DNA from: an uncultured Bacteroidota bacterium
GTDB lineage: Bacteria > Bacteroidota > Bacteroidia > 2-12-FULL-35-15
Assembly: GCA_903911435.1 (NCBI GenBank)
Contig: CAIWDF010000151.1
Location: 1-52,783 of the forward strand
Length of the DNA stretch: 52,783 bases
Direction of reading: 5' to 3'
Within the stretch, counting starts at the first letter, position 1. The number at the start of each line of letters is the position of its first letter. The translations under genes and the position numbers were made by a program. Positions 1 to 52,783 of this stretch are shown piece after piece. Under the pieces are notes generated by a model, which ran no database searches, was not told where the DNA came from, and saw only the letters and a program-made list of their open reading frames with translations.

Positions 1-117
1 GACAATAAAAATAAAGAAGATGCGATTAAATTTTATAATTTAGCACTTACTAAAGAAATAACAACGGTGCAAGACAAAGAAGTCATTAATAAATCAATCT
101 TAATGTTGAACAAGTGA
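1..117 (+). CDS. C-terminal end of an unknown protein (partial)
   Basis: The window opens inside a reading frame of 38 codons that ends with TGA at 115-117. The visible residues (DNKNKEDAIKFYNLALTK and onward) are charged and helical and resemble the second helix of a tetratricopeptide repeat, but the piece is too short to assign. Its stop overlaps the GTG start of acpS in the arrangement GTGA, which suggests translational coupling. The gene's own start lies upstream of the window. Confidence 0.6.
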   Translation, partial: DNKNKEDAIKFYNLALTKEITTVQDKEVINKSILMLNK

Positions 118-485
118 TAATTGGTGTAGGGACAGATATTGTAGATGTAGAGCGCATGAAAAAAAGCGTGGAAAACAGTGCATTTAAGGAAAAAATATTT
201 TCGAAACATGAAATTGCTTATTGCGAATCGAGAGTAAACAAAGAAGAAAGTTATGCAGCAAGATTTGCTGCAAAAGAGGCTTTCTTCAAAGCGCTTGGCA
301 CAGGATGGAGAGGAGGAATGGGTTTTGACGAAGTGGAAGTGATAAATGATGAACTTGGAAAACCTGAACTTAACTTGATTGGCGAAGCTGCCAAAACTCG
401 AATGGAAAGAAATATTAAGAACATCCACCTTTCGCTTTCGCATACAAAGACCATGGCATGTGCCACGGTAATATTAGAAGGTTAG
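114..485 (+). CDS. acpS: Holo-[acyl-carrier-protein] synthase AcpS
   Basis: AcpS transfers the 4'-phosphopantetheine arm of coenzyme A to a serine of apo acyl carrier protein in the cytoplasm, which activates fatty-acid synthesis. The 123-residue length is normal. The N-terminal motif GVGTDIVDVERM carries the magnesium-binding Asp, AAKEAFFKALGTG carries the conserved Lys/Glu of the active site, and the C-terminal HLSLSHTKTMACATVIL is the family's closing strand. The start is GTG at 114, overlapping the upstream stop by four bases; no other start would keep the essential first strand. A ligase of the adenylate-forming family follows 31 bp later and is probably co-transcribed. A primary-metabolism role is likely, though AcpS copies can also serve pigment or lipid clusters. 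Confidence 0.95.
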   Translation: MIIGVGTDIVDVERMKKSVENSAFKEKIFSKHEIAYCESRVNKEESYAARFAAKEAFFKALGTGWRGGMGFDEVEVINDELGKPELNLIGEAAKTRMERNIKNIHLSLSHTKTMACATVILEG

Positions 486-516
486 TTTATAGTCCTAAGA
501 AATCGATGCTGGTTGT

Positions 517-1809
517 ATGTTAGAAATAGAAACAAAATCAATAGAAGAACAAATTAAATATCAAGAAGAGCAATTACCTGCCTTGTTGAATTACCTTAAA
601 GCAAATTCTAAATTCTACGCTGACTTATTTGCTGAGCACAAAATTGATATTTCGAAAATAAAAACGCTGGAAGATTTAAAACAAATTCCGATTACAACGA
701 AAGATGATATTCAAAAAAGGAATGATGATTTTATTTGCGTTCCGAAGAATAAAATAATCGATTACATTACAACCTCTGGAACATTGGGCAGCCCAGTATT
801 GTTTCCAATGACAGAAAATGATTTGGAGCGTTTGGCGTATAACGAATGTTGTTCTTTCAAATGTGCTGACTCAACAAGTGAAGATACTTTTCAACTAATG
901 ACCACCATCGACAAACGATTCATGGCAGGGCTCGCTTATTTCCTTGGCATTCGAAAACTTGGTGCTGGTGTAATTCGTGTTGGAGGAGGAGTTCCTGAAC
1001 TGCAATGGGATACCATAAAACGAATTAACCCAACTACCATTGTTACCGTTCCTTCATTTATTTTAAAGTTAATAGAATATGCTAAGGCAAATAAGATTGA
1101 TTATAAAAACTCAAGTATTAAGAAAGCAATATGCATAGGAGAATCTCTTCGAAACAAAGATTTAACACTAAATACACTTGGTCAAAAGATAGTGGAAAAG
1201 TGGGATATCAAACTTTATTCTACATATGCTTCCACAGAAATGAGTACCGCTTTTACAGAGTGCAGCGTTGGAAATGGAGGACACCATCTTCCTGACTTGG
1301 TGATTGTAGAATTTCTTGACGAAAAAAACGAATCGGTAAAAGAAGGAGAACTTGGGGAAGTAACCATTACCACATTGGGAGTGGAAGGCATGCCTTTATT
1401 ACGTTTCAAAACAGGTGACCTATGTTATCATTATACGCAAGCGTGCGAATGTGGTAGAAAAACAATGCGATTGGGCCCAATAATAGGTCGAAAAAAACAC
1501 ATGATTAAATACAAAGGCACCACACTTTTCCCTCCTGCTTTGTATGATATTCTAAACAACATTGATGGTGTAAAAAATTACATCGTTGAAGTATTCACCA
1601 ATAACATTGGCACTGACGAGATTTTGATAAAAGTAGGATGTGATGTGATACCAGCTAATTTCGAATCAACGCTTAAAGAGCATTTTCAGAGTAAATTGAG
1701 GGTGACACCACAACTTAAATTCGAAAAAGCTGAAGTTATAAGCAAACTTCAATTTACCGAACTATCTCGCAAACCCATTACCTTTGTTGACAAGCGAAAC
1801 TTGGAATAA
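517..1809 (+). CDS. Phenylacetate-CoA-ligase-like adenylate-forming enzyme
   Basis: A 430-residue member of the PaaK branch of the adenylate-forming superfamily, which activates a carboxylic acid with ATP and passes it to CoA or another thiol. Visible motifs: the phosphate loop YITTSGTLGSP near residue 86, the YASTE motif near 240, the LLRFKTGDL motif near 295, a CECGR cluster as in PaaK near 310, and the hinge region IIGRKKHMIKYKG, after which comes the small C-terminal domain. Length matches PaaK (about 430). The hinge has Lys where many relatives have Asp. No other phenylacetate-catabolism gene (paaABCDE) is nearby, so the substrate is unknown. The acpS neighbour hints that the acyl group might be handed to a carrier protein, but this is inference. 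Confidence 0.8.
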   Translation: MLEIETKSIEEQIKYQEEQLPALLNYLKANSKFYADLFAEHKIDISKIKTLEDLKQIPITTKDDIQKRNDDFICVPKNKIIDYITTSGTLGSPVLFPMTENDLERLAYNECCSFKCADSTSEDTFQLMTTIDKRFMAGLAYFLGIRKLGAGVIRVGGGVPELQWDTIKRINPTTIVTVPSFILKLIEYAKANKIDYKNSSIKKAICIGESLRNKDLTLNTLGQKIVEKWDIKLYSTYASTEMSTAFTECSVGNGGHHLPDLVIVEFLDEKNESVKEGELGEVTITTLGVEGMPLLRFKTGDLCYHYTQACECGRKTMRLGPIIGRKKHMIKYKGTTLFPPALYDILNNIDGVKNYIVEVFTNNIGTDEILIKVGCDVIPANFESTLKEHFQSKLRVTPQLKFEKAEVISKLQFTELSRKPITFVDKRNLE

Positions 1810-1887
1810 TTAAGTCCGCTACTAGGAATACAATAAATCAGTCGAAGTCAGATTGTTTCTACATTGATTTTCTAATTTAAAAGTAAA

Positions 1888-2970
1888 TTACTTTATCAAA
1901 GCCAATCCTTGTAATGCAGAAGTATCGCTAGGAGCAAGCATTAATACTTTATTGAAAAGTAATTTGGCTTCTGCGGTTTTTCCTGTTTTAAAATTAGCCC
2001 AAGCATATAATATTAGTCCGTCATAACTAAAAGGGTAAAGATTAACCACCTTTTCTAAATATTGATATGCCGAGGCAAAATCGTTTTTTGAATAATAATA
2101 AGCACCTAGCCCGTAATTAGCATAAGAATTTTGAGGGTCAACCTCAATAATTTTTTTATTATGTTTGCTCACTTCGTCATAGTTTCCTAAGGCTATCAAA
2201 GGAGATTTGATTCCAATTTGAGGCTCAATGGAAGCTGGTTTCAAATCAATTGCTATTTGATAATATTTGGTAGATTCCTTGTAGAGACCTGATAAATAAT
2301 TGAGCCACCCTAAACGAAAATTAACATCGTAATATTTGGGATTATATATATCTTTAAGAGAGGCCATTGCAGAGGCATAATCGCCTTTGCTTTCGAAGTC
2401 ATAACTTTTGTTGAACGCATTCACTATCTTATCGGAAGGTTTATCTTGTTTATTAATTTGCGTCCATGTGTCCCTTAAATAAGGCTCGTAACCAGAAGGA
2501 TATAGATTAATAATCTTCTCAAAATACTTCTTGGCATCCGAGTAATTCTTTTTGTTATAATTAATATATCCGAGTTGATAGTTGGAATTAATATCAAAAG
2601 CATCTACCTCAAGGATTTTTTTGTAGACTTCTTCCAAGCTCGTCATATTGTTCTCGGCATATACAGGATATATTAATCCAGTTTTTGCTTCAACAGAATA
2701 TGGCATAAGTTTAACTGCAATTCGATAGTAATTTTCGGATTCTTTATTTTTACCATCCTTATAATAAAGCCAACCAAGACGAAGATTCTCTTCATAAGAA
2801 GTGCTTACGTAGTCATCTTGCAGTGCTTTAATTGCGGTTTCGTAATCTTTGCTTTTTTCGAAATCGTAGCTTTTTGAAAATGCATTTGTGAGTTTTTGAT
2901 TTTGAGCGAAAGCACTGTTAATGCTTATGGATAATACAGTTGCAAGTAAAATATTTTTGATTCTTTTCAT
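1888..2970 (-). CDS. Secreted tetratricopeptide-repeat protein with internal duplication
   Basis: A 360-residue protein with a signal peptide ending at SAFAQ (about residue 22) and then TPR helices throughout (for example NYQLGYINYNKKNYSDAKKY). It consists of two copies of a block of about 155 residues: NAFSKSYDFEKSKDYETA near residue 28 is matched by NAFNKSYDFESKGDYASA near residue 183, and both are followed by LRLGWLYYKDG / FRLGWLNYLSG and by LYP-containing TPRs. Periplasmic location is inferred. It is the last gene of the six-gene minus-strand operon, 3 bp after the TPR/beta-barrel gene. TPR proteins usually act as scaffolds; no enzymatic function is visible. Confidence 0.75.
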   Translation of the reverse strand: MKRIKNILLATVLSISINSAFAQNQKLTNAFSKSYDFEKSKDYETAIKALQDDYVSTSYEENLRLGWLYYKDGKNKESENYYRIAVKLMPYSVEAKTGLIYPVYAENNMTSLEEVYKKILEVDAFDINSNYQLGYINYNKKNYSDAKKYFEKIINLYPSGYEPYLRDTWTQINKQDKPSDKIVNAFNKSYDFESKGDYASAMASLKDIYNPKYYDVNFRLGWLNYLSGLYKESTKYYQIAIDLKPASIEPQIGIKSPLIALGNYDEVSKHNKKIIEVDPQNSYANYGLGAYYYSKNDFASAYQYLEKVVNLYPFSYDGLILYAWANFKTGKTAEAKLLFNKVLMLAPSDTSALQGLALIK

Positions 2971-2973
2971 TGT

Positions 2974-4500
2974 TTAATTATTATTTTGGTTTGTAAATTT
3001 CTTAAAATTCTTAATTCTGATTCCAACAAAAAAATTGTTATAGTAATAATTGAAACCCAAAGGCGGTGCGTTTGGATGGTCAGGTGGTAGAGGTAGAGTA
3101 GCAAAATTGTTCTCGTAGGTATACACTGCAAAAAAATCAAGATGTTTTCCGATTATAAAATTCCCGACAGCCGAAAATCTTGAATGAGTCTTATCTGTTG
3201 AATTGTTTATGAGAAGACCATTTCCTTCAATAACATTGTTACTGTTAACATCCTTTTGCTTATCATTAAAATCCACCATATATCCTAAAGTGAGCATAAA
3301 TCTATTGGTCGGAAATAAAGTAATAGCAGGCGCTAAGGCTACTCTTGATTCTGCTGAATCGATTGTGTAGACATGGTGTATATCACCGCTAAGTATTATT
3401 CGATTATTGCCTAAAGGAGCGTAATTTATTGACAAGCTTGTTTGGATTCTTTTGGTCTTATCAAAATTTGAAAAGGTATTCCCAAGAGAAATTGAGAGAT
3501 TTGAAATACGCTTAGAAACAGAAAAGGACTCAACCATATAAATTGAATTCGCTTTTATTGAATTCGTTTGCAGCGTTGGATTGAATGGCACTTCAACAAT
3601 CTCTGGAGGTAACATAGGTGGATGCATTACACTCTTACTAAAAACGGTATTCTCGGTTCTGCTCTGAATACTACTATTAATAAAATGTATGGAAGGTGAC
3701 ACGGTCCAATTGTTTTTAAAAGGAATAGTCGCCCCTATATAATATTGAATTTGTTTGGTGACATCATAACTTTTTTTTGTTATTGGAGATGTAAAATGGT
3801 TAGTAGAATCTCGTGATAAAAATTGAGGATTGTGCAAATCAAAGGTTTTAAATCCATGACTAAAATGATCGGTCTCCTGAACAAAATTTGAAAAGGCATG
3901 AAACAAATAAAATCTGTTTTTTACGTAATGTCCGAATGCAAGTTGGAAATACTTTGCGTTAGAATAGCGTGCGGTATCTGTTGAATTTACATCGGCCGAA
4001 TCGAGATTACGAATATTATACAGCTTTTCAGGATGTGTGTTTTCAAATTGAGGGGAATTAGGAAACTTTCCTCCCGCACTAATTTCTATGATGTCCAAAG
4101 AAGAAGAATTATTAATTCCTATTTTTTTAACCAAATCATCGCCAAATTCGTTACTAAGTATCTTAGCATCAACATACCTTCCAGAATAAATATAACAATA
4201 ATATAAGTACTCTTTTACTAAATCATCACTAGAATTAAAAACTATTGCTTTCTGAAAATGAGTTGTCGCTAATAAATACCTTTTTTGTTCGTAATAAGCA
4301 ATACCAAGACGCAAACGCAAGTAATAATAGTCAAAATCTTGTTTTATTGCTTTCTTTGAAAACACAATTAATTCATCCCATTTTTTCTCTTGATAAAGCT
4401 GATACGAAACCTTTTCTACCAATAAAGTGTTGAGGGTATCTTGAGCCTTATATTTTTCAACACTCAAAAATAAAATCAGAATAATTACGATCCTATACAT
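2974..4500 (-). CDS. TPR plus outer-membrane beta-barrel protein
   Basis: About 508 residues from the start used here. The N terminus MYRIVIILILFLSVEKYKAQ looks like a signal peptide; an upstream in-frame ATG at 4515 would put five residues (MDRGS) before it and is less likely. Residues 25-120 form TPR-like helix pairs (LRLGIAYYEQKRYLLATTHF). The rest, to the C terminus, alternates polar and aromatic residues in strands ending with FFVGIRIKNF, as in outer-membrane beta-barrels. The fold is read from pattern, not from a recognised family. The gene overlaps the end of the transporter/peptidase gene by 16 bp and precedes the TPR protein by 3 bp, so it should act with the same operon product, perhaps as an outer-membrane channel or anchor. 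Confidence 0.7.
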   Translation of the reverse strand: MYRIVIILILFLSVEKYKAQDTLNTLLVEKVSYQLYQEKKWDELIVFSKKAIKQDFDYYYLRLRLGIAYYEQKRYLLATTHFQKAIVFNSSDDLVKEYLYYCYIYSGRYVDAKILSNEFGDDLVKKIGINNSSSLDIIEISAGGKFPNSPQFENTHPEKLYNIRNLDSADVNSTDTARYSNAKYFQLAFGHYVKNRFYLFHAFSNFVQETDHFSHGFKTFDLHNPQFLSRDSTNHFTSPITKKSYDVTKQIQYYIGATIPFKNNWTVSPSIHFINSSIQSRTENTVFSKSVMHPPMLPPEIVEVPFNPTLQTNSIKANSIYMVESFSVSKRISNLSISLGNTFSNFDKTKRIQTSLSINYAPLGNNRIILSGDIHHVYTIDSAESRVALAPAITLFPTNRFMLTLGYMVDFNDKQKDVNSNNVIEGNGLLINNSTDKTHSRFSAVGNFIIGKHLDFFAVYTYENNFATLPLPPDHPNAPPLGFNYYYNNFFVGIRIKNFKKFTNQNNN

Positions 4501-6683
4501 ACTGCCTCTATCCATTTATCTTTGTCCTTGATTAAAATTTTCGAAATCCTATTTTTTTCCATCTCGAGTTCAAAATCTAATTTTCTGATTACCCTCTCTC
4601 CTACCTTTACGCTAGTATTAGATGCAATTTTTATTTTTTGAGGATTTTGTAAGTCATCAATTTCCTTAAATGTTGATGAATAGTCCACTTTAAGGAAGAT
4701 TGAAAATGGCGCTATAAAATCTTGAATCACCTTTATCCCTCCTGAATAAAATCCTTGAATCGGTAATTTGTCTTCTACGGTCATCCCTTGAAAATAACTT
4801 AGCAATATCTTATTGGAAGCTAAGTAAAAATAATAAAGCAACGACTTATTGTCACCTTTAAATGATGTAAAATAATGTAGTGTTTCATTATTTACAAAAT
4901 AAGCTACTGACTTCGTTTCGTAACAATAAATGTAAGTAAGATTATTAATGTCAACGAACACTTCCCATTTCACTCTTGACTTCTTATCTCCCTTCTTTTG
5001 CTCAAATTCCATTATCATACCTGGAACAAAATGAAATGCCTCTGTTAGCAAAGAGGTAGGACTAGTTCTACATATCTGTTGCCCTTCTTTAGGATAATCG
5101 AATGAATGAAATTTGAATTCATTATTCTGTTTCGAAACAAAATATGCGATTGGATACTTAAGCGTTTTGGCACCAACGAAAGGGGTTGCTTGCAATTGAA
5201 AATGAATATGAGGCTCGGGAGAGCGCCCTGAATTACCACAAGTAGCCAGTATTTCCCCTTTTTTAACGTAATCACCAACCTTCACTTTAAAACTAGCAGC
5301 CTTAATATGACTTATTTTGCTGTATAAAGTATCTCCATGCTTTAGTATAATCGAATTACCCCAATTATCACCAAGATTTACATCTCCAATTGCGTTATCT
5401 TCAATATTGTCTACTAAAGTTATAACATAACCTGAACAAGGAGCTAAGATTGGTAAGTTATAACAATAGAAATCGGATAACTGCTCTCCAGGTAAACGAA
5501 AAGTCTTTTGTGTCTCATCAGTAACAACAAAATCCCAAGCATAACGCCATTCCCCTTTATGTGTAATGTTTCCCTCGTGACCTTGCGATATAAACCATTG
5601 ACCAAAAAATGGAAGGTGAATATGAAAATATGTATCGTTCTTGAATCGCTCTAAACTATTAACATAAGAATACAAATTCTTTTCTGGAGAAGATTCTTGG
5701 TATTGCACAAATAACAAGTTTCTATAAAAATAGCGATTATTCAAGGTGAAAATAATAAGAATAACAACCAATGAAAACGATAATGAATATTGCGGTAATT
5801 GAAACACACCAACTAGGTTCCCTAAGGCACTTATTAATAAACCTACGATTGGAGCAGAGAATAAGGCAAGCAAATACGATCGTGGTGATGCAATAAAAAA
5901 GTAACCGCCTAATGCAATGGAAGTAAGTATATAATTAAATCCAATGTAACTGTATTCTAATTCAGAGATATTCCCTTTCAAGAAATAACAGAATAAATAG
6001 CCTGTAAAAAAACCTATTAATGAAAGTGAAAATGCGATACGCGAGTAAATCAATAATCCAATCATTATTAATAAACCAGAAATAATGTTGTATTGAAAAA
6101 ATATAGCACCTAGTGATTTTAAATACAAGGAAACCAACTTCGGGATTCCCCACGAATTGGTTTTCTCGTACAAATGAACAAGAGTAGCACCTCCAATATT
6201 CCAAAGTTCATTAAAACTATAGATACTTCGTTCACTTAGTTGCAAAGCCCCTAAACTTCGAGAAGACAATAGAAGTAACCAAATGCTAATGATAAAAGGC
6301 AAACTCAAAAAAGGAACTTTGTAAGTGGTGACTAGGGATGCAAATGAAACTGTTAAGATAAGCGTTAGAAATGCTGCTAAAATTAACATCACGATGAAAG
6401 GCGCGCTCAATTTGAAGAAAACACCCATGGCTAAACCAACTAAAAGCGAATTGTAACCATATGTACCACATTTTATAGTAAGTGGATTAAGACCTAATAG
6501 TTGAGCGAAAATAATTGTGGCAAAAGTGCATATCAATCCACTTAAACCTGTAAATGGATCAATAAAGGAAGCAAGGATAACAAACACAGCTAGCCAGCTG
6601 CTGTTTGAAAACAACATTTGGCTATAACTTGCTGCAATACTATCCCTATAAAATCTTAAATGCTCTCCTAGTTTAGTGTGCAC
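4485..6683 (-). CDS. Urea-transporter-like membrane domain fused to M23 peptidase
   Basis: A 732-residue fusion. Residues about 20-320 are ten or so hydrophobic segments with the hallmarks of the urea transporter (UT) family: NPLTIKCGTYGYNSLLVGLA near residue 66 and a partly diverged LSLPF signature near 126, plus a second half with matching helices. Residues about 355-500 are a LytM/M23 metallopeptidase: possible zinc ligands H375 and D384 (THKGEWRYAWDF), H459 in SKISHI, and PHIHF with H492 and H494, plus GNSGRSPEPH. The remaining 230 residues are strand-rich and unassigned. M23 enzymes cut peptide cross-links in peptidoglycan, so the C-terminal part should face the periplasm. It lies 3 bp after the decarboxylase. 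The transported substrate in this operon is not known. Confidence 0.85.
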   Translation of the reverse strand: MHTKLGEHLRFYRDSIAASYSQMLFSNSSWLAVFVILASFIDPFTGLSGLICTFATIIFAQLLGLNPLTIKCGTYGYNSLLVGLAMGVFFKLSAPFIVMLILAAFLTLILTVSFASLVTTYKVPFLSLPFIISIWLLLLSSRSLGALQLSERSIYSFNELWNIGGATLVHLYEKTNSWGIPKLVSLYLKSLGAIFFQYNIISGLLIMIGLLIYSRIAFSLSLIGFFTGYLFCYFLKGNISELEYSYIGFNYILTSIALGGYFFIASPRSYLLALFSAPIVGLLISALGNLVGVFQLPQYSLSFSLVVILIIFTLNNRYFYRNLLFVQYQESSPEKNLYSYVNSLERFKNDTYFHIHLPFFGQWFISQGHEGNITHKGEWRYAWDFVVTDETQKTFRLPGEQLSDFYCYNLPILAPCSGYVITLVDNIEDNAIGDVNLGDNWGNSIILKHGDTLYSKISHIKAASFKVKVGDYVKKGEILATCGNSGRSPEPHIHFQLQATPFVGAKTLKYPIAYFVSKQNNEFKFHSFDYPKEGQQICRTSPTSLLTEAFHFVPGMIMEFEQKKGDKKSRVKWEVFVDINNLTYIYCYETKSVAYFVNNETLHYFTSFKGDNKSLLYYFYLASNKILLSYFQGMTVEDKLPIQGFYSGGIKVIQDFIAPFSIFLKVDYSSTFKEIDDLQNPQKIKIASNTSVKVGERVIRKLDFELEMEKNRISKILIKDKDKWIEAVCIGS

Positions 6684-6686
6684 AAT

Positions 6687-8045
6687 TTAAAGTTTGAATT
6701 CTTTTAAATATTTAGGAACAACCTCATCTCCTTGTATACTATTTAAGGTTTCTCTATTCCTTATTATATGCGCTTTTTCATCCATATCAATCATCACTAT
6801 CGCTGGTCGCAACGAAATAAATTGCATCCATTGCGTCATATTATAGGCTCCTACCATATGAACAACCACATTATCATCTCTTTTCAATGGAGGCAAAGTA
6901 ATGTTCTCTCTAATAACATCTATATTCATACAGAGTGGACCATACAATACAGCATCTTCGGTGTATTGACTAAACTCCTGAGCTGGACTTACTTTATGGT
7001 CGTACCAGAATGAAGTGAACAATACGTTTACACCAAAATCCATGATCGTTGCTCTTCTACCATCAGCCAATCGTTTGTTCGAAATAACAGTTCCTAACAA
7101 TGAACCTGCATCATCAATCAATGCTCTGCCTGTTTCAAGAATTAGCAAAGGTAATTCGTTTTCAACAAAACCTGCATTTAAAATAGCAGTTGTAATAGCT
7201 TCTGCAAATTGATCGAACGAAGGAGAAGAGTCTGCGCCTTGCAAATATGAACCTTTCAGGGTATTTCTGGAAGCAAAACCACCTCCCATATCTATGTACT
7301 CTATGTTCTTTTTATATTTCTTTTTTATACTCAATGCTAATTCTGAAAGTTTTGAAGCTGCCACACCATAAGCGCTAGGAGCTAACATAAAGGTCCCGAT
7401 ATGACTATGTAACCCAACTAAATCCATGGTGTCATTCAACATGATTTTATTGATAGCGTCCCATGCTTGACCATTTTCATAATTAAAACCAAATCGATCC
7501 CACATTGGATATACTCCTGTATCCATATTTACACGAATGGCAACCTTAGGCCTCTTCTTAGCATTAATTGCTAGTTCTTTGATTAAATACAATTCATCTA
7601 AATGGTCGATGTGTATCAATGAATTGTTTTCAATTGCTAATTTCAATTCCGCTTCTGCTTTGTCGGGACCATTAAAAATAATTTTATTTCCTGGCACTCC
7701 ATTATGCAAAGCTTTACTATACTCAAATCCAGAAACCACTTCTGCCCACGAACCTTCTTGATGGAATACATTACACACAGCATTCACATAATTGGTTTTG
7801 TAAGACCAAGCGAATTGCACTTTTGGGTAACGTGTTTTGAAAGCTCGGTTAGCATCTCTTAGCGTTTGTCTGATTGTTTTTTCGGAAATTACAAATAAAG
7901 GGGAACCATACTTTTGTAACAATTCCTTTACTGAGTTTCCATCAATATGGGTAACAGGAGCATATTCCGTACGTTTCCCAAATTTATTCATTACCCCTAC
8001 ATTCAATCTCTGTATTACAGGGCGTTCATATTGCATTCTTTTCAT
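6687..8045 (-). CDS. Fold-type III PLP-dependent amino-acid decarboxylase (LysA/ODC family)
   Basis: A 452-residue enzyme of the alanine-racemase-fold decarboxylases, which remove CO2 from amino acids such as diaminopimelate, ornithine or arginine. The PLP lysine is K83 in AWSYKTNY; HSHIG (213-217) packs on the cofactor; MGGGF (253-257) and ETGR (304-307) bind the phosphate; GPLCMNID supplies the catalytic Cys (372) and Asp (376). An extra 30 N-terminal residues precede the usual start of the fold (THIDGNSVKELLQKYGSPLF). The ETGR in place of EPGR and the operon context (PqqD-like carrier, ATP-grasp ligase, transporter/peptidase) argue for a special pathway and not ordinary lysine synthesis. 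The substrate cannot be read from sequence alone. Confidence 0.85.
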   Translation of the reverse strand: MKRMQYERPVIQRLNVGVMNKFGKRTEYAPVTHIDGNSVKELLQKYGSPLFVISEKTIRQTLRDANRAFKTRYPKVQFAWSYKTNYVNAVCNVFHQEGSWAEVVSGFEYSKALHNGVPGNKIIFNGPDKAEAELKLAIENNSLIHIDHLDELYLIKELAINAKKRPKVAIRVNMDTGVYPMWDRFGFNYENGQAWDAINKIMLNDTMDLVGLHSHIGTFMLAPSAYGVAASKLSELALSIKKKYKKNIEYIDMGGGFASRNTLKGSYLQGADSSPSFDQFAEAITTAILNAGFVENELPLLILETGRALIDDAGSLLGTVISNKRLADGRRATIMDFGVNVLFTSFWYDHKVSPAQEFSQYTEDAVLYGPLCMNIDVIRENITLPPLKRDDNVVVHMVGAYNMTQWMQFISLRPAIVMIDMDEKAHIIRNRETLNSIQGDEVVPKYLKEFKL

Positions 8046-8083
8046 AGCTTAATTCTTTTATATTTTTCTAATTCGATTTATTA

Positions 8084-9136
8084 CTATAATTCTCCTGTTG
8101 TAGAAATTTTTTCAAATTCATCTAAACCTACAATTAAGTCATAAGAATATCGCACGAACAACTTTCCGACATCGTATTTCTTAAAAGGTTTAACATCTTT
8201 CCCCAATGCCAAACTCACCAATGCTTCCGGATGATTCTGCCCGCAACCTACAGCAAGGTACACCCAAGCAGGAAAACGAGGATTGATCTCCAACAAATAA
8301 TAATCCCCCTCGTTGGTTTTGATTATTTCGAGTTCCATTCCTCCTCTCCATTTCGCGGAACGAAAAAGGTTCTTCGTCATATCTAATAGATTTTGATCAT
8401 CCAACGATATACCTGACCAAGCTTTCCCTTTATCTGTAATATATTGTTTTCGCATCGGCACTGCACCAATCACGTTACCTTTTCCATCGCCAATAGCGGT
8501 CACATTTACTTCTTGTCCATAAACCATTTCTTGAATGATGATGGGCAATCCCCACTTCGCACTAATTTTATTGAAATAAGTAGCTGCTTGTTCAGGCGTG
8601 TATGCAATAGAAGCGTCATAGAACTTTCCTTTTACCACTAATGGATAATTAAACTCTTCTTTAAGCCCAGCTATCTCGGAAGTGCTAAAAATCATTTTCC
8701 CATAAGGCACTTTTATCCCATGTTTCTTACCATATTCCGAAAGGTTGGCTTTATGTCTTTCTTCAAATTGCTCCAACGTGGGAAGAAAGGTATTAATGTT
8801 CATATCCTTCTTTAGCTTATCTGCTAGGGTGATGAAGTTGTAAAGCTCCGCATCAAAGTTCGGAATCAATACATCAATCTTCTCAATACTATTAATGTAC
8901 TCTAAGCGAGTAAGTAATGCAGCTTTACCTGTTGAAGGAAAAGGTATTTGATAGGTTTTGTCAACCAAGTCGTGCATGTATATCCCTGGCTCAAGGGTTT
9001 CGTATGACAATCCAATGATTCGAACATCATAAAGTTCACTTTCGCGCAAAGCCCTGATTACAGGTATCCCAGGACCTGGGCTATCGATATTATTTAGACC
9101 AGTAACGGCTATATTAATCTTTTTTCTTTTCGGCAT
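8084..9136 (-). CDS. ATP-grasp ligase (carbamoyl-phosphate-synthase-like fold)
   Basis: A 350-residue ATP-grasp enzyme; such proteins make an amide or thioester bond through an acyl-phosphate. The N-terminal Rossmann-like segment has NIAVTGLNNIDSPGPG (residues 8-23), similar to CarB-type pre-ATP-grasp domains. ATP contacts are expected at K169 (PLVVKGKF) and E203 (IIQEMVYGQEV), and magnesium is held by E270, E283 and N285 (MELEII and LLEINPRFPAW). The gene starts 23 bp inside the PqqD-like gene; the next Met is at residue 54 and would delete the first strand, so the overlap is real. Its neighbours suggest a role in ligating an amino acid to a carrier peptide or small molecule. Known families with PqqD plus ATP-grasp neighbours make peptide modifications; this one is unassigned. 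Confidence 0.85.
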   Translation of the reverse strand: MPKRKKINIAVTGLNNIDSPGPGIPVIRALRESELYDVRIIGLSYETLEPGIYMHDLVDKTYQIPFPSTGKAALLTRLEYINSIEKIDVLIPNFDAELYNFITLADKLKKDMNINTFLPTLEQFEERHKANLSEYGKKHGIKVPYGKMIFSTSEIAGLKEEFNYPLVVKGKFYDASIAYTPEQAATYFNKISAKWGLPIIIQEMVYGQEVNVTAIGDGKGNVIGAVPMRKQYITDKGKAWSGISLDDQNLLDMTKNLFRSAKWRGGMELEIIKTNEGDYYLLEINPRFPAWVYLAVGCGQNHPEALVSLALGKDVKPFKKYDVGKLFVRYSYDLIVGLDEFEKISTTGEL

Positions 9137-9374
9137 CTTCGGTTAATTTTAATTTTCCAAGCATTTCTACAAAATCATATAAATCTTTTTCAAAACTTAC
9201 TTCATCTATCATGTATTCTTTCACAATAGATGCTTTAATTTCTTGTGTTGCTTTTCCTTCTTTCAACATTTTAATTATCTCTAATCCTATTGGATTGGTT
9301 GAAAAAGAGTCGCCTGATGAAGGATCAAATACAAATCCTGAATCGCTCAATGCAATGTTTCGTTTTATTTTCAT
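9114..9374 (-). CDS. PqqD-like small peptide-binding protein
   Basis: An 86-residue protein with the PqqD / RiPP-recognition-element layout: an N-terminal strand region (IALSDSGFVFDPSSGDSFS), then NPIGLEIIKMLKEG and a helical C terminus with an EVSFEKDLYDFVEML motif. PqqD domains bind precursor or carrier peptides and present them to modifying enzymes. It is the first gene of the six-gene minus-strand operon and overlaps the ATP-grasp gene by 23 bp. No short precursor peptide gene was found beside it, which leaves its partner open; it may instead bind a ribosomal peptide encoded elsewhere or serve as an adaptor for the ligase. Assignment rests on pattern and context. Confidence 0.7.
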   Translation of the reverse strand: MKIKRNIALSDSGFVFDPSSGDSFSTNPIGLEIIKMLKEGKATQEIKASIVKEYMIDEVSFEKDLYDFVEMLGKLKLTEDAEKKKD

Positions 9375-9446
9375 ATTTTAAATTATTAAATTGTGTGATA
9401 ATACTTTTTAATTATAATTGTTTGTTTTGATGGCAAAATGTTTTAC

Positions 9447-10142
9447 TCAATTCTTGATTAAATAAAGTGCATCTTTTCTATACACATTTCCAATCGGAAT
9501 ATCTTTTCCTGCAATCTTTATAGCCTTACTCTTAATTTTTTCAATTTTCCTTAACGAGACAATGAACTTACGATGTATCCTAATAAATTCACTTTTGTTC
9601 AATCTATCCATCATATCCTTCATGGTCATACGCGTTGTTATTCGCTTTTGATTTTGCAAATATATATTTACGTAATCGCCCAATGCCTCTATGTATAATA
9701 TTTCAGCTACAACAAACTTTTGCAAACCATGGTTGGCTCTCACAAATATATTTTCATTGCCTTCCAATCTTTTACTCGAAATCTGAATATTAAAATAATT
9801 AACAATCTTCGCCAATGTACTTTCCACTCTTTCAAAAGAATATGGCTTCAGCAAAAAATCTAATGCATCCATATCATAAGCATCGATAGCGAGTTCTTTT
9901 TGAGTTGAAGTAAAAACCACTTTAATGTTTTGGCCTATCTTTTCATCAAAATCTATCCCCCAAGCTTTTGCTAACACAATATCAACAAATAAAACATCCA
10001 CAGGGTACTTTCTCAGGTGTTTCAATCCTAGAATCATTGAAGTAAATGTTTTATCCAACTTAATTCGTTCTGAACCCACACAATCTTTAAGAATAAGTTC
10101 TAGTGATTTGGGTTCTGTATCTATTATTATTGTACGCAACAT
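9447..10142 (-). CDS. LytTR-family response regulator
   Basis: About 231 residues from the start chosen at 10142 (MLRTIIIDTEP); a longer frame beginning at 10220 adds 26 residues that do not belong to the fold. Residues 1-118 are a receiver domain with the phosphoacceptor Asp in VLFVDIVLA and the Lys in FLLKPYS. The acidic pair that holds magnesium is reduced: the strand ends IIIDTEP where DDE is usual. Residues 130-231 are a LytTR DNA-binding domain (IFVRANHGLQKF, IEALGDYVNIYL, FIRIHRKFIVSLRKIEKI). No kinase lies next to it. It sits upstream of, and in line with, the PqqD operon (73 bp away), so it may be transcribed with it or control it. Confidence 0.88.
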   Translation of the reverse strand: MLRTIIIDTEPKSLELILKDCVGSERIKLDKTFTSMILGLKHLRKYPVDVLFVDIVLAKAWGIDFDEKIGQNIKVVFTSTQKELAIDAYDMDALDFLLKPYSFERVESTLAKIVNYFNIQISSKRLEGNENIFVRANHGLQKFVVAEILYIEALGDYVNIYLQNQKRITTRMTMKDMMDRLNKSEFIRIHRKFIVSLRKIEKIKSKAIKIAGKDIPIGNVYRKDALYLIKN

Positions 10143-10325
10143 GTTTACTGAATCTATTTCGAAAGTTTCTGTTTGTTTTTGCGATACAAAGGTGCAGGGT
10201 TTAGAAAACCTGCTCGTCACAGAATTATAAAAAAATGTAATGATATTTTAAGGTAGGTGGATATTCGAAGGCAATCACTCCTCAGTTTGTTCTTGCAGAA
10301 TTGTTACAGACAAGCTCTGAAGCCC

Positions 10326-10928
10326 TTAGTCAATCAAGGTATTGAGGGCTTTTCTATCTTTTTTACCTGAATTTTTGTATTCACTCACCGTATAGCCTGT
10401 TACCTGCTTGAACTGATTACTCAAATACTGAACACTACTATAACCCATAAAATAAGCTATTTCGCTAAGCGTGTATTCATCATAACTAATCATTTCTTTT
10501 ATTTTCTCGGCCTTGATGAGGATGATGTACTTCTCAAGGGTTATCCCTGTGGTTTCCGAAAATACTTTACTTAAATGCTGATAAGAAAGCTGGAGTTTCT
10601 CGCTTAGGTAATCACTATTTCTCACTAATGACGTATTGTTATTGCCATAAAAAACAAACTGTATCACTGCTGTCTTAATTTTTTCGACTAGCTTCTTATT
10701 GGTATCCAACAACAACTCGAATCCGTTTCGTTTCAGAATTTCGTTTACCACATTCAGGTTAAAAATCTGGCTATCAAACTGTATTTCTGCCTCTCCCAAC
10801 TCCACACTCAATACCTCGATAAAACCGGTACGCTCCAATTCCTGTTTTACTATTTTCACACAACTCGTACTCACCATATTCTTAATATGGATAACAGTAC
10901 GTGAAGTATTAAAATTATGTTTTTGCAT
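10326..10928 (-). CDS. AraC-family regulator with N-terminal HMA-like domain
   Basis: A 200-residue protein. Residues 1-75 look like a ferredoxin-like heavy-metal-associated (HMA) domain (VIHIKNMVSTSCVKIVKQEL...GFIEVLSVELGEAEIQF), but the CxxC metal site is reduced to a single Cys in MVSTSCVKIV. Residues 85-195 are an AraC DNA-binding domain: two helix-turn-helices, with YLSEKLQLSYQHLSKVF and LSEIAYFMGYSSVQYLSNQF. Small AraC proteins of this layout are known in Bacteroidota. The loss of the metal pair suggests sensing of something other than a soft metal, or only a structural role. A hairpin spanning the stop codon (10320-10351) may help end the transcript. Confidence 0.82.
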   Translation of the reverse strand: MQKHNFNTSRTVIHIKNMVSTSCVKIVKQELERTGFIEVLSVELGEAEIQFDSQIFNLNVVNEILKRNGFELLLDTNKKLVEKIKTAVIQFVFYGNNNTSLVRNSDYLSEKLQLSYQHLSKVFSETTGITLEKYIILIKAEKIKEMISYDEYTLSEIAYFMGYSSVQYLSNQFKQVTGYTVSEYKNSGKKDRKALNTLID

Positions 10929-10948
10929 TTTTTATCGGTAACGAATTG

Positions 10949-10956
10949 CAAAGTTA
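10949..10956 (-). promoter_or_regulatory. -7 box of the AraC/HMA regulator gene
   Basis: Read on the minus strand this is TAACTTTG, a match to the Bacteroidota -7 consensus TAnnTTTG, 20 bp before the start codon. Confidence 0.5.
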
Positions 10957-11200
10957 GAAAAATAGTGTGGCTTTAATAACTAGTGAGAAATTAAATTTAC
11001 ATTAAACCTTTCCTCCATTTTTCTTCGGGTAATATCTATGGACCGAACTTTCAATTAATTTGCAAAGTAAACGAATTAATAGTCGAATTTACTCTCGACA
11101 GCTAAAGGAAGTCAATTGTAAAGAAACGAAGTGGTAACTAAGGGACATAATTATTTTACAATTATTTCACATACCCTAATCATTATATTATAGTATTTGC
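10957..11200. other. Intergenic region between divergent genes
   Basis: AT-rich spacer between the AraC-type gene (minus) and etfB (plus). Apart from the two -7 boxes at its edges I see no gene, strong hairpin or repeat in it. Several GAATTAAT / ATTAATAG-like stretches occur but without clear symmetry. Confidence 0.5.
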
Positions 11201-11208
11201 TAAATTTG
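11201..11208 (+). promoter_or_regulatory. -7 box of the etfB operon
   Basis: TAAATTTG matches TAnnTTTG and lies 33 bp before the etfB ATG. Its position is a reason to reject the in-frame upstream start at 11197, which would overlap the promoter. Confidence 0.55.
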
Positions 11209-11241
11209 CGCTTCTTTTTAAAAAAATATAAAATATTTGTT

Positions 11242-11982
11242 ATGAAAATACTAGTTTGTATCAGCAACGTACCCGATACCACTACAAAGATTAGCTTTAC
11301 TAATAATAATACAGCTTTCAACACGGCAGGTGTGCAATTTGTAATCAATCCTTTTGACGAGTGGTATGCACTCGTTCGCGCTTTGGAGCTAAAAGAAGCT
11401 CAAGGAGGAAACGTAACCATCATTCACGTTGGAACAGCCGAGAGCGAACCAACCATTCGCAAAGGATTAGCCATTGGTGCTGACGATGCGGTGAGAATAG
11501 ATGCCGAACCAAATGATGCTTTTGCGGTAGCCGAACAAATAGCTGCATTTGCAAAGGACAAAGGATTCGATTTGATATTGGCAGGTAAAGAAACCATCAG
11601 CTACAATGGGTCGATGGTAGGCGCTATGCTAGCCGAATTATTGAACCTTCCGTATGTACCAATGGCAACTAAACTTGATGTGACTAACAATGTTGCAACC
11701 ATCGAACACGATATCGATGGAGGAACCGAAGTAGTAGAATGTGCCTTACCATTGGTAATTGCTGCTAATAAAGGAATGGCCGAAGCTCGTATACCAAACA
11801 TGAGAGGAATTATGGCGGCTCGTACCAAACCATTGTTGCAAGTTTCGGCTATAACTGCCGATAAATTAACATCCATTACTGCTTTTGAATTGGCTAAAGG
11901 TCGCACTGATTGTAAGTTCGTTGACGCTAGCACACCAGAAAAACTGGTTGAACTTCTTCACAACGAAGCAAAAGCTATTTAA
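11242..11982 (+). CDS. etfB: Electron transfer flavoprotein beta subunit
   Basis: EtfB pairs with EtfA to carry electrons from acyl-CoA dehydrogenases and similar flavoenzymes to the quinone pool; it binds the AMP/FAD-adenylate part. The chosen start MKILVCISNVPDT gives 246 residues, the usual length. Visible family motifs: INPFDEWYALVRALELKE near residue 36, the nucleotide-binding VTIIHVG strand, and the signature VPMATKLDV...AARIPNMRGIM-like block (EARIPNMRGIMAARTKPL). etfA follows after 27 bp, so the two are co-transcribed. Confidence 0.96.
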   Translation: MKILVCISNVPDTTTKISFTNNNTAFNTAGVQFVINPFDEWYALVRALELKEAQGGNVTIIHVGTAESEPTIRKGLAIGADDAVRIDAEPNDAFAVAEQIAAFAKDKGFDLILAGKETISYNGSMVGAMLAELLNLPYVPMATKLDVTNNVATIEHDIDGGTEVVECALPLVIAANKGMAEARIPNMRGIMAARTKPLLQVSAITADKLTSITAFELAKGRTDCKFVDASTPEKLVELLHNEAKAI

Positions 11983-12009
11983 TATTTAACATTCAAAAAA
12001 CTAAACGAT

Positions 12010-12978
12010 ATGTCAGTACTTATCTATACAGAAGTTTCGAAAGGAAAAGTAAAAAAAGCTTCATTAGAAGCTGTAAACTATGGTAGCCGCATCGCTACCC
12101 AATTGAACATGAAAGCCACCGCTGTGATTATTGGCGATGGAGATTTAAGCGATTTGGGAAAAGCAGGAGCTAGCAAAGTTTTAAAAATTAATAACGAAAA
12201 ACTTGTTAACCTTGATGGACAATATTTAACAGCTGCTATTGAACAAGCTGCTAAAGCTGAGGATGCAAGCATCATTATATTTTCAAATGACTTTACAGGA
12301 AAAGAAATTGCACCACGTCTTGCTGCTCGTTTAAAAGCAGGCCTAGTTGCTGGAGCGGTTGACAACCCAGTTATTTCAGGCGATTCATTCACCGTGAAGA
12401 AAAATGTTTTTTCGGGAAAAGCAGTTGCCATGTATGCACTTCACTCCGAAAAGAAAATTATTTCCTTATTACCAAACTCCTTTGCTGTTGAGTTGAAAGA
12501 AGGTTCGGCAGAAATTGTTGATTTCGCTGTAAACCTTGATGGCATCAACTCTCCAGTAAAAGTGAAAGAGGTAAAAAAAGTGTCATCCGACTTAAACCTT
12601 GCCGATGCTGAACTAGTTGTTTCAGCGGGAAGAGGTATGAAAGGCCCTGAGAATTGGGGAATGATAGAAGACCTTGCTAAAGTTTTAGGAGCAGCTACTG
12701 CGTGTTCGCGCCCAGTGGCCGACATGGATTGGCGGCCTCACCACGAACATGTGGGACAAACAGGATTAGCCATCCGTCCTGATTTATATATTGCCATAGG
12801 TATTTCGGGAGCCATCCAACATCTTGCTGGTGTTAATGGTAGCAAAGTAATGGTGGTCATCAATTCCGATAAAGAAGCTCCCTTCTTTAAATCTGCCGAC
12901 TACGGTATCGTGGGCGATGCATTCGAGATTGTTCCAAAACTAACCGAAGCAATTAAAAAGTTTAAAGCAAACCAATAA
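12010..12978 (+). CDS. etfA: Electron transfer flavoprotein alpha subunit
   Basis: A 322-residue EtfA, the FAD-holding partner of EtfB in the cytoplasmic electron carrier of fatty-acid and amino-acid oxidation. The N-terminal half has the adenine-nucleotide-like fold; the C-terminal FAD domain shows VVSAGRGMKGPENWGMIEDL, the block VGQTGLAIRPDLYIAIGISG, and GAIQHLAGVNGSKVMVVIN, with the conserved His of SGAIQH. Length is normal and no residue looks lost. It is separated by 48 bp from the nuclease-like gene that follows, and the run continues with nucleotide-metabolism genes. Confidence 0.96.
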   Translation: MSVLIYTEVSKGKVKKASLEAVNYGSRIATQLNMKATAVIIGDGDLSDLGKAGASKVLKINNEKLVNLDGQYLTAAIEQAAKAEDASIIIFSNDFTGKEIAPRLAARLKAGLVAGAVDNPVISGDSFTVKKNVFSGKAVAMYALHSEKKIISLLPNSFAVELKEGSAEIVDFAVNLDGINSPVKVKEVKKVSSDLNLADAELVVSAGRGMKGPENWGMIEDLAKVLGAATACSRPVADMDWRPHHEHVGQTGLAIRPDLYIAIGISGAIQHLAGVNGSKVMVVINSDKEAPFFKSADYGIVGDAFEIVPKLTEAIKKFKANQ

Positions 12979-13026
12979 TTCGAGGATAGAATTCAGATTG
13001 TTCGAATAGGAATAAAAGAAAAGGAA

Positions 13027-13623
13027 GTGAAAAAAGTAAAATTGGAAATAGTAGGCTTATCTTATAGTCAAACACAAACAGGTGCTTACGCACTGGTTTT
13101 GGGAGAGACCAAAGGGCAAAAGAGAAGGCTACCCATCATCATCGGAGGGTTCGAAGCGCAGGCGATTGCCATAGAGTTAGAGAAAATGACACCCAGCAGA
13201 CCTCTTACCCACGATTTGTTCAGAAGCTTTGCCACTTCCTTTAACATTGTTGTTGATGAGGTCATCATCTATAATTTAGTAGATGGTATTTTTTATGCCC
13301 GCTTGGTTTGCCAAAACGAAGTAGGCAAATCTGTAGAAATAGATGCTCGTACCTCTGACGCCATTGCACTTGCTGTTCGATTCAACTGCCCGATGAATAC
13401 CTACGAATTTATTTTGGCGAAAGCAGGAATCCTGCTCGATGATGAAGCGCCTGTCAAAACTGACAACTTCAACGAAGAAGATAAAATGGAAGTAGAAGAA
13501 ACAAGTCTGATTAAAAAATCAGCAGACGAGCTTCAGCAAATGCTCGAAAGTGCATTGCAAGACGAGGACTATGAACGTGCTTCGAAAATAAGAGATGAGT
13601 TAAACAATCGCAAAAAATCTTAA
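13027..13623 (+). CDS. Bifunctional nuclease-family protein with C-terminal UvrB/UvrC motif
   Basis: A 198-residue protein starting with GTG at 13027 (VKLEIVGLSYSQTQTGAYAL). Residues 1-135 are the BFN/DUF151 domain: LVLGETKGQKRRLPIIIGGF, AQAIAIELEKMTPSRPLTHD and SDAIALAVRFNCPM. Homologues in plants and Thermotoga were reported to have RNase/DNase activity. The last 40 residues form a UVR motif (ADELQQMLESALQDEDYERA), a coiled helix pair that in UvrB/UvrC and Clp proteins mediates protein contact. The two-domain form is common in Bacteroidota. The nucleoside transporter starts 18 bp later. The in vivo role is not established. Confidence 0.85.
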   Translation: MKKVKLEIVGLSYSQTQTGAYALVLGETKGQKRRLPIIIGGFEAQAIAIELEKMTPSRPLTHDLFRSFATSFNIVVDEVIIYNLVDGIFYARLVCQNEVGKSVEIDARTSDAIALAVRFNCPMNTYEFILAKAGILLDDEAPVKTDNFNEEDKMEVEETSLIKKSADELQQMLESALQDEDYERASKIRDELNNRKKS

Positions 13624-13641
13624 AACACATACACAATACTT

Positions 13642-14874
13642 ATGGATAGATTCACAGGTTTAATAGGTATTGCCCTAATATTTGGTATCGCCTTTTTATT
13701 TTCAAACAATCGTAAAGCTATAAACTACCGCCTTGTACTAAGTGGCATTGGCTTGCAAATTTTTATAGCTGTACTTGTACTCAAAGTACCTCCGGTGACT
13801 CGTTTCTTTCAATTCCTTGGCAAAGGGATGCAAAAGATTGAACAGTTTGCAAAAGAAGGAGCCAACTTTGTATATGGTGGCATTGTTACCAACAACTACA
13901 AAGGCGAACATGTAGATTATTCTTCACCCGAAATATTTGTATTTGCCTTCAACATCACAGCCACCATCATTTTGGTATGTGTACTTGTTGCGGTGTTTTA
14001 TCACGCTGGCATTATGCAACGTATTGTTTCGGTTATTGCCAAAGCCATGAACTTTGTGATGCGTGTGAGTGGTGCAGAAGCATTAAGCAATGTTGCTTCC
14101 GCATTTGTGGGACAGGTAGAAGCTCAAGTAATGATTCGTCCGTATTTGCCAACTATGACCAAGAGCGAATTGTTGGCTTCTATGAGTGGTAGTCTTGCGT
14201 GTATTGCAGGTGGTATATTAATCGTGTACACTACGATGGGTGCAAAAGCCGAATACTTGATAGCTGCTAGTTTGATGGCTGCTCCGGGTGCATTGGTGAT
14301 TTCGAAAATTGTATATCCTGAAACGGAAGAATCGCAAACGATGGGCAATGTGAAGCTCGATATTAAGAGCAGTTATAGCAATTTGATTGATGCCATTAGT
14401 CATGGAGCTGCTGACGGATTTAAAATCTCGATGAACGTAATCGCTATGTTGATAGGCTTTATAGCTCTAATCGCGATGGTGAATTGGATTTTGGGACATA
14501 TCTATACAGGACTCACTTTAGATTTTATTTTTGGGAAATTGTTTTATCCAATGGCTTGGTCGATGGGTGTGCCTGCGGCTGACATTAATAGTGCTGCCAC
14601 TTTGCTCGGACAAAAAATTACAGTGAATGAATTTGTTGCCTTTAAAAATTTAACGAGTCATGCTGTGCCTGTGCTCACCGAAAAAGGAACCTTGATTATA
14701 AGTGTTGCTATCTGCGGCTTTGCTAACTTTAGCAGTGTGGGAATGCAAATTGGTGGTATAGGAGCCTTGGTGCCTGAGCGCAGACACGACCTTGCTAAAC
14801 TTGGAATGCGTGCCCTGTTGTGTGGTACGTTAGCATCTTACCTTTCGGCTACCATTGCTGGGATTTTGATGTAA
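13642..14874 (+). CDS. Concentrative nucleoside transporter (NupC/CNT family)
   Basis: A 410-residue inner-membrane protein that imports nucleosides with H+ or Na+. Hydrophobic segments cover most of it. CNT hallmarks are the re-entrant-loop motif NVASAFVGQVEAQVMIRPYL with the Gln/Glu that contact the nucleoside, MSGSLACIAGGILIVY, the INSAATLLGQKITVNEFVAF loop in the second half, and ALCGFANFSS-like AICGFANFSSVGMQIGG. Length agrees with bacterial CNTs (about 400). It stands between a nuclease-like gene and thyA/folA, a nucleotide-salvage context. Confidence 0.93.
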   Translation: MDRFTGLIGIALIFGIAFLFSNNRKAINYRLVLSGIGLQIFIAVLVLKVPPVTRFFQFLGKGMQKIEQFAKEGANFVYGGIVTNNYKGEHVDYSSPEIFVFAFNITATIILVCVLVAVFYHAGIMQRIVSVIAKAMNFVMRVSGAEALSNVASAFVGQVEAQVMIRPYLPTMTKSELLASMSGSLACIAGGILIVYTTMGAKAEYLIAASLMAAPGALVISKIVYPETEESQTMGNVKLDIKSSYSNLIDAISHGAADGFKISMNVIAMLIGFIALIAMVNWILGHIYTGLTLDFIFGKLFYPMAWSMGVPAADINSAATLLGQKITVNEFVAFKNLTSHAVPVLTEKGTLIISVAICGFANFSSVGMQIGGIGALVPERRHDLAKLGMRALLCGTLASYLSATIAGILM

Positions 14875-14968
14875 GCAGTCATCTGTTTTCCTTACGCTTG
14901 AGCGAATAAAGTCTGTTAGGTGATTGGTTAAACGATGCATGAATAAACTCAATTGATTACACACTAGT

Positions 14969-15763
14969 ATGAAACAATACCACGATTTAATGAAACATGT
15001 GTTGGAGCAAGGAGCCTCCAAGACCGACCGAACCGGAACTGGCACCACCAGCGTGTTTGGATACCAAATGCGATTCGATTTGCAAGAAGGCTTCCCGATG
15101 CTGACCACAAAGAAACTACATCTTAAATCCATCCTCCACGAGCTGTTGTGGTTCTTAAAAGGAGATACCAACATCAGTTACTTGAAAGAAAATGGGGTAC
15201 GTATTTGGGACGAATGGGCCGATGAGAACGGCAACCTCGGACCTGTTTATGGCTCGCAGTGGCGAAGCTGGCAGGCCGCTGACGGAAGAACGATTGACCA
15301 AATCACTCAGGTGGTGAATCAAATAAAAAATAATCCTGATAGCAGACGAATGATTGTGAGCGCTTGGAACGTTGGTGAAATTGACAAAATGAAATTGCCT
15401 CCTTGTCATGCTTTCTTTCAGTTTTATGTGGCCAACGGAAAATTGAGTTGTCAATTGTATCAACGTAGTGCCGACATCTTCCTTGGCGTTCCCTTTAATA
15501 TTGCGTCTTACGCCATCCTTACGATGATGATGGCACAAGTATGTAAGCTCGAACCAGGCGATTTTATTCATACCTTAGGTGATGCTCATCTTTACTCCAA
15601 CCATATCGAACAGGCTAACCTGCAACTATCGCGCGAGTGCAGACCATTGCCTACGTTGCGAATAAATCCGAATGTGAACGATATTTTCGAATTTAAGTTC
15701 GAAGATTTTTCGCTCGAAGGCTACGACCCTCATCCCCACATCAAAGCAGATGTAGCGGTGTAA
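14969..15763 (+). CDS. thyA: Thymidylate synthase ThyA
   Basis: ThyA methylates dUMP to dTMP with methylenetetrahydrofolate, producing dihydrofolate. The 264 residues match the Escherichia coli enzyme in length, and the nucleophile falls at C146 in [12 protein letters not shown], exactly the classical numbering. Other landmarks: [18 protein letters not shown], the phosphate-binding [11 protein letters not shown], and [18 protein letters not shown]. The next gene, folA, recycles the dihydrofolate formed, so the pair works as one step and its cofactor regeneration. The gap before it (94 bp) holds no other gene. Confidence 0.98.
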
Positions 15764-15821
15764 GCGGGTTGCTCTTACAAAGCATGACAAAAAAATCAAC
15801 TCTTAAATACATTACTCAGAC

Positions 15822-16322
15822 ATGATTTCGATAATAGTAGCTGTAGCAGAAAACAATGTGATTGGCAAAGACAATAGTTTGATATGGCAATTGCCTGCCG
15901 ATATGAAGTATTTCAAAGCCATGACCATAGGGCATTGCGTTATTACAGGTCGTAAAAATTACGAGTCGATACCCGAGCGATTTCGCCCATTGATAGACCG
16001 AACCAACATTGTAATTACTCGTCAGCCCAACTACAATGCCCCTGGAGCCATTGTGGTGAGCTCGATACAAGAGGCCATTGAAAAAGCCGAAGCTACCAAA
16101 GATGAAGAAATTTTTATCATTGGCGGAGCCGAAATTTATAACCTGAGCCTTGCTTTTGCCGATACCATTTACTGCACACGCATCTATCAAAGTTTCGATG
16201 GCGATACCTTTTTCCCCGAAATAAACCAAGACGAGTGGAAAGAAACCAACAGACGCGAGGGAAAGATGGACGAAAAAAATACTTTCGAACACGATTTTAT
16301 TACTTACCAAAGAATTAAGTAA
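15822..16322 (+). CDS. folA: Dihydrofolate reductase
   Basis: Reduces dihydrofolate to tetrahydrofolate with NADPH. The 166-residue protein has the standard start MISIIVAVAENNVIGKDN, the catalytic acid D27 in WQLPADMKYF, the NADPH-binding ITGRKNYESIP, and FIIGGAEIYNLSL with the paired glycines. It follows thyA by 58 bp, a common and functionally sensible pairing. It ends 30 bp before the next lipoprotein start. Confidence 0.97.
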   Translation: MISIIVAVAENNVIGKDNSLIWQLPADMKYFKAMTIGHCVITGRKNYESIPERFRPLIDRTNIVITRQPNYNAPGAIVVSSIQEAIEKAEATKDEEIFIIGGAEIYNLSLAFADTIYCTRIYQSFDGDTFFPEINQDEWKETNRREGKMDEKNTFEHDFITYQRIK

Positions 16323-16352
16323 TTTTGCTTGCTCATTAAATGTAAAGCATCA

Positions 16353-17168
16353 ATGAAAATAAAAAACATCATCTTCCAATTGGCACTATCGGTGCTTGTT
16401 TCGCTTTCATTTACTTCCTGTAAAAAATCAGACCGCGACCGCGACACCGACCTTTCGGCAGCTAAAGACAATGCATTGACCGAAAATGTGGTGGCCGGTA
16501 TTTTTAAAACCATTGGCGAGTTTACCGATTCTACTTGGCAATTACGTTCGTCCACTTGCGCTGCGGTGAGCATTACACCAGCCGACACTTTTACTTTTCC
16601 AAAAACATTAACCATCGACTTTGATACCATTAACTGCCTTTGCAGCGATGGCAACCTGCGCAGAGGAAAAATTATTGCTACCTTTTATGGCAAGTTTCGC
16701 GACTCGCTTACCGTTATCTCCGTTGCTGTTCAGAACTTTGCTTTCAATAATAACGGAATACAATCGGGTACCTACTCCATCACCAACAAAGGTCGCAATA
16801 CCGCAGGGCTATTGACATTTGGTGTGAACATTGAAAACGCTTATGTGTACACCAGCATGGGCAGCATTGGTTTTTCGGGACGATATGTATACCAATGGAT
16901 GACTGGCGAAACCACTACTACCAATCCTTTTGACGATGTGTACAGCATCACCGGTTCGAGTAGCGGAAGAAGCATCAGCGGAAACACGTTTACTTCTTCC
17001 ATTGTCAATCCGCTCACCATAGCGTTGAATTGCGCTTATATCGAAAAGGGAATGTTCAGCATTATTCCTGCCAACCTTTCGGCACGCAAGGTAGATTTCG
17101 GTGCAGGCAATTGCGACCAATCGGCCACCATCACCATCAACGGGGTGAATTACGATTTCAATCAATAA
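16353..17168 (+). CDS. Lipoprotein of unknown function
   Basis: The frame from ATG at 16353 gives 271 residues; a TTG start at 16329 is less likely because the ATG directly precedes a good signal sequence (MKIKNIIFQLALSVLVSLSF) and a lipobox TSC followed by KKSD. The mature part is strand-rich with many Thr, Ser and Gly (for example GTYSITNKGRNTAG, SGRYVYQWMTGE) and ends with ATITINGVNYDFN. This looks like a beta-sandwich surface or periplasmic protein typical of the phylum, but I recognise no family. It is the last gene of the plus-strand run and faces the hairpin locus. Confidence 0.75.
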   Translation: MKIKNIIFQLALSVLVSLSFTSCKKSDRDRDTDLSAAKDNALTENVVAGIFKTIGEFTDSTWQLRSSTCAAVSITPADTFTFPKTLTIDFDTINCLCSDGNLRRGKIIATFYGKFRDSLTVISVAVQNFAFNNNGIQSGTYSITNKGRNTAGLLTFGVNIENAYVYTSMGSIGFSGRYVYQWMTGETTTTNPFDDVYSITGSSSGRSISGNTFTSSIVNPLTIALNCAYIEKGMFSIIPANLSARKVDFGAGNCDQSATITINGVNYDFNQ

Positions 17169-17225
17169 TCCTACTTTAGTTTCCACTTTCGTGCGAACGC
17201 TTTAAGGCGGTTTGCAGAAAAATGC

Positions 17226-17479
17226 AATGCGTCTTCAGAATCCTGAAAGGATTGAATGTTAATAGCCCCCAATGAAATTGGGGGATAATGATGCGTCTGC
17301 ATTTTACTCAACTCCCAAGGAGTTGAACACCCTTCGTATTGAACTCCATTCGGAGTTCGGCAAAACTTAAATACTTCCCCACCCCCAATTGCATTGGGGG
17401 CTATTCATATTAAACTCTTTCAGAGTTTTTTATTCAATACTGTATATAGAATTCGAAACTCAATTTCCGAAAAAGGAAA
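17226..17479. repeat. Hairpin-cluster direct repeat, copy A
   Basis: A 254-bp block, repeated at 17772-18026. It is a string of short inverted repeats: AATCCTGAAAGGATT, CCCCCAATGAAATTGGGGG, CAACTCCCAAGGAGTTG, GAACTCCATTCGGAGTTC, CCCCCAATTGCATTGGGGG, AACTCTTTCAGAGTT and TTTCCGAAAAAGGAAA, separated by short linkers. Every stem is identical between the copies; the differences I can see fall in loops or linkers. It lies between the convergent lipoprotein and BtuG-like genes and has no coding sense. Confidence 0.9.
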
Positions 17480-17773
17480 CTCGTCTCCGAACGCTCGGAG
17501 GCCTATTTCCGAAAAAGGAAACCCGTCTCCGAACACTCGGAGGCCTATTTCCGAAAAAGGAAACCCATCTCCGAACGCTCGGAGGCCTATTTCCGAAAAA
17601 GGAAACCCATCTCCGAACGCTCGGAGGCCTATTTCCGAAAAAGGAAACCCGTCTCCGAACACTCGGAGGCCTATTTCCGAAAAAGGAAACCCGTCTCCGA
17701 ACGCTCGGAGGCCTATTTCCGAAAAAGGAAACCCGTCTCCGAACACTCGGAGGCCTATTTCCGAAAAAGGAAA
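17463..17773. repeat. Tandem array of a 42-bp two-hairpin unit
   Basis: Seven full units starting at 17463, 17505, 17547, 17589, 17631, 17673 and 17715, with a partial eighth at 17757. Each unit holds two hairpins: TTTCCGAAAAAGGAAA and CTCCGAACGCTCGGAG (the loop reads ACGC or ACAC). Units differ only at a few loop or linker bases. Because 42 is a multiple of 3 and no stop falls in it, several long open frames cross the array on both strands; I consider all of them artefacts. Confidence 0.92.
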
Positions 17774-18026
17774 TGCGTATTCAGAATCCTGAAAGGATTG
17801 AATGTTAATAGCCCCCAATGAAATTGGGGGATAATGATGCGTCTGCATTTTACTCAACTCCAAAGGAGTTGAACACCTTTCGTATTGAACTCCATTCGGA
17901 GTTCAGGAAATCTTAAATAATCCCCTACCCCCAATTGCATTGGGGGCTATTCATATTAAACTCTTTCAGAGTTTTTTATTCAATATTAAATATAAGATTC
18001 GAAACTCGATTTCCGAAAAAGGAAAT
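17772..18026. repeat. Hairpin-cluster direct repeat, copy B
   Basis: Second copy of the 17226-17479 block, with the same order of seven hairpins. The arrangement is copy A, 42-bp array, copy B, as if the array grew out of the last hairpin of copy A. From 18027 to 18119 only a short spacer remains, with a possible hairpin TGAAAGCAAATGC / GCATTTACTTTCA (about 18067-18105) that could terminate either convergent gene. Confidence 0.9.
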
Positions 18027-18119
18027 CGCTAAAACAAGTAGAATTTAGGGAAAAAATAAAAAATGAATGAAAGCAAATGCGTTTTTAGGAGCATTTACTT
18101 TCATTCATTGCGAAGAAAT

Positions 18120-19196
18120 TTAACGGAAACAGAAATTACCGGGAATGATGCCTGCCGCAAAACTATCGAGCACGACACCTGCTTGATTGTAACGAATGAC
18201 TTTTCCATTGCTCGAAAAGTTGCCAGCATCGCCAGCAAAGATGGCATTAGAAGTAGGGTCGTAGCCGAGGCTGTAAAACCCACGGTTGATTAACGGTGCG
18301 GAAGCCAAGCTTGGTGCAGCAATGGGCTGAACGTAAACGCCACCATTGTAGAGATAATAAAGCGTTGTTTTGGCAGCATCGATGCAGAGGTGCATTGGCG
18401 AATTGGTGGTGGACGCAAACGGCAACGACAACTCCACTGTGTTGGTGGCAGGGTTGATGCGCACAAGGCTACCTGTGTTTACGAGCGATGTATAACTCGA
18501 GTTCCACTTGCCCACGCACAATACCCAAAGCTTGCCATTGGCGTCAAGCTGCATGCTTGCAGGATTGGCACCCGTGTTGATATTGGTCAATACGGCATTG
18601 GTGGTAGCGTCAATCGCAGTAACCACAGTATCGTTGGTGAATCCTCCACTGCAAGCCACATACACGGTGTTGCCTACCTTCACCATGGCATCGGCACCAT
18701 TGCCCGTAGCTATGGTTCCTGTGATGGCATTGGTGTTCAGGTCGATTACTTTCACCTCGCCAGTGGCTCCACTTCCGAATTGCGAAATGTATCCTTTGCT
18801 TGATGTAATGCCTAAAAAGCAACGAGGACTAGTGAGACCCGTGATGGTACCTACACTAGCGAACGAGTTAGCATCTACTACTTCTACCTTGCCGGCATTA
18901 TTCACAACGATGTAACCCTTGCTATTGTACACTTCCATGGATTGTACCACATTGCCCAAGGGGAAACTATTCTTGGTGTTGAAAATGTCGGAACTTACCG
19001 AACCGTTGCTACGGCTGTAAAAACTAACTGTGCCTGTGCCTGTGCCATACGGTCCTTCGTTGGTTATAAACACACCGTTGGTATAGCCCGAAGCAGGTGT
19101 AGTGGGGTTTGTGGTTTCGGGGTCGTCTTTTTTACAACCCATCATGGAGATTGCGAAAGCAATGCTGCTGGCAAAAATCAATTGTTTTACATTCAT
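18120..19196 (-). CDS. BtuG-like surface lipoprotein, YncE-type beta-propeller (DUF5074-like)
   Basis: A 358-residue lipoprotein: signal sequence then lipobox MMGC with C20 or so and KKDDPETT, a stretch rich in acids and Thr/Pro that would favour surface export. The rest consists of repeated propeller blades, such as GKVEVVDANSFASVGTI, GEVKVIDLNTNAITGTIATG, TVVTAIDATTNAVLTNINTG and GSLVRINPATNTVELSL. The order riboswitch, BtuB-like receptor, propeller lipoprotein matches the B12 uptake genes of Bacteroides, in which BtuG binds cobalamin with very high affinity and hands it to BtuB. That role is inferred here from context and fold; sequence identity was not measured. It is 56 bp downstream of the receptor gene. 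Confidence 0.8.
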   Translation of the reverse strand: MNVKQLIFASSIAFAISMMGCKKDDPETTNPTTPASGYTNGVFITNEGPYGTGTGTVSFYSRSNGSVSSDIFNTKNSFPLGNVVQSMEVYNSKGYIVVNNAGKVEVVDANSFASVGTITGLTSPRCFLGITSSKGYISQFGSGATGEVKVIDLNTNAITGTIATGNGADAMVKVGNTVYVACSGGFTNDTVVTAIDATTNAVLTNINTGANPASMQLDANGKLWVLCVGKWNSSYTSLVNTGSLVRINPATNTVELSLPFASTTNSPMHLCIDAAKTTLYYLYNGGVYVQPIAAPSLASAPLINRGFYSLGYDPTSNAIFAGDAGNFSSNGKVIRYNQAGVVLDSFAAGIIPGNFCFR

Positions 19197-19252
19197 GTTA
19201 TTCTGTGTTTTAGTTAATTAATTTGTGTATTCGTTTTAGCATTTCCTTGTAT

Positions 19253-21175
19253 TTACGGCTTGTTTGGCTTGTTAAAATAAATCCCCACTCCTGCTTGTGC
19301 ATTGAGCAATGGCATCGCTCGGTACTGCATCACTTGGTAGGTTTGGTTCCATACATTATTTAGTTGAACAAAGATTCTGAAGCTCCATTTCTTTAGCAGA
19401 ATCAACTGATTGAGCGAAACGTTGCTCACCGAATACGGTTTCAGAAAAACCAAATTATCCGTGGACGTATAGCGATAACCCGCATAAATAGTGGTATAGC
19501 TCACCGAGAAATGACGATAGCCAATGGAAATACTGCCTTGCGCATTTTGAATGGGTACATACATCAACTGTTTGTGAAGCGATGCATCGCCCACTATGGC
19601 TGAGCTTTCGTTGGTCGACAATACATAATTATAAAGTCCCGAAAGTTTCACCTTCAATTTCTTAAAGGTATAAGTCGCATTCAGCTTATACTCCACTCCT
19701 CTCGACCATACACTGGCCACGTTTCCAGCCGACCACACATTGGCAGCATTAGGCGACCACAGTATCCAATTGTCAATCGTTCTATTAAACAGACTAGCGC
19801 CCAGATACCAAGAGATTGATTTTATTTCGTGTTGATGGTTCAAACTTATTTCTTCGCTCCACCCGTTCTCCGGCTTCAAATCAGGGTTTCCGCCTTGTGC
19901 CCAATATAAATCGTTGAAGGTAGGGATGCGGTAATGTTTGGCAATATTCATCTTCACATAAAAATACTTGAGGAATTTCCCATCCACCCCAATGGTTGGT
20001 GAGAAAGGGATAGATGTGTTTTTGATGAACTCTTGTCGCGCACTAAGCAATACATTCCAGTTGTTGTTTTTCGTATGCAACTTATAGCTCGCAAACAAAG
20101 CCGTTCGGTTTTGATATTTATTCACACCATAGTCGAGGGTGCTGGCTTGGCTATACGTATTGTTAAATCCAATGTTCACAGCATCTAGCTTGGTGATGCT
20201 AAACCTCGATTCGGCTTCGGCAATCGTCACCTCACTCCTACTTTTCGATTGAAGATGAATCATCGAGTCGGTATAATTTATCCCTTCGTTAAAATAAGCA
20301 ACGCGAGCAAGTAAGGCCACACGCTCTCCGGTGCGCTGCCATTCGGTGCTAGCGCGCAGGGCATCATCTTTCTGATTGGCTACACTTTTATCTTCGGTCA
20401 TCGATGGCGGAAGATTCCTGTCATTATTTTGATACCAAATGCGGGTGTTCAGTTTCTGATGCGAAGAAATTTGAAAAAGATTTTCTTGCAAAATTCCATA
20501 GGCTTTCAATTCGGCATTGGTTTGTTTCTCCTCCGGAAAGCCGCGTTTGGCAATGTTTGTAAATGTAAAGTCGTTAGTTGCTTGATGATTGAATATCTTA
20601 AGTGAGGAAGCAAATTTACGTTTGCTCACCTCCACACTGGCTTGCTGTTGCGCATCGTTATAACTTCCCATCGAAGCCATGGCACTCACCGTAAGCCCAC
20701 GATTAAAGGGCAAAGCATTGTTCAGCAAGATGGTTCCACCTACCGCTCCACTCCCCCACAAAGCGCCTGCACCGCCATATTGCAACCTTACATCGTTCAG
20801 AAAAAACGAAGGAATAAGGGAGATGTCCAACAACCCCAACATAGGGCTTTCGATGTTGAAACCATTCCACAAAACGGCTGTATGGCTTGCTCCTGCCCCA
20901 CGAAACGAAGTAGTGGCAAGGCTTCCCAGTCCGTACGATTTTACAAACACTTGCGTTTCGTTGGTCAATACATCGGCAAGGTTGCTAGTGGCATACTTAT
21001 TAAGCATAGCGCTATCGATGGTTTCGCACTTATTGCCCGAAGAAAACTCATTCAATCGCAACGATGATATTTCTACCGGCTTCAACTGCTTGATGGAATC
21101 CACCAACGATTGGGCATTGCCCAAAAGGGCGTGCGCGCAGCAGAAAACACAGATTGACGTTTTAAAAAAATTCAT
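19253..21175 (-). CDS. btuB: TonB-dependent receptor, BtuB-like (cobalamin uptake)
   Basis: A 640-residue outer-membrane receptor. A signal peptide ends at LLGNAQS. A plug domain of about 110 residues follows, with LADVLTNETQVFVKSYG, TTSFRGAGASHTAVLWNGFN and YGGAGALWGSGAVGGTILL, and then a 22-strand-type barrel rich in aromatic strand ends. It has no N-terminal CarboxypepD domain, unlike the two other receptors in the window. The cobalamin riboswitch immediately upstream identifies the substrate as B12 or a relative. It would take energy from TonB/ExbBD, not encoded here. The BtuG-like lipoprotein downstream is its likely partner. Confidence 0.88.
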   Translation of the reverse strand: MNFFKTSICVFCCAHALLGNAQSLVDSIKQLKPVEISSLRLNEFSSGNKCETIDSAMLNKYATSNLADVLTNETQVFVKSYGLGSLATTSFRGAGASHTAVLWNGFNIESPMLGLLDISLIPSFFLNDVRLQYGGAGALWGSGAVGGTILLNNALPFNRGLTVSAMASMGSYNDAQQQASVEVSKRKFASSLKIFNHQATNDFTFTNIAKRGFPEEKQTNAELKAYGILQENLFQISSHQKLNTRIWYQNNDRNLPPSMTEDKSVANQKDDALRASTEWQRTGERVALLARVAYFNEGINYTDSMIHLQSKSRSEVTIAEAESRFSITKLDAVNIGFNNTYSQASTLDYGVNKYQNRTALFASYKLHTKNNNWNVLLSARQEFIKNTSIPFSPTIGVDGKFLKYFYVKMNIAKHYRIPTFNDLYWAQGGNPDLKPENGWSEEISLNHQHEIKSISWYLGASLFNRTIDNWILWSPNAANVWSAGNVASVWSRGVEYKLNATYTFKKLKVKLSGLYNYVLSTNESSAIVGDASLHKQLMYVPIQNAQGSISIGYRHFSVSYTTIYAGYRYTSTDNLVFLKPYSVSNVSLNQLILLKKWSFRIFVQLNNVWNQTYQVMQYRAMPLLNAQAGVGIYFNKPNKP

Positions 21176-21295
21176 TATAAACGATTAAAGCATGAGCTAA
21201 ATCAGATATAACAAACGGTAAAATGGTAAGGATAGAAAAAGTGTAAACAGTTTATCTATTCTTAGCTTTTTCTCCGAAAGCTATAAAATGTAAAA

Positions 21296-21567
21296 TGCCT
21301 TGGCAGGTCTTCTGACTCGTTCTTATTTTAACGCCTTCCCATCTTTAGCTCCGTGTGAAACCGTTCGCAAAGAACGAACCGCAACACTTGAAAACAAAAG
21401 ACAGTGGCAAGAATGTTAAAACTCTTATCCATGTTATGAAATGAAAATTGAAAGTAAACTTACTTTCAATAGCACCTCGTCAACAGATAAAGAACTTACA
21501 GCATCGGGAAATGTTCAGGACTCGCACCTGATTCCCTTTTAACCTCTCAACAATGAAAGGACCAATT
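21296..21567 (-). promoter_or_regulatory. Cobalamin (B12) riboswitch
   Basis: On the minus strand the leader of the BtuB-like gene contains the B12 box AGTCAGAAGACCTGCC (plus-strand 21303-21318 or so), an upstream GCCACTGT segment (about 21399-21406), and GGGAATCAGGTGCGAGTCC near the 5' end (about 21517-21535), the core of the AdoCbl aptamer. Ligand binding normally shuts off the gene downstream. The distance from the B12 box to the start codon is about 125 bp, enough for an expression platform, but I did not resolve whether it works by termination or by hiding the start. Confidence 0.93.
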
Positions 21568-21573
21568 GCTCAG

Positions 21574-21581
21574 CAAATGTA
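21574..21581 (-). promoter_or_regulatory. -7 box of the riboswitch/btuB transcript
   Basis: TACATTTG on the minus strand fits TAnnTTTG, and a TTG lies about 18 bp further upstream. It would start the RNA just before the aptamer's 5' side. Confidence 0.5.
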
Positions 21582-21666
21582 GCAAGATTTTGAAATTGGC
21601 AATATGATTGTTTTCAGATTGTGGAAATTTGGTGATAACCTTCCTTATTTAATTCTCCCGAGTCAA

Positions 21667-21674
21667 TAGTTTTG
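21667..21674 (+). promoter_or_regulatory. -7 box of the pseudouridine synthase gene
   Basis: TAGTTTTG matches TAnnTTTG and lies 45 bp before the ATG at 21719. A second, weaker match follows (GAAATTTG). Confidence 0.45.
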
Positions 21675-21718
21675 CGAAATTTGCATTCGGTGTTTCATCA
21701 TGCAACATCCACCCACGA

Positions 21719-22237
21719 ATGATAATTATAGCTTATAACAAACCATCAGGTATAGTGTGCACCACCGAAAAGGTAGAAGGCAACATCATTGATGCTGTAC
21801 GTCATCCTCAGCCTTTGATTCCGATTGGTCGTTTAGATAAAGATTCGGAAGGATTGATACTTCTCACCGACACCGGAAGTATTATTAATAAAATCATCAA
21901 CCCCGATTTTGGGCACGATAAAGAATATGAGGTCACTGTCAACCTTCCGTTGCGCAATCGATTTTTAAAGGAAATGGAGGCCGGAGTAAACATTGGTGAT
22001 GCCATCACTCTTCCTTGCAAGGCCATTGCGGTACCCAACACCAGACGTTCGTTTCGAATCGTCCTCCAACAAGGTTTAAACCGACAGATTAGAAGGATGT
22101 GTACCAAATTGGGATATCAGGTCATTAAGCTACAAAGGGTGCGAGTATTAAACATTCACTTGGGGAAATTAAAATTAGGCGAGTGGCGCCAACTCACCGA
22201 AGCCGAAGTGAGCGAATTAGTTCAATTGATTGCATAA
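21719..22237 (+). CDS. RsuA/RluB/E/F-family pseudouridine synthase without S4 domain
   Basis: A 172-residue enzyme that isomerises uridine to pseudouridine in ribosomal RNA. The catalytic Asp is in GRLDKDSEGLILLT (about residue 40), preceded by YNKPSGIVCTTE; the C terminus has the RQIRRMCTKLGYQVIKLQRVRV block. There is no N-terminal S4 RNA-binding domain and no in-frame upstream start, so the short RluE-like form is the real protein. Which uridine it modifies cannot be told. It converges with the outer-membrane protein gene at a shared terminator. Confidence 0.92.
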   Translation: MIIIAYNKPSGIVCTTEKVEGNIIDAVRHPQPLIPIGRLDKDSEGLILLTDTGSIINKIINPDFGHDKEYEVTVNLPLRNRFLKEMEAGVNIGDAITLPCKAIAVPNTRRSFRIVLQQGLNRQIRRMCTKLGYQVIKLQRVRVLNIHLGKLKLGEWRQLTEAEVSELVQLIA

Positions 22238-22242
22238 AAAAA

Positions 22243-22268
22243 ACCTCCCGAATGCCGGGAGGCTTTTT
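22243..22268. terminator. Bidirectional intrinsic terminator
   Basis: Stem CCTCCCG / CGGGAGG with loop AATGC, a run of A before and T after. It can end both the pseudouridine synthase transcript (plus) and the 22290-23219 gene (minus). Confidence 0.85.
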
Positions 22269-22289
22269 CATTAATATGCTAGTGAAATT

Positions 22290-23219
22290 CTAGAAATGTA
22301 AAGTTACTTTCAAAGAAGCAGAAGATCCAGTGTTAGATCCTTTGAAACCAAAGATAGTATTTTGGTTAATGTCAGTATCAACACCAAATTTAGAAGAACC
22401 TGAGGTGAAAGTATCAATTTGACCAACTACAGGTCCATTGGTTCCTGTGCCAACCGATTCAAGTGTTTGTTTTCCTTTAGCTGAAGATTGGAAACCAAGT
22501 CCCCAACCATATTCAGCACCAATAGCTATTTTCGGGAAGATGAAATACTCAGCTCCAATAAATCCACGAACACCAATTCCAAAAGTCATTCCTGATTTTG
22601 TAGTAAGAATACGTCCTTTATTACCATAGCCATCGTCTTTCAAGTTGGAATTAAAGTCAGAAGTAGTAGCTGAATCAACACTGATTGAAGGGGTTCCTGT
22701 TGATAACGAATTACCGTATTTATACTTAATACTATTACTAGTCATCCAAATCATCACATCAGCACCGTAGAAACCTTGTAAACGAGTTTTCCCTCTTCTC
22801 CACTCTTTACCAACGCCTATACCGATGTTTGTTTTCTTTACACTCATTTTATCTTCAACCATTTCGGGTGACGAAGGGTATACTGCAGGAGTGGTAACTA
22901 ACGCATCGTTAATACTTTTTTTGGTAACTTCATTTGCTAATCCAACACGAATCAAAACTCTGTACGCTGTCTTTTCATCAATGAATTTTTTTCCAACTAC
23001 AGTGTAGTTGTTGTTTGTCCAATTCACACCAGGCGCTCCAGAAGCAGAATCTCCATGAAACGCATTGCCTATAAAAGTGAAAATAGGATCAGCATTTAAA
23101 CTAATAGCCCAATCATTAGCTTCAGGAAGCATAGGTTCTCCCTTTTTCGAAGTTAAATCTTGTGAAAATGATGTGAATGATTCAAAAACTAAAATCGAGA
23201 TAAATAATATTTTTTTCAT
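22290..23219 (-). CDS. Outer-membrane beta-barrel protein, unknown
   Basis: A 309-residue protein with a signal peptide ending at SFSQ. The remainder alternates strands and loops with aromatic girdle residues and ends in SASLKVTLHF, an outer-membrane insertion-like terminus. It shares an order of motifs with the 24632-25471 protein (a GKEW/GVEK block, a YGAD/YVAG strand, GAEYGW/GLEYGW, then an acidic Asp-Thr stretch before the last strand), so the two look like paralogues. Substrate or role unknown; a porin-like or structural barrel is likely. Confidence 0.75.
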   Translation of the reverse strand: MKKILFISILVFESFTSFSQDLTSKKGEPMLPEANDWAISLNADPIFTFIGNAFHGDSASGAPGVNWTNNNYTVVGKKFIDEKTAYRVLIRVGLANEVTKKSINDALVTTPAVYPSSPEMVEDKMSVKKTNIGIGVGKEWRRGKTRLQGFYGADVMIWMTSNSIKYKYGNSLSTGTPSISVDSATTSDFNSNLKDDGYGNKGRILTTKSGMTFGIGVRGFIGAEYFIFPKIAIGAEYGWGLGFQSSAKGKQTLESVGTGTNGPVVGQIDTFTSGSSKFGVDTDINQNTIFGFKGSNTGSSASLKVTLHF

Positions 23220-23305
23220 GGTTATATTTCAGTTTGCATGTATTTTTAAAAGTATAAATACTAAAGGATAGACTTGGTATTACTAATGCCACACTCTATA
23301 CTAAA

Positions 23306-24115
23306 TCATTTCTTTATTGAGAATTCGTAATAATCGTTCGCGGAACCAATATTGTCTCTTACATCAGAAATACGAATAAGCACGTATTTAGAAGCGGATG
23401 TGCTTCCAAGTTTAGTAATGAATATGTCCCCAGTTGATATATTATTAATTATAGGAAGTTTAATACCTGAATTGTACGCATTGATTACGCTACTATCTGT
23501 AGCATTCGCATAATCAAATCCATTGAAGGCAACAAATTTGCCAACAGCAGGAGATTTCCATCTTTTTGACAAAACCGTGTCCATCCCAGAATCATCCTGC
23601 AAATCTCTTGTTGTAGTATCAGCAACTGTTGAAAACAAAGGAGCATTTAACTCCAAATCAAACGCATCAGTATGACCAGAATTGTTCGCATACATAAAGT
23701 GACCGGTAGTTTCAGTCAACACAAGCGCACCACTTTGAGATATAAAAACGCGCTTGAGTGCGACACCGCTGTTGCCATTCGCATCTGTTGCTTTAAAAGT
23801 AAATGCTATTGATTTACCAGCAAAAGCTAACGGTAATCGATAGTATTGATAAAAAACAGCACCTGCAGATGTAATAGTTGTGTCGAGTAAAGTTGAAGGA
23901 ACCATGTTATCTGGTTGAATCGTTATAGTTACTTTCGCCAATGCAATTTCAGAACTTATAGAAATCTTAAACGGTATCAAATCACCAACAACACCATAAA
24001 TATAGAGAGGGTCAGGCGAAACCGTAACAATAGGGTTGGTGGTTTTATCCTTCTTACACGAAGCAATAATACAAATGAACCCTAAAACGCTTATCAAATA
24101 AAGACACTTTTTCAT
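23306..24115 (-). CDS. Lipoprotein of unknown function
   Basis: A 269-residue protein with signal sequence MKKCLYLISVLGFICIIASC and a following KKDKTTNP, a typical Bacteroidota lipobox and linker. Residues 30-130 look like an Ig-like strand domain (PLYIYGVVGDLIPFKISISS, FTFKATDANGNSGVALKRVF). The C-terminal half has FDLELNAPLFSTVADTTTRD and ISDVRDNIGSANDYYEFSIKK. I recognise no named family. It stands alone between two barrel-type genes and the terminator at 24143. Confidence 0.7.
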   Translation of the reverse strand: MKKCLYLISVLGFICIIASCKKDKTTNPIVTVSPDPLYIYGVVGDLIPFKISISSEIALAKVTITIQPDNMVPSTLLDTTITSAGAVFYQYYRLPLAFAGKSIAFTFKATDANGNSGVALKRVFISQSGALVLTETTGHFMYANNSGHTDAFDLELNAPLFSTVADTTTRDLQDDSGMDTVLSKRWKSPAVGKFVAFNGFDYANATDSSVINAYNSGIKLPIINNISTGDIFITKLGSTSASKYVLIRISDVRDNIGSANDYYEFSIKK

Positions 24116-24142
24116 TTTACTTTATATATTTATGTGTAAAAA

Positions 24143-24183
24143 ACAAAAAGACTTAATTAACCAAGTTAAATAAGTCTTTTTGT
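24143..24183 (-). terminator. Intrinsic terminator
   Basis: Stem of 13 bp, ACAAAAAGACTTA / TAAGTCTTTTTGT, around an AT-rich loop; it lies 15 bp after the stop of the 24198-24602 gene and should end the two-gene minus-strand transcript. Confidence 0.75.
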
Positions 24184-24197
24184 TAGTAAATTTAAAT

Positions 24198-24602
24198 TTA
24201 TTTCGTTTTTATTTTAAACGCTTTTGCTCTTAATTTCAGCTCCACTCTTTTACCTAAAAAAGAATGATCTACTGTGCTTTCAGAAGAAAGTGGTAAAACA
24301 AAATCTGCATCTGCTTTTTGCGACAAGGCATCGTATAATGCATTATTGTAAGCTCTGTCTGGAACATTTGGAATTACACCTCCATAGGTGCTCGCAGTAT
24401 GGTTTCTTCTTCCACCATAAGGTATTCCTAAAACGTAATACTGAGTTGCAGTGCCTGTAACCTCGCCTACATATTCCAAATCTGAACTTTGGAAATTCAC
24501 TCTCGCTTCAAGCGGAGCACCTTGTATCATTTTATTATGCATCGTACATGACGATGTAAATAAAACTAATGCAATGGAACTTATTGTTATTAATTTTTTC
24601 AT
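24198..24602 (-). CDS. Small lipoprotein of unknown function
   Basis: A 134-residue protein with signal and lipobox LFTSSC followed by TMHNKMIQGAP. The mature part has LEYVGEVTGTATQYYVLGIP and YNNALYDALSQKADADFVLP, a layout seen in small envelope lipoproteins of the phylum (a strand-helix-strand core in which a long YDAL... helix is followed by a VLP strand). Function unknown. It starts 29 bp after the 24632-25471 barrel gene and is probably co-transcribed with it. Confidence 0.75.
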   Translation of the reverse strand: MKKLITISSIALVLFTSSCTMHNKMIQGAPLEARVNFQSSDLEYVGEVTGTATQYYVLGIPYGGRRNHTASTYGGVIPNVPDRAYNNALYDALSQKADADFVLPLSSESTVDHSFLGKRVELKLRAKAFKIKTK

Positions 24603-24631
24603 TGTCTAATAGTATGTGTGGTTAATAATTC

Positions 24632-25471
24632 TTATTTTCTAGTGAAATAGATATGAAGCACAAGTCTCACATCTTGGTTAGTATCAGCATTAAATTCTCT
24701 TTTCTTTAATTTAGAGAAATGAGCGCCTGATTCCGAAGTAGAACTATTATCAACTTTATATGATTCAGAATTGGATGTATTACCTACCGTTTGATCACGA
24801 GTAACTTTGTCAAGTCCTCCGAATGTCCATTTTGCACTCCATCCATATTCTAAACCTAATGATATTGGTAAATGAGCAATAAACACGTTGAATCCTGTCA
24901 CTAAACCTGCACCTACTTTAGTTGTTGGTGTTTTTATAGTTGTGTTATCGATATCTCCGTTTCTGTAAGAGAAGTTGCGAATTGATTTTTCACTTCCAAA
25001 ACCTAAATATAAATCACCTGCAACATATGCATCAAAAATATTGCTTTCTAAAAAGTGCTTTTCAACACCCGGAACAATTTCGTACATACGTGAAACTTTT
25101 TTAATTTTAATTTCACTTAAGTTGCCGAAAGAACCTCCAATTGAATGTGGATCATAAAGAGCTGAAGAATCTGCTCCTGTACCTTTTAATGTCGAGTTCG
25201 CATTTTTGAATCGAATTCCTGCACGTATTACAAAATCATCGCTTTTGTAATACTTGTAAGTTAAAAGACTTCCAGATTTTAAACTATTACCTGAAAATAA
25301 TGAAGCAGCGCTGTCGCCACCAATTGTTGTTCCGAAAACGAAGGCCATATCACCTGCTTTTGGTCTCGCTCCAATTTTCTGAACTGTCCCATCGTTTTCT
25401 CTTGTCGAAAGTTGCGCAAAAGCCGCAGATACACCACATACTAATGCAATTACTAATACTGATTTTCTCAT
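24632..25471 (-). CDS. Outer-membrane beta-barrel protein, unknown
   Basis: A 279-residue protein with a clean signal peptide (MRKSVLVIALVCGVSAAFAQ) and then strand pattern throughout: FVIRAGIRFKNANST, MYEIVPGVEKHF, AYVAGDLYLGFG, ISLGLEYGWSAKW and the terminal VRLVLHIYFTRK. Probably an eight-to-twelve-strand barrel. It resembles the 22290-23219 protein and may be its paralogue. It heads a two-gene operon with the small lipoprotein. Confidence 0.75.
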   Translation of the reverse strand: MRKSVLVIALVCGVSAAFAQLSTRENDGTVQKIGARPKAGDMAFVFGTTIGGDSAASLFSGNSLKSGSLLTYKYYKSDDFVIRAGIRFKNANSTLKGTGADSSALYDPHSIGGSFGNLSEIKIKKVSRMYEIVPGVEKHFLESNIFDAYVAGDLYLGFGSEKSIRNFSYRNGDIDNTTIKTPTTKVGAGLVTGFNVFIAHLPISLGLEYGWSAKWTFGGLDKVTRDQTVGNTSNSESYKVDNSSTSESGAHFSKLKKREFNADTNQDVRLVLHIYFTRK

Positions 25472-25534
25472 GATTTTGTTGTTTAGTTAAATTTAATGTT
25501 TGTTTAATTGTAGAACGTTAAAATTTTAGTACCG

Positions 25535-25542
25535 CAAAGATA
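25535..25542 (-). promoter_or_regulatory. -7 box of the barrel/lipoprotein operon
   Basis: TATCTTTG on the minus strand fits TAnnTTTG; it lies about 64 bp before the start at 25471. Confidence 0.5.
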
Positions 25543-25615
25543 TAGATTTTGATCAAACAAATAAGTTATAAACACATTACATTCTATCAACACATTTGTG
25601 TTAATAACTTATTGA

Positions 25616-28510
25616 TTACTCCAGAATCAATTCATCTATAAAGATAAAGGCATCGCCCCCTGCTCCGAGATGCCATTCGGGTAGTTTACCGTAGTTATAG
25701 GCCTTTACTTTCACGTATCTTGTGGTGATTGGTTTGGCTATTTTCGATTTAATATCTTTTATTCTTATTCTATAGTCAGTAGCGTCAATATTACCAGTTA
25801 CAGTGGTTACTAAGGTGAAATTGACATTGTCCGAAGACGAATAGAATTCTAATTTTGTAGGCATCAATATCCACGATTTTGTGTCTTGCAAGAACCCTGC
25901 TCCAAACACCGAAAGTTCGGTTTCTTTGGTAAGGTCAACTACTGCTTCGAAATTTTGTCCTTGGTATCCTTGCCAGTCGCCTTTGCTCCAGTTTTTATCT
26001 CCTCTTATTCCATCTATTATTCCTTCATCTCCCCCACCTGTGTATTGTGTGTTATAGGTTGACACTATTTTTATCTTCCAATCGTTCGGTTTTTTATAGA
26101 AAGTAGCAGTATTGATATAGCTTTCTTCTGCTTTTTCGTTGATAGCAATAGCCTTCACTGTGGTGGTTTCATCAATCTTAAAAGGTGCAGAATAAAGAGT
26201 AGATTGTTTGTAAGGCATAGTTCCATCCAAGGTATAATACAGTTTGCAGGTTGGGCAAGTAGACTTTAAAGTAATGGAAGTAGTGGTTTTGAATACCCTC
26301 GATTCACAATTAATAGTTGGAAGCAGAACAATTAGGTTTTTCACCTCAGCAGCTGGTGGCAAAGGAGAGTCTTTGGTGGTTTTTGGTCCATTTCCCATAT
26401 TTAAAACCAACTGTGCTCCATTATTAATGTCGGCATATGAAATATAACGTTCGTTCATTGCTTTTCCATTGAGTGTAGCCGACTCAATATAAATATTATC
26501 GTTTGTAACACTTCCTGAGGTGATGGTAAAGGCTTTTCCATTTTCGAGGCTTACTTTAGCTTTCTTAAATGATGGAGTACCTATCATGTAATTGGCCGAA
26601 CCCGGTGTAACTTCATATATTCCCAAAGAACTCAATACATACCAAGCACTCATTTGCCCACAGTCCTCATTGCCGATTAAGCCATCGGGTGCTGGACGAT
26701 AGAAGTCTTTTATGATTTGATGAATGCGTTCTTGTGTTTTTGACGATTTCCCAACATAGTTATAAAGGTAAGCCATGTGATGACTCGGTTCGTTTCCGTG
26801 GGCATATTGTCCTATCAACCCGGTAATATCTGCTTGGTCGCGACCAGTAGTTTTTGTTGGAGCTGTGAACAACTCGTCCAATTTCTTATCAAACTTATCA
26901 GCACCACCCATCATGTCAATCAATCCTGGAATGTCTTGAGGAACAAAAAAGGTGTATTGCCAAGAATTTCCCTCGGTGAAGTTGTTATTTACTTCGCGTG
27001 GTTCGAAAGGAGTAAGCCATCCTCCATTCTTACGTGGTCGCATAAAACCTGATTCTGCATCGAATTCATTCTTCCAATACTGCGAACGTGTGCTATAGGT
27101 TTTGAAATCGTCCTCTTTGTTCAAAAGCTTTGCCATTTGAGCAATGCACCAATCATCATAGGAATATTCGAGGGTTTTCGAAACACTTTCGGATGCATCT
27201 TCCATGGTAAGGCAACCATGATCCATGTATTCGGGTAAACCAAGATGATCGAAAGTAGCTGAACGTTTCATAGCATCTAAGGCATAACTCATGTCGAAAT
27301 CTTTGATGCCTTTCACCGCTGCATCGGCTATCACACTCACCGAGTGGTAACCAATCATACAATCGGTTTCGTTGCTGGCAAGTTCCCAAACTGGCAAGCG
27401 GCCTCCTTCTTTGTACTGAGCCAAAAAGGTTTTTATAAAATCAAGGGTACGTTTTCTATCAATAATGGTGTAGAGCGGATGTGCTGCACGGAAAGTATCC
27501 CACAACGAGAACACCGAATAATAGGTATATCCTTCGGCCTTATGCACCTGATTGTCGCGACCACGATACATGCCATCAACATCAGAAGCTACATTGGGCT
27601 GAATCATGGTGTGGTAAAGGGCGGTATAAAATACTTTTAGCTTGTCTTTGTCGTCAGTAGTAACATCAATTTTCGAGAGTTCTTTGTTCCAACTATTCTC
27701 GGCCTCTTTCTTTGTTTTTTCGAAATCGAAACCAGCCATTTCGGCATCTAAATTCTTACGAGCGCCTTCGATGCTTACGGTGGAGATTCCTACTTTCACC
27801 AAAATGCTTTTTCCTGATTTAGCAAAACGAAAAGCATGTTTATTGTTCAGGTTAAGCCCTGTTATTATCATTTGTTTGTGCGCTTCGAATGGTTCGGAGA
27901 AACGAGCCACAAAATAGATGTGTTGATCTTTTGCCCATGCTTCGCTTCTGCGCATTCCTTCTATCTCGGTAGGACTAACCACATTCATAGTTGCTTCTAA
28001 GGTTTTGTCGCGATGCGAAAGGTCGAGCACAATCCAAGGAATGGAATCGGCAGGGAAGGTGTACTTGTGCAATCCCACGCGAGTGGTAGTGGTTAAATCT
28101 ACCATTACTCCATTGTTCAGTTTCACGGTATAGTTTCCGGCTGTAGCCTTTTCGTTGGCATGTGTAAAGCGAGAAGGGTAATTGGTAATTTCGATATTGG
28201 GTGTGGTACTCATTGGCATAAACATGATGTCGCCATAGTCGCTGCAACCGGTGCCACTAAGATGAGTATGAGAAAAACCATAGATAATAGAATCGGAGAA
28301 ATGGTAACCGCTACATCCATCCCAACTTCCATCGATGCGCGTATCGGGCGAAAGTTGAACCATACCAAAGGGCACTGTGGCTCCTGGGAAGGTATGTCCA
28401 TGACCTCCTGTGCCAATCATGGGGTCAACGTATTTTGCAAAGTTGGTTTGTTGCGCTAAGCCAACAGTGATAAAGGATACAAAAAGAATTAGGGTAATTA
28501 TTTTTTTCAT
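25616..28510 (-). CDS. GH92 alpha-mannosidase with C-terminal accessory domains
   Basis: A 964-residue exported glycosidase. After a signal peptide (ending GLAQQ) comes GH92, which removes alpha-mannose, mostly 1,2-linked, with Ca2+: DPMIGTGGHGHTFPGATVPF, GCSGYHFSDSIIYGFSHTHL, SLWDTFRAAHPL, NEPSHHMAYLYN and GNEDCGQMSAWYVLSSLG, the last two carrying the acid/base and water-activating residues. From about residue 725 comes a chitobiase/hexosaminidase C-terminal-like domain (CKLYYTLDGTMPYKQSTLY) and from 805 a discoidin-like domain (YIGGG-like TGGGDEGIIDGIRGD, FEAVVDLTKE, RYVKVKAYNYG). It acts on N-glycan or yeast mannan-type substrates in the periplasm or outside. No SusC/SusD pair adjoins it. 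Confidence 0.93.
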   Translation of the reverse strand: MKKIITLILFVSFITVGLAQQTNFAKYVDPMIGTGGHGHTFPGATVPFGMVQLSPDTRIDGSWDGCSGYHFSDSIIYGFSHTHLSGTGCSDYGDIMFMPMSTTPNIEITNYPSRFTHANEKATAGNYTVKLNNGVMVDLTTTTRVGLHKYTFPADSIPWIVLDLSHRDKTLEATMNVVSPTEIEGMRRSEAWAKDQHIYFVARFSEPFEAHKQMIITGLNLNNKHAFRFAKSGKSILVKVGISTVSIEGARKNLDAEMAGFDFEKTKKEAENSWNKELSKIDVTTDDKDKLKVFYTALYHTMIQPNVASDVDGMYRGRDNQVHKAEGYTYYSVFSLWDTFRAAHPLYTIIDRKRTLDFIKTFLAQYKEGGRLPVWELASNETDCMIGYHSVSVIADAAVKGIKDFDMSYALDAMKRSATFDHLGLPEYMDHGCLTMEDASESVSKTLEYSYDDWCIAQMAKLLNKEDDFKTYSTRSQYWKNEFDAESGFMRPRKNGGWLTPFEPREVNNNFTEGNSWQYTFFVPQDIPGLIDMMGGADKFDKKLDELFTAPTKTTGRDQADITGLIGQYAHGNEPSHHMAYLYNYVGKSSKTQERIHQIIKDFYRPAPDGLIGNEDCGQMSAWYVLSSLGIYEVTPGSANYMIGTPSFKKAKVSLENGKAFTITSGSVTNDNIYIESATLNGKAMNERYISYADINNGAQLVLNMGNGPKTTKDSPLPPAAEVKNLIVLLPTINCESRVFKTTTSITLKSTCPTCKLYYTLDGTMPYKQSTLYSAPFKIDETTTVKAIAINEKAEESYINTATFYKKPNDWKIKIVSTYNTQYTGGGDEGIIDGIRGDKNWSKGDWQGYQGQNFEAVVDLTKETELSVFGAGFLQDTKSWILMPTKLEFYSSSDNVNFTLVTTVTGNIDATDYRIRIKDIKSKIAKPITTRYVKVKAYNYGKLPEWHLGAGGDAFIFIDELILE

Positions 28511-28576
28511 CTCAGTTTTCTGCGTTTAATATATGGTAAAAAAAAGCAGGGTAAATATAGGAAGATTTCAGAATAG

Positions 28577-28604
28577 AAAGCGATTAAATTATGATAATCG
28601 CTTT
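28577..28604 (-). terminator. Terminator-like hairpin
   Basis: Perfect 10-bp stem AAAGCGATTA / TAATCGCTTT with an 8-base loop, between the TonB-dependent receptor (ending 28685) and the GH92 start. Probably ends the receptor transcript; the T-run is weak. Confidence 0.5.
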
Positions 28605-28684
28605 TCGAAGTTCATCATCAGTCGCACTCCTTTTTCCATATAAAAACACTTCAATTGCAAATGCCAATAATGGCAAGCCATTGA

Positions 28685-31069
28685 CTAAAACTCAATGATG
28701 ATACCTAATGTTTCAAGCAAACTGCCAGTTGAATAATCTGTAAGTTTTGTTTTATAAGCAGCTGGATTAGCAGGGTCGGTTTGCGCATTGCCATTCGAGT
28801 CGCGGTCGAGCAATAACAAAGGTGGCTGCTGTGCTTTGAACTGATAAGCATTTTGCATATCGAAATAAACATCGAGTGACCAATGTTTAAAGAAAAATTT
28901 CTTATCCACCCTCATGTCGAGCTGATGAAACGGTTGCAAACGGGCCGAGTTGAGTTGGCTGTAATTCACCAAACCACGTTGATTGATATCCCACACGGTT
29001 TTGAGAGACGAGGTTTGCACATTGATAGGCGTATAAGGCGAACCACCCAAGTAGCGCCATTTGATGCCTGCTTCCCAATCGTGTTTGAATTTCTTTCCGA
29101 AGGTAAGCGAAACAATGTTGCCATTGTCCCAAGCCGATGGTTTGTAGTTTTGATGTTTGTCCTGAAACTCACTCTTCACAAGTGTGTAGGCAATGATGCC
29201 ATAAAACCCTTTGAAAAGTTTTTGTTGTATCATAAACTCTACACCATAAGCACGACCTACAGAAGAAGAGGTTACCGGCTCGTTTCCTATCACTCCATAA
29301 TCGCCACCTAAGTTGGCAAGCGATATGGAATCGCGCAGGGCAAACGGATAATTGTTATATATTTTGTAAAAGCCTTCCACCGTAATTTTGGTATTTATTT
29401 TTGTATTGTACTCGAAACCTGCCACCAACTGGTCGTTGGTAATATAGCTCACTTTGTTGTTTCTATTAACGAGGCTACCCAACGAATCGCGATAACCCAA
29501 AACCGTATAAGCAGGCAACTGATAATAACGGCCTACATTGGCATTAAAACTCAAGGCTTTGGTAATGTTGAGGGCCAACGAAAACCGTGGCGAAAGCTGA
29601 TTAGCAGGATTGTTCAATTGAGCTGAATAATCAGCAAAATCGGTACGAACACCAAGCGAAAGGGTTAGGTGTTCGGTAAATAACGATTTGCTTACTTGTG
29701 CAAAAGCACTGTATTTGTTAAACGTTAAGTTCGAATTAAAATTGATGGTTTTGGCTCCGTAAGGGGTGGTTATTTTATTAAACGTTGAATTAGTATACGT
29801 CACATTTTCGAAACCTGCTCCCACATTCAGCTTATATCCATTGCTTCTATACGTATCCTCAAGACGAACTTTGTTTTCTATTTCTTCCGACACATAATCC
29901 AATAGTTTATTATCCACACTCGATTCGTCATTGTTCAAGTATTTGTACGAACGGTTGTGCAATTGATTGCGACTGACCACAAAGGTGAGGTAACTTTTTT
30001 CGAAATAATGTTTGTAATTGGCTCCTAAGGCATAGTTCCATTGCGTATTCACAGGCAAATAACCAAGTATGTACTTTTGTTGTTCGGTTTTGTTGGCATC
30101 GGTATTCAGCTTAAAATCGTCAAGCGCACCAAGACCAATGATGGAAACTTCGTTTTTATCATTCATCCGTATTTTGGCTTTAAACTGTGCATCGTTATAA
30201 ATAGGCAAAAAAGGAAGTTCGAGAAGTTTAAACAACCAACCCAAATACGACCTGCGAGCCGAAACAATGAAAGTTGTTTTTTTGCCAATGGGTCCATCCA
30301 ACGTAAGGCCAACGTCTGACGAACCCAAGGTGGCAGTGGTTACTAGCTTTTCGGAGTTTCCATCTTTTTGTTTGAAATCGAACACCGAGCTCAAGGTATT
30401 GCCCCTATTGGCCGGAAAAGCTCCCGAATAAAAATCCACCTCGCGAATAAAATCAACATTAATCATCCCCACTGGTCCGCCCGATGAGCCTTGTGTGGCA
30501 AAGTGATTGATGTTGGGCACTTCTATCCCGTCAAGGTAAAACCTATTTTCGTTGGGCGCACCTCCACGTATGACGATGTCGTTTCTGAACGAAACCGTGG
30601 TCGACACCCCCGGCAACGATTGTATCACTTTCGAAATATCGCGGTTGCCACCCGGATTACGGTCTATTTCCGATGCTCCTATGGTATGCAACGAGAGTGG
30701 ACTTTCTTCGGTTTTGTTGAATGGCGATGCCGACACCTCTACCACCGATAGGCTATCTACTTGCTGGTCGAGGGCTATGTTCAGCACCGTAGGTGTATAA
30801 TTATTGACCTGAATTTCGAACACATTTTTTTTGCTAAACCCAATGTACGATGCAGTGATGTTGTACAATCCCGGATTAAGGTTTTTCAGTTCGTAATTGC
30901 CATTTACATCCGAAGTGGTGGCTACCGATAGCGAGGTGATGCCAATGGAAGCAAACGGAATGGCTTCGTTGTTGATGGCGTTAAATACTTTGCCTTTTAT
31001 GGTGCCGCCTTGCGACCATGCCCACATCGACATACAAAGGGCTGAATACAGGAGTAAGTGTTTTTTCAT
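28685..31069 (-). CDS. TonB-dependent receptor with CarboxypepD_reg-like domain
   Basis: A 794-residue outer-membrane protein. Order: signal peptide (SMWAWSQ), a CarboxypepD_reg-like domain of about 80 residues (GTIKGKVFNAINNEAIPFAS, DVNGNYELKNLNPGLYNITA), a plug with DISKVIQSLPGVSTTVSFRN, DIVIRGGAPNENRFYLDGIE and FYSGAFPANRGNTLSSVFDF, then the barrel. The plug motifs closely resemble those of the 36274-38646 receptor, so they are paralogues of one subfamily. No SusD follows. Its substrate is unknown; the neighbouring GH92 gene, 175 bp downstream in the same direction, makes a glycan possible but not shown. Confidence 0.9.
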   Translation of the reverse strand: MKKHLLLYSALCMSMWAWSQGGTIKGKVFNAINNEAIPFASIGITSLSVATTSDVNGNYELKNLNPGLYNITASYIGFSKKNVFEIQVNNYTPTVLNIALDQQVDSLSVVEVSASPFNKTEESPLSLHTIGASEIDRNPGGNRDISKVIQSLPGVSTTVSFRNDIVIRGGAPNENRFYLDGIEVPNINHFATQGSSGGPVGMINVDFIREVDFYSGAFPANRGNTLSSVFDFKQKDGNSEKLVTTATLGSSDVGLTLDGPIGKKTTFIVSARRSYLGWLFKLLELPFLPIYNDAQFKAKIRMNDKNEVSIIGLGALDDFKLNTDANKTEQQKYILGYLPVNTQWNYALGANYKHYFEKSYLTFVVSRNQLHNRSYKYLNNDESSVDNKLLDYVSEEIENKVRLEDTYRSNGYKLNVGAGFENVTYTNSTFNKITTPYGAKTINFNSNLTFNKYSAFAQVSKSLFTEHLTLSLGVRTDFADYSAQLNNPANQLSPRFSLALNITKALSFNANVGRYYQLPAYTVLGYRDSLGSLVNRNNKVSYITNDQLVAGFEYNTKINTKITVEGFYKIYNNYPFALRDSISLANLGGDYGVIGNEPVTSSSVGRAYGVEFMIQQKLFKGFYGIIAYTLVKSEFQDKHQNYKPSAWDNGNIVSLTFGKKFKHDWEAGIKWRYLGGSPYTPINVQTSSLKTVWDINQRGLVNYSQLNSARLQPFHQLDMRVDKKFFFKHWSLDVYFDMQNAYQFKAQQPPLLLLDRDSNGNAQTDPANPAAYKTKLTDYSTGSLLETLGIIIEF

Positions 31070-31131
31070 ATCTTCTTTTTATTGCCTGCTATAACAAACC
31101 AAACCTTGCTTTGTTTAGCGTTTTTGGGCTG

Positions 31132-31139
31132 CAAAAGTA
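31132..31139 (-). promoter_or_regulatory. -7 box of the TonB-dependent receptor gene
   Basis: TACTTTTG on the minus strand fits TAnnTTTG; about 63 bp before the start at 31069. Confidence 0.5.
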
Positions 31140-31159
31140 AAACAAAATAAGATGGGAAA

Positions 31160-31262
31160 TTCAGAATTGAGATGGGAGTATTGAGATTTGAGTATTCAGT
31201 ATTGAGATATGAGATATGAGATATGAGATTTTTTTGCCGCAAAGACGCAAAGGCACAAAGTA
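31160..31262. repeat. GAGAT-rich simple repeat plus GCAAAGACGCAAAGGC motif
   Basis: A run of TTGAGAT / ATGAGAT steps (about 31160-31232) is followed by TTTTTTTGCCGCAAAGACG and CAAAGGCACAAAG. The same pair of elements recurs at 31541-31608 (GAGATTTGAGTATTGAGAT, then GCCGCAAAGACACGAAGGC). This dispersed element is typical of intergenic DNA in the phylum; no gene is present. Confidence 0.7.
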
Positions 31263-31540
31263 CCACATTCGTAAATTCGTACCATTCGTATTTCGTAAAG
31301 TCAACTAACAACCAACAACTAAATTATGGCAGGTAGATTTTCACTCTTCGTTTCCTTTCCTCCTGCTATTCGCTACAAGTCCGCCCAACGCACAAGCTCA
31401 CCCGCTTCGGGCTTTTCGCTACTATCAGGTGCAGTTAGGCATTTCTTCTCGTTTGGTTTACTTTTGTTAAGCACTAGATGTGGTGGTGAGGACACCACCT
31501 ATTATTCGGCACTAGCGAAACACGCTAGCGCCAGCGGGGA
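31263..31540. repeat. Composite intergenic repeat element, non-coding
   Basis: Holds CCAACAACTAAATT (31309-31325; also at 31617-31634), a stretch CGCTACAAGTCCGCCCAACG with ACCCGCTTCGGGCTTTTCGC, and at about 31478-31540 a double-hairpin element GGTGGTGAGGACACCACC plus GCGAAACACGCTAGCGCCAG. A short open frame (31326-31559) crosses it but has no family features, and the DNA looks like a mosaic of repeats. Confidence 0.6.
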
Positions 31541-31636
31541 TTTGAGATTTGAGTATTGAGATTTGAGATATAAGATTTTTTTGCCGCAAAGACACGAAGG
31601 CGCAAAGCCCCCCTAACAACCAACAACTAAATTTTG

Positions 31637-32225
31637 GGTTTGGGAGAACAGGATATATGGGTTGGGAGAATAGGATATACGGTTTGGGAGATGTGGATAT
31701 ACGACTTGAGAGATGTGGATATACGACTTGGGAGGAGTGGATATACGACTTGAGAGATGTGGATATACGACTTGGGAGATGTGGATATACGACTTGGGAG
31801 ATGTGGATATACGGTTTGGGAGATGTGGATATACGACTTGGGAGGAGTGGATATACGACTTGGGAGAAGAGGATATACGACTTGGGAGAAGAGGATATAC
31901 GACTTGGGAGGAGTGGATATACGACTTGGGAGGAGTGGAAATGTTTAATGGGAGGATAGGAAATAGGGCTGGGAGAATAGGAGATGCGGTGTGGGAGTAT
32001 AGGATATACGACTTGGGAGAATAGGATATACGGTTTGGGAGTATAGGATATGCGTCTTGGGAGAATAGGAAATACGGTTTGGGAGAATAGGATATGTGGT
32101 AGGTAAGGTGGAAAAAAGGAGATTTTGGGTGGATATACGCATTGGGAGAATAGGATATACGGTTTGGGAGAATAGGAAATGCGTCTTGGGAGTATAGGAA
32201 ATATGGGGTGAAATGGGTGGAAATA
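31637..32225. repeat. 22-bp minisatellite (about 25 units)
   Basis: Tandem unit of 22 bp, consensus GGATATACGACTTGGGAGAA plus TA or GTG variants, with starts at 31651, 31673, 31695 and every 22 bp to 31937, then more diverged units to about 32225 (one interruption near 32090-32130). The plus strand is rich in G and A and poor in C. Since 22 is not a multiple of 3, three overlapping open frames run through it in turn; they are artefacts. Confidence 0.92.
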
Positions 32226-32308
32226 TGGATAATTGCTTGTAAATATGGAAGTTATGGATTAAGAGGATGGATTTAGGGATATACTATAATATATAGGGGG
32301 AATTTAGC

Positions 32309-32370
32309 ACCTCTCCCCTGACCTCTCTCAAAAGGCACCTCTCCCCTTGCCCCTCTCCGCAAGAGAGGGG
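32309..32370. repeat. CACCTCTCCCC repeat with hairpin
   Basis: Two copies of CACCTCTCCCC (32309 and 32337) and a hairpin CCCCTCTCCGCAAGAGAGGGGG (about 32351-32371). A pyrimidine-rich element of a kind widespread in bacterial intergenic DNA. Confidence 0.65.
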
Positions 32371-32489
32371 GATAAATGTGACGAATGGGGTGGAAAAGGG
32401 CAATTGGGACAATAGGGACTGGAAGGGCAGGTATGTGTTAAAAAAGCAATTCTGATTCACCCAAGTTACAAACGGAGAAGGGGAATGAA

Positions 32490-32560
32490 AGTTACCGTTA
32501 AGAAAGGCGAGACGCCTTGTTAAATGGGACGAAGCGGGACGCTTCGCCCAACTGGGGCAT
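32490..32560. repeat. GGCGAGACGCC palindromic element, copy 2
   Basis: AAGGCGAGACGCCTTG (stem AGGCG / CGCCT) is followed by GAAGCGGGACGCTTC. It resembles the elements at 31478-31540 and 32684-32741 in layout: one GGCGAGACGCC-type hairpin, a short linker, a second GC-rich hairpin. Confidence 0.6.
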
Positions 32561-32602
32561 GTATCAGCTCGATATTGTAGCCTAAACTTTCAGTTTTTAT
32601 TT

Positions 32603-32642
32603 CCCCAAAAAAAATCCTGCCCAGCGCAGGATTTTTTTGGGG
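32603..32642. terminator. Orphan terminator-like hairpin
   Basis: Long stem CCCCAAAAAAAATCCTGC / GCAGGATTTTTTTGGGG with loop CCAGC, able to stop transcription in either direction. No gene ends near it on either strand, so it may mark the site of a lost gene. Confidence 0.65.
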
Positions 32643-32683
32643 AGTGATATTAATGTTATATTTGTAATTGAAAAAACAAGGTG

Positions 32684-32741
32684 TTGTGGCGAGACGCCAC
32701 ATAATAATAGGCACAGGCGAAACACGCCTGCGCGAACGGGT
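32684..32741. repeat. GGCGAGACGCC palindromic element, copy 3
   Basis: TGTGGCGAGACGCCACA hairpin, linker TAATAATAGGCAC, and AGGCGAAACACGCCTGCGCG hairpin. It aligns with the copy at 31478-31540 over its full length, with changes on both sides of the stems. From 32742 to the next start at 32843 I see only an AT-rich spacer. Confidence 0.7.
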
Positions 32742-32842
32742 GATGAATCTTAATAAATTATATAGAAGAAATAGGGTAGTTCCTGTGGCAATATCTCCCC
32801 AATAATTATTGTATAAATCTTTCGAACGATAGCGGCTACCTT

Positions 32843-33502
32843 ATGAAGATGTTTCAATCATATACCATATTATTAATAATCGGACTGATTTCGTGCAATC
32901 TGCCAGAAAGAAATTCTGAAAAGTTAACCACCAATCAAAATACAAAGCCAAACGAAAAAGAAAAGGACACCGCTTTGGCGAGCATTGCAATTAGAGATAC
33001 TCCATCAAAAATGCAAACGAATGGTACCGTCTTATTACATCCTTCACATTCGAATAAAAAAAGAAGTAAGAAAGACGAAGAACGGGTTGAAGAATCTGTA
33101 GGTAATAGTAACAATCCATCTTACTACATTATTCCGGGATTTGCCCGAAATACATTTACAAGAAGCAATGATAATATAAACTTTACAAGGATTGTTAAAA
33201 ACGATGAGGACAGAAGAATGGGTTGCAGTGGTGGCGGAAATAGTTTATCATTTAGCGTAAAAACCTTAAGAGATACCTTTTTATACGAAAATGAACTGCT
33301 AAAAACCTTGAATTTTAACTATACTATCGAAGGGGGAATTTATTGGGCGAATGGAGAGAGTCCGGACAAAGGGAAAATAAAAGGAATATTGTTGTCAGAC
33401 AAGTCGTGGCAAATAGAAATTAATGTATGGATAAAAACGAGAGATATACAGAATACGGAGATTGAAAGACGTATTGTATTAAATGAAAAATTCACACAGT
33501 AA
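32843..33502 (+). CDS. Lipoprotein of unknown function
   Basis: A 219-residue protein with signal MKMFQSYTILLIIGLISC and a lipobox Cys at residue 18, then a long polar, Lys/Glu-rich linker (residues 20-95) before a compact region from FARNTFTRSNDNINFTRIVK to the end. It contains GCSGGGNSLSFSV. No family recognised. It is flanked by repeats upstream and by the LytTR remnant downstream, and is the only plus-strand gene in this block besides the toxin-antitoxin pair. Confidence 0.65.
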   Translation: MKMFQSYTILLIIGLISCNLPERNSEKLTTNQNTKPNEKEKDTALASIAIRDTPSKMQTNGTVLLHPSHSNKKRSKKDEERVEESVGNSNNPSYYIIPGFARNTFTRSNDNINFTRIVKNDEDRRMGCSGGGNSLSFSVKTLRDTFLYENELLKTLNFNYTIEGGIYWANGESPDKGKIKGILLSDKSWQIEINVWIKTRDIQNTEIERRIVLNEKFTQ

Positions 33503-33584
33503 CAATCAGTGTCATTTAAATTTCCCCATCATTGTTGTTCCGTTAAGTTACATGAAACACCGCCTTTCTACCTTTAGTAAAAAG

Positions 33585-33659
33585 GCTATTTATCCAACCA
33601 GTTTTTAAAATCGTTTACCCGTTCGCGGCTAACGATGGCTTCTTCTTCGAGCAATAAAG
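33585..33659 (-). pseudogene. Duplicated 3' end of a LytTR response-regulator gene
   Basis: This 75-bp piece matches 34424-34498, the last 24 codons and stop of the intact LytTR gene, with only two mismatches. Read on the minus strand it still encodes the ending ...VNDFKNWLDK. Similarity stops abruptly at 33660, so it has no start and cannot make a protein. It and the intact copy are direct repeats flanking the toxin-antitoxin genes. Confidence 0.85.
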
Positions 33660-33716
33660 TGGGCTTGTGACGGTTGTTATGGGAAAGGACGAATAGAAGG
33701 GTAATAGAAAAAACTT

Positions 33717-33724
33717 TATCTTTG
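33717..33724 (+). promoter_or_regulatory. -7 box of the toxin-antitoxin operon
   Basis: TATCTTTG fits TAnnTTTG; it lies 17 bp before the antitoxin ATG. Confidence 0.6.
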
Positions 33725-33740
33725 TAAAAAAAACAAATTA

Positions 33741-33980
33741 ATGAAAGCAATTGAAACCACCTCGGTAACCGATAAAAAGGGGTATTTAAAATTAAATATG
33801 CCTTTGCAGCTAAAAGAGAAAAAAGTGAAAGTTATCATATTAATGGATGAAAGCGATGAGGATGAAGAAGCCTTGTGGTTAAAAGCTATTTCATCAAATC
33901 CTTCCTTTGCTTTTTTAAAAGATAAAGAAGAAGATATTTATAAAATAACTGATGGCAAACCATTCAATGGAAAAAAATAA
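33741..33980 (+). CDS. Putative antitoxin of a MazF/PemK-type toxin
   Basis: A 79-residue protein: an N-terminal strand segment (VTDKKGYLKLNMPLQLKEKK VKVIILMDE in two parts), an acidic stretch DESDEDEEALW, and a helical C terminus ending in Lys. The order (short strand-type DNA-binding start, acidic helix for toxin binding) and the overlap with a PemK-like toxin gene fit a type II antitoxin. No named family was recognised from sequence alone. It should repress its own promoter at 33717. Confidence 0.75.
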   Translation: MKAIETTSVTDKKGYLKLNMPLQLKEKKVKVIILMDESDEDEEALWLKAISSNPSFAFLKDKEEDIYKITDGKPFNGKK

Positions 33981-34305
33981 AATAGTATTACTTCCTTTTC
34001 CCTTTGATGATTTTAAACAAATAAAAGTTCGACCTGCAATTTGTTTAACCAATGTAATAGGAAAACATGCACATATTGTTGTGGCATTTATTTCAAGCAA
34101 AATGCCTGATGAAAAACTGAAAAGCGATGTGATGATTGCAAAAGTTCAGAGCAGTTTCAAACAAACTGGATTAAGTGTTGATTCGGTGATTCGCTTACAC
34201 AAATTAGTAACCATACCAAAACAAATAATTAAAAGAGAACTAGGAAGCGCGGATGTAAAATTAGCAAATGAAATAAGAAAGAAACTGAATGACCTTTTCG
34301 ATTAA
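33967..34305 (+). CDS. MazF/PemK-family toxin (type II endoribonuclease)
   Basis: About 112 residues from ATG 33967; an earlier ATG at 33952 would add five residues. The SH3-like toxin fold is shown by KNKIVLLPFPFDDFKQIKVR, in which the PFPF and K-x-RPA motif (KVRPAICLTN) are those of PemK/MazF, followed by HIVVAFISSK and SVIRLHKLVTIPK. Members cut mRNA at short sequences and are held inactive by the antitoxin. It overlaps the antitoxin gene by 14 bp (translational coupling). It is the inserted segment between two copies of a LytTR 3' end. Confidence 0.9.
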   Translation: MEKNKIVLLPFPFDDFKQIKVRPAICLTNVIGKHAHIVVAFISSKMPDEKLKSDVMIAKVQSSFKQTGLSVDSVIRLHKLVTIPKQIIKRELGSADVKLANEIRKKLNDLFD

Positions 34306-34424
34306 CAACTTTCATCGCTCATTTTATTTCTAATTTATATAATCCATCAAGTTATACCCCCTGCAGCTTCCCGCTAGGCCAAACTAAGCAACAAGAGCAA
34401 AACGTTCTACAATAAAATTAATAG

Positions 34425-35180
34425 CTATTTATCCAACCAATTTTTAAAATCGTTCACCCGTTCGCGGCTAACGATGGCTTCTTCTTCGAGCAATAAAGCA
34501 GCATTAAGTTTTAATCGGCTGTTGAAATAAGGATGTACCTTTTGTATGCTATTGATGTTGATAATCACCTTACGGTTGATGCGGAAAAAAGTATCGGGAT
34601 AAAGTATGTTTTCGAGGCTATCGAGGGTATAGTCAACTGTGTAGCGTTTGCCTGCATTGGTTACCAATATCACCATGCTATCTTCGAACACAAAATGCGA
34701 GATGTCCTCGGTTTTGATGGAAGTAATGGTATCGCCCATTTTCACAAGAAAACGGTTTTTGTATTGTTTGTTCATCTGATGATAGGCATTGGCTATCTCT
34801 TCGATGAGGATGGGTGGATGTGCTTGTTGTAGTTTTTTGTATTTGCTTACGGCCCTTGTCAAATCGTCAATGCCAATGGGTTTCAAAAGATAATCCACAC
34901 TGTTTACCTTGAATGCATTGATGGCATACTCGTCATAAGCAGTGGTGAAAATAACAGGAGTTTCGATGTTTATTTTCGAAAATATTTCGAAACTCAATCC
35001 ATCGGCCAAATGGATGTCGACAAAAAGCAAATCGGCTTTCACTCCATTAGCAAAGGTTTCGAGCGATTTTTTAACCGAAGAAATGGTGTTTACTACTTCT
35101 ATCGTTGGGTCTACCCTTTTCAAAAGATTAGCCAAATGCTCAGCCGAGAGTTTTTCGTCTTCTATAATAATTACTTTCAT
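34425..35180 (-). CDS. LytTR-family response regulator
   Basis: A 251-residue regulator: receiver domain (residues 1-120) with IIIEDEKL acidic residues, phosphoacceptor in LLFVDIHLADG, and the Lys in YLLKPIGIDDL; then a LytTR DNA-binding domain (LVKMGDTITSIKTEDISHF, FFRINRKVIININSIQKV, SRERVNDFKNW). It overlaps the sensor kinase gene by 4 bp, so the pair is translationally coupled. It is last in a minus-strand unit receptor-kinase-regulator. Its final 75 bp are duplicated 840 bp away. Confidence 0.94.
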   Translation of the reverse strand: MKVIIIEDEKLSAEHLANLLKRVDPTIEVVNTISSVKKSLETFANGVKADLLFVDIHLADGLSFEIFSKINIETPVIFTTAYDEYAINAFKVNSVDYLLKPIGIDDLTRAVSKYKKLQQAHPPILIEEIANAYHQMNKQYKNRFLVKMGDTITSIKTEDISHFVFEDSMVILVTNAGKRYTVDYTLDSLENILYPDTFFRINRKVIININSIQKVHPYFNSRLKLNAALLLEEEAIVSRERVNDFKNWLDK

Positions 35181-36196
35181 CGCACAGCTATCAAAGGAAT
35201 GTTGACCACAAAGGTGGTGGCCGAAGGAATGACCTCTACTTCTTTGTCGGTATAAAACTTATAACGTTCTTTAATGTTTTGCAAACCTGTATTGGAGCTA
35301 GGTTCGCTATCGCTGCGCAGCTGAAGGTTGTTGCTTACGGTCAATACATCGCCTTTGGCAACAATAGAAACCGTGAGTGGCAATTCGGTAGAAATTTCGT
35401 TGTGTTTGATGGCATTCTCGATGAGCATTTGCAAAGCCATAGGCGGAATGAGTAACGAGAGGCAAGCATCGGATACTTCGAAACGAAACTGAATGGTGGA
35501 GTCGAACCTGATTTGTAATAAATAAGTATACGATTTGATGAACTCTAGCTCGGTTTGAAGGCTCACCAATTCGCTATTTTTATTATCAAGCAAATAACGA
35601 TATACCTTTGAAAGTTGATTGATAAAATCAACGGCTTTGTCTTGGTCTTTGTACACCAGCGAAGAAAGCACACTCATGTTGTTGAACAAAAAATGTGGGT
35701 TGATTTGACTCTTTAAGTTTTGCAATTGAGCTTGTACACTTTCGGTTTTGTATTTCTCCACCTCTACCAACGATGTTTTCCATTGTAGAAAAAACTGGGT
35801 ACTTATTTCGATAGAAAGAATAATGAAAGTAACCATGATGCCTACCAATATGGAAGAAACCATGAGTTCCATTTTGTTGGTCGGGTTGAGTTGGCAGATA
35901 TACGTATTGAAAGCCATCATAGGCCCAAAGATGGCAAGGGCACTGTACGAAAGCGAAGTGAACCCATGGATAAGGATGCGTATGCCTGGCCTTTCTACCC
36001 AAGGGAATTTAATATTCATCCAAGTGTCTATCCACAAATTGCCTTCCCACACAATCATGGTGATGATGATAGAAGAAAGGTGATCCAACAATCGATTGTG
36101 GGCATGCATGGGGAAAGGCACTATTGCACTCAAAAGCAGGGAAACAATAATCCCTGCGAGTATCATGTACAAAAACCTAAGCTTACTTTTTTTCAC
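35177..36196 (-). CDS. LytS-type sensor histidine kinase
   Basis: A 339-residue inner-membrane kinase. Four hydrophobic segments span residues about 8-130 (LYMILAGIIVSLLLSAI, MVSSILVGIMVTFIILSI). The His_kinase domain follows: phospho-acceptor in KSQINPHFLFNNM (about residue 167), then LSKVYRYLLDN and the ATPase N-box IPPMALQMLIENAIKHNE and GLQNIKERY. No periplasmic sensor domain is present, so the stimulus is probably read in the membrane. The start of the gene lies 78 bp after the TonB-dependent receptor, with which it may share a transcript. Confidence 0.93.
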   Translation of the reverse strand: MKKSKLRFLYMILAGIIVSLLLSAIVPFPMHAHNRLLDHLSSIIITMIVWEGNLWIDTWMNIKFPWVERPGIRILIHGFTSLSYSALAIFGPMMAFNTYICQLNPTNKMELMVSSILVGIMVTFIILSIEISTQFFLQWKTSLVEVEKYKTESVQAQLQNLKSQINPHFLFNNMSVLSSLVYKDQDKAVDFINQLSKVYRYLLDNKNSELVSLQTELEFIKSYTYLLQIRFDSTIQFRFEVSDACLSLLIPPMALQMLIENAIKHNEISTELPLTVSIVAKGDVLTVSNNLQLRSDSEPSSNTGLQNIKERYKFYTDKEVEVIPSATTFVVNIPLIAVR

Positions 36197-36273
36197 GTTG
36201 CGAAATTAATAATAATATTGGTGCAACGAATCATCAGCCCGCCAAGCTGTTCGAGCATGGCGGGCTGTGTTCG

Positions 36274-38646
36274 CTAAAACTGAACTTTGTAAACAAAATT
36301 GGGGAAGAACCCAATTTGATAAGCCGTGTTAATTTGATTATTCACCGGATTGTATCTATCAGCAAATACGTTTTTGTTATTGGTTACGTTTTGCACATCG
36401 AACATATACGATTGAGCAAGTTTGTGTTTTTTACTGTTTAAAGTTACACCCACTTTGGCATCTAAACGGAAGAAATCGGAATTGCGTTCGGAATAAGCAT
36501 ATGCATCACCTTTTAATACTTGTTGATGTATTGCTCTTGAAGCTTCCAAATCGACAGGTGTATAATACCTACCACCAGCTTGTGTCATTTTTATATCGAA
36601 GGTAATAGCAGTACGTTTTTCTTTTCCTATTTTAAATTCTTTACCTAATAATACATTGTACACATAGTTACCATTAAAAGCTGTATTGTGCTCCACTCCA
36701 TCGCTTCCTTTGTATTTAGAGTCGTAAAGCGTACCAGTTATCAAACCGTAATATCCTTTGCTGAAGAATTTCTCTAAGGTCAATTCCACACCATAGTTAG
36801 TTCCCGTACCTGAGTTTTCAAGATACCCTTGTTCGGTTGGGGAAAAACTAGCACCCGAATTAAGCATCGAGAAACTACTTGGAGCCACCGTTACAGGTAT
36901 GTTTGATAATAATTGATAATAGGTTTCGAATTTAATTCTCCAATCTTTAGCAGGTAGTAAATCGTATCCCAAAACAAAATGTTGACTACGCGTAAAGTCT
37001 AAATTTTTGTTCGATTGATCATAGGTTCCATCGGCCTGTATCTTGCGATAGAAATACACATCCATAGGTTGCATTTGGCTATGCATACCGTAACCCATAC
37101 TAATAGCATTTTTCTCGTTCAACTGATATTTAAGTCCTGCTCTTGGTTCTAAGGAGAAGGAATTGTTCAAGGTCAGAAACTGACTATGAAGACCTAGGTT
37201 CAGTGTAAATTTCTCAGTGAAATTGTATTTCGCTTGAGCATATCCTTGTGTTAACGTGGTGTAATCGTTGTAATCCCATATTTGATTCCAAGTGTTGTCG
37301 CGCTCTAGGTTTTTGTAGAATAAATCAAGACCTATCATTTCGCCAATGGCTCCAATTTTCACAAATAATTTCGAATTCACTTTTGAGTTGAACGAAGTAC
37401 TAGCAGAATAATGAATTTGTTTGGTAGTGTTCACCATCGAGCGCACTATTGAACCATCCGAATGAGTGATGGTATCGAGTAAATAATTACTTGCTGAATA
37501 GGTAGCACCTATCACCGAATTGAAATAGGATTTAGTTCCCACACGAATGAAATGTTTTAATCCCACTACACCAATATCGCTGGTGAAATAGCTATCCTTA
37601 GTTGGGTCGGCAAACAAATCGGTGCTATCGGTTTTGGTGTGCAGAAACTCAATTTTACTTTTTCCACCCAAACCAAAGAGGGTAAATCGTCCTAATTTAG
37701 AATATCCACTGTTCACTTTAAAGGTCAAATCTTGATAGAAAGGAGTAGCGGTAGTTCCTACTTTCATGCCCAATGATTGCGCAAAACCAGTAAACGAATA
37801 TCGATAAGCTAATACATACGAAGAACCTTTCGATTTGCAAATTGGGCCTTCCGTCATTGCTTCCAAACCTGTTAATGCACCAAACTGAAAGGTGTGTTCA
37901 AACTTTTCTGCATTACCTGTTCGTAAACCTAAATCGAACACTCCTGCATTTGCATTTCCATATTCGGAAGGAAATGCAGAAGTAAAGAAATCGGAGTTTT
38001 TGAGCATATTGGTATTGAGTGCGCTCACTGGTCCACCAGTGGTTCCAATAGTAGCAAAGTGGTTTGGATTAGGAACATTCAATCCATCAATGCGCCATAA
38101 AACTCCTGAAGGAGAATTTCCTCGGATGACAATGTCATTTCGCGAATCGTCAGGCGAACTTACCCCTGCAAAGTTTGCCACCAAACGAGAAGCATCCGAC
38201 CGACCACCTGCATATCGGTTCACTTCTTCCATGGAGAACGAACGACCACTAACGCTTGTCATTTCATTTTTCGTTTCATTTTTCTTTGTTCCTGAAACAA
38301 CTATCTCTTTCAACGAATTTACATTCTCCTCCATTCCAATATCAATAGCCACTTCCTTACCGGTTGTCACCACTACATTTGAAAGAACCACTTCTTTGTA
38401 ACCCATAAAAGTAATCTTCAAATCGTACCTACCGGGAGCTACTTCCGATATTTTATATTTTCCATCCATATCGGTAGAAGCTCCTTTCACAGGGTCAGTT
38501 CCGAGCAAGATGATATTCGCCCCGGGAATACTTGCCTGACTTTGTTTATCAACTACCACACCCTTGATGGTTTGTGTTTGTGCGTTCGCATTTTCCATAA
38601 AGAATGCCATTGCTAGAAATGATGTAAGTGCTATAATTCTTTTCAT
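36274..38646 (-). CDS. TonB-dependent receptor with CarboxypepD_reg-like domain
   Basis: The start at 38646 gives 790 residues (MKRIIALTSFLAMAFFMENA, signal ending NANAQ); an upstream ATG at 38667 is rejected because the -7 box overlaps it. Order: CarboxypepD_reg-like domain (QTIKGVVVDKQSQASIPGAN, DGKYKISEVAPGRYDLKIT), plug with DIVIRGNSPSGVLWRIDGLN and FFTSAFPSEYGNANAGVFDL, and the barrel ending in a Phe (FVYKVQF). It is a paralogue of the 28685-31069 receptor. No SusD is present. The kinase/regulator pair downstream suggests it is linked to their signal, perhaps sensing its own substrate. Confidence 0.92.
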   Translation of the reverse strand: MKRIIALTSFLAMAFFMENANAQTQTIKGVVVDKQSQASIPGANIILLGTDPVKGASTDMDGKYKISEVAPGRYDLKITFMGYKEVVLSNVVVTTGKEVAIDIGMEENVNSLKEIVVSGTKKNETKNEMTSVSGRSFSMEEVNRYAGGRSDASRLVANFAGVSSPDDSRNDIVIRGNSPSGVLWRIDGLNVPNPNHFATIGTTGGPVSALNTNMLKNSDFFTSAFPSEYGNANAGVFDLGLRTGNAEKFEHTFQFGALTGLEAMTEGPICKSKGSSYVLAYRYSFTGFAQSLGMKVGTTATPFYQDLTFKVNSGYSKLGRFTLFGLGGKSKIEFLHTKTDSTDLFADPTKDSYFTSDIGVVGLKHFIRVGTKSYFNSVIGATYSASNYLLDTITHSDGSIVRSMVNTTKQIHYSASTSFNSKVNSKLFVKIGAIGEMIGLDLFYKNLERDNTWNQIWDYNDYTTLTQGYAQAKYNFTEKFTLNLGLHSQFLTLNNSFSLEPRAGLKYQLNEKNAISMGYGMHSQMQPMDVYFYRKIQADGTYDQSNKNLDFTRSQHFVLGYDLLPAKDWRIKFETYYQLLSNIPVTVAPSSFSMLNSGASFSPTEQGYLENSGTGTNYGVELTLEKFFSKGYYGLITGTLYDSKYKGSDGVEHNTAFNGNYVYNVLLGKEFKIGKEKRTAITFDIKMTQAGGRYYTPVDLEASRAIHQQVLKGDAYAYSERNSDFFRLDAKVGVTLNSKKHKLAQSYMFDVQNVTNNKNVFADRYNPVNNQINTAYQIGFFPNFVYKVQF

Positions 38647-38664
38647 AATAATAATTTTATGGCA

Positions 38665-38672
38665 CAAAAGTA
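38665..38672 (-). promoter_or_regulatory. -7 box of the receptor-LytS-LytTR unit
   Basis: TACTTTTG on the minus strand fits TAnnTTTG; only 18 bp before the chosen start at 38646, leaving a short leader. Confidence 0.6.
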
Positions 38673-38805
38673 TTTCCCATTTGCGAGCTAGCGAAACCGA
38701 AAACCAATGAACTGTTGAATTTGAATGTTGAGTTGTAATAATGAAGATTGATTTGTTTTTGGCAGTAGTAAATTTCAGGAAAGAGATTGATGGGAATGTG
38801 TTTAA

Positions 38806-38840
38806 AATAAAAAACGCCCAACATAATATGTCAGGCGTTC
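38806..38840 (-). terminator. Intrinsic terminator
   Basis: On the minus strand AACGCCTGACATATTATG is followed by TTGGGCGTTTTTT, a GC-topped stem with a T-run, 20 bp after the stop of the CheY-like gene. Confidence 0.75.
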
Positions 38841-38861
38841 CAATTAAAATAGCTTAGTTAA

Positions 38862-39227
38862 TTATTTCAAAATACATCTTTCGATGGTTTCGAACAATTC
38901 TTCTTCATTAAAAGGTTTTTGAATATAAGCGTGAGCTCCCATGTTCAAGCCAAGCTCTACCTCTCTTCTATCGGCACTTGCAGTAACAAAAATAAAAGGA
39001 ATGTGAGAAGTCTCTTGATTTTCTTTCAAGCCACTGAAAACTTCATATCCGTTTAATTCGGGCATTGAAATATCACAAAGTATAATATCAGGGTGACAAG
39101 TTTTTGCAGCCTCTAGGCCTAATCTTCCGTTTTTTGCCACAACTACTTTGTAGCCTTCTAGTTCTAACATTTCGTGGAGGTTCTCACGGATGTTTGTATT
39201 ATCTTCAATTAATAAAACTGTTTTCAT
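38862..39227 (-). CDS. Single-domain response regulator (CheY-like)
   Basis: A 121-residue receiver domain with no output domain. Conserved residues: the acidic cluster in LLIEDNTNI, phosphoacceptor Asp in DIILCDISMPELNGY, Thr/Ser in IFVTASADRREVE and the Lys in YIQKPFNEEELF. Such stand-alone receivers relay phosphate or bind partners; no kinase is adjacent, so its partner is unknown. It has its own promoter and terminator, so it is a single-gene unit. Confidence 0.92.
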   Translation of the reverse strand: MKTVLLIEDNTNIRENLHEMLELEGYKVVVAKNGRLGLEAAKTCHPDIILCDISMPELNGYEVFSGLKENQETSHIPFIFVTASADRREVELGLNMGAHAYIQKPFNEEELFETIERCILK

Positions 39228-39280
39228 TCAAGTATTAGTAATTAATAAGTTTAGGGTTCTTCTTAGTTAATTTCGGATGA

Positions 39281-39288
39281 CAAATGTA
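39281..39288 (-). promoter_or_regulatory. -7 box of the CheY-like gene
   Basis: TACATTTG on the minus strand fits TAnnTTTG; 54 bp before the start at 39227. Confidence 0.5.
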
Positions 39289-39405
39289 TACTTTTCTTAT
39301 CGAAACAAGGCACAATTTTAATAATATTTTTTGGTCTAATCAAAAACATAAATGAGCTATTATTTATTCTCCATAGAACGAGAAAATGGAAAGACGAATC
39401 AATAA

Positions 39406-40221
39406 TTAATTGAGCTCCTTAATTAATTCTTTCATAATTAAGGTCATTTTTTTCTCCGATTGAGCAGCCACTTGCTGAACATCTTCATGTGTAACCTCTA
39501 CAATTTTACCCTCTACACCTAGGTCGGTGATGATTGACATTGCGAAACAAGGAAGATTCATATGACGAGCCACAATTATTTCGGGCACTGTACTCATCCC
39601 CACTGCATCAGCACCTAATACCTTCACCATTCGATACTCTGCAGGGGTTTCGAAGGTGGGACCAGATAATCCAAGATAAACACCCTCTTGCACCATTATA
39701 TTATTTGCTTTGGCTACTTGTTTAGCTTTTGCAATCAAATCTTTGCTATACGCCTCACTCATATCAGGAAAACGAGGGCCTAACTCCGCTTTATTTTTCC
39801 CAACCAATGGATGTTCAGGAAAGAAATTAATATGGTCGTTGATGATCATCAAATCCCCAATTGAAAATCCAGAATTGACCCCACCCGAAGCATTGCTTAC
39901 TAATAGGGTTTTGATACCGATGGCTTTCATCACCCTTACAGGGAATGTTACCTGTTGCATCGAATAGCCTTCATAATAATGAAATCGGCCTTGCATAGCA
40001 ACAACATTTTTCCCTCCTAGCTCACCAAAAATAAGTTTACCAGAATGACCTTCAACCGTGGAGATTGGGAAATTGGGAATTTCGGAATAAGGAATGGTAT
40101 GCTTAATTTTTATTTCATTTACCAAACCTCCTAGTCCTGTACCTAGTATGATTCCAACTTCAGGCATAGCCGAAATTTGACTTTGAATAAAGGTAGCTGT
40201 TGATTTAATTTTATCTAACAT
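39406..40221 (-). CDS. Purine nucleoside phosphorylase (trimeric class)
   Basis: A 271-residue enzyme that cleaves purine nucleosides with phosphate to base and (deoxy)ribose 1-phosphate. The trimeric PNP signature is visible: GIILGTGLGGLVNEI (phosphate loop), VEGHSGKLIFGELGGKNVV, the His-rich RFHYYEGYSMQQVTFPVRVM, LLVSNASGGVN, and VGMSTVPEIIVARHMNLP. Length is normal. Its start lies 11 bp inside the lpxK end, so the two share a transcript. Partner to the nucleoside transporter in salvage, though located far from it. Confidence 0.95.
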   Translation of the reverse strand: MLDKIKSTATFIQSQISAMPEVGIILGTGLGGLVNEIKIKHTIPYSEIPNFPISTVEGHSGKLIFGELGGKNVVAMQGRFHYYEGYSMQQVTFPVRVMKAIGIKTLLVSNASGGVNSGFSIGDLMIINDHINFFPEHPLVGKNKAELGPRFPDMSEAYSKDLIAKAKQVAKANNIMVQEGVYLGLSGPTFETPAEYRMVKVLGADAVGMSTVPEIIVARHMNLPCFAMSIITDLGVEGKIVEVTHEDVQQVAAQSEKKMTLIMKELIKELN

Positions 40222-41266
40222 GGTTAAGTATTTCTTGGTTGAACGTTATCTTATCTTTTTCGTAAAAATTAACTTCTATTGGCAAATAACAAACTGGTAA
40301 AGGCATCAAGATTTGCTTGAATTCACGACTCATTAATCGCATGGCATCCTTCTCTGTTGTCAGAATAATTTTATTTGCGGATGCAATAGTATTAAATTTT
40401 TTAATAACATCATTCAAATCATTTTTGGAGAACGAATGGTGATCGGAGTACTTAAGATGCAAGACGCTTTTCGATTTTCCTTTTACATAATCCTCAAGAG
40501 GCTGTGTTGTGGCTATTCCCGTTAGAAGCAAAACATCGCAAGTTGAATCCAAAACAGGATTGTTGTTCCCGTTTACAGAATCAAACAAGTTCACCAAACT
40601 GCCGTATTGGATATACGAAAAAAGCACTTTTTGAGTTTGATTCCTAATCAAGGTTTTCTGCAACTCATTTCTTTTTATTTGACTTAAATTCTCAGGACAT
40701 TTTGTTACAATGATTATTGCAGCTCTGCTAACCCCACTTCTAAATTCCCTTAAGTTACCAACAGGAAGAATTAAATCAGTTGAGAATAGTTTATTGTAAT
40801 CTGTTAGCACAATGGATAAACTTGCGGTCAACGCACGATGTTGAAAAGCATCATCAAGCAATACAACACCCAAATCGGGTTGATGGGAAAGTAATTGTTT
40901 AATTCCATTTGCACGGTCACTATCCACAGCTACTAGAATATCTTCGAACTTGTTCTTGAATTGTTTGGGTTCGTCACCTATTTCCTCTGAAGATGAATCC
41001 TGTTTTGCAAGAATGTACCCTTTTGTTTTTCGACCATACCCTCTACTCAAGGTGGCAACCTTAAAGTTTGGCTTTAACAAACGTATCAAATACTCAATAT
41101 GAGGTGATTTGCCAGTACCTCCAGTTGATATATTACCAACCAAAATTATAGGTATTTCGAATCGGGAAGAAGGGAACAAATGCCAATCGTAGAACTTATT
41201 GCGCAGAAAAACTAATGTTCCGTAAATGATTGCGAACGGAAAAAGAAGAAACCTCAAAAATTTCAT
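40211..41266 (-). CDS. lpxK: Tetraacyldisaccharide 4'-kinase LpxK
   Basis: LpxK phosphorylates the 4' position of the lipid A disaccharide at the inner membrane. From the chosen start MKFLRFLLFPFAIIYGTLVF (an N-terminal membrane helix) it has 351 residues, normal for the family; a frame from 41314 adds 16 residues that do not fit. Motifs: the P-loop GNISTGGTGKSPHIEYL, SRGYGRKTKGY, and DDAFQHRAL. It overlaps the purine nucleoside phosphorylase gene by 11 bp. Its presence shows that the organism makes lipid A. Confidence 0.95.
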   Translation of the reverse strand: MKFLRFLLFPFAIIYGTLVFLRNKFYDWHLFPSSRFEIPIILVGNISTGGTGKSPHIEYLIRLLKPNFKVATLSRGYGRKTKGYILAKQDSSSEEIGDEPKQFKNKFEDILVAVDSDRANGIKQLLSHQPDLGVVLLDDAFQHRALTASLSIVLTDYNKLFSTDLILPVGNLREFRSGVSRAAIIIVTKCPENLSQIKRNELQKTLIRNQTQKVLFSYIQYGSLVNLFDSVNGNNNPVLDSTCDVLLLTGIATTQPLEDYVKGKSKSVLHLKYSDHHSFSKNDLNDVIKKFNTIASANKIILTTEKDAMRLMSREFKQILMPLPVCYLPIEVNFYEKDKITFNQEILNHVR

Positions 41267-41341
41267 TGGGCTAAAAGTACAAATTTTAATGCATTTGAAA
41301 TTCAAAACAATCATTGCTTCGATATGTATTGGCTCGATTAG

Positions 41342-41349
41342 TATATTTG
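41342..41349 (+). promoter_or_regulatory. -7 box of the Nif3-like gene
   Basis: TATATTTG fits TAnnTTTG; 26 bp before the ATG at 41375. Confidence 0.55.
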
Positions 41350-41374
41350 TGAAATTTATTTTTAATAAATACCA

Positions 41375-42469
41375 ATGAAATTAAGAGAAATCACCGATTG
41401 TATAGAAGCCTTTGCACCACTTGCCTATCAAGAAAGCTATGATAACGCAGGTTTGATATGTGGAAACAAAAATATGGATATTACATCAGCCCTCATCTGT
41501 ATTGATAGTACAGAAGAGGTAATAGATGAAGCCATTGAACTTGGGTGTAATTTGGTTATCGCGCATCATCCCATCGTTTTTAAAGGGTTGAAAAAATTTA
41601 ATGGCGCAAACTACGTTGAACGTGTAATTATTAAAGCCATTCAACACAATGTGGCTATCTATGCTGCTCACACAAATTTAGATAATGTACACAATGGTGT
41701 GAATGCTAAAATTGCTCAAAAACTAGGATTAGTGAATTGCAGAGTACTCTCCCCACAGAAAAATATCTTAAAGAAACTGATTACCTTTTGCCCGAGTGAT
41801 AAAGCAGAAAATGTACGAAAAGCCTTATTCGAAGCTGGAGCTGGAGGAATAGGTAAGTATGACGAATGCAGTTTTAATTCAGAAGGTTTTGGGACATTTA
41901 GAGCAGGGAAAGGCACGAATCCATTCGTTGGAGAAATTGGCAAACAACATAAAGAGCTAGAACAACGAATTGAGACCGTTTTCCCAACTTATCTCGAATC
42001 AAAAGTATTAAAAGCTTTATTTTCATCTCATCCTTACGAAGAAGTTGCTTATGACATTTACAACCTCAATAACGAAGTAAACACCTTGGGTGCAGGGATG
42101 ATAGGGGAATTAGAAAATGACCTTAAGGAAGAAGCATTCCTTGCTTTTGTAAAAGAAAAGATGCATGCCTTTGGGATTCGATATACAGCCCTCAGGAACA
42201 AACCGATAAAGAAAGTAGCAATATGTGGTGGTTCGGGAAGTTTTTTGCTTGAGGAAGCAATCAAGGCGGGTGCTGATATTTTTGTTTCGGCCGATTTTAA
42301 ATATCATCAATTTTTTGATGCCGAAAACCGCATCGTCATAGCTGATATAGGCCATTATGAGAGTGAACAGTATACAATGGAATTATTTTCTGACCTTCTA
42401 AAGGAAAATTTTAATACATTTGCACTCCATTTATCAAAAATAAATACGAATCCAATAAATTATTTATAA
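41375..42469 (+). CDS. Nif3-like dinuclear metal center protein (YbgI/YqfO type)
   Basis: A 364-residue member of the NIF3/DUF34 family, the long YqfO form. The two metal-binding blocks are at the ends: NAGLICGNKNMDITSALICI and VIAHHPIVFKGLKKF (His residues) in the first 80 residues, and the second block with ICGGSGSFLLEEAIKAGADI, SADFKYHQFFDAENR and IADIGHYESEQYTMEL. Between them is the PII/CutA-like insertion (about residues 130-235). Annotated in databases as GTP cyclohydrolase I type 2-like, but its activity is unsettled. The zinc-ribbon gene follows after 2 bp, a pairing common in this phylum. Confidence 0.93.
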   Translation: MKLREITDCIEAFAPLAYQESYDNAGLICGNKNMDITSALICIDSTEEVIDEAIELGCNLVIAHHPIVFKGLKKFNGANYVERVIIKAIQHNVAIYAAHTNLDNVHNGVNAKIAQKLGLVNCRVLSPQKNILKKLITFCPSDKAENVRKALFEAGAGGIGKYDECSFNSEGFGTFRAGKGTNPFVGEIGKQHKELEQRIETVFPTYLESKVLKALFSSHPYEEVAYDIYNLNNEVNTLGAGMIGELENDLKEEAFLAFVKEKMHAFGIRYTALRNKPIKKVAICGGSGSFLLEEAIKAGADIFVSADFKYHQFFDAENRIVIADIGHYESEQYTMELFSDLLKENFNTFALHLSKINTNPINYL

Positions 42470-42471
42470 AA

Positions 42472-43239
42472 ATGTCAAAAGCAAAAACTGAAGAAAATCC
42501 AGTAGAAGAAAAGTTAAAAGCCTTGTACGAGTTACAACTTATCGATTCGAAAATTGATAAAATAAGAACTGTAAGAGGTGAATTACCGTTGGAAGTTAGA
42601 GATCTTGAAGATTTAGTTGCAGGTCTTGAAACCCGTATAGAAAAATTCAATGCTGAATTGCAATCGTTTGAGGACGCTATAGTTGAAAAAAGAAATGTGA
42701 TTAAAGATGCACAAGCGTTAATTAAAAAATATCAGACACAACAAGGTAAAGTACGTAACAACCGTGAGTACGATTCAATTACAAAGGAAATTGAGTTTCA
42801 AAACCTAGAAATTCAACTTGCAGAAAAACGCATAAAAGAATTTAAGGCAAACATACTCGCTAAAAAAGAAATTGCGGAGGTATCTGAACAAGAACTTGTT
42901 GACAGAAAGAAAGATTTGAAGATTAAGAAAAAAGAATTGGATGAGATAGTTGAAGAAACTGAAAAGGAAGAAACATCTTTGAAGAAAAAATCGAAAGCTG
43001 CTGAAGCAATTATTGAAGAACGTATCCTGAATGCTTACAAACGTATTCGTACGAATGTTTTGAATGGCTTGGGAGTTGTTACTGTGGAGCGCGATGCTTG
43101 CGGAGGATGTTTCAACAGAATCCCACCACAACGTCACTTAGATATTAAAACACATAAAAAAGTAATTGTTTGTGAGCATTGCGGAAGAATTTTAGTAGAT
43201 GCCGAGATTCTTACTGGCAAACCAGCTGCTAAAGCTTAA
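42472..43239 (+). CDS. Coiled-coil protein with C-terminal C4 zinc ribbon
   Basis: A 255-residue protein: residues about 15-195 are a long coiled coil of Glu/Lys/Leu heptads (LEDLVAGLETRIEKFNAEL), then a zinc ribbon with two CxxC knuckles, DACGGCFNRIPPQ and CEHCGRILVD. Resembles the CT398/FlgZ-like family (zf-RING_7), in which one member binds flagellar or secretion ATPase and sigma-54; the role in Bacteroidota is unknown. It is 2 bp after the Nif3-like gene and ends at a strong terminator. Confidence 0.92.
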   Translation: MSKAKTEENPVEEKLKALYELQLIDSKIDKIRTVRGELPLEVRDLEDLVAGLETRIEKFNAELQSFEDAIVEKRNVIKDAQALIKKYQTQQGKVRNNREYDSITKEIEFQNLEIQLAEKRIKEFKANILAKKEIAEVSEQELVDRKKDLKIKKKELDEIVEETEKEETSLKKKSKAAEAIIEERILNAYKRIRTNVLNGLGVVTVERDACGGCFNRIPPQRHLDIKTHKKVIVCEHCGRILVDAEILTGKPAAKA

Positions 43240-43256
43240 GCGAACAATATCATTTA

Positions 43257-43297
43257 TAAAAAAAGAGCGAACCAAATTTGGTTCGCTCTTTTTTTGT
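43257..43297. terminator. Bidirectional intrinsic terminator
   Basis: Perfect 14-bp inverted repeat AAGAGCGAACCAAA / TTTGGTTCGCTCTT with an A-run before and a T-run of seven after. It can end the zinc-ribbon gene (plus) and the small gene at 43300-43485 (minus). Confidence 0.92.
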
Positions 43298-43299
43298 TC

Positions 43300-43485
43300 T
43301 TAATTTAACACTACAATAAGGTGCTCAAGGCTTTCGGATTTGGTAACGCTAAGCGCTTTTGAATAATTCAGTATGTTGTTGATGATTTGTTGGCGTGGCT
43401 CATTCGGAATTACATTGCCTTGTAAGTCCTTCGTTTTTTTCACACTGGTGTTATTAAGTTCTTTTTGAGTAAATGTTTTATTCAT
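43300..43485 (-). CDS. Small protein of unknown function
   Basis: A 61-residue frame (MNKTFTQKELNNTSVKKTKD at the start), polar and Lys/Asn-rich, with a helical stretch QIINNILNYSKALSVTKSES and a hydrophobic C-terminal LEHLIVVLN. It ends 3 bp from a bidirectional terminator, which is the main argument that it is a real gene. The helical middle and short acidic linker could be a small regulatory partner. No family recognised. Confidence 0.55.
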   Translation of the reverse strand: MNKTFTQKELNNTSVKKTKDLQGNVIPNEPRQQIINNILNYSKALSVTKSESLEHLIVVLN

Positions 43486-43575
43486 ATAATACGTTTAAGG
43501 TTAATATATATGAATAACGGCTCATTTTGAGACTTATTGTGTTACCAGCAAAATAAATATTATTTGAACATTCGC

Positions 43576-44184
43576 CTAATTGGTTGCACTCCAAATTTCA
43601 ATTCCTTGTTCCTTGATTATTTTATTGAGATTATTCAACGCATAGTGCATTCTACCAAGGGCGGTATTAATACTCATTTCATTGCGTTCAGCAATCTCAC
43701 GAAAACTCATCCCGAAATAATGACGGAGAATAATAATCTCTTGTTGGTCTCTATCCAAGCAACGGATGAGATGACGTATTTTTTTTCGTGATTCAAGAGT
43801 AATCAAATCATTTTTAGGGTCTTCGTCAGGTACATCCAACACTTCCAAGAGTTCTACGGCTTTACCATCTTTATCCTTGATAGTAGATAGGGTAACTAAC
43901 TTCTTCTCATTCCTATACGAATCCATAATAAGATTACGGGAAATACTTAATACCCAAGGCAAGAATTTCCCACATTCGTTATAAGAACCCTTTTTCATGT
44001 TGGTGATTACCTTGTAAAAGGTTTCTTGAAAAAGATCTTCAGCCTTATCACGATCTTTTACAAAAGAAAAGATGTATTCATAAATCTTACGTTTGTGAAG
44101 TTCTATTAATTCAACTAGTGCTGATTCATCACCCTTGATATACCGACTAACGAGTTGTTTGTCGCAAATTAACTGCTTACGCAT
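43576..44184 (-). CDS. ECF-family RNA polymerase sigma factor
   Basis: A 202-residue sigma-70 relative of the extracytoplasmic-function type. Region 2 is seen in KIYEYIFSFVKDRDKAEDLF and ETFYKVITNMKKG (the DLFQETF segment), followed by the linker, and region 4 in LDRDQQEIIILRHYFGMSFR and EIAERNEMSINTALGRMHYA, the DNA-binding helix-turn-helix. It has no neighbouring anti-sigma factor. Promoters it reads cannot be predicted here. It is divergent from uvrA, with its own -7 box. Confidence 0.93.
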   Translation of the reverse strand: MRKQLICDKQLVSRYIKGDESALVELIELHKRKIYEYIFSFVKDRDKAEDLFQETFYKVITNMKKGSYNECGKFLPWVLSISRNLIMDSYRNEKKLVTLSTIKDKDGKAVELLEVLDVPDEDPKNDLITLESRKKIRHLIRCLDRDQQEIIILRHYFGMSFREIAERNEMSINTALGRMHYALNNLNKIIKEQGIEIWSATN

Positions 44185-44316
44185 AGGTACGTGCTTTTTT
44201 ATGGTTAATAAATTATAAAAAAGTAGCAGTTTAATCTATATCGTTTTCTCCTTTGGGCTTTACGATTCCTGAAAACAATTCCAGAAAATCTTGGTTAATA
44301 ATTAAGTTTGAGACTG

Positions 44317-44324
44317 CAAATCTA
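44317..44324 (-). promoter_or_regulatory. -7 box of the sigma-factor gene
   Basis: TAGATTTG on the minus strand fits TAnnTTTG, about 133 bp before the start codon. Confidence 0.45.
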
Positions 44325-44400
44325 TAAAATATATTTAATAAACAATACTATTTATATAAATAATAGAATACGAAATACAATAATCATAGTCAGATTTGAC

Positions 44401-44408
44401 TAATTTTG
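44401..44408 (+). promoter_or_regulatory. -7 box of uvrA
   Basis: TAATTTTG fits TAnnTTTG; 19 bp before the ATG. The 242-bp region shared with the sigma-factor gene is otherwise AT-rich with no hairpin. Confidence 0.6.
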
Positions 44409-44426
44409 CAGACTTTTTAAAATATA

Positions 44427-47300
44427 ATGGCTAAACCAAAACATATAGAAGACCTGGACTCTAAGGAATACATCATCATTAAAGGTGCAAGGGTGCACAA
44501 CTTGAAAAATATTGATGTTGCCATTCCTAGAAATAAAATGGTTGTGATTACTGGATTATCGGGTTCTGGAAAGTCTTCGTTGGCTTTCGATACGCTTTAT
44601 GCTGAAGGACAAAGGCGTTATGTTGAAAGTCTTTCGTCATATGCTCGACAGTTTTTGGGTCGAATAGACAAACCTGAAGTTGATTATATCAAAGGTATTT
44701 CACCCGCCATTGCTATTGAACAAAAAGTAAATACACGCAATCCTCGCTCCACGGTTGGAACTTCGACCGAGATATATGACTATCTTAAATTACTCTATGC
44801 TAGAATCGGAAAAACGTTTTCACCAATTTCTGGAGAACAAGTGAAGAGAGATACGGTAACTGATGTGGCACACTACATCAATTCTTTAAAACCTGAAACA
44901 AAAATATTAATTCTTTCTCCCTTAAAACCTCATAAAGATAAGTCATTAAGCAAACAACTCGAATTGTTATCACAACAAGGTTTTACAAGAGTACAACATC
45001 AAGGTAATGTAAAACGTATTGAAGAATTTATGAATACTGAATTCTCCGAAAAGGAAGAGCTATATATTGTTGTTGACCGCCTTTCGGTGCGACCAGAAGA
45101 TGAAGACAATGAAAATAGAATTTCCGATTCGGTGCAAACAGCATTTTATGAAGGTGACGGTGAATGTATGATTCAGTTGCTAATTGATAATGAACCTGCT
45201 GAAAAAACCAAATCAACCAAAACTAAAAGCAAAGCACAACCTCCGAAACTTAAACATTTCTCAAATCGGTTTGAGCTAGATGGAATGACATTTGAGGAAC
45301 CCACAACTCATTTCTTTAGTTTCAACAATCCAATAGGAGCATGCAAAAATTGCGAAGGTTTCGGGAGTGTAATTGGAATTGATGCCGACCTTGTTATTCC
45401 AAACAAAAATCTCTCTGTATTTGAGGAAGCAATCGTTTGCTGGAAAGGAGAAAAAATGAGTGAATGGAAAAACATGTTGGTAAACAATTCACATAAATTT
45501 GATTTCCCTATTCATCGTCCTTATTACGATTTAAGCCCAAAAGAGAAAAAATTGCTTTGGACAGGTAATAAATATTTTGGTGGGCTTAATGATTTCTTTA
45601 GTCACTTAGAAAAGGAATCGTATAAAATACAATATCGTGTGATGTTGTCGCGTTATCGTGGTAAAACAGTTTGTCCTGAATGCAATGGCACTCGTTTGCG
45701 TAAAGACGCAACCTATGTAAAGGTTTCTGAAAAATCAATAAATGACCTAGTATTGATGCCTGTTAGCGATTCTCTAGTATTTTTCGAACAACTAAAATTA
45801 TCGAAATACGATACTGAAGTATCGAAACGAATACTTATTGAAATCACGAATCGTTTGCGCTTTCTGAACGAAGTAGGATTGGGTTATCTTACCTTAAACC
45901 GATTATCGAATACCTTATCGGGTGGTGAGTCGCAACGAATTAATTTAGCTACTTCTCTAGGTAGTAGTCTTGTTGGTTCGATGTATATATTGGATGAACC
46001 AAGTATTGGCCTACATTCGCGCGATACCGAACGATTGATAAAAGTGCTCTACTCGTTACGCGATATTGGAAATACAGTGGTGGTGGTGGAGCACGATGAA
46101 GAAATAATGCGTGCTGCCGATCAGTTGATAGATATTGGTCCATTGGCAGGAACTCACGGTGGGGAGTTGGTTTTCCAGGGTAATCACAAAGAGTTAGAAA
46201 CAGAAACACGAAGCCTTACTGCTCTTTATTTGAACGGGAAAGAAAAAATAGAAGTACCATCTATTCGAAGAAATTGGAATCATTTTATTGAGTTGACTGG
46301 TGTTCGCGAAAATAATTTAAAAGGAATTGATGTAAAATTTCCTTTGAATACAATTACTGTGGTGACAGGCGTTTCGGGAAGTGGAAAAACATCATTGGTG
46401 AAACGTGTTTTGTATCCTGCTTTGAAAAAAATACACGGTGGCTATGGCGAACAAACGGGTAGTTTTGATAAACTATCTGGTGATTACAATAGCATAGCAG
46501 CTGTGGAAATGATTGACCAAAATCCTATTGGTAAATCATCGCGTTCCAATCCGGTTACTTATGTGAAAGCTTACGATGAAATACGCGCCCTGTTTGCTGA
46601 TCAACAATTGTCTAAAAACAGGGGTTTCAAGCCATCTCACTTTTCTTTTAATGTGGATGGAGGAAGATGCGAAGTGTGTGAAGGAGAAGGCGAAGTTCAG
46701 ATAGAAATGCAGTTTATGGCAGATATTCACCTTGTGTGCGAATCGTGTAATGGTAAGCGTTTCAAACAAGATATCCTTGAAATATCCTATCAAGAAAAAA
46801 CCATTTCGGATGTACTGAACATGACAGTGGATGATGCGATTGATTTTTTTGGAAGAGCCACAAACCCAAGCAATACTGAGAAAAAACTTGTTCAGAAATT
46901 AAAACCACTATCGGATGTTGGATTGGGATATGTTCATCTCGGACAATCGTCAAGCACGCTGAGTGGTGGTGAAGCACAGCGAATAAAACTTGCTTCGTTT
47001 TTAGGTATTGGTCAAAACAGTACCACTCCAACTCTATTTATTTTTGATGAACCTACTACCGGTCTGCACTTTCACGATATTTCGAAACTTTTGTTTGCAT
47101 TCAATGCTTTGGTGAAACAAGGTCATTCGTTGATTGTAATTGAGCACAATGCCGAGATTATAAAATGTGCCGACTGGATTATCGACTTAGGACCTGAAGG
47201 AGGAACGAATGGCGGAAACATTGTTTTCGAAGGCCTTCCCGAAGATTTAATTAAGTGTAAACAATCGTACACAGGACAGTATTTAAAAGGGAAAATCTAG
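44427..47300 (+). CDS. uvrA: Excinuclease ABC subunit A
   Basis: UvrA (957 residues, intact) is the damage-recognising ATPase of nucleotide excision repair; it loads UvrB at distorted DNA. Both ABC halves are complete: Walker A GLSGSGKSSLAFDTLYAEG and GVSGSGKTSLVKRVL, ABC signatures NTLSGGESQRINLATSL and STLSGGEAQRIKLASF, Walker B MYILDEPSIGLH and LFIFDEPTTGLH. Zinc-binding Cys clusters are present (CKNCEGFG, CPECNGTR, CEVCEGEGEV, CESCNGKRFK). A charged insert around residue 255 (EKTKSTKTKSKAQPPKLKH) is longer than usual. No LexA-type operator was recognised. Confidence 0.98.
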   Translation: MAKPKHIEDLDSKEYIIIKGARVHNLKNIDVAIPRNKMVVITGLSGSGKSSLAFDTLYAEGQRRYVESLSSYARQFLGRIDKPEVDYIKGISPAIAIEQKVNTRNPRSTVGTSTEIYDYLKLLYARIGKTFSPISGEQVKRDTVTDVAHYINSLKPETKILILSPLKPHKDKSLSKQLELLSQQGFTRVQHQGNVKRIEEFMNTEFSEKEELYIVVDRLSVRPEDEDNENRISDSVQTAFYEGDGECMIQLLIDNEPAEKTKSTKTKSKAQPPKLKHFSNRFELDGMTFEEPTTHFFSFNNPIGACKNCEGFGSVIGIDADLVIPNKNLSVFEEAIVCWKGEKMSEWKNMLVNNSHKFDFPIHRPYYDLSPKEKKLLWTGNKYFGGLNDFFSHLEKESYKIQYRVMLSRYRGKTVCPECNGTRLRKDATYVKVSEKSINDLVLMPVSDSLVFFEQLKLSKYDTEVSKRILIEITNRLRFLNEVGLGYLTLNRLSNTLSGGESQRINLATSLGSSLVGSMYILDEPSIGLHSRDTERLIKVLYSLRDIGNTVVVVEHDEEIMRAADQLIDIGPLAGTHGGELVFQGNHKELETETRSLTALYLNGKEKIEVPSIRRNWNHFIELTGVRENNLKGIDVKFPLNTITVVTGVSGSGKTSLVKRVLYPALKKIHGGYGEQTGSFDKLSGDYNSIAAVEMIDQNPIGKSSRSNPVTYVKAYDEIRALFADQQLSKNRGFKPSHFSFNVDGGRCEVCEGEGEVQIEMQFMADIHLVCESCNGKRFKQDILEISYQEKTISDVLNMTVDDAIDFFGRATNPSNTEKKLVQKLKPLSDVGLGYVHLGQSSSTLSGGEAQRIKLASFLGIGQNSTTPTLFIFDEPTTGLHFHDISKLLFAFNALVKQGHSLIVIEHNAEIIKCADWIIDLGPEGGTNGGNIVFEGLPEDLIKCKQSYTGQYLKGKI

Positions 47301-47333
47301 TACGATTAATTTTCTTGGTTTCAAAAGGCACTT

Positions 47334-47990
47334 TTAAATCCAACCTTGATTGACTGCATAAATAACAGCCCCAATAATCGTTTTCGAATTTGTTTTCTTC
47401 ACAATGTTTGCTTTGTGGGCTTCAATCGTTTTTACACTCAAAAACAATTTATCGGCTATATCTTGATTCGATAATTCTTCCATTATCAATTTCAGAATTT
47501 CCATTTCTCGTTCGGATAAGATGGAAACTTTTACTTTGAGAACTATTTGTTCGTTCAAAATAGTACTGGTTTCTTTTATTTCATCCAAATGCCTTTTAAG
47601 GGTTGAGTTTAGGTAATACCCTTTGTGCATCACATCTCTTACCGCTTCGGCTATGGTTTCTATATTGCTATGTTTTTGAAGATAACCATGAGCTCCATCG
47701 GCAAGGCATTTGCGTGCTACACCTTGTTCGTTGTGGCCGGTGAGGATAACTATTTTTATTTGTGGAAAGAACTCATGAAGATAACGAGTGGTTTCCATTC
47801 CATCCATCACAGGCATTTCGATATCAAGCAAAATCACTTCTGGCAATTGCTTATCGAGCTTTTTTATTAAGTCTTTACCGTTGCAAGCATCTCCAATGAT
47901 GTTGAATCCATTGATGCGCTGATTGAGTGCCTTTATTCCATCAATAAACAAAGGTTGGTCGTCAACTACCATTACATCATACAATTTCAT
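47334..47990 (-). CDS. NarL/FixJ-family response regulator
   Basis: A 218-residue regulator. Receiver domain with VMVVDDQPL, phosphoacceptor in EVILLDIEMPVMDGM, Thr in IVILTGHNEQG and the Lys in GYLQKHS; then a LuxR-type helix-turn-helix with LSEREMEILKLIMEELSNQD and LFLSVKTIEAHKANIVKKT. It overlaps the kinase gene by 14 bp. This is the last gene of a four-gene minus-strand unit; the kinase and two membrane proteins come before it. Confidence 0.95.
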   Translation of the reverse strand: MKLYDVMVVDDQPLFIDGIKALNQRINGFNIIGDACNGKDLIKKLDKQLPEVILLDIEMPVMDGMETTRYLHEFFPQIKIVILTGHNEQGVARKCLADGAHGYLQKHSNIETIAEAVRDVMHKGYYLNSTLKRHLDEIKETSTILNEQIVLKVKVSILSEREMEILKLIMEELSNQDIADKLFLSVKTIEAHKANIVKKTNSKTIIGAVIYAVNQGWI

Positions 47991-48786
47991 TTCTATTAAC
48001 TTTAAGTGTTACGTACGATTGGTTTTCTTCCTTTTTATAATCAATTGTTCCATTGATAAAGAGTGCTCTATTCCTAAGGTTTTCGAGCCCATTCCCTTTC
48101 TTTTGAATGATGAGTTGATTTACTTCTTCGTTGTTCAACCCCTCGCCATTGTGGGCAAACTGAATGTGTATAAACTCATCCGAAGAAACACTCACATTGA
48201 GTTGTGCTGGTTTGCTGTGCTTCATGATGTTGTTCAGAATTTCTTGACACATCCGAAACAATTGAAACTTAAGGTCGGTAGCTAAGTTGAGTGATTTTTT
48301 GTCGTACACAAAATTCACCTTGGTGAGATTAGCCGCATTGATATCGTTGCACAAATCGAGCAAAGCTTCCACAAAACCTTGTTCGTTCAACACCTTTGGC
48401 ATGATGTTTAGAGCGACCATTCGAATACGAGCACGGGTTTCATCAATCAAGCCATAAACAGGGGCGAGCAAAGCTTCCGACTTTTTTCTGTCTTCGGCAT
48501 CGAACACCGAAAGGTCGAGTTTTTGTTTGATGAGTGTGAGGTAAAAGCCAATATCGTCATGCACATTTTTAGCCAGTTTTACGCGTTCGGAAGTAATGAT
48601 GTCGCGCTCGAGGTTGAGCATATCATTTTTGTGTTCGAGTTTCTGTTGGGTGAGTTCGTTGCGCTTGGCAAACATCCTGCGCTGATGAAGCACGATCAAA
48701 AAGATGAGAAAGAAGATGAGGAATAATACTCCTACACTTGCAATAAATATAAGATTTTCTATGTGTGCTGTGTTCTCTGTTTCCAA
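47977..48786 (-). CDS. Histidine kinase, HisKA_3 type, with one membrane helix
   Basis: A 269-residue kinase. One N-terminal transmembrane helix (LIFIASVGVLFLIFFLIFLI, about residues 12-32), a short coiled region, the HisKA_3 dimerisation helix with the phospho-His in KNVHDDIGFYLTLIK, and the HATPase_c domain (FQLFRMCQEILNNIMKHSKP, NGLENLRNRA). There is almost no input domain, so sensing is likely supplied by a partner; the two membrane proteins encoded upstream are candidates. Gene overlaps of 14 and 28 bp tie it to its neighbours. Confidence 0.93.
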   Translation of the reverse strand: METENTAHIENLIFIASVGVLFLIFFLIFLIVLHQRRMFAKRNELTQQKLEHKNDMLNLERDIITSERVKLAKNVHDDIGFYLTLIKQKLDLSVFDAEDRKKSEALLAPVYGLIDETRARIRMVALNIMPKVLNEQGFVEALLDLCNDINAANLTKVNFVYDKKSLNLATDLKFQLFRMCQEILNNIMKHSKPAQLNVSVSSDEFIHIQFAHNGEGLNNEEVNQLIIQKKGNGLENLRNRALFINGTIDYKKEENQSYVTLKVNRNEIV

Positions 48787-49394
48787 AATCCGAGTATAAC
48801 TAAAAGGTAAAAAACGAACTGTAAAAAATCGGTGACAAGAAATGCGCTTATTTTATTGACATGCGATTCGGTAAGAAAAATATTGCTGAATAAATACAAA
48901 ATAAAACTACCTCCAAAATAAACAAGGATGCCTGTATTAATCCAAAAGGCAGGGATTTGAAGGAGGTTATCGGTTTCGTTTTTTACGAAAAATTGATAGA
49001 ACACCATTAACGAATAAACAGCAAATAGCAATGACATGATGGCATACACATAATTAGCTGATTCGTTCATATTGTTATTCATTAAATCGAATGCTAAGGT
49101 AATAAAAAACAATAAGGAGCCGATAATCAAGATGGGCTTTTTATAAACCGATAGTAGGATATGATAAAAATAATAGGTATAAAAAATGATTTGAAAAGTG
49201 GCATCATAGCGCATCATGAAAAGATTGTTGTGATAGAATAAAACACAAACATATTCAATACAAGAGAGGATGGCTATAAGAACAAAAATGTAAAACACAA
49301 TGCTCATTGTTTTCTCTTTATATGTTTTGAACCAAAGGCCAAAAAGGATGGGTAAAAAATTAGAAGCAAGTTCGATGTAGAAGAGGTAGCGCAT
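48759..49394 (-). CDS. Multi-spanning membrane protein (paralogue 1)
   Basis: A 211-residue inner-membrane protein with six or seven hydrophobic segments (for example MSIVFYIFVLIAILSCIEYV, ILIIGSLLFFITLAFDLM, NTGILVYFGGSFILYLFSNI). It overlaps the kinase start by 28 bp. It shares its layout and short motifs with the next gene upstream: LPILFGLWFKTY / IPVIAGLLFKTY, YQFFVKNETDNLLQIPAFWI / YQFFTKNETDDLLTIPNFWI, and LGFWKQ / IGFWKQ. Role unknown; a sensory membrane partner of the kinase is my inference. Confidence 0.85.
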   Translation of the reverse strand: MRYLFYIELASNFLPILFGLWFKTYKEKTMSIVFYIFVLIAILSCIEYVCVLFYHNNLFMMRYDATFQIIFYTYYFYHILLSVYKKPILIIGSLLFFITLAFDLMNNNMNESANYVYAIMSLLFAVYSLMVFYQFFVKNETDNLLQIPAFWINTGILVYFGGSFILYLFSNIFLTESHVNKISAFLVTDFLQFVFYLLVILGFWKQRTQHT

Positions 49395-49417
49395 TGCGGT
49401 GTGTCTATTTCAGGAGT

Positions 49418-50095
49418 TTAGATTCGAAGGTTTGTATTTTTATTAATCTTGGGCTGAGCTTCATTCATTTTCTTTTGTTTCCAAAACCCGATAACCATGC
49501 CAATGTAATTAAAGGTTTCGAACACTACGACTAATTGAAAGACTCCTAAAGATTTGTTGACACGCGACTCGATAAGAAATAATCGGCTGAATAGCCACAG
49601 AATAAAAGTGCCTCCAAAAAAAACAAGAATACTACTAACAATCCAAAAATTGGGTATTGTAAGTAGGTCATCGGTTTCGTTTTTGGTAAAAAATTGATAC
49701 AACACGATGAATGAGTAGACGGTATACAATACACCGGTAAAAGCCATAAGATAATTAGGCGATTGTTTTATATCTCCATAAATTAAGTCGCAAGCTAAGA
49801 AGATGATGAATAGAAGGAAACCGGTGAATGAAATTTGTTTTTTAAATTTTGTTTCGAATACTTGATAAAAATAATACGAAAGAAAGAATATTTCCACTAA
49901 AGCATAATACCTCACCATAAACATATTGTTGTGATACAGCTTTGCGTAAATTTTTAAAACAGATGTGTAGATAAAATACCAGACATAAAGATAAAAAACT
50001 GATTTAAGTATTTTGTGGTTGTAGGTCTTAAACAAAAGCCCTGCAATGACAGGAATAAGGTTGCCAAATATTGAATAGTATTTGAGTAAAAACAT
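49418..50095 (-). CDS. Multi-spanning membrane protein (paralogue 2)
   Basis: A 225-residue protein paralogous to 48759-49394, with the same number and spacing of hydrophobic segments and the KNETDDLLTIP loop; about one residue in three looks identical by eye. It is 23 bp upstream of its paralogue and is first in the four-gene unit. Duplicated membrane genes followed by an almost sensorless kinase suggest a heteromeric sensor. No enzyme motif is seen. Confidence 0.85.
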   Translation of the reverse strand: MFLLKYYSIFGNLIPVIAGLLFKTYNHKILKSVFYLYVWYFIYTSVLKIYAKLYHNNMFMVRYYALVEIFFLSYYFYQVFETKFKKQISFTGFLLFIIFLACDLIYGDIKQSPNYLMAFTGVLYTVYSFIVLYQFFTKNETDDLLTIPNFWIVSSILVFFGGTFILWLFSRLFLIESRVNKSLGVFQLVVVFETFNYIGMVIGFWKQKKMNEAQPKINKNTNLRI

Positions 50096-50177
50096 ATTAA
50101 TGACAGGAATGCAAGCGTTAAGAAAAGGTGTAAAAAAAGGGGAGCTTAATGCATTCCTCTTTAATAGTGATTAATCA

Positions 50178-50507
50178 TTAGGTTAACGTGCCATCAGCCG
50201 AACAGATAGCAGGACAAGGATAGGTACCATCTGCCAAATATCCATCTACCATATCATTGTTCTTGGCATCCACACCTACCACGATGATTTGTGGCGAAAG
50301 GTCGGGGTTGTTGCCATGATAAATGCGAATGCCCGTGCAGCCAGGTTGCCCAAGTATAGCATCATATTGGTCGCGCCCAAGGTAATAAGCCTTAATACCA
50401 GAATGCAACTTGGCGGCATCAGGATTGTTGCGAAATAATTTTGTCATTGCTATTGCGGTGGGTTTTGTGATTTGGGCACCATCGCTGCCATCATACTTAG
50501 GATCCAT
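50178..50507 (-). CDS. Conserved small protein of unknown function
   Basis: A 109-residue protein with no signal peptide. It contains HSGIKAYYLGRDQYDAILGQ, PGCTGIRIYHGNNPDLSP, IIVVGVDAKNNDMVDG and a C-terminal CPAIC pair of Cys. I recall a family of small Bacteroidota proteins with the GCxGIRIYxG and VxVGVDxxxND pattern; its function is not known to me. Stands alone with no promoter box recognised. Confidence 0.7.
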   Translation of the reverse strand: MDPKYDGSDGAQITKPTAIAMTKLFRNNPDAAKLHSGIKAYYLGRDQYDAILGQPGCTGIRIYHGNNPDLSPQIIVVGVDAKNNDMVDGYLADGTYPCPAICSADGTLT

Positions 50508-50647
50508 GTATTTTTAAATTAAAAGGTGAATATCTATTTTTATGAATTTTGCAAAGTAATATATAAAATTTCTAATTAACAACAACTTTATTTTTGGCAA
50601 CCTCAAAAAAAACCTATTTACAGGGGTTTCGGAGGCAAAATGGGGCA

Positions 50648-50711
50648 AAAAATAGGGGAATCCCCTATGCCAAAACAGCGTTTTCGAAAAAAAATAGGGG
50701 ATTCCCCTATT
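50648..50711. repeat. Pair of ATAGGGGAATCCCCTAT-type palindromes
   Basis: 50652-50668 reads ATAGGGGAATCCCCTAT and 50693-50711 reads AATAGGGGATTCCCCTATT; the inner 17 bases of the second are the exact reverse complement of the first. They flank GCGTTTTCG. They lie about 55 bp before the DUF3606-like gene and form stable hairpins. Confidence 0.8.
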
Positions 50712-50765
50712 GTGCACCCGATTTTTTCTATATTCCTTTGCTCCGTCAATTATAAGTTAATTTTT

Positions 50766-50978
50766 ATGAAGTCATTAAAAATAAAAAATATGGAAACAAA
50801 ACAATTGAACGAGCTCACGATTAATATTAGTAGTGCCGAAGAATTGAAGTATTGGTGCAAACGTTTGCATTGCGACAAAAAGGTATTGACCAAATCGGTG
50901 AATGCGGTAGGTACTTCGGCTCTTATGGTCGATTTGTTTCTCGAACTCAATAGATGGAAATGTAATTGTATAATATAA
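50766..50978 (+). CDS. DUF3606-like small protein
   Basis: 70 residues from ATG 50766, or 62 from ATG 50790 (METKQLNELTINISSAEELK). The remaining sequence YWCKRLHCDKKVLTKSVNAV followed by GTSALMVDLFLELNRW matches the DUF3606 pattern: a helix with a Trp-Cys and a Gly-Thr-Ser turn followed by a helix. Function of that family is unknown; many members are short and occur singly. A longer frame from 50640 runs through the hairpins and is rejected. Confidence 0.7.
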   Translation: MKSLKIKNMETKQLNELTINISSAEELKYWCKRLHCDKKVLTKSVNAVGTSALMVDLFLELNRWKCNCII

Positions 50979-51025
50979 ATCATCCCCCCATGCGCGGGGC
51001 ATAACAACAATAAATAGCTAATATT

Positions 51026-51400
51026 ATGGAAAAAGTAGACTGCATTATTAGTTTGAACATCACGTTCAACAAAGAATTTCCTTACGAAATGGGGCTTTTC
51101 ACAAAAGGAGAAACCCATTTCTCCGAATTCAACCAAGCGTACATCTTACCGCATTATTACGAAAAAGCGCCCAAAGATGGAGTTTTCGATTTCGATTTGA
51201 TGGTAGAAACCCATCACGAACCTCTTCTCAAAATAAGTACTCAACTAGCTGCCGTGTATATCTGGGACAACTACCCGACTGATATTAAAGGAATACGCGT
51301 GCATGCCGCCAACAATTTGTTAGAACAAAGTCTTTATTACAAAGCCCTTTGGGAAAGCGAACGCGCCATGCGCTATTTCGATGGCGATTTGGATTTTTAA
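51026..51400 (+). CDS. Protein of unknown function
   Basis: A 124-residue cytoplasmic-looking protein, MEKVDCIISLNITFNKEFPY at the start, then strands (GVFDFDLMVETHHEPLLKIS) and helices (RVHAANNLLEQSLYYKALWE) and an acidic end FDGDLDF. No signal peptide or motif. It may form a unit with the small Cys-rich gene 18 bp downstream. No family recognised. Confidence 0.65.
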   Translation: MEKVDCIISLNITFNKEFPYEMGLFTKGETHFSEFNQAYILPHYYEKAPKDGVFDFDLMVETHHEPLLKISTQLAAVYIWDNYPTDIKGIRVHAANNLLEQSLYYKALWESERAMRYFDGDLDF

Positions 51401-51418
51401 ACAAAAAAACACAAACCT

Positions 51419-51604
51419 ATGAAAGAAGCCGAAGTAATAGAACGATGGACAGAAAAATGTGGTTGTAAAAAATGCAACACCTATGCCGAATTTTTTAAAT
51501 ACGATTGCGGCTGCATACGGGTTGACATTTACAACGATGGAAACCGCTGTGCGCAATGCACCAATTTTTCGAAAAAGCGATACATAGCGCCTCGCTGTAG
51601 GTAA
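51419..51604 (+). CDS. Small Cys-rich, putative zinc-binding protein
   Basis: 61 residues with eight Cys: C14, C16, C19, C30, C32, C44, C47 and C60 (KCGCKKCNTYAEF, DCGCIRVD, CAQCTNF). The pattern of close pairs implies one or two zinc knuckles. Basic C terminus (KKRYIAPRCR). 18 bp after the 124-residue gene. Role unknown; nucleic-acid or protein contact is a guess. Confidence 0.6.
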   Translation: MKEAEVIERWTEKCGCKKCNTYAEFFKYDCGCIRVDIYNDGNRCAQCTNFSKKRYIAPRCR

Positions 51605-51778
51605 TAGTTAGAACTCATTAATGCTGATGCTAAAAATGCACCATACGATTTTGAACTTTCAAATTTTAAACATTAAACTTATAACCCACGAGGACGACTC
51701 GAAAACGTGGATAAATAAATCAGTCGCGGTAGTACCGAAAAACCTGCAACGAGTAGGAGAACTAAACAATTGTAAAAA

Positions 51779-52150
51779 ATGGCAGATATAGATGAAAAAG
51801 AATATTCAGCTTTAAATACCAGACTCGACAATATGGGTACAGGTGCAGCAGCACATGCTTCTGACACTGTGAATCCATTGCCTTCAAATATCACTCAAAC
51901 ACGATATAAGAATGCAAAACTCGCTCTGGAAGCAAAGTGGAATGCAGCCAAAGATGCACAAACCGCAGCTAACAAAGCTTTTGATGAATATCATACCTTA
52001 TACAACTCTACCGAAACAATGATGGGTGGAGACACTAAATTGGTGAAAGGTATATATGGAATTCATAGCGAAACATTGCGCGATTATGGCATCAAGCCCG
52101 AAAAAAAACGTACGGGCAGAAAACCAAAACCAACTCCTCCTACAGCATAA
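51779..52150 (+). CDS. Small helical protein with basic tail, unknown
   Basis: A 123-residue protein: Ala-rich helices (KLALEAKWNAAKDAQTAANK) followed by a short region HSETLRDYGIKPEKKRTGRK with a basic Pro-rich tail. Similar small proteins with a TLRDYGIKP-like motif occur in this phylum. A DNA- or RNA-binding role would fit the tail but nothing proves it. It ends near a hairpin terminator at 52179. Confidence 0.65.
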   Translation: MADIDEKEYSALNTRLDNMGTGAAAHASDTVNPLPSNITQTRYKNAKLALEAKWNAAKDAQTAANKAFDEYHTLYNSTETMMGGDTKLVKGIYGIHSETLRDYGIKPEKKRTGRKPKPTPPTA

Positions 52151-52178
52151 TTTGGTAGGAAGGATGGTAATGAAATAA

Positions 52179-52200
52179 GCAGGGGATTAATTTCCCCTGC
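52179..52200 (+). terminator. Terminator-like hairpin
   Basis: Stem GCAGGGGA / TCCCCTGC with loop TTAATT, followed by CTATTTTG; 29 bp after the stop at 52150. Confidence 0.6.
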
Positions 52201-52225
52201 CTATTTTGAGGTGAAAAAACGAGTA

Positions 52226-52365
52226 GGAATTAATATTCTTCGTAAAAGAATTAATATTCCACGTAGTGGAATTAATATTCTTCGTGAAAGAATTAATATT
52301 CCACGTGGAGGAATTAATATTCTTCGTGAAAGAATTAATATTCCACGTAGAGGAATTAATATTCC
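52226..52365. repeat. 21-bp tandem repeat with alternating hairpins
   Basis: Seven units of 21 bp (starts 52226, 52247, 52268, 52289, 52310, 52331, 52352), each with GAATTAATATTC, in which GAAT pairs with ATTC. Successive units alternate between TTCGTGAA-like and CCACGTGG-like linkers that also form hairpins, for example ATTCCAC-GTA-GTGGAAT. A 77-residue frame runs through it because 21 is a multiple of 3; I do not call it a gene. The rest of 52366-52570 shows no gene or repeat. Confidence 0.88.
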
Positions 52366-52570
52366 TGAGAATGGAACAAGAATTAATTTAGGGGCATTAC
52401 TAATTACATATCAATCATTTGCGCTACTTTTACTTAAAACATAGCCATCGGGCAAAGCCCAAGAAAGGAGATGATAGCAGCTTTGCCAAAAAACATGAAT
52501 TGAATACACAAAGAATTACCTAATTGACAAATAATTTACCCCAATACCAAAACCGAAGCCCTAAAAACAG

Positions 52571-52578
52571 TAAATTTG
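52571..52578 (+). promoter_or_regulatory. -7 box of the last gene
   Basis: TAAATTTG fits TAnnTTTG, directly before the ATG at 52583 (very short leader). Confidence 0.5.
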
Positions 52579-52582
52579 ATAT

Positions 52583-52783
52583 ATGAAAAAAACGGGTGCC
52601 TTTATTATTTTTATGTTTTCAGTGATGCTGGTGAATGGGCAAAGTAATTTGGTGCCTAATTGGAGTTTTGAGATTGATAGCCTTTGCCCTGATGCAGGAA
52701 GTGAAATTAACTATGCTCCACCTTGGCAATCAGCAGGAGCAGATCCAGATTATTTTAACGCTTGTGCAGGTTCATTAATTGCA
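52583..52783 (+). CDS. Start of a secreted protein (partial)
   Basis: 67 residues are visible before the window ends. A signal peptide (IIFMFSVMLVNGQ) is followed by NLVPNWSFEIDSLCPDAGSE, INYAPPWQSAGADPDYFNAC and AGSLIA. This N-terminal motif (NxVPNxSFE...CP...PW...PDYFNAC) is characteristic of large secreted Bacteroidota proteins that often end in OmpA-like or type IX sorting domains; the C terminus needed to decide lies outside the window. Confidence 0.8.
   Translation, partial: MKKTGAFIIFMFSVMLVNGQSNLVPNWSFEIDSLCPDAGSEINYAPPWQSAGADPDYFNACAGSLIA

Follow-up and report, generated by a model that had tools for sequence, protein, structure and literature searches.

Introduction

RREs serve to find RiPP clusters and are assumed to bind precursor peptides. 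The discrete RREs of lasso systems recognise a [Y/W]xxPx[L/V/I/F/A] motif in the leader; in LppB, D70 hydrogen-bonds the leader Tyr and N33 fixes the Pro kink, and in PbaB1, F83 divides the binding pocket (PMC13381572). Among the PLP decarboxylases of the alanine-racemase (AR) fold, the clade-2 enzymes serve specialised metabolites, and BtrK and MccE illustrate that the clade takes conjugated substrates (PMC7857480). In the N-citrylornithine decarboxylase FigC, an acidic residue for binding a free side-chain amine is replaced by M355, and H357, R387 and possibly N389 are predicted by docking to contact the citrate (PMC7857480).

An operon that combines these protein families with envelope proteins occupies positions 1888-9374 of the window, that is, of the whole stretch of 52,783 nucleotides analysed here. 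The source genome comprises 4.19 Mb in 312 contigs, and its nearest named relatives are Bacteroidetes MAGs. The analysis suggests that the PqqD-like protein of this operon is an RRE and takes as its ligand a leader-like tag carried by the decarboxylase, whose gene is the second one downstream.

A conserved six-gene operon

All six open reading frames lie on the minus strand, in the transcription order PqqD-like protein, ATP-grasp ligase, PLP decarboxylase, UT-M23 fusion, TPR-barrel protein and TPR protein. The initial annotation had described six minus-strand genes with these domains, and the reading frames and Pfam matches bear it out. Neighbouring genes are separated by 3, 3 and 38 bp or overlap by 23 and 31 bp; these values agree with the sizes given earlier except for the last overlap, which shrinks to 16 bp when the TPR-barrel gene is taken to start at its second Met, probably the basis of the earlier figure of 16 bp. 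Upstream, also on the minus strand, are a LytTR response regulator (9447..10220), which is accessory and absent from some loci, and an AraC-type regulator (10326..10928).

When bacteria and archaea were scanned with each species represented by one genome, 317 stretches matched; 80 loci were retained from these, and synteny was counted on the 79 loci with a callable ligase ORF. The PqqD-like gene adjoins the ATP-grasp gene in 79 of 79 loci of these species-representative genomes, and on contigs that extend far enough the decarboxylase comes next (74/74), followed by UT-M23 (62/65) and the TPR-barrel gene (57/60). Because this order is preserved in nearly all of the 79 relatives, it goes far beyond chance, and the six-gene set is a conserved operon. 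The check on conserved neighbours that had been proposed with the initial annotation thus finds the genes together at these rates among the 79 related loci, and the lack of co-occurrence that it had named as counter-evidence is absent. An AraC homologue is found upstream of the cassette in 24 of the 71 loci with room for it, and LytTR or histidine-kinase genes occupy this place in others.

Among 99 relatives, the ATP-grasp protein is present in 22 and UT-M23 in 36; the 22 genomes with the ligase are also precisely those that encode the tagged decarboxylase. The cassette is also found in other classes of the phylum and, as labelled in the records, in Ignavibacteria; additional genome searches yielded few further lineages. 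A role in anti-phage defence was considered and dropped, since PADLOC gave no match.

Several variations of the arrangement should be mentioned. Genes for a hybrid histidine kinase with an Hpt domain and for a response regulator lie immediately upstream of PqqD in L083, L084, L085 and L086, an arrangement seen in several genomes of the same genus. The cassette is split in genome G060, with PqqD, ATP-grasp and decarboxylase genes on one contig and UT-M23 with a barrel-sized gene on the other (the pair L093 and L094), which suggests two separable halves. Genome G005 carries two PqqD/ATP-grasp/decarboxylase triads (L061 and L083), one of them, on a short contig, without a visible UT-M23. Locus L113 is a Bacteroidota-type cassette on a contig recorded as a Bifidobacterium breve MAG, which is probably misbinned or mislabelled.

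Elsewhere in the window, an AcpS-type phosphopantetheinyl transferase lies beside the putative flexirubin acyl-CoA ligase FlxY (NF053551, 710 bits) at 114-1809, possibly the end of a flexirubin pigment cluster. A small ORF overlaps a PemK/MazF-like toxin gene at 33741-34302, a probable toxin-antitoxin pair. A TonB-dependent receptor with a Plug domain precedes a 358-aa protein that is predicted to be secreted and whose N-terminus resembles that of lipoproteins (18120-21175), and tandem repeats are located in or near short ORFs at 17463-17773 (42-bp), 31640-32203 (22-bp) and 52225-52365 (21/42-bp units).

The PqqD-like protein and the decarboxylase tag

The PqqD-like protein (86 aa; 9114..9374, minus strand) matches PF05402 above the cutoff (E=1.2e-7), and the profile of its family retrieves TbiB1 (5v1u, 5.5e-11) and TfuB1 (6jx3, 1.1e-5) from the PDB, with a lasso PqqD chaperone (9x90) at 0.0079. 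Judged by these family matches, it would be a discrete RRE. The lasso B1 RREs TbiB1 and TfuB1 are its closest solved relatives, and its top NCBIfam match is a lasso PqqD, so that the earlier idea of a PqqD/RRE-type peptide binder has held up at the level of sequence relationships. A fold other than that of PqqD/RRE proteins, the second kind of counter-evidence named with the initial annotation, is accordingly not indicated by these relatives. Neither a lasso B2 peptidase nor a C (Asn-synthetase-like) cyclase was found among the window neighbours scanned or in the conserved gene order of the relatives.

The leader-binding set of the lasso B1 proteins, consisting of the kink Asn, the Asp for the Tyr, the Phe divider and the Leu pocket, is present. 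By alignment, N27 (9294-9296, minus strand) corresponds to LppB N33, D64 (9183-9185) to LppB D70 and F68 (9171-9173) to PbaB1 F83, with L72 and L77 completing the set. N27 is found in 118 of 118 loci, F68 in 108, L72 in 110 and L77 in 104, and D64 in 103 of the 118, being missing only alongside Phe tags, apart from one gap.

These tags belong to the decarboxylase, whose N-terminus is extended by about 30 residues that have no equivalent when FigC or LysA is aligned with it. In nearly all loci the sequence [Y/F]ERPxI, which matches the lasso leader motif [Y/W]xxPx[LVIFA], falls within ~12 residues of the likely start. In the window, the tag comprises residues 1-17, MKRMQYERPVIQRLNVG (7995..8045, minus strand), with the core motif YERPVI at 8013-8030. 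P9 is kept in 125 of 125 sequences, position 11 is I, L or V, and the region past the motif (LNxGxxNKFG) is likewise conserved. The tag is absent from eight LysA paralogues of the relatives. It is predicted to be disordered, as AlphaFold2 assigned residues 1-3 and 5-17 a pLDDT below 50 on a confident core.

The tag and the RRE also vary together. For 118 distinct decarboxylases, a tag Tyr goes with PqqD Asp64 in 101 of 101 cases and a tag Phe with Ser, Tyr or His64 in 14 of 14, so that where the Tyr hydroxyl is lost, the Asp to which it would bond is lost as well. There are zero exceptions among loci with both positions readable, and four further loci are concordant. The Fisher p of 2.8e-18 is uncorrected for phylogeny and inflated by relatedness. 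The ATP-grasp tree shows four Y/F changes, at least three of them forced by supported branches and all concordant, and a separate tree of the decarboxylase core likewise requires four; with only three to four independent changes a sign test gives p=0.25, too few events for significance. As a background control, 37,968 PqqD-decarboxylase column pairs were ranked, and the Y6-D64 pair came 1st by MI/H and 2nd by MI-APC. Other tag positions covary equally with the ATP-grasp protein and with PqqD, which looks like phylogenetic background; coevolution of the entire tag specifically with PqqD was therefore rejected, and only the Y6-D64 pair was retained.

From homology and covariation together, we strongly infer a contact between the RRE and the tag. 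Because the tag motif matches the lasso leader and the tag Tyr and D64 covary without exception, the ligand of PqqD would be the leader-like tag, and PqqD would dock the decarboxylase itself, a reading to which we assign a probability of about 0.72. The initial annotation had instead suggested a separate small peptide or a carrier-bound intermediate, whereas the motif for PqqD is located on the decarboxylase.

It is also conceivable that the decarboxylase is itself a RiPP-like substrate, presented by PqqD to the ATP-grasp ligase, which would add a group or a cross-link and thereby activate or alter a full-size metabolic enzyme. Classical RREs hand the bound ligand to a modifying enzyme, and graspetide ATP-grasp ligases modify precursor peptides (PMC8939145). 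The ligase is the sole other enzyme of the core triad, and the conservation of LNxGxxNKFG beyond the motif exceeds what docking needs. However, the decarboxylase has the complete catalytic set expected of a small-molecule enzyme, the ligase belongs to the CPS-like/PRK12767 group, and an alternative module described below has a decarboxylase and an ATP-grasp ligase together but no PqqD match. Modification of the decarboxylase is thus unlikely, and docking by PqqD is the preferred reading.

The decarboxylase substrate

The decarboxylase (452 aa; 6687..8045, minus strand; Orn_Arg_deC_N 6.3e-28, Orn_DAP_Arg_deC 8.8e-12) has a complete catalytic set: K83, H213, the GGG at 254-256, E304, R307, C372 and D376. 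Its nearest relative is the N-citrylornithine decarboxylase FslC/FigC (NF041039, E=4.6e-69; 7kh2, 7.3e-59), with which it shares the catalytic residues of the AR-fold PLP enzymes and the Met after the catalytic Cys, although its score of 233 bits is below the NF041039 cutoff of 500. BtrK is also among its PDB matches. An identity as LysA is weakened by the active site, which reads CMNID for CESxD, lacks the DAP-binding Arg and carries W347/Y348 in the specificity helix, and the protein falls under the TIGR01048 cutoff. The replaced side-chain-binding residues also speak against DAP, ornithine, arginine and lysine, the substrates that had been suggested for assay.

The Met of FigC is kept (M355, here M373), T330 of the FigC specificity helix corresponds to W347, and the residues at the FigC citrate contacts H357, R387 and the possible contact N389 are I375, Q405 and M407. 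Because the Met is kept while the citrate-contacting residues are replaced, we infer a substrate whose side chain may be masked by an uncharged group instead of citrate.

The same replacements weaken a citrate-siderophore reading and, more generally, a metallophore-type pathway leading to a citrate- or carboxylate-based chelator comparable to rhizoferrin. The kinship with the N-citrylornithine decarboxylase and the service of clade-2 AR-fold enzymes in specialised metabolism (PMC7857480) would fit such a pathway, but neither an NIS synthetase nor a TonB receptor is found among the conserved neighbours, and with H357, R387 and N389 all replaced it is quite improbable.

The ATP-grasp ligase and a second module

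ATP-grasp ligases of this family make an acyl-phosphate-derived bond. The ligase of the operon (350 aa; 8084..9136, minus strand; PF15632, 3.5e-10) is nearest to the CPS-like PRK12767/2pn1 group, and its catalytic residues E268, E270, E283, N285 and R287 are invariant. Graspetide synthetases act on a small precursor that has a leader and an acceptor core; here the ligase is of the CPS-like/PRK12767 type, and no precursor was found within ±1.5 kb.

This search bears on the possibility that the locus is an ordinary RiPP cluster, with a small precursor for PqqD encoded elsewhere and the decarboxylase tag a coincidence or a secondary competitor. PqqD and ATP-grasp proteins both occur in RiPP clusters, and a precursor could be unlinked. 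Nevertheless, no conserved precursor-like small ORF accompanies the cassette within ±1.5 kb in 97 loci, which answers the earlier proposal that a short peptide gene might travel with the cluster, and a separate precursor peptide was rejected on these grounds. The recurrent small-ORF families near the cassette are antisense, save one same-strand family upstream of PqqD in 7 loci that is apparently an overlapping frame. Moreover, the 22 of 99 genomes with the ligase are exactly those with the tagged decarboxylase, and the covariation of tag and PqqD is exceptionless. An ordinary RiPP cluster is accordingly very unlikely.

UT-M23 genomes without the cassette ligase almost always encode an ATP-grasp protein of the PRK06524 type (the copy in L062 matches at 1.6e-224). 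The two ligase types are found in 22 and 16 of the 99 genomes, with an overlap of 0. Of the 36 UT-M23 genomes, 34 hold one or the other, the exceptions being G014, at a contig edge, and G070, with a weak match. The PRK06524-type loci that were fetched also carry an OKR-type decarboxylase, and where both lie on one fetched contig the two genes are divergent, beside UT-M23. This module has no PqqD match, and its decarboxylase/ligase pair is non-homologous to the PqqD module, yet it accompanies the same UT-M23. By analogy, the two modules may represent a non-orthologous replacement, with two routes to a similar ligated amine; the existence of two rhizoferrin routes offers a parallel (PMC7857480). 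In L062-L073 (for example, L062:3031-7974 and 8240-13117), the UT-M23/TPR/barrel module lies beside a 913-aa OKR-type decarboxylase and a PRK06524 'biotin carboxylase' ATP-grasp protein, and these loci also encode a conserved protein of ~145 aa without a Pfam or NCBIfam match.

The envelope proteins

The fourth gene (4485..6683, minus strand) encodes a membrane protein of the UT fold that carries an M23 peptidase domain in the same chain (UT, PF03253, 4.4e-58; Peptidase_M23, 2.2e-14). The UT domain matches dvUT, UT-A and UT-B and aligns with dvUT end to end. Of the residues of the urea filter (dvUT numbering, PMC4357013), T130 is Ser in 23 of 26 sequences and E187 is Ala or Gly in 26 of 26. 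Because of these changes the cargo is probably not urea; the assignment as 'UT' thus stands for the fold, but probably not in the sense of a urea transporter. The M23 residues that bind zinc or act in catalysis (H375, D384, H459, H492 and H494) are invariant in 26 sequences, and the chain carries a C-terminal extension of ~230 residues. A urea/polyamine system, with urea as the cargo of UT and a polyamine as the product of the decarboxylase, could appeal to the unambiguous UT fold and to the OKR decarboxylases that flank UT-M23 in other genomes, but it is the least probable reading, given the altered filter (E187 to A/G, T130 mostly to S) and a decarboxylase whose nearest relative is a non-polyamine enzyme and in which the residues binding a free side-chain amine are missing.

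The TPR-barrel protein (2974..4515, minus strand) has a signal peptide, periplasmic TPR helices and an outer-membrane beta-barrel. Its AlphaFold2 model (mean pLDDT 82.6) has FadL/TodX/OmpG-type outer-membrane barrels as top Foldseek matches, and the protein is predicted to resemble FadL/OmpG porins with a periplasmic TPR domain, in line with the envelope TPR/barrel protein proposed initially. The secreted TPR protein encoded last (1888..2970, minus strand) consists of two halves of ~200 aa, each of which matches a separate TPR gene in relatives.

Discussion

The following mechanism is proposed. PqqD would act as an RRE of the YxxP type: it would bind the flexible tag at the N-terminus of the decarboxylase, whose gene is the second one downstream, and would thereby dock this enzyme, most likely onto the ATP-grasp ligase by way of a presumed RRE-ligase contact. 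The ligase would couple an amino acid, probably at the amine of the side chain, to a second acid. From this conjugate the docked decarboxylase would strip the free alpha-carboxylate, yielding a small N-acylated amine. This chemistry, with its presumptive substrate and order of reactions, is put forward tentatively and is somewhat more likely to need revision than to stand. The M23 domain might open the peptidoglycan locally at the UT-fold channel, and the amide might leave via this channel and the TPR-barrel porin. Export is the simplest reading for the envelope part, with uptake as an alternative, and is possible at a little under even odds. UT pores in solved structures are just 2-3 A wide (PMC10541013), which speaks against a large amide passing through, unless the T-to-S and E-to-A replacements make the channel wider.

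No prior description of an RRE-docked tagged decarboxylase was found in the open-access PMC literature. If the docking is true, the RRE module also organises ordinary small-molecule pathways, which would explain some RREs without a precursor and provide a natural portable enzyme-docking tag. Across many Bacteroidota, the operon itself would define an uncharacterised pathway for an amino-acid-derived metabolite, together with an envelope module dedicated to it.

The comparison with known systems can be drawn protein by protein. The UT domain shares its fold with dvUT and the animal urea transporters, with altered filter residues, and the M23 domain shares all catalytic and zinc residues with the LytM/ShyA/DipM-type peptidases; in contrast to both groups, the two are here one fused chain. 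The MfnD tyramine-glutamate ligase and PylC-type ligases also join amino acids or amines, but the match of MfnD to the ligase is weak (E=8.7e-4), a similarity too low for membership.

With the lasso B1 proteins (TbiB1, TfuB1/FusB1, PbaB1) and LppB, PqqD shares both the family and the equivalents of the residues that hold YxxPx[LIV] (N27, D64, F68, L72 and L77). However, their ligand motif is carried by a precursor peptide and here by a 452-aa enzyme, no B2 protease or C cyclase is among the neighbours scanned, and some lineages have a Phe for the tag Tyr and the matching loss of the Asp. An RRE that docks a leader-tagged enzyme would thus be a variant of the RRE systems, one that the sequence comparisons strongly support.

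FslC/FigC (7kh2), the nearest solved relative of the decarboxylase, has the AR fold and the GPxCM motif in common with it, but the enzyme described here has a tagged N-terminus of ~30 residues and replaced citrate contacts, and is partnered by an ATP-grasp ligase instead of an NIS synthetase. Butirosin biosynthesis, in which BtrJ is the ATP-grasp ligase, likewise combines such a ligase with an AR-fold decarboxylase (BtrK) and a small helper protein (BtrI). BtrI is an acyl carrier and holds the substrate, whereas in the present operon the small protein, an RRE, appears to hold the enzyme instead.
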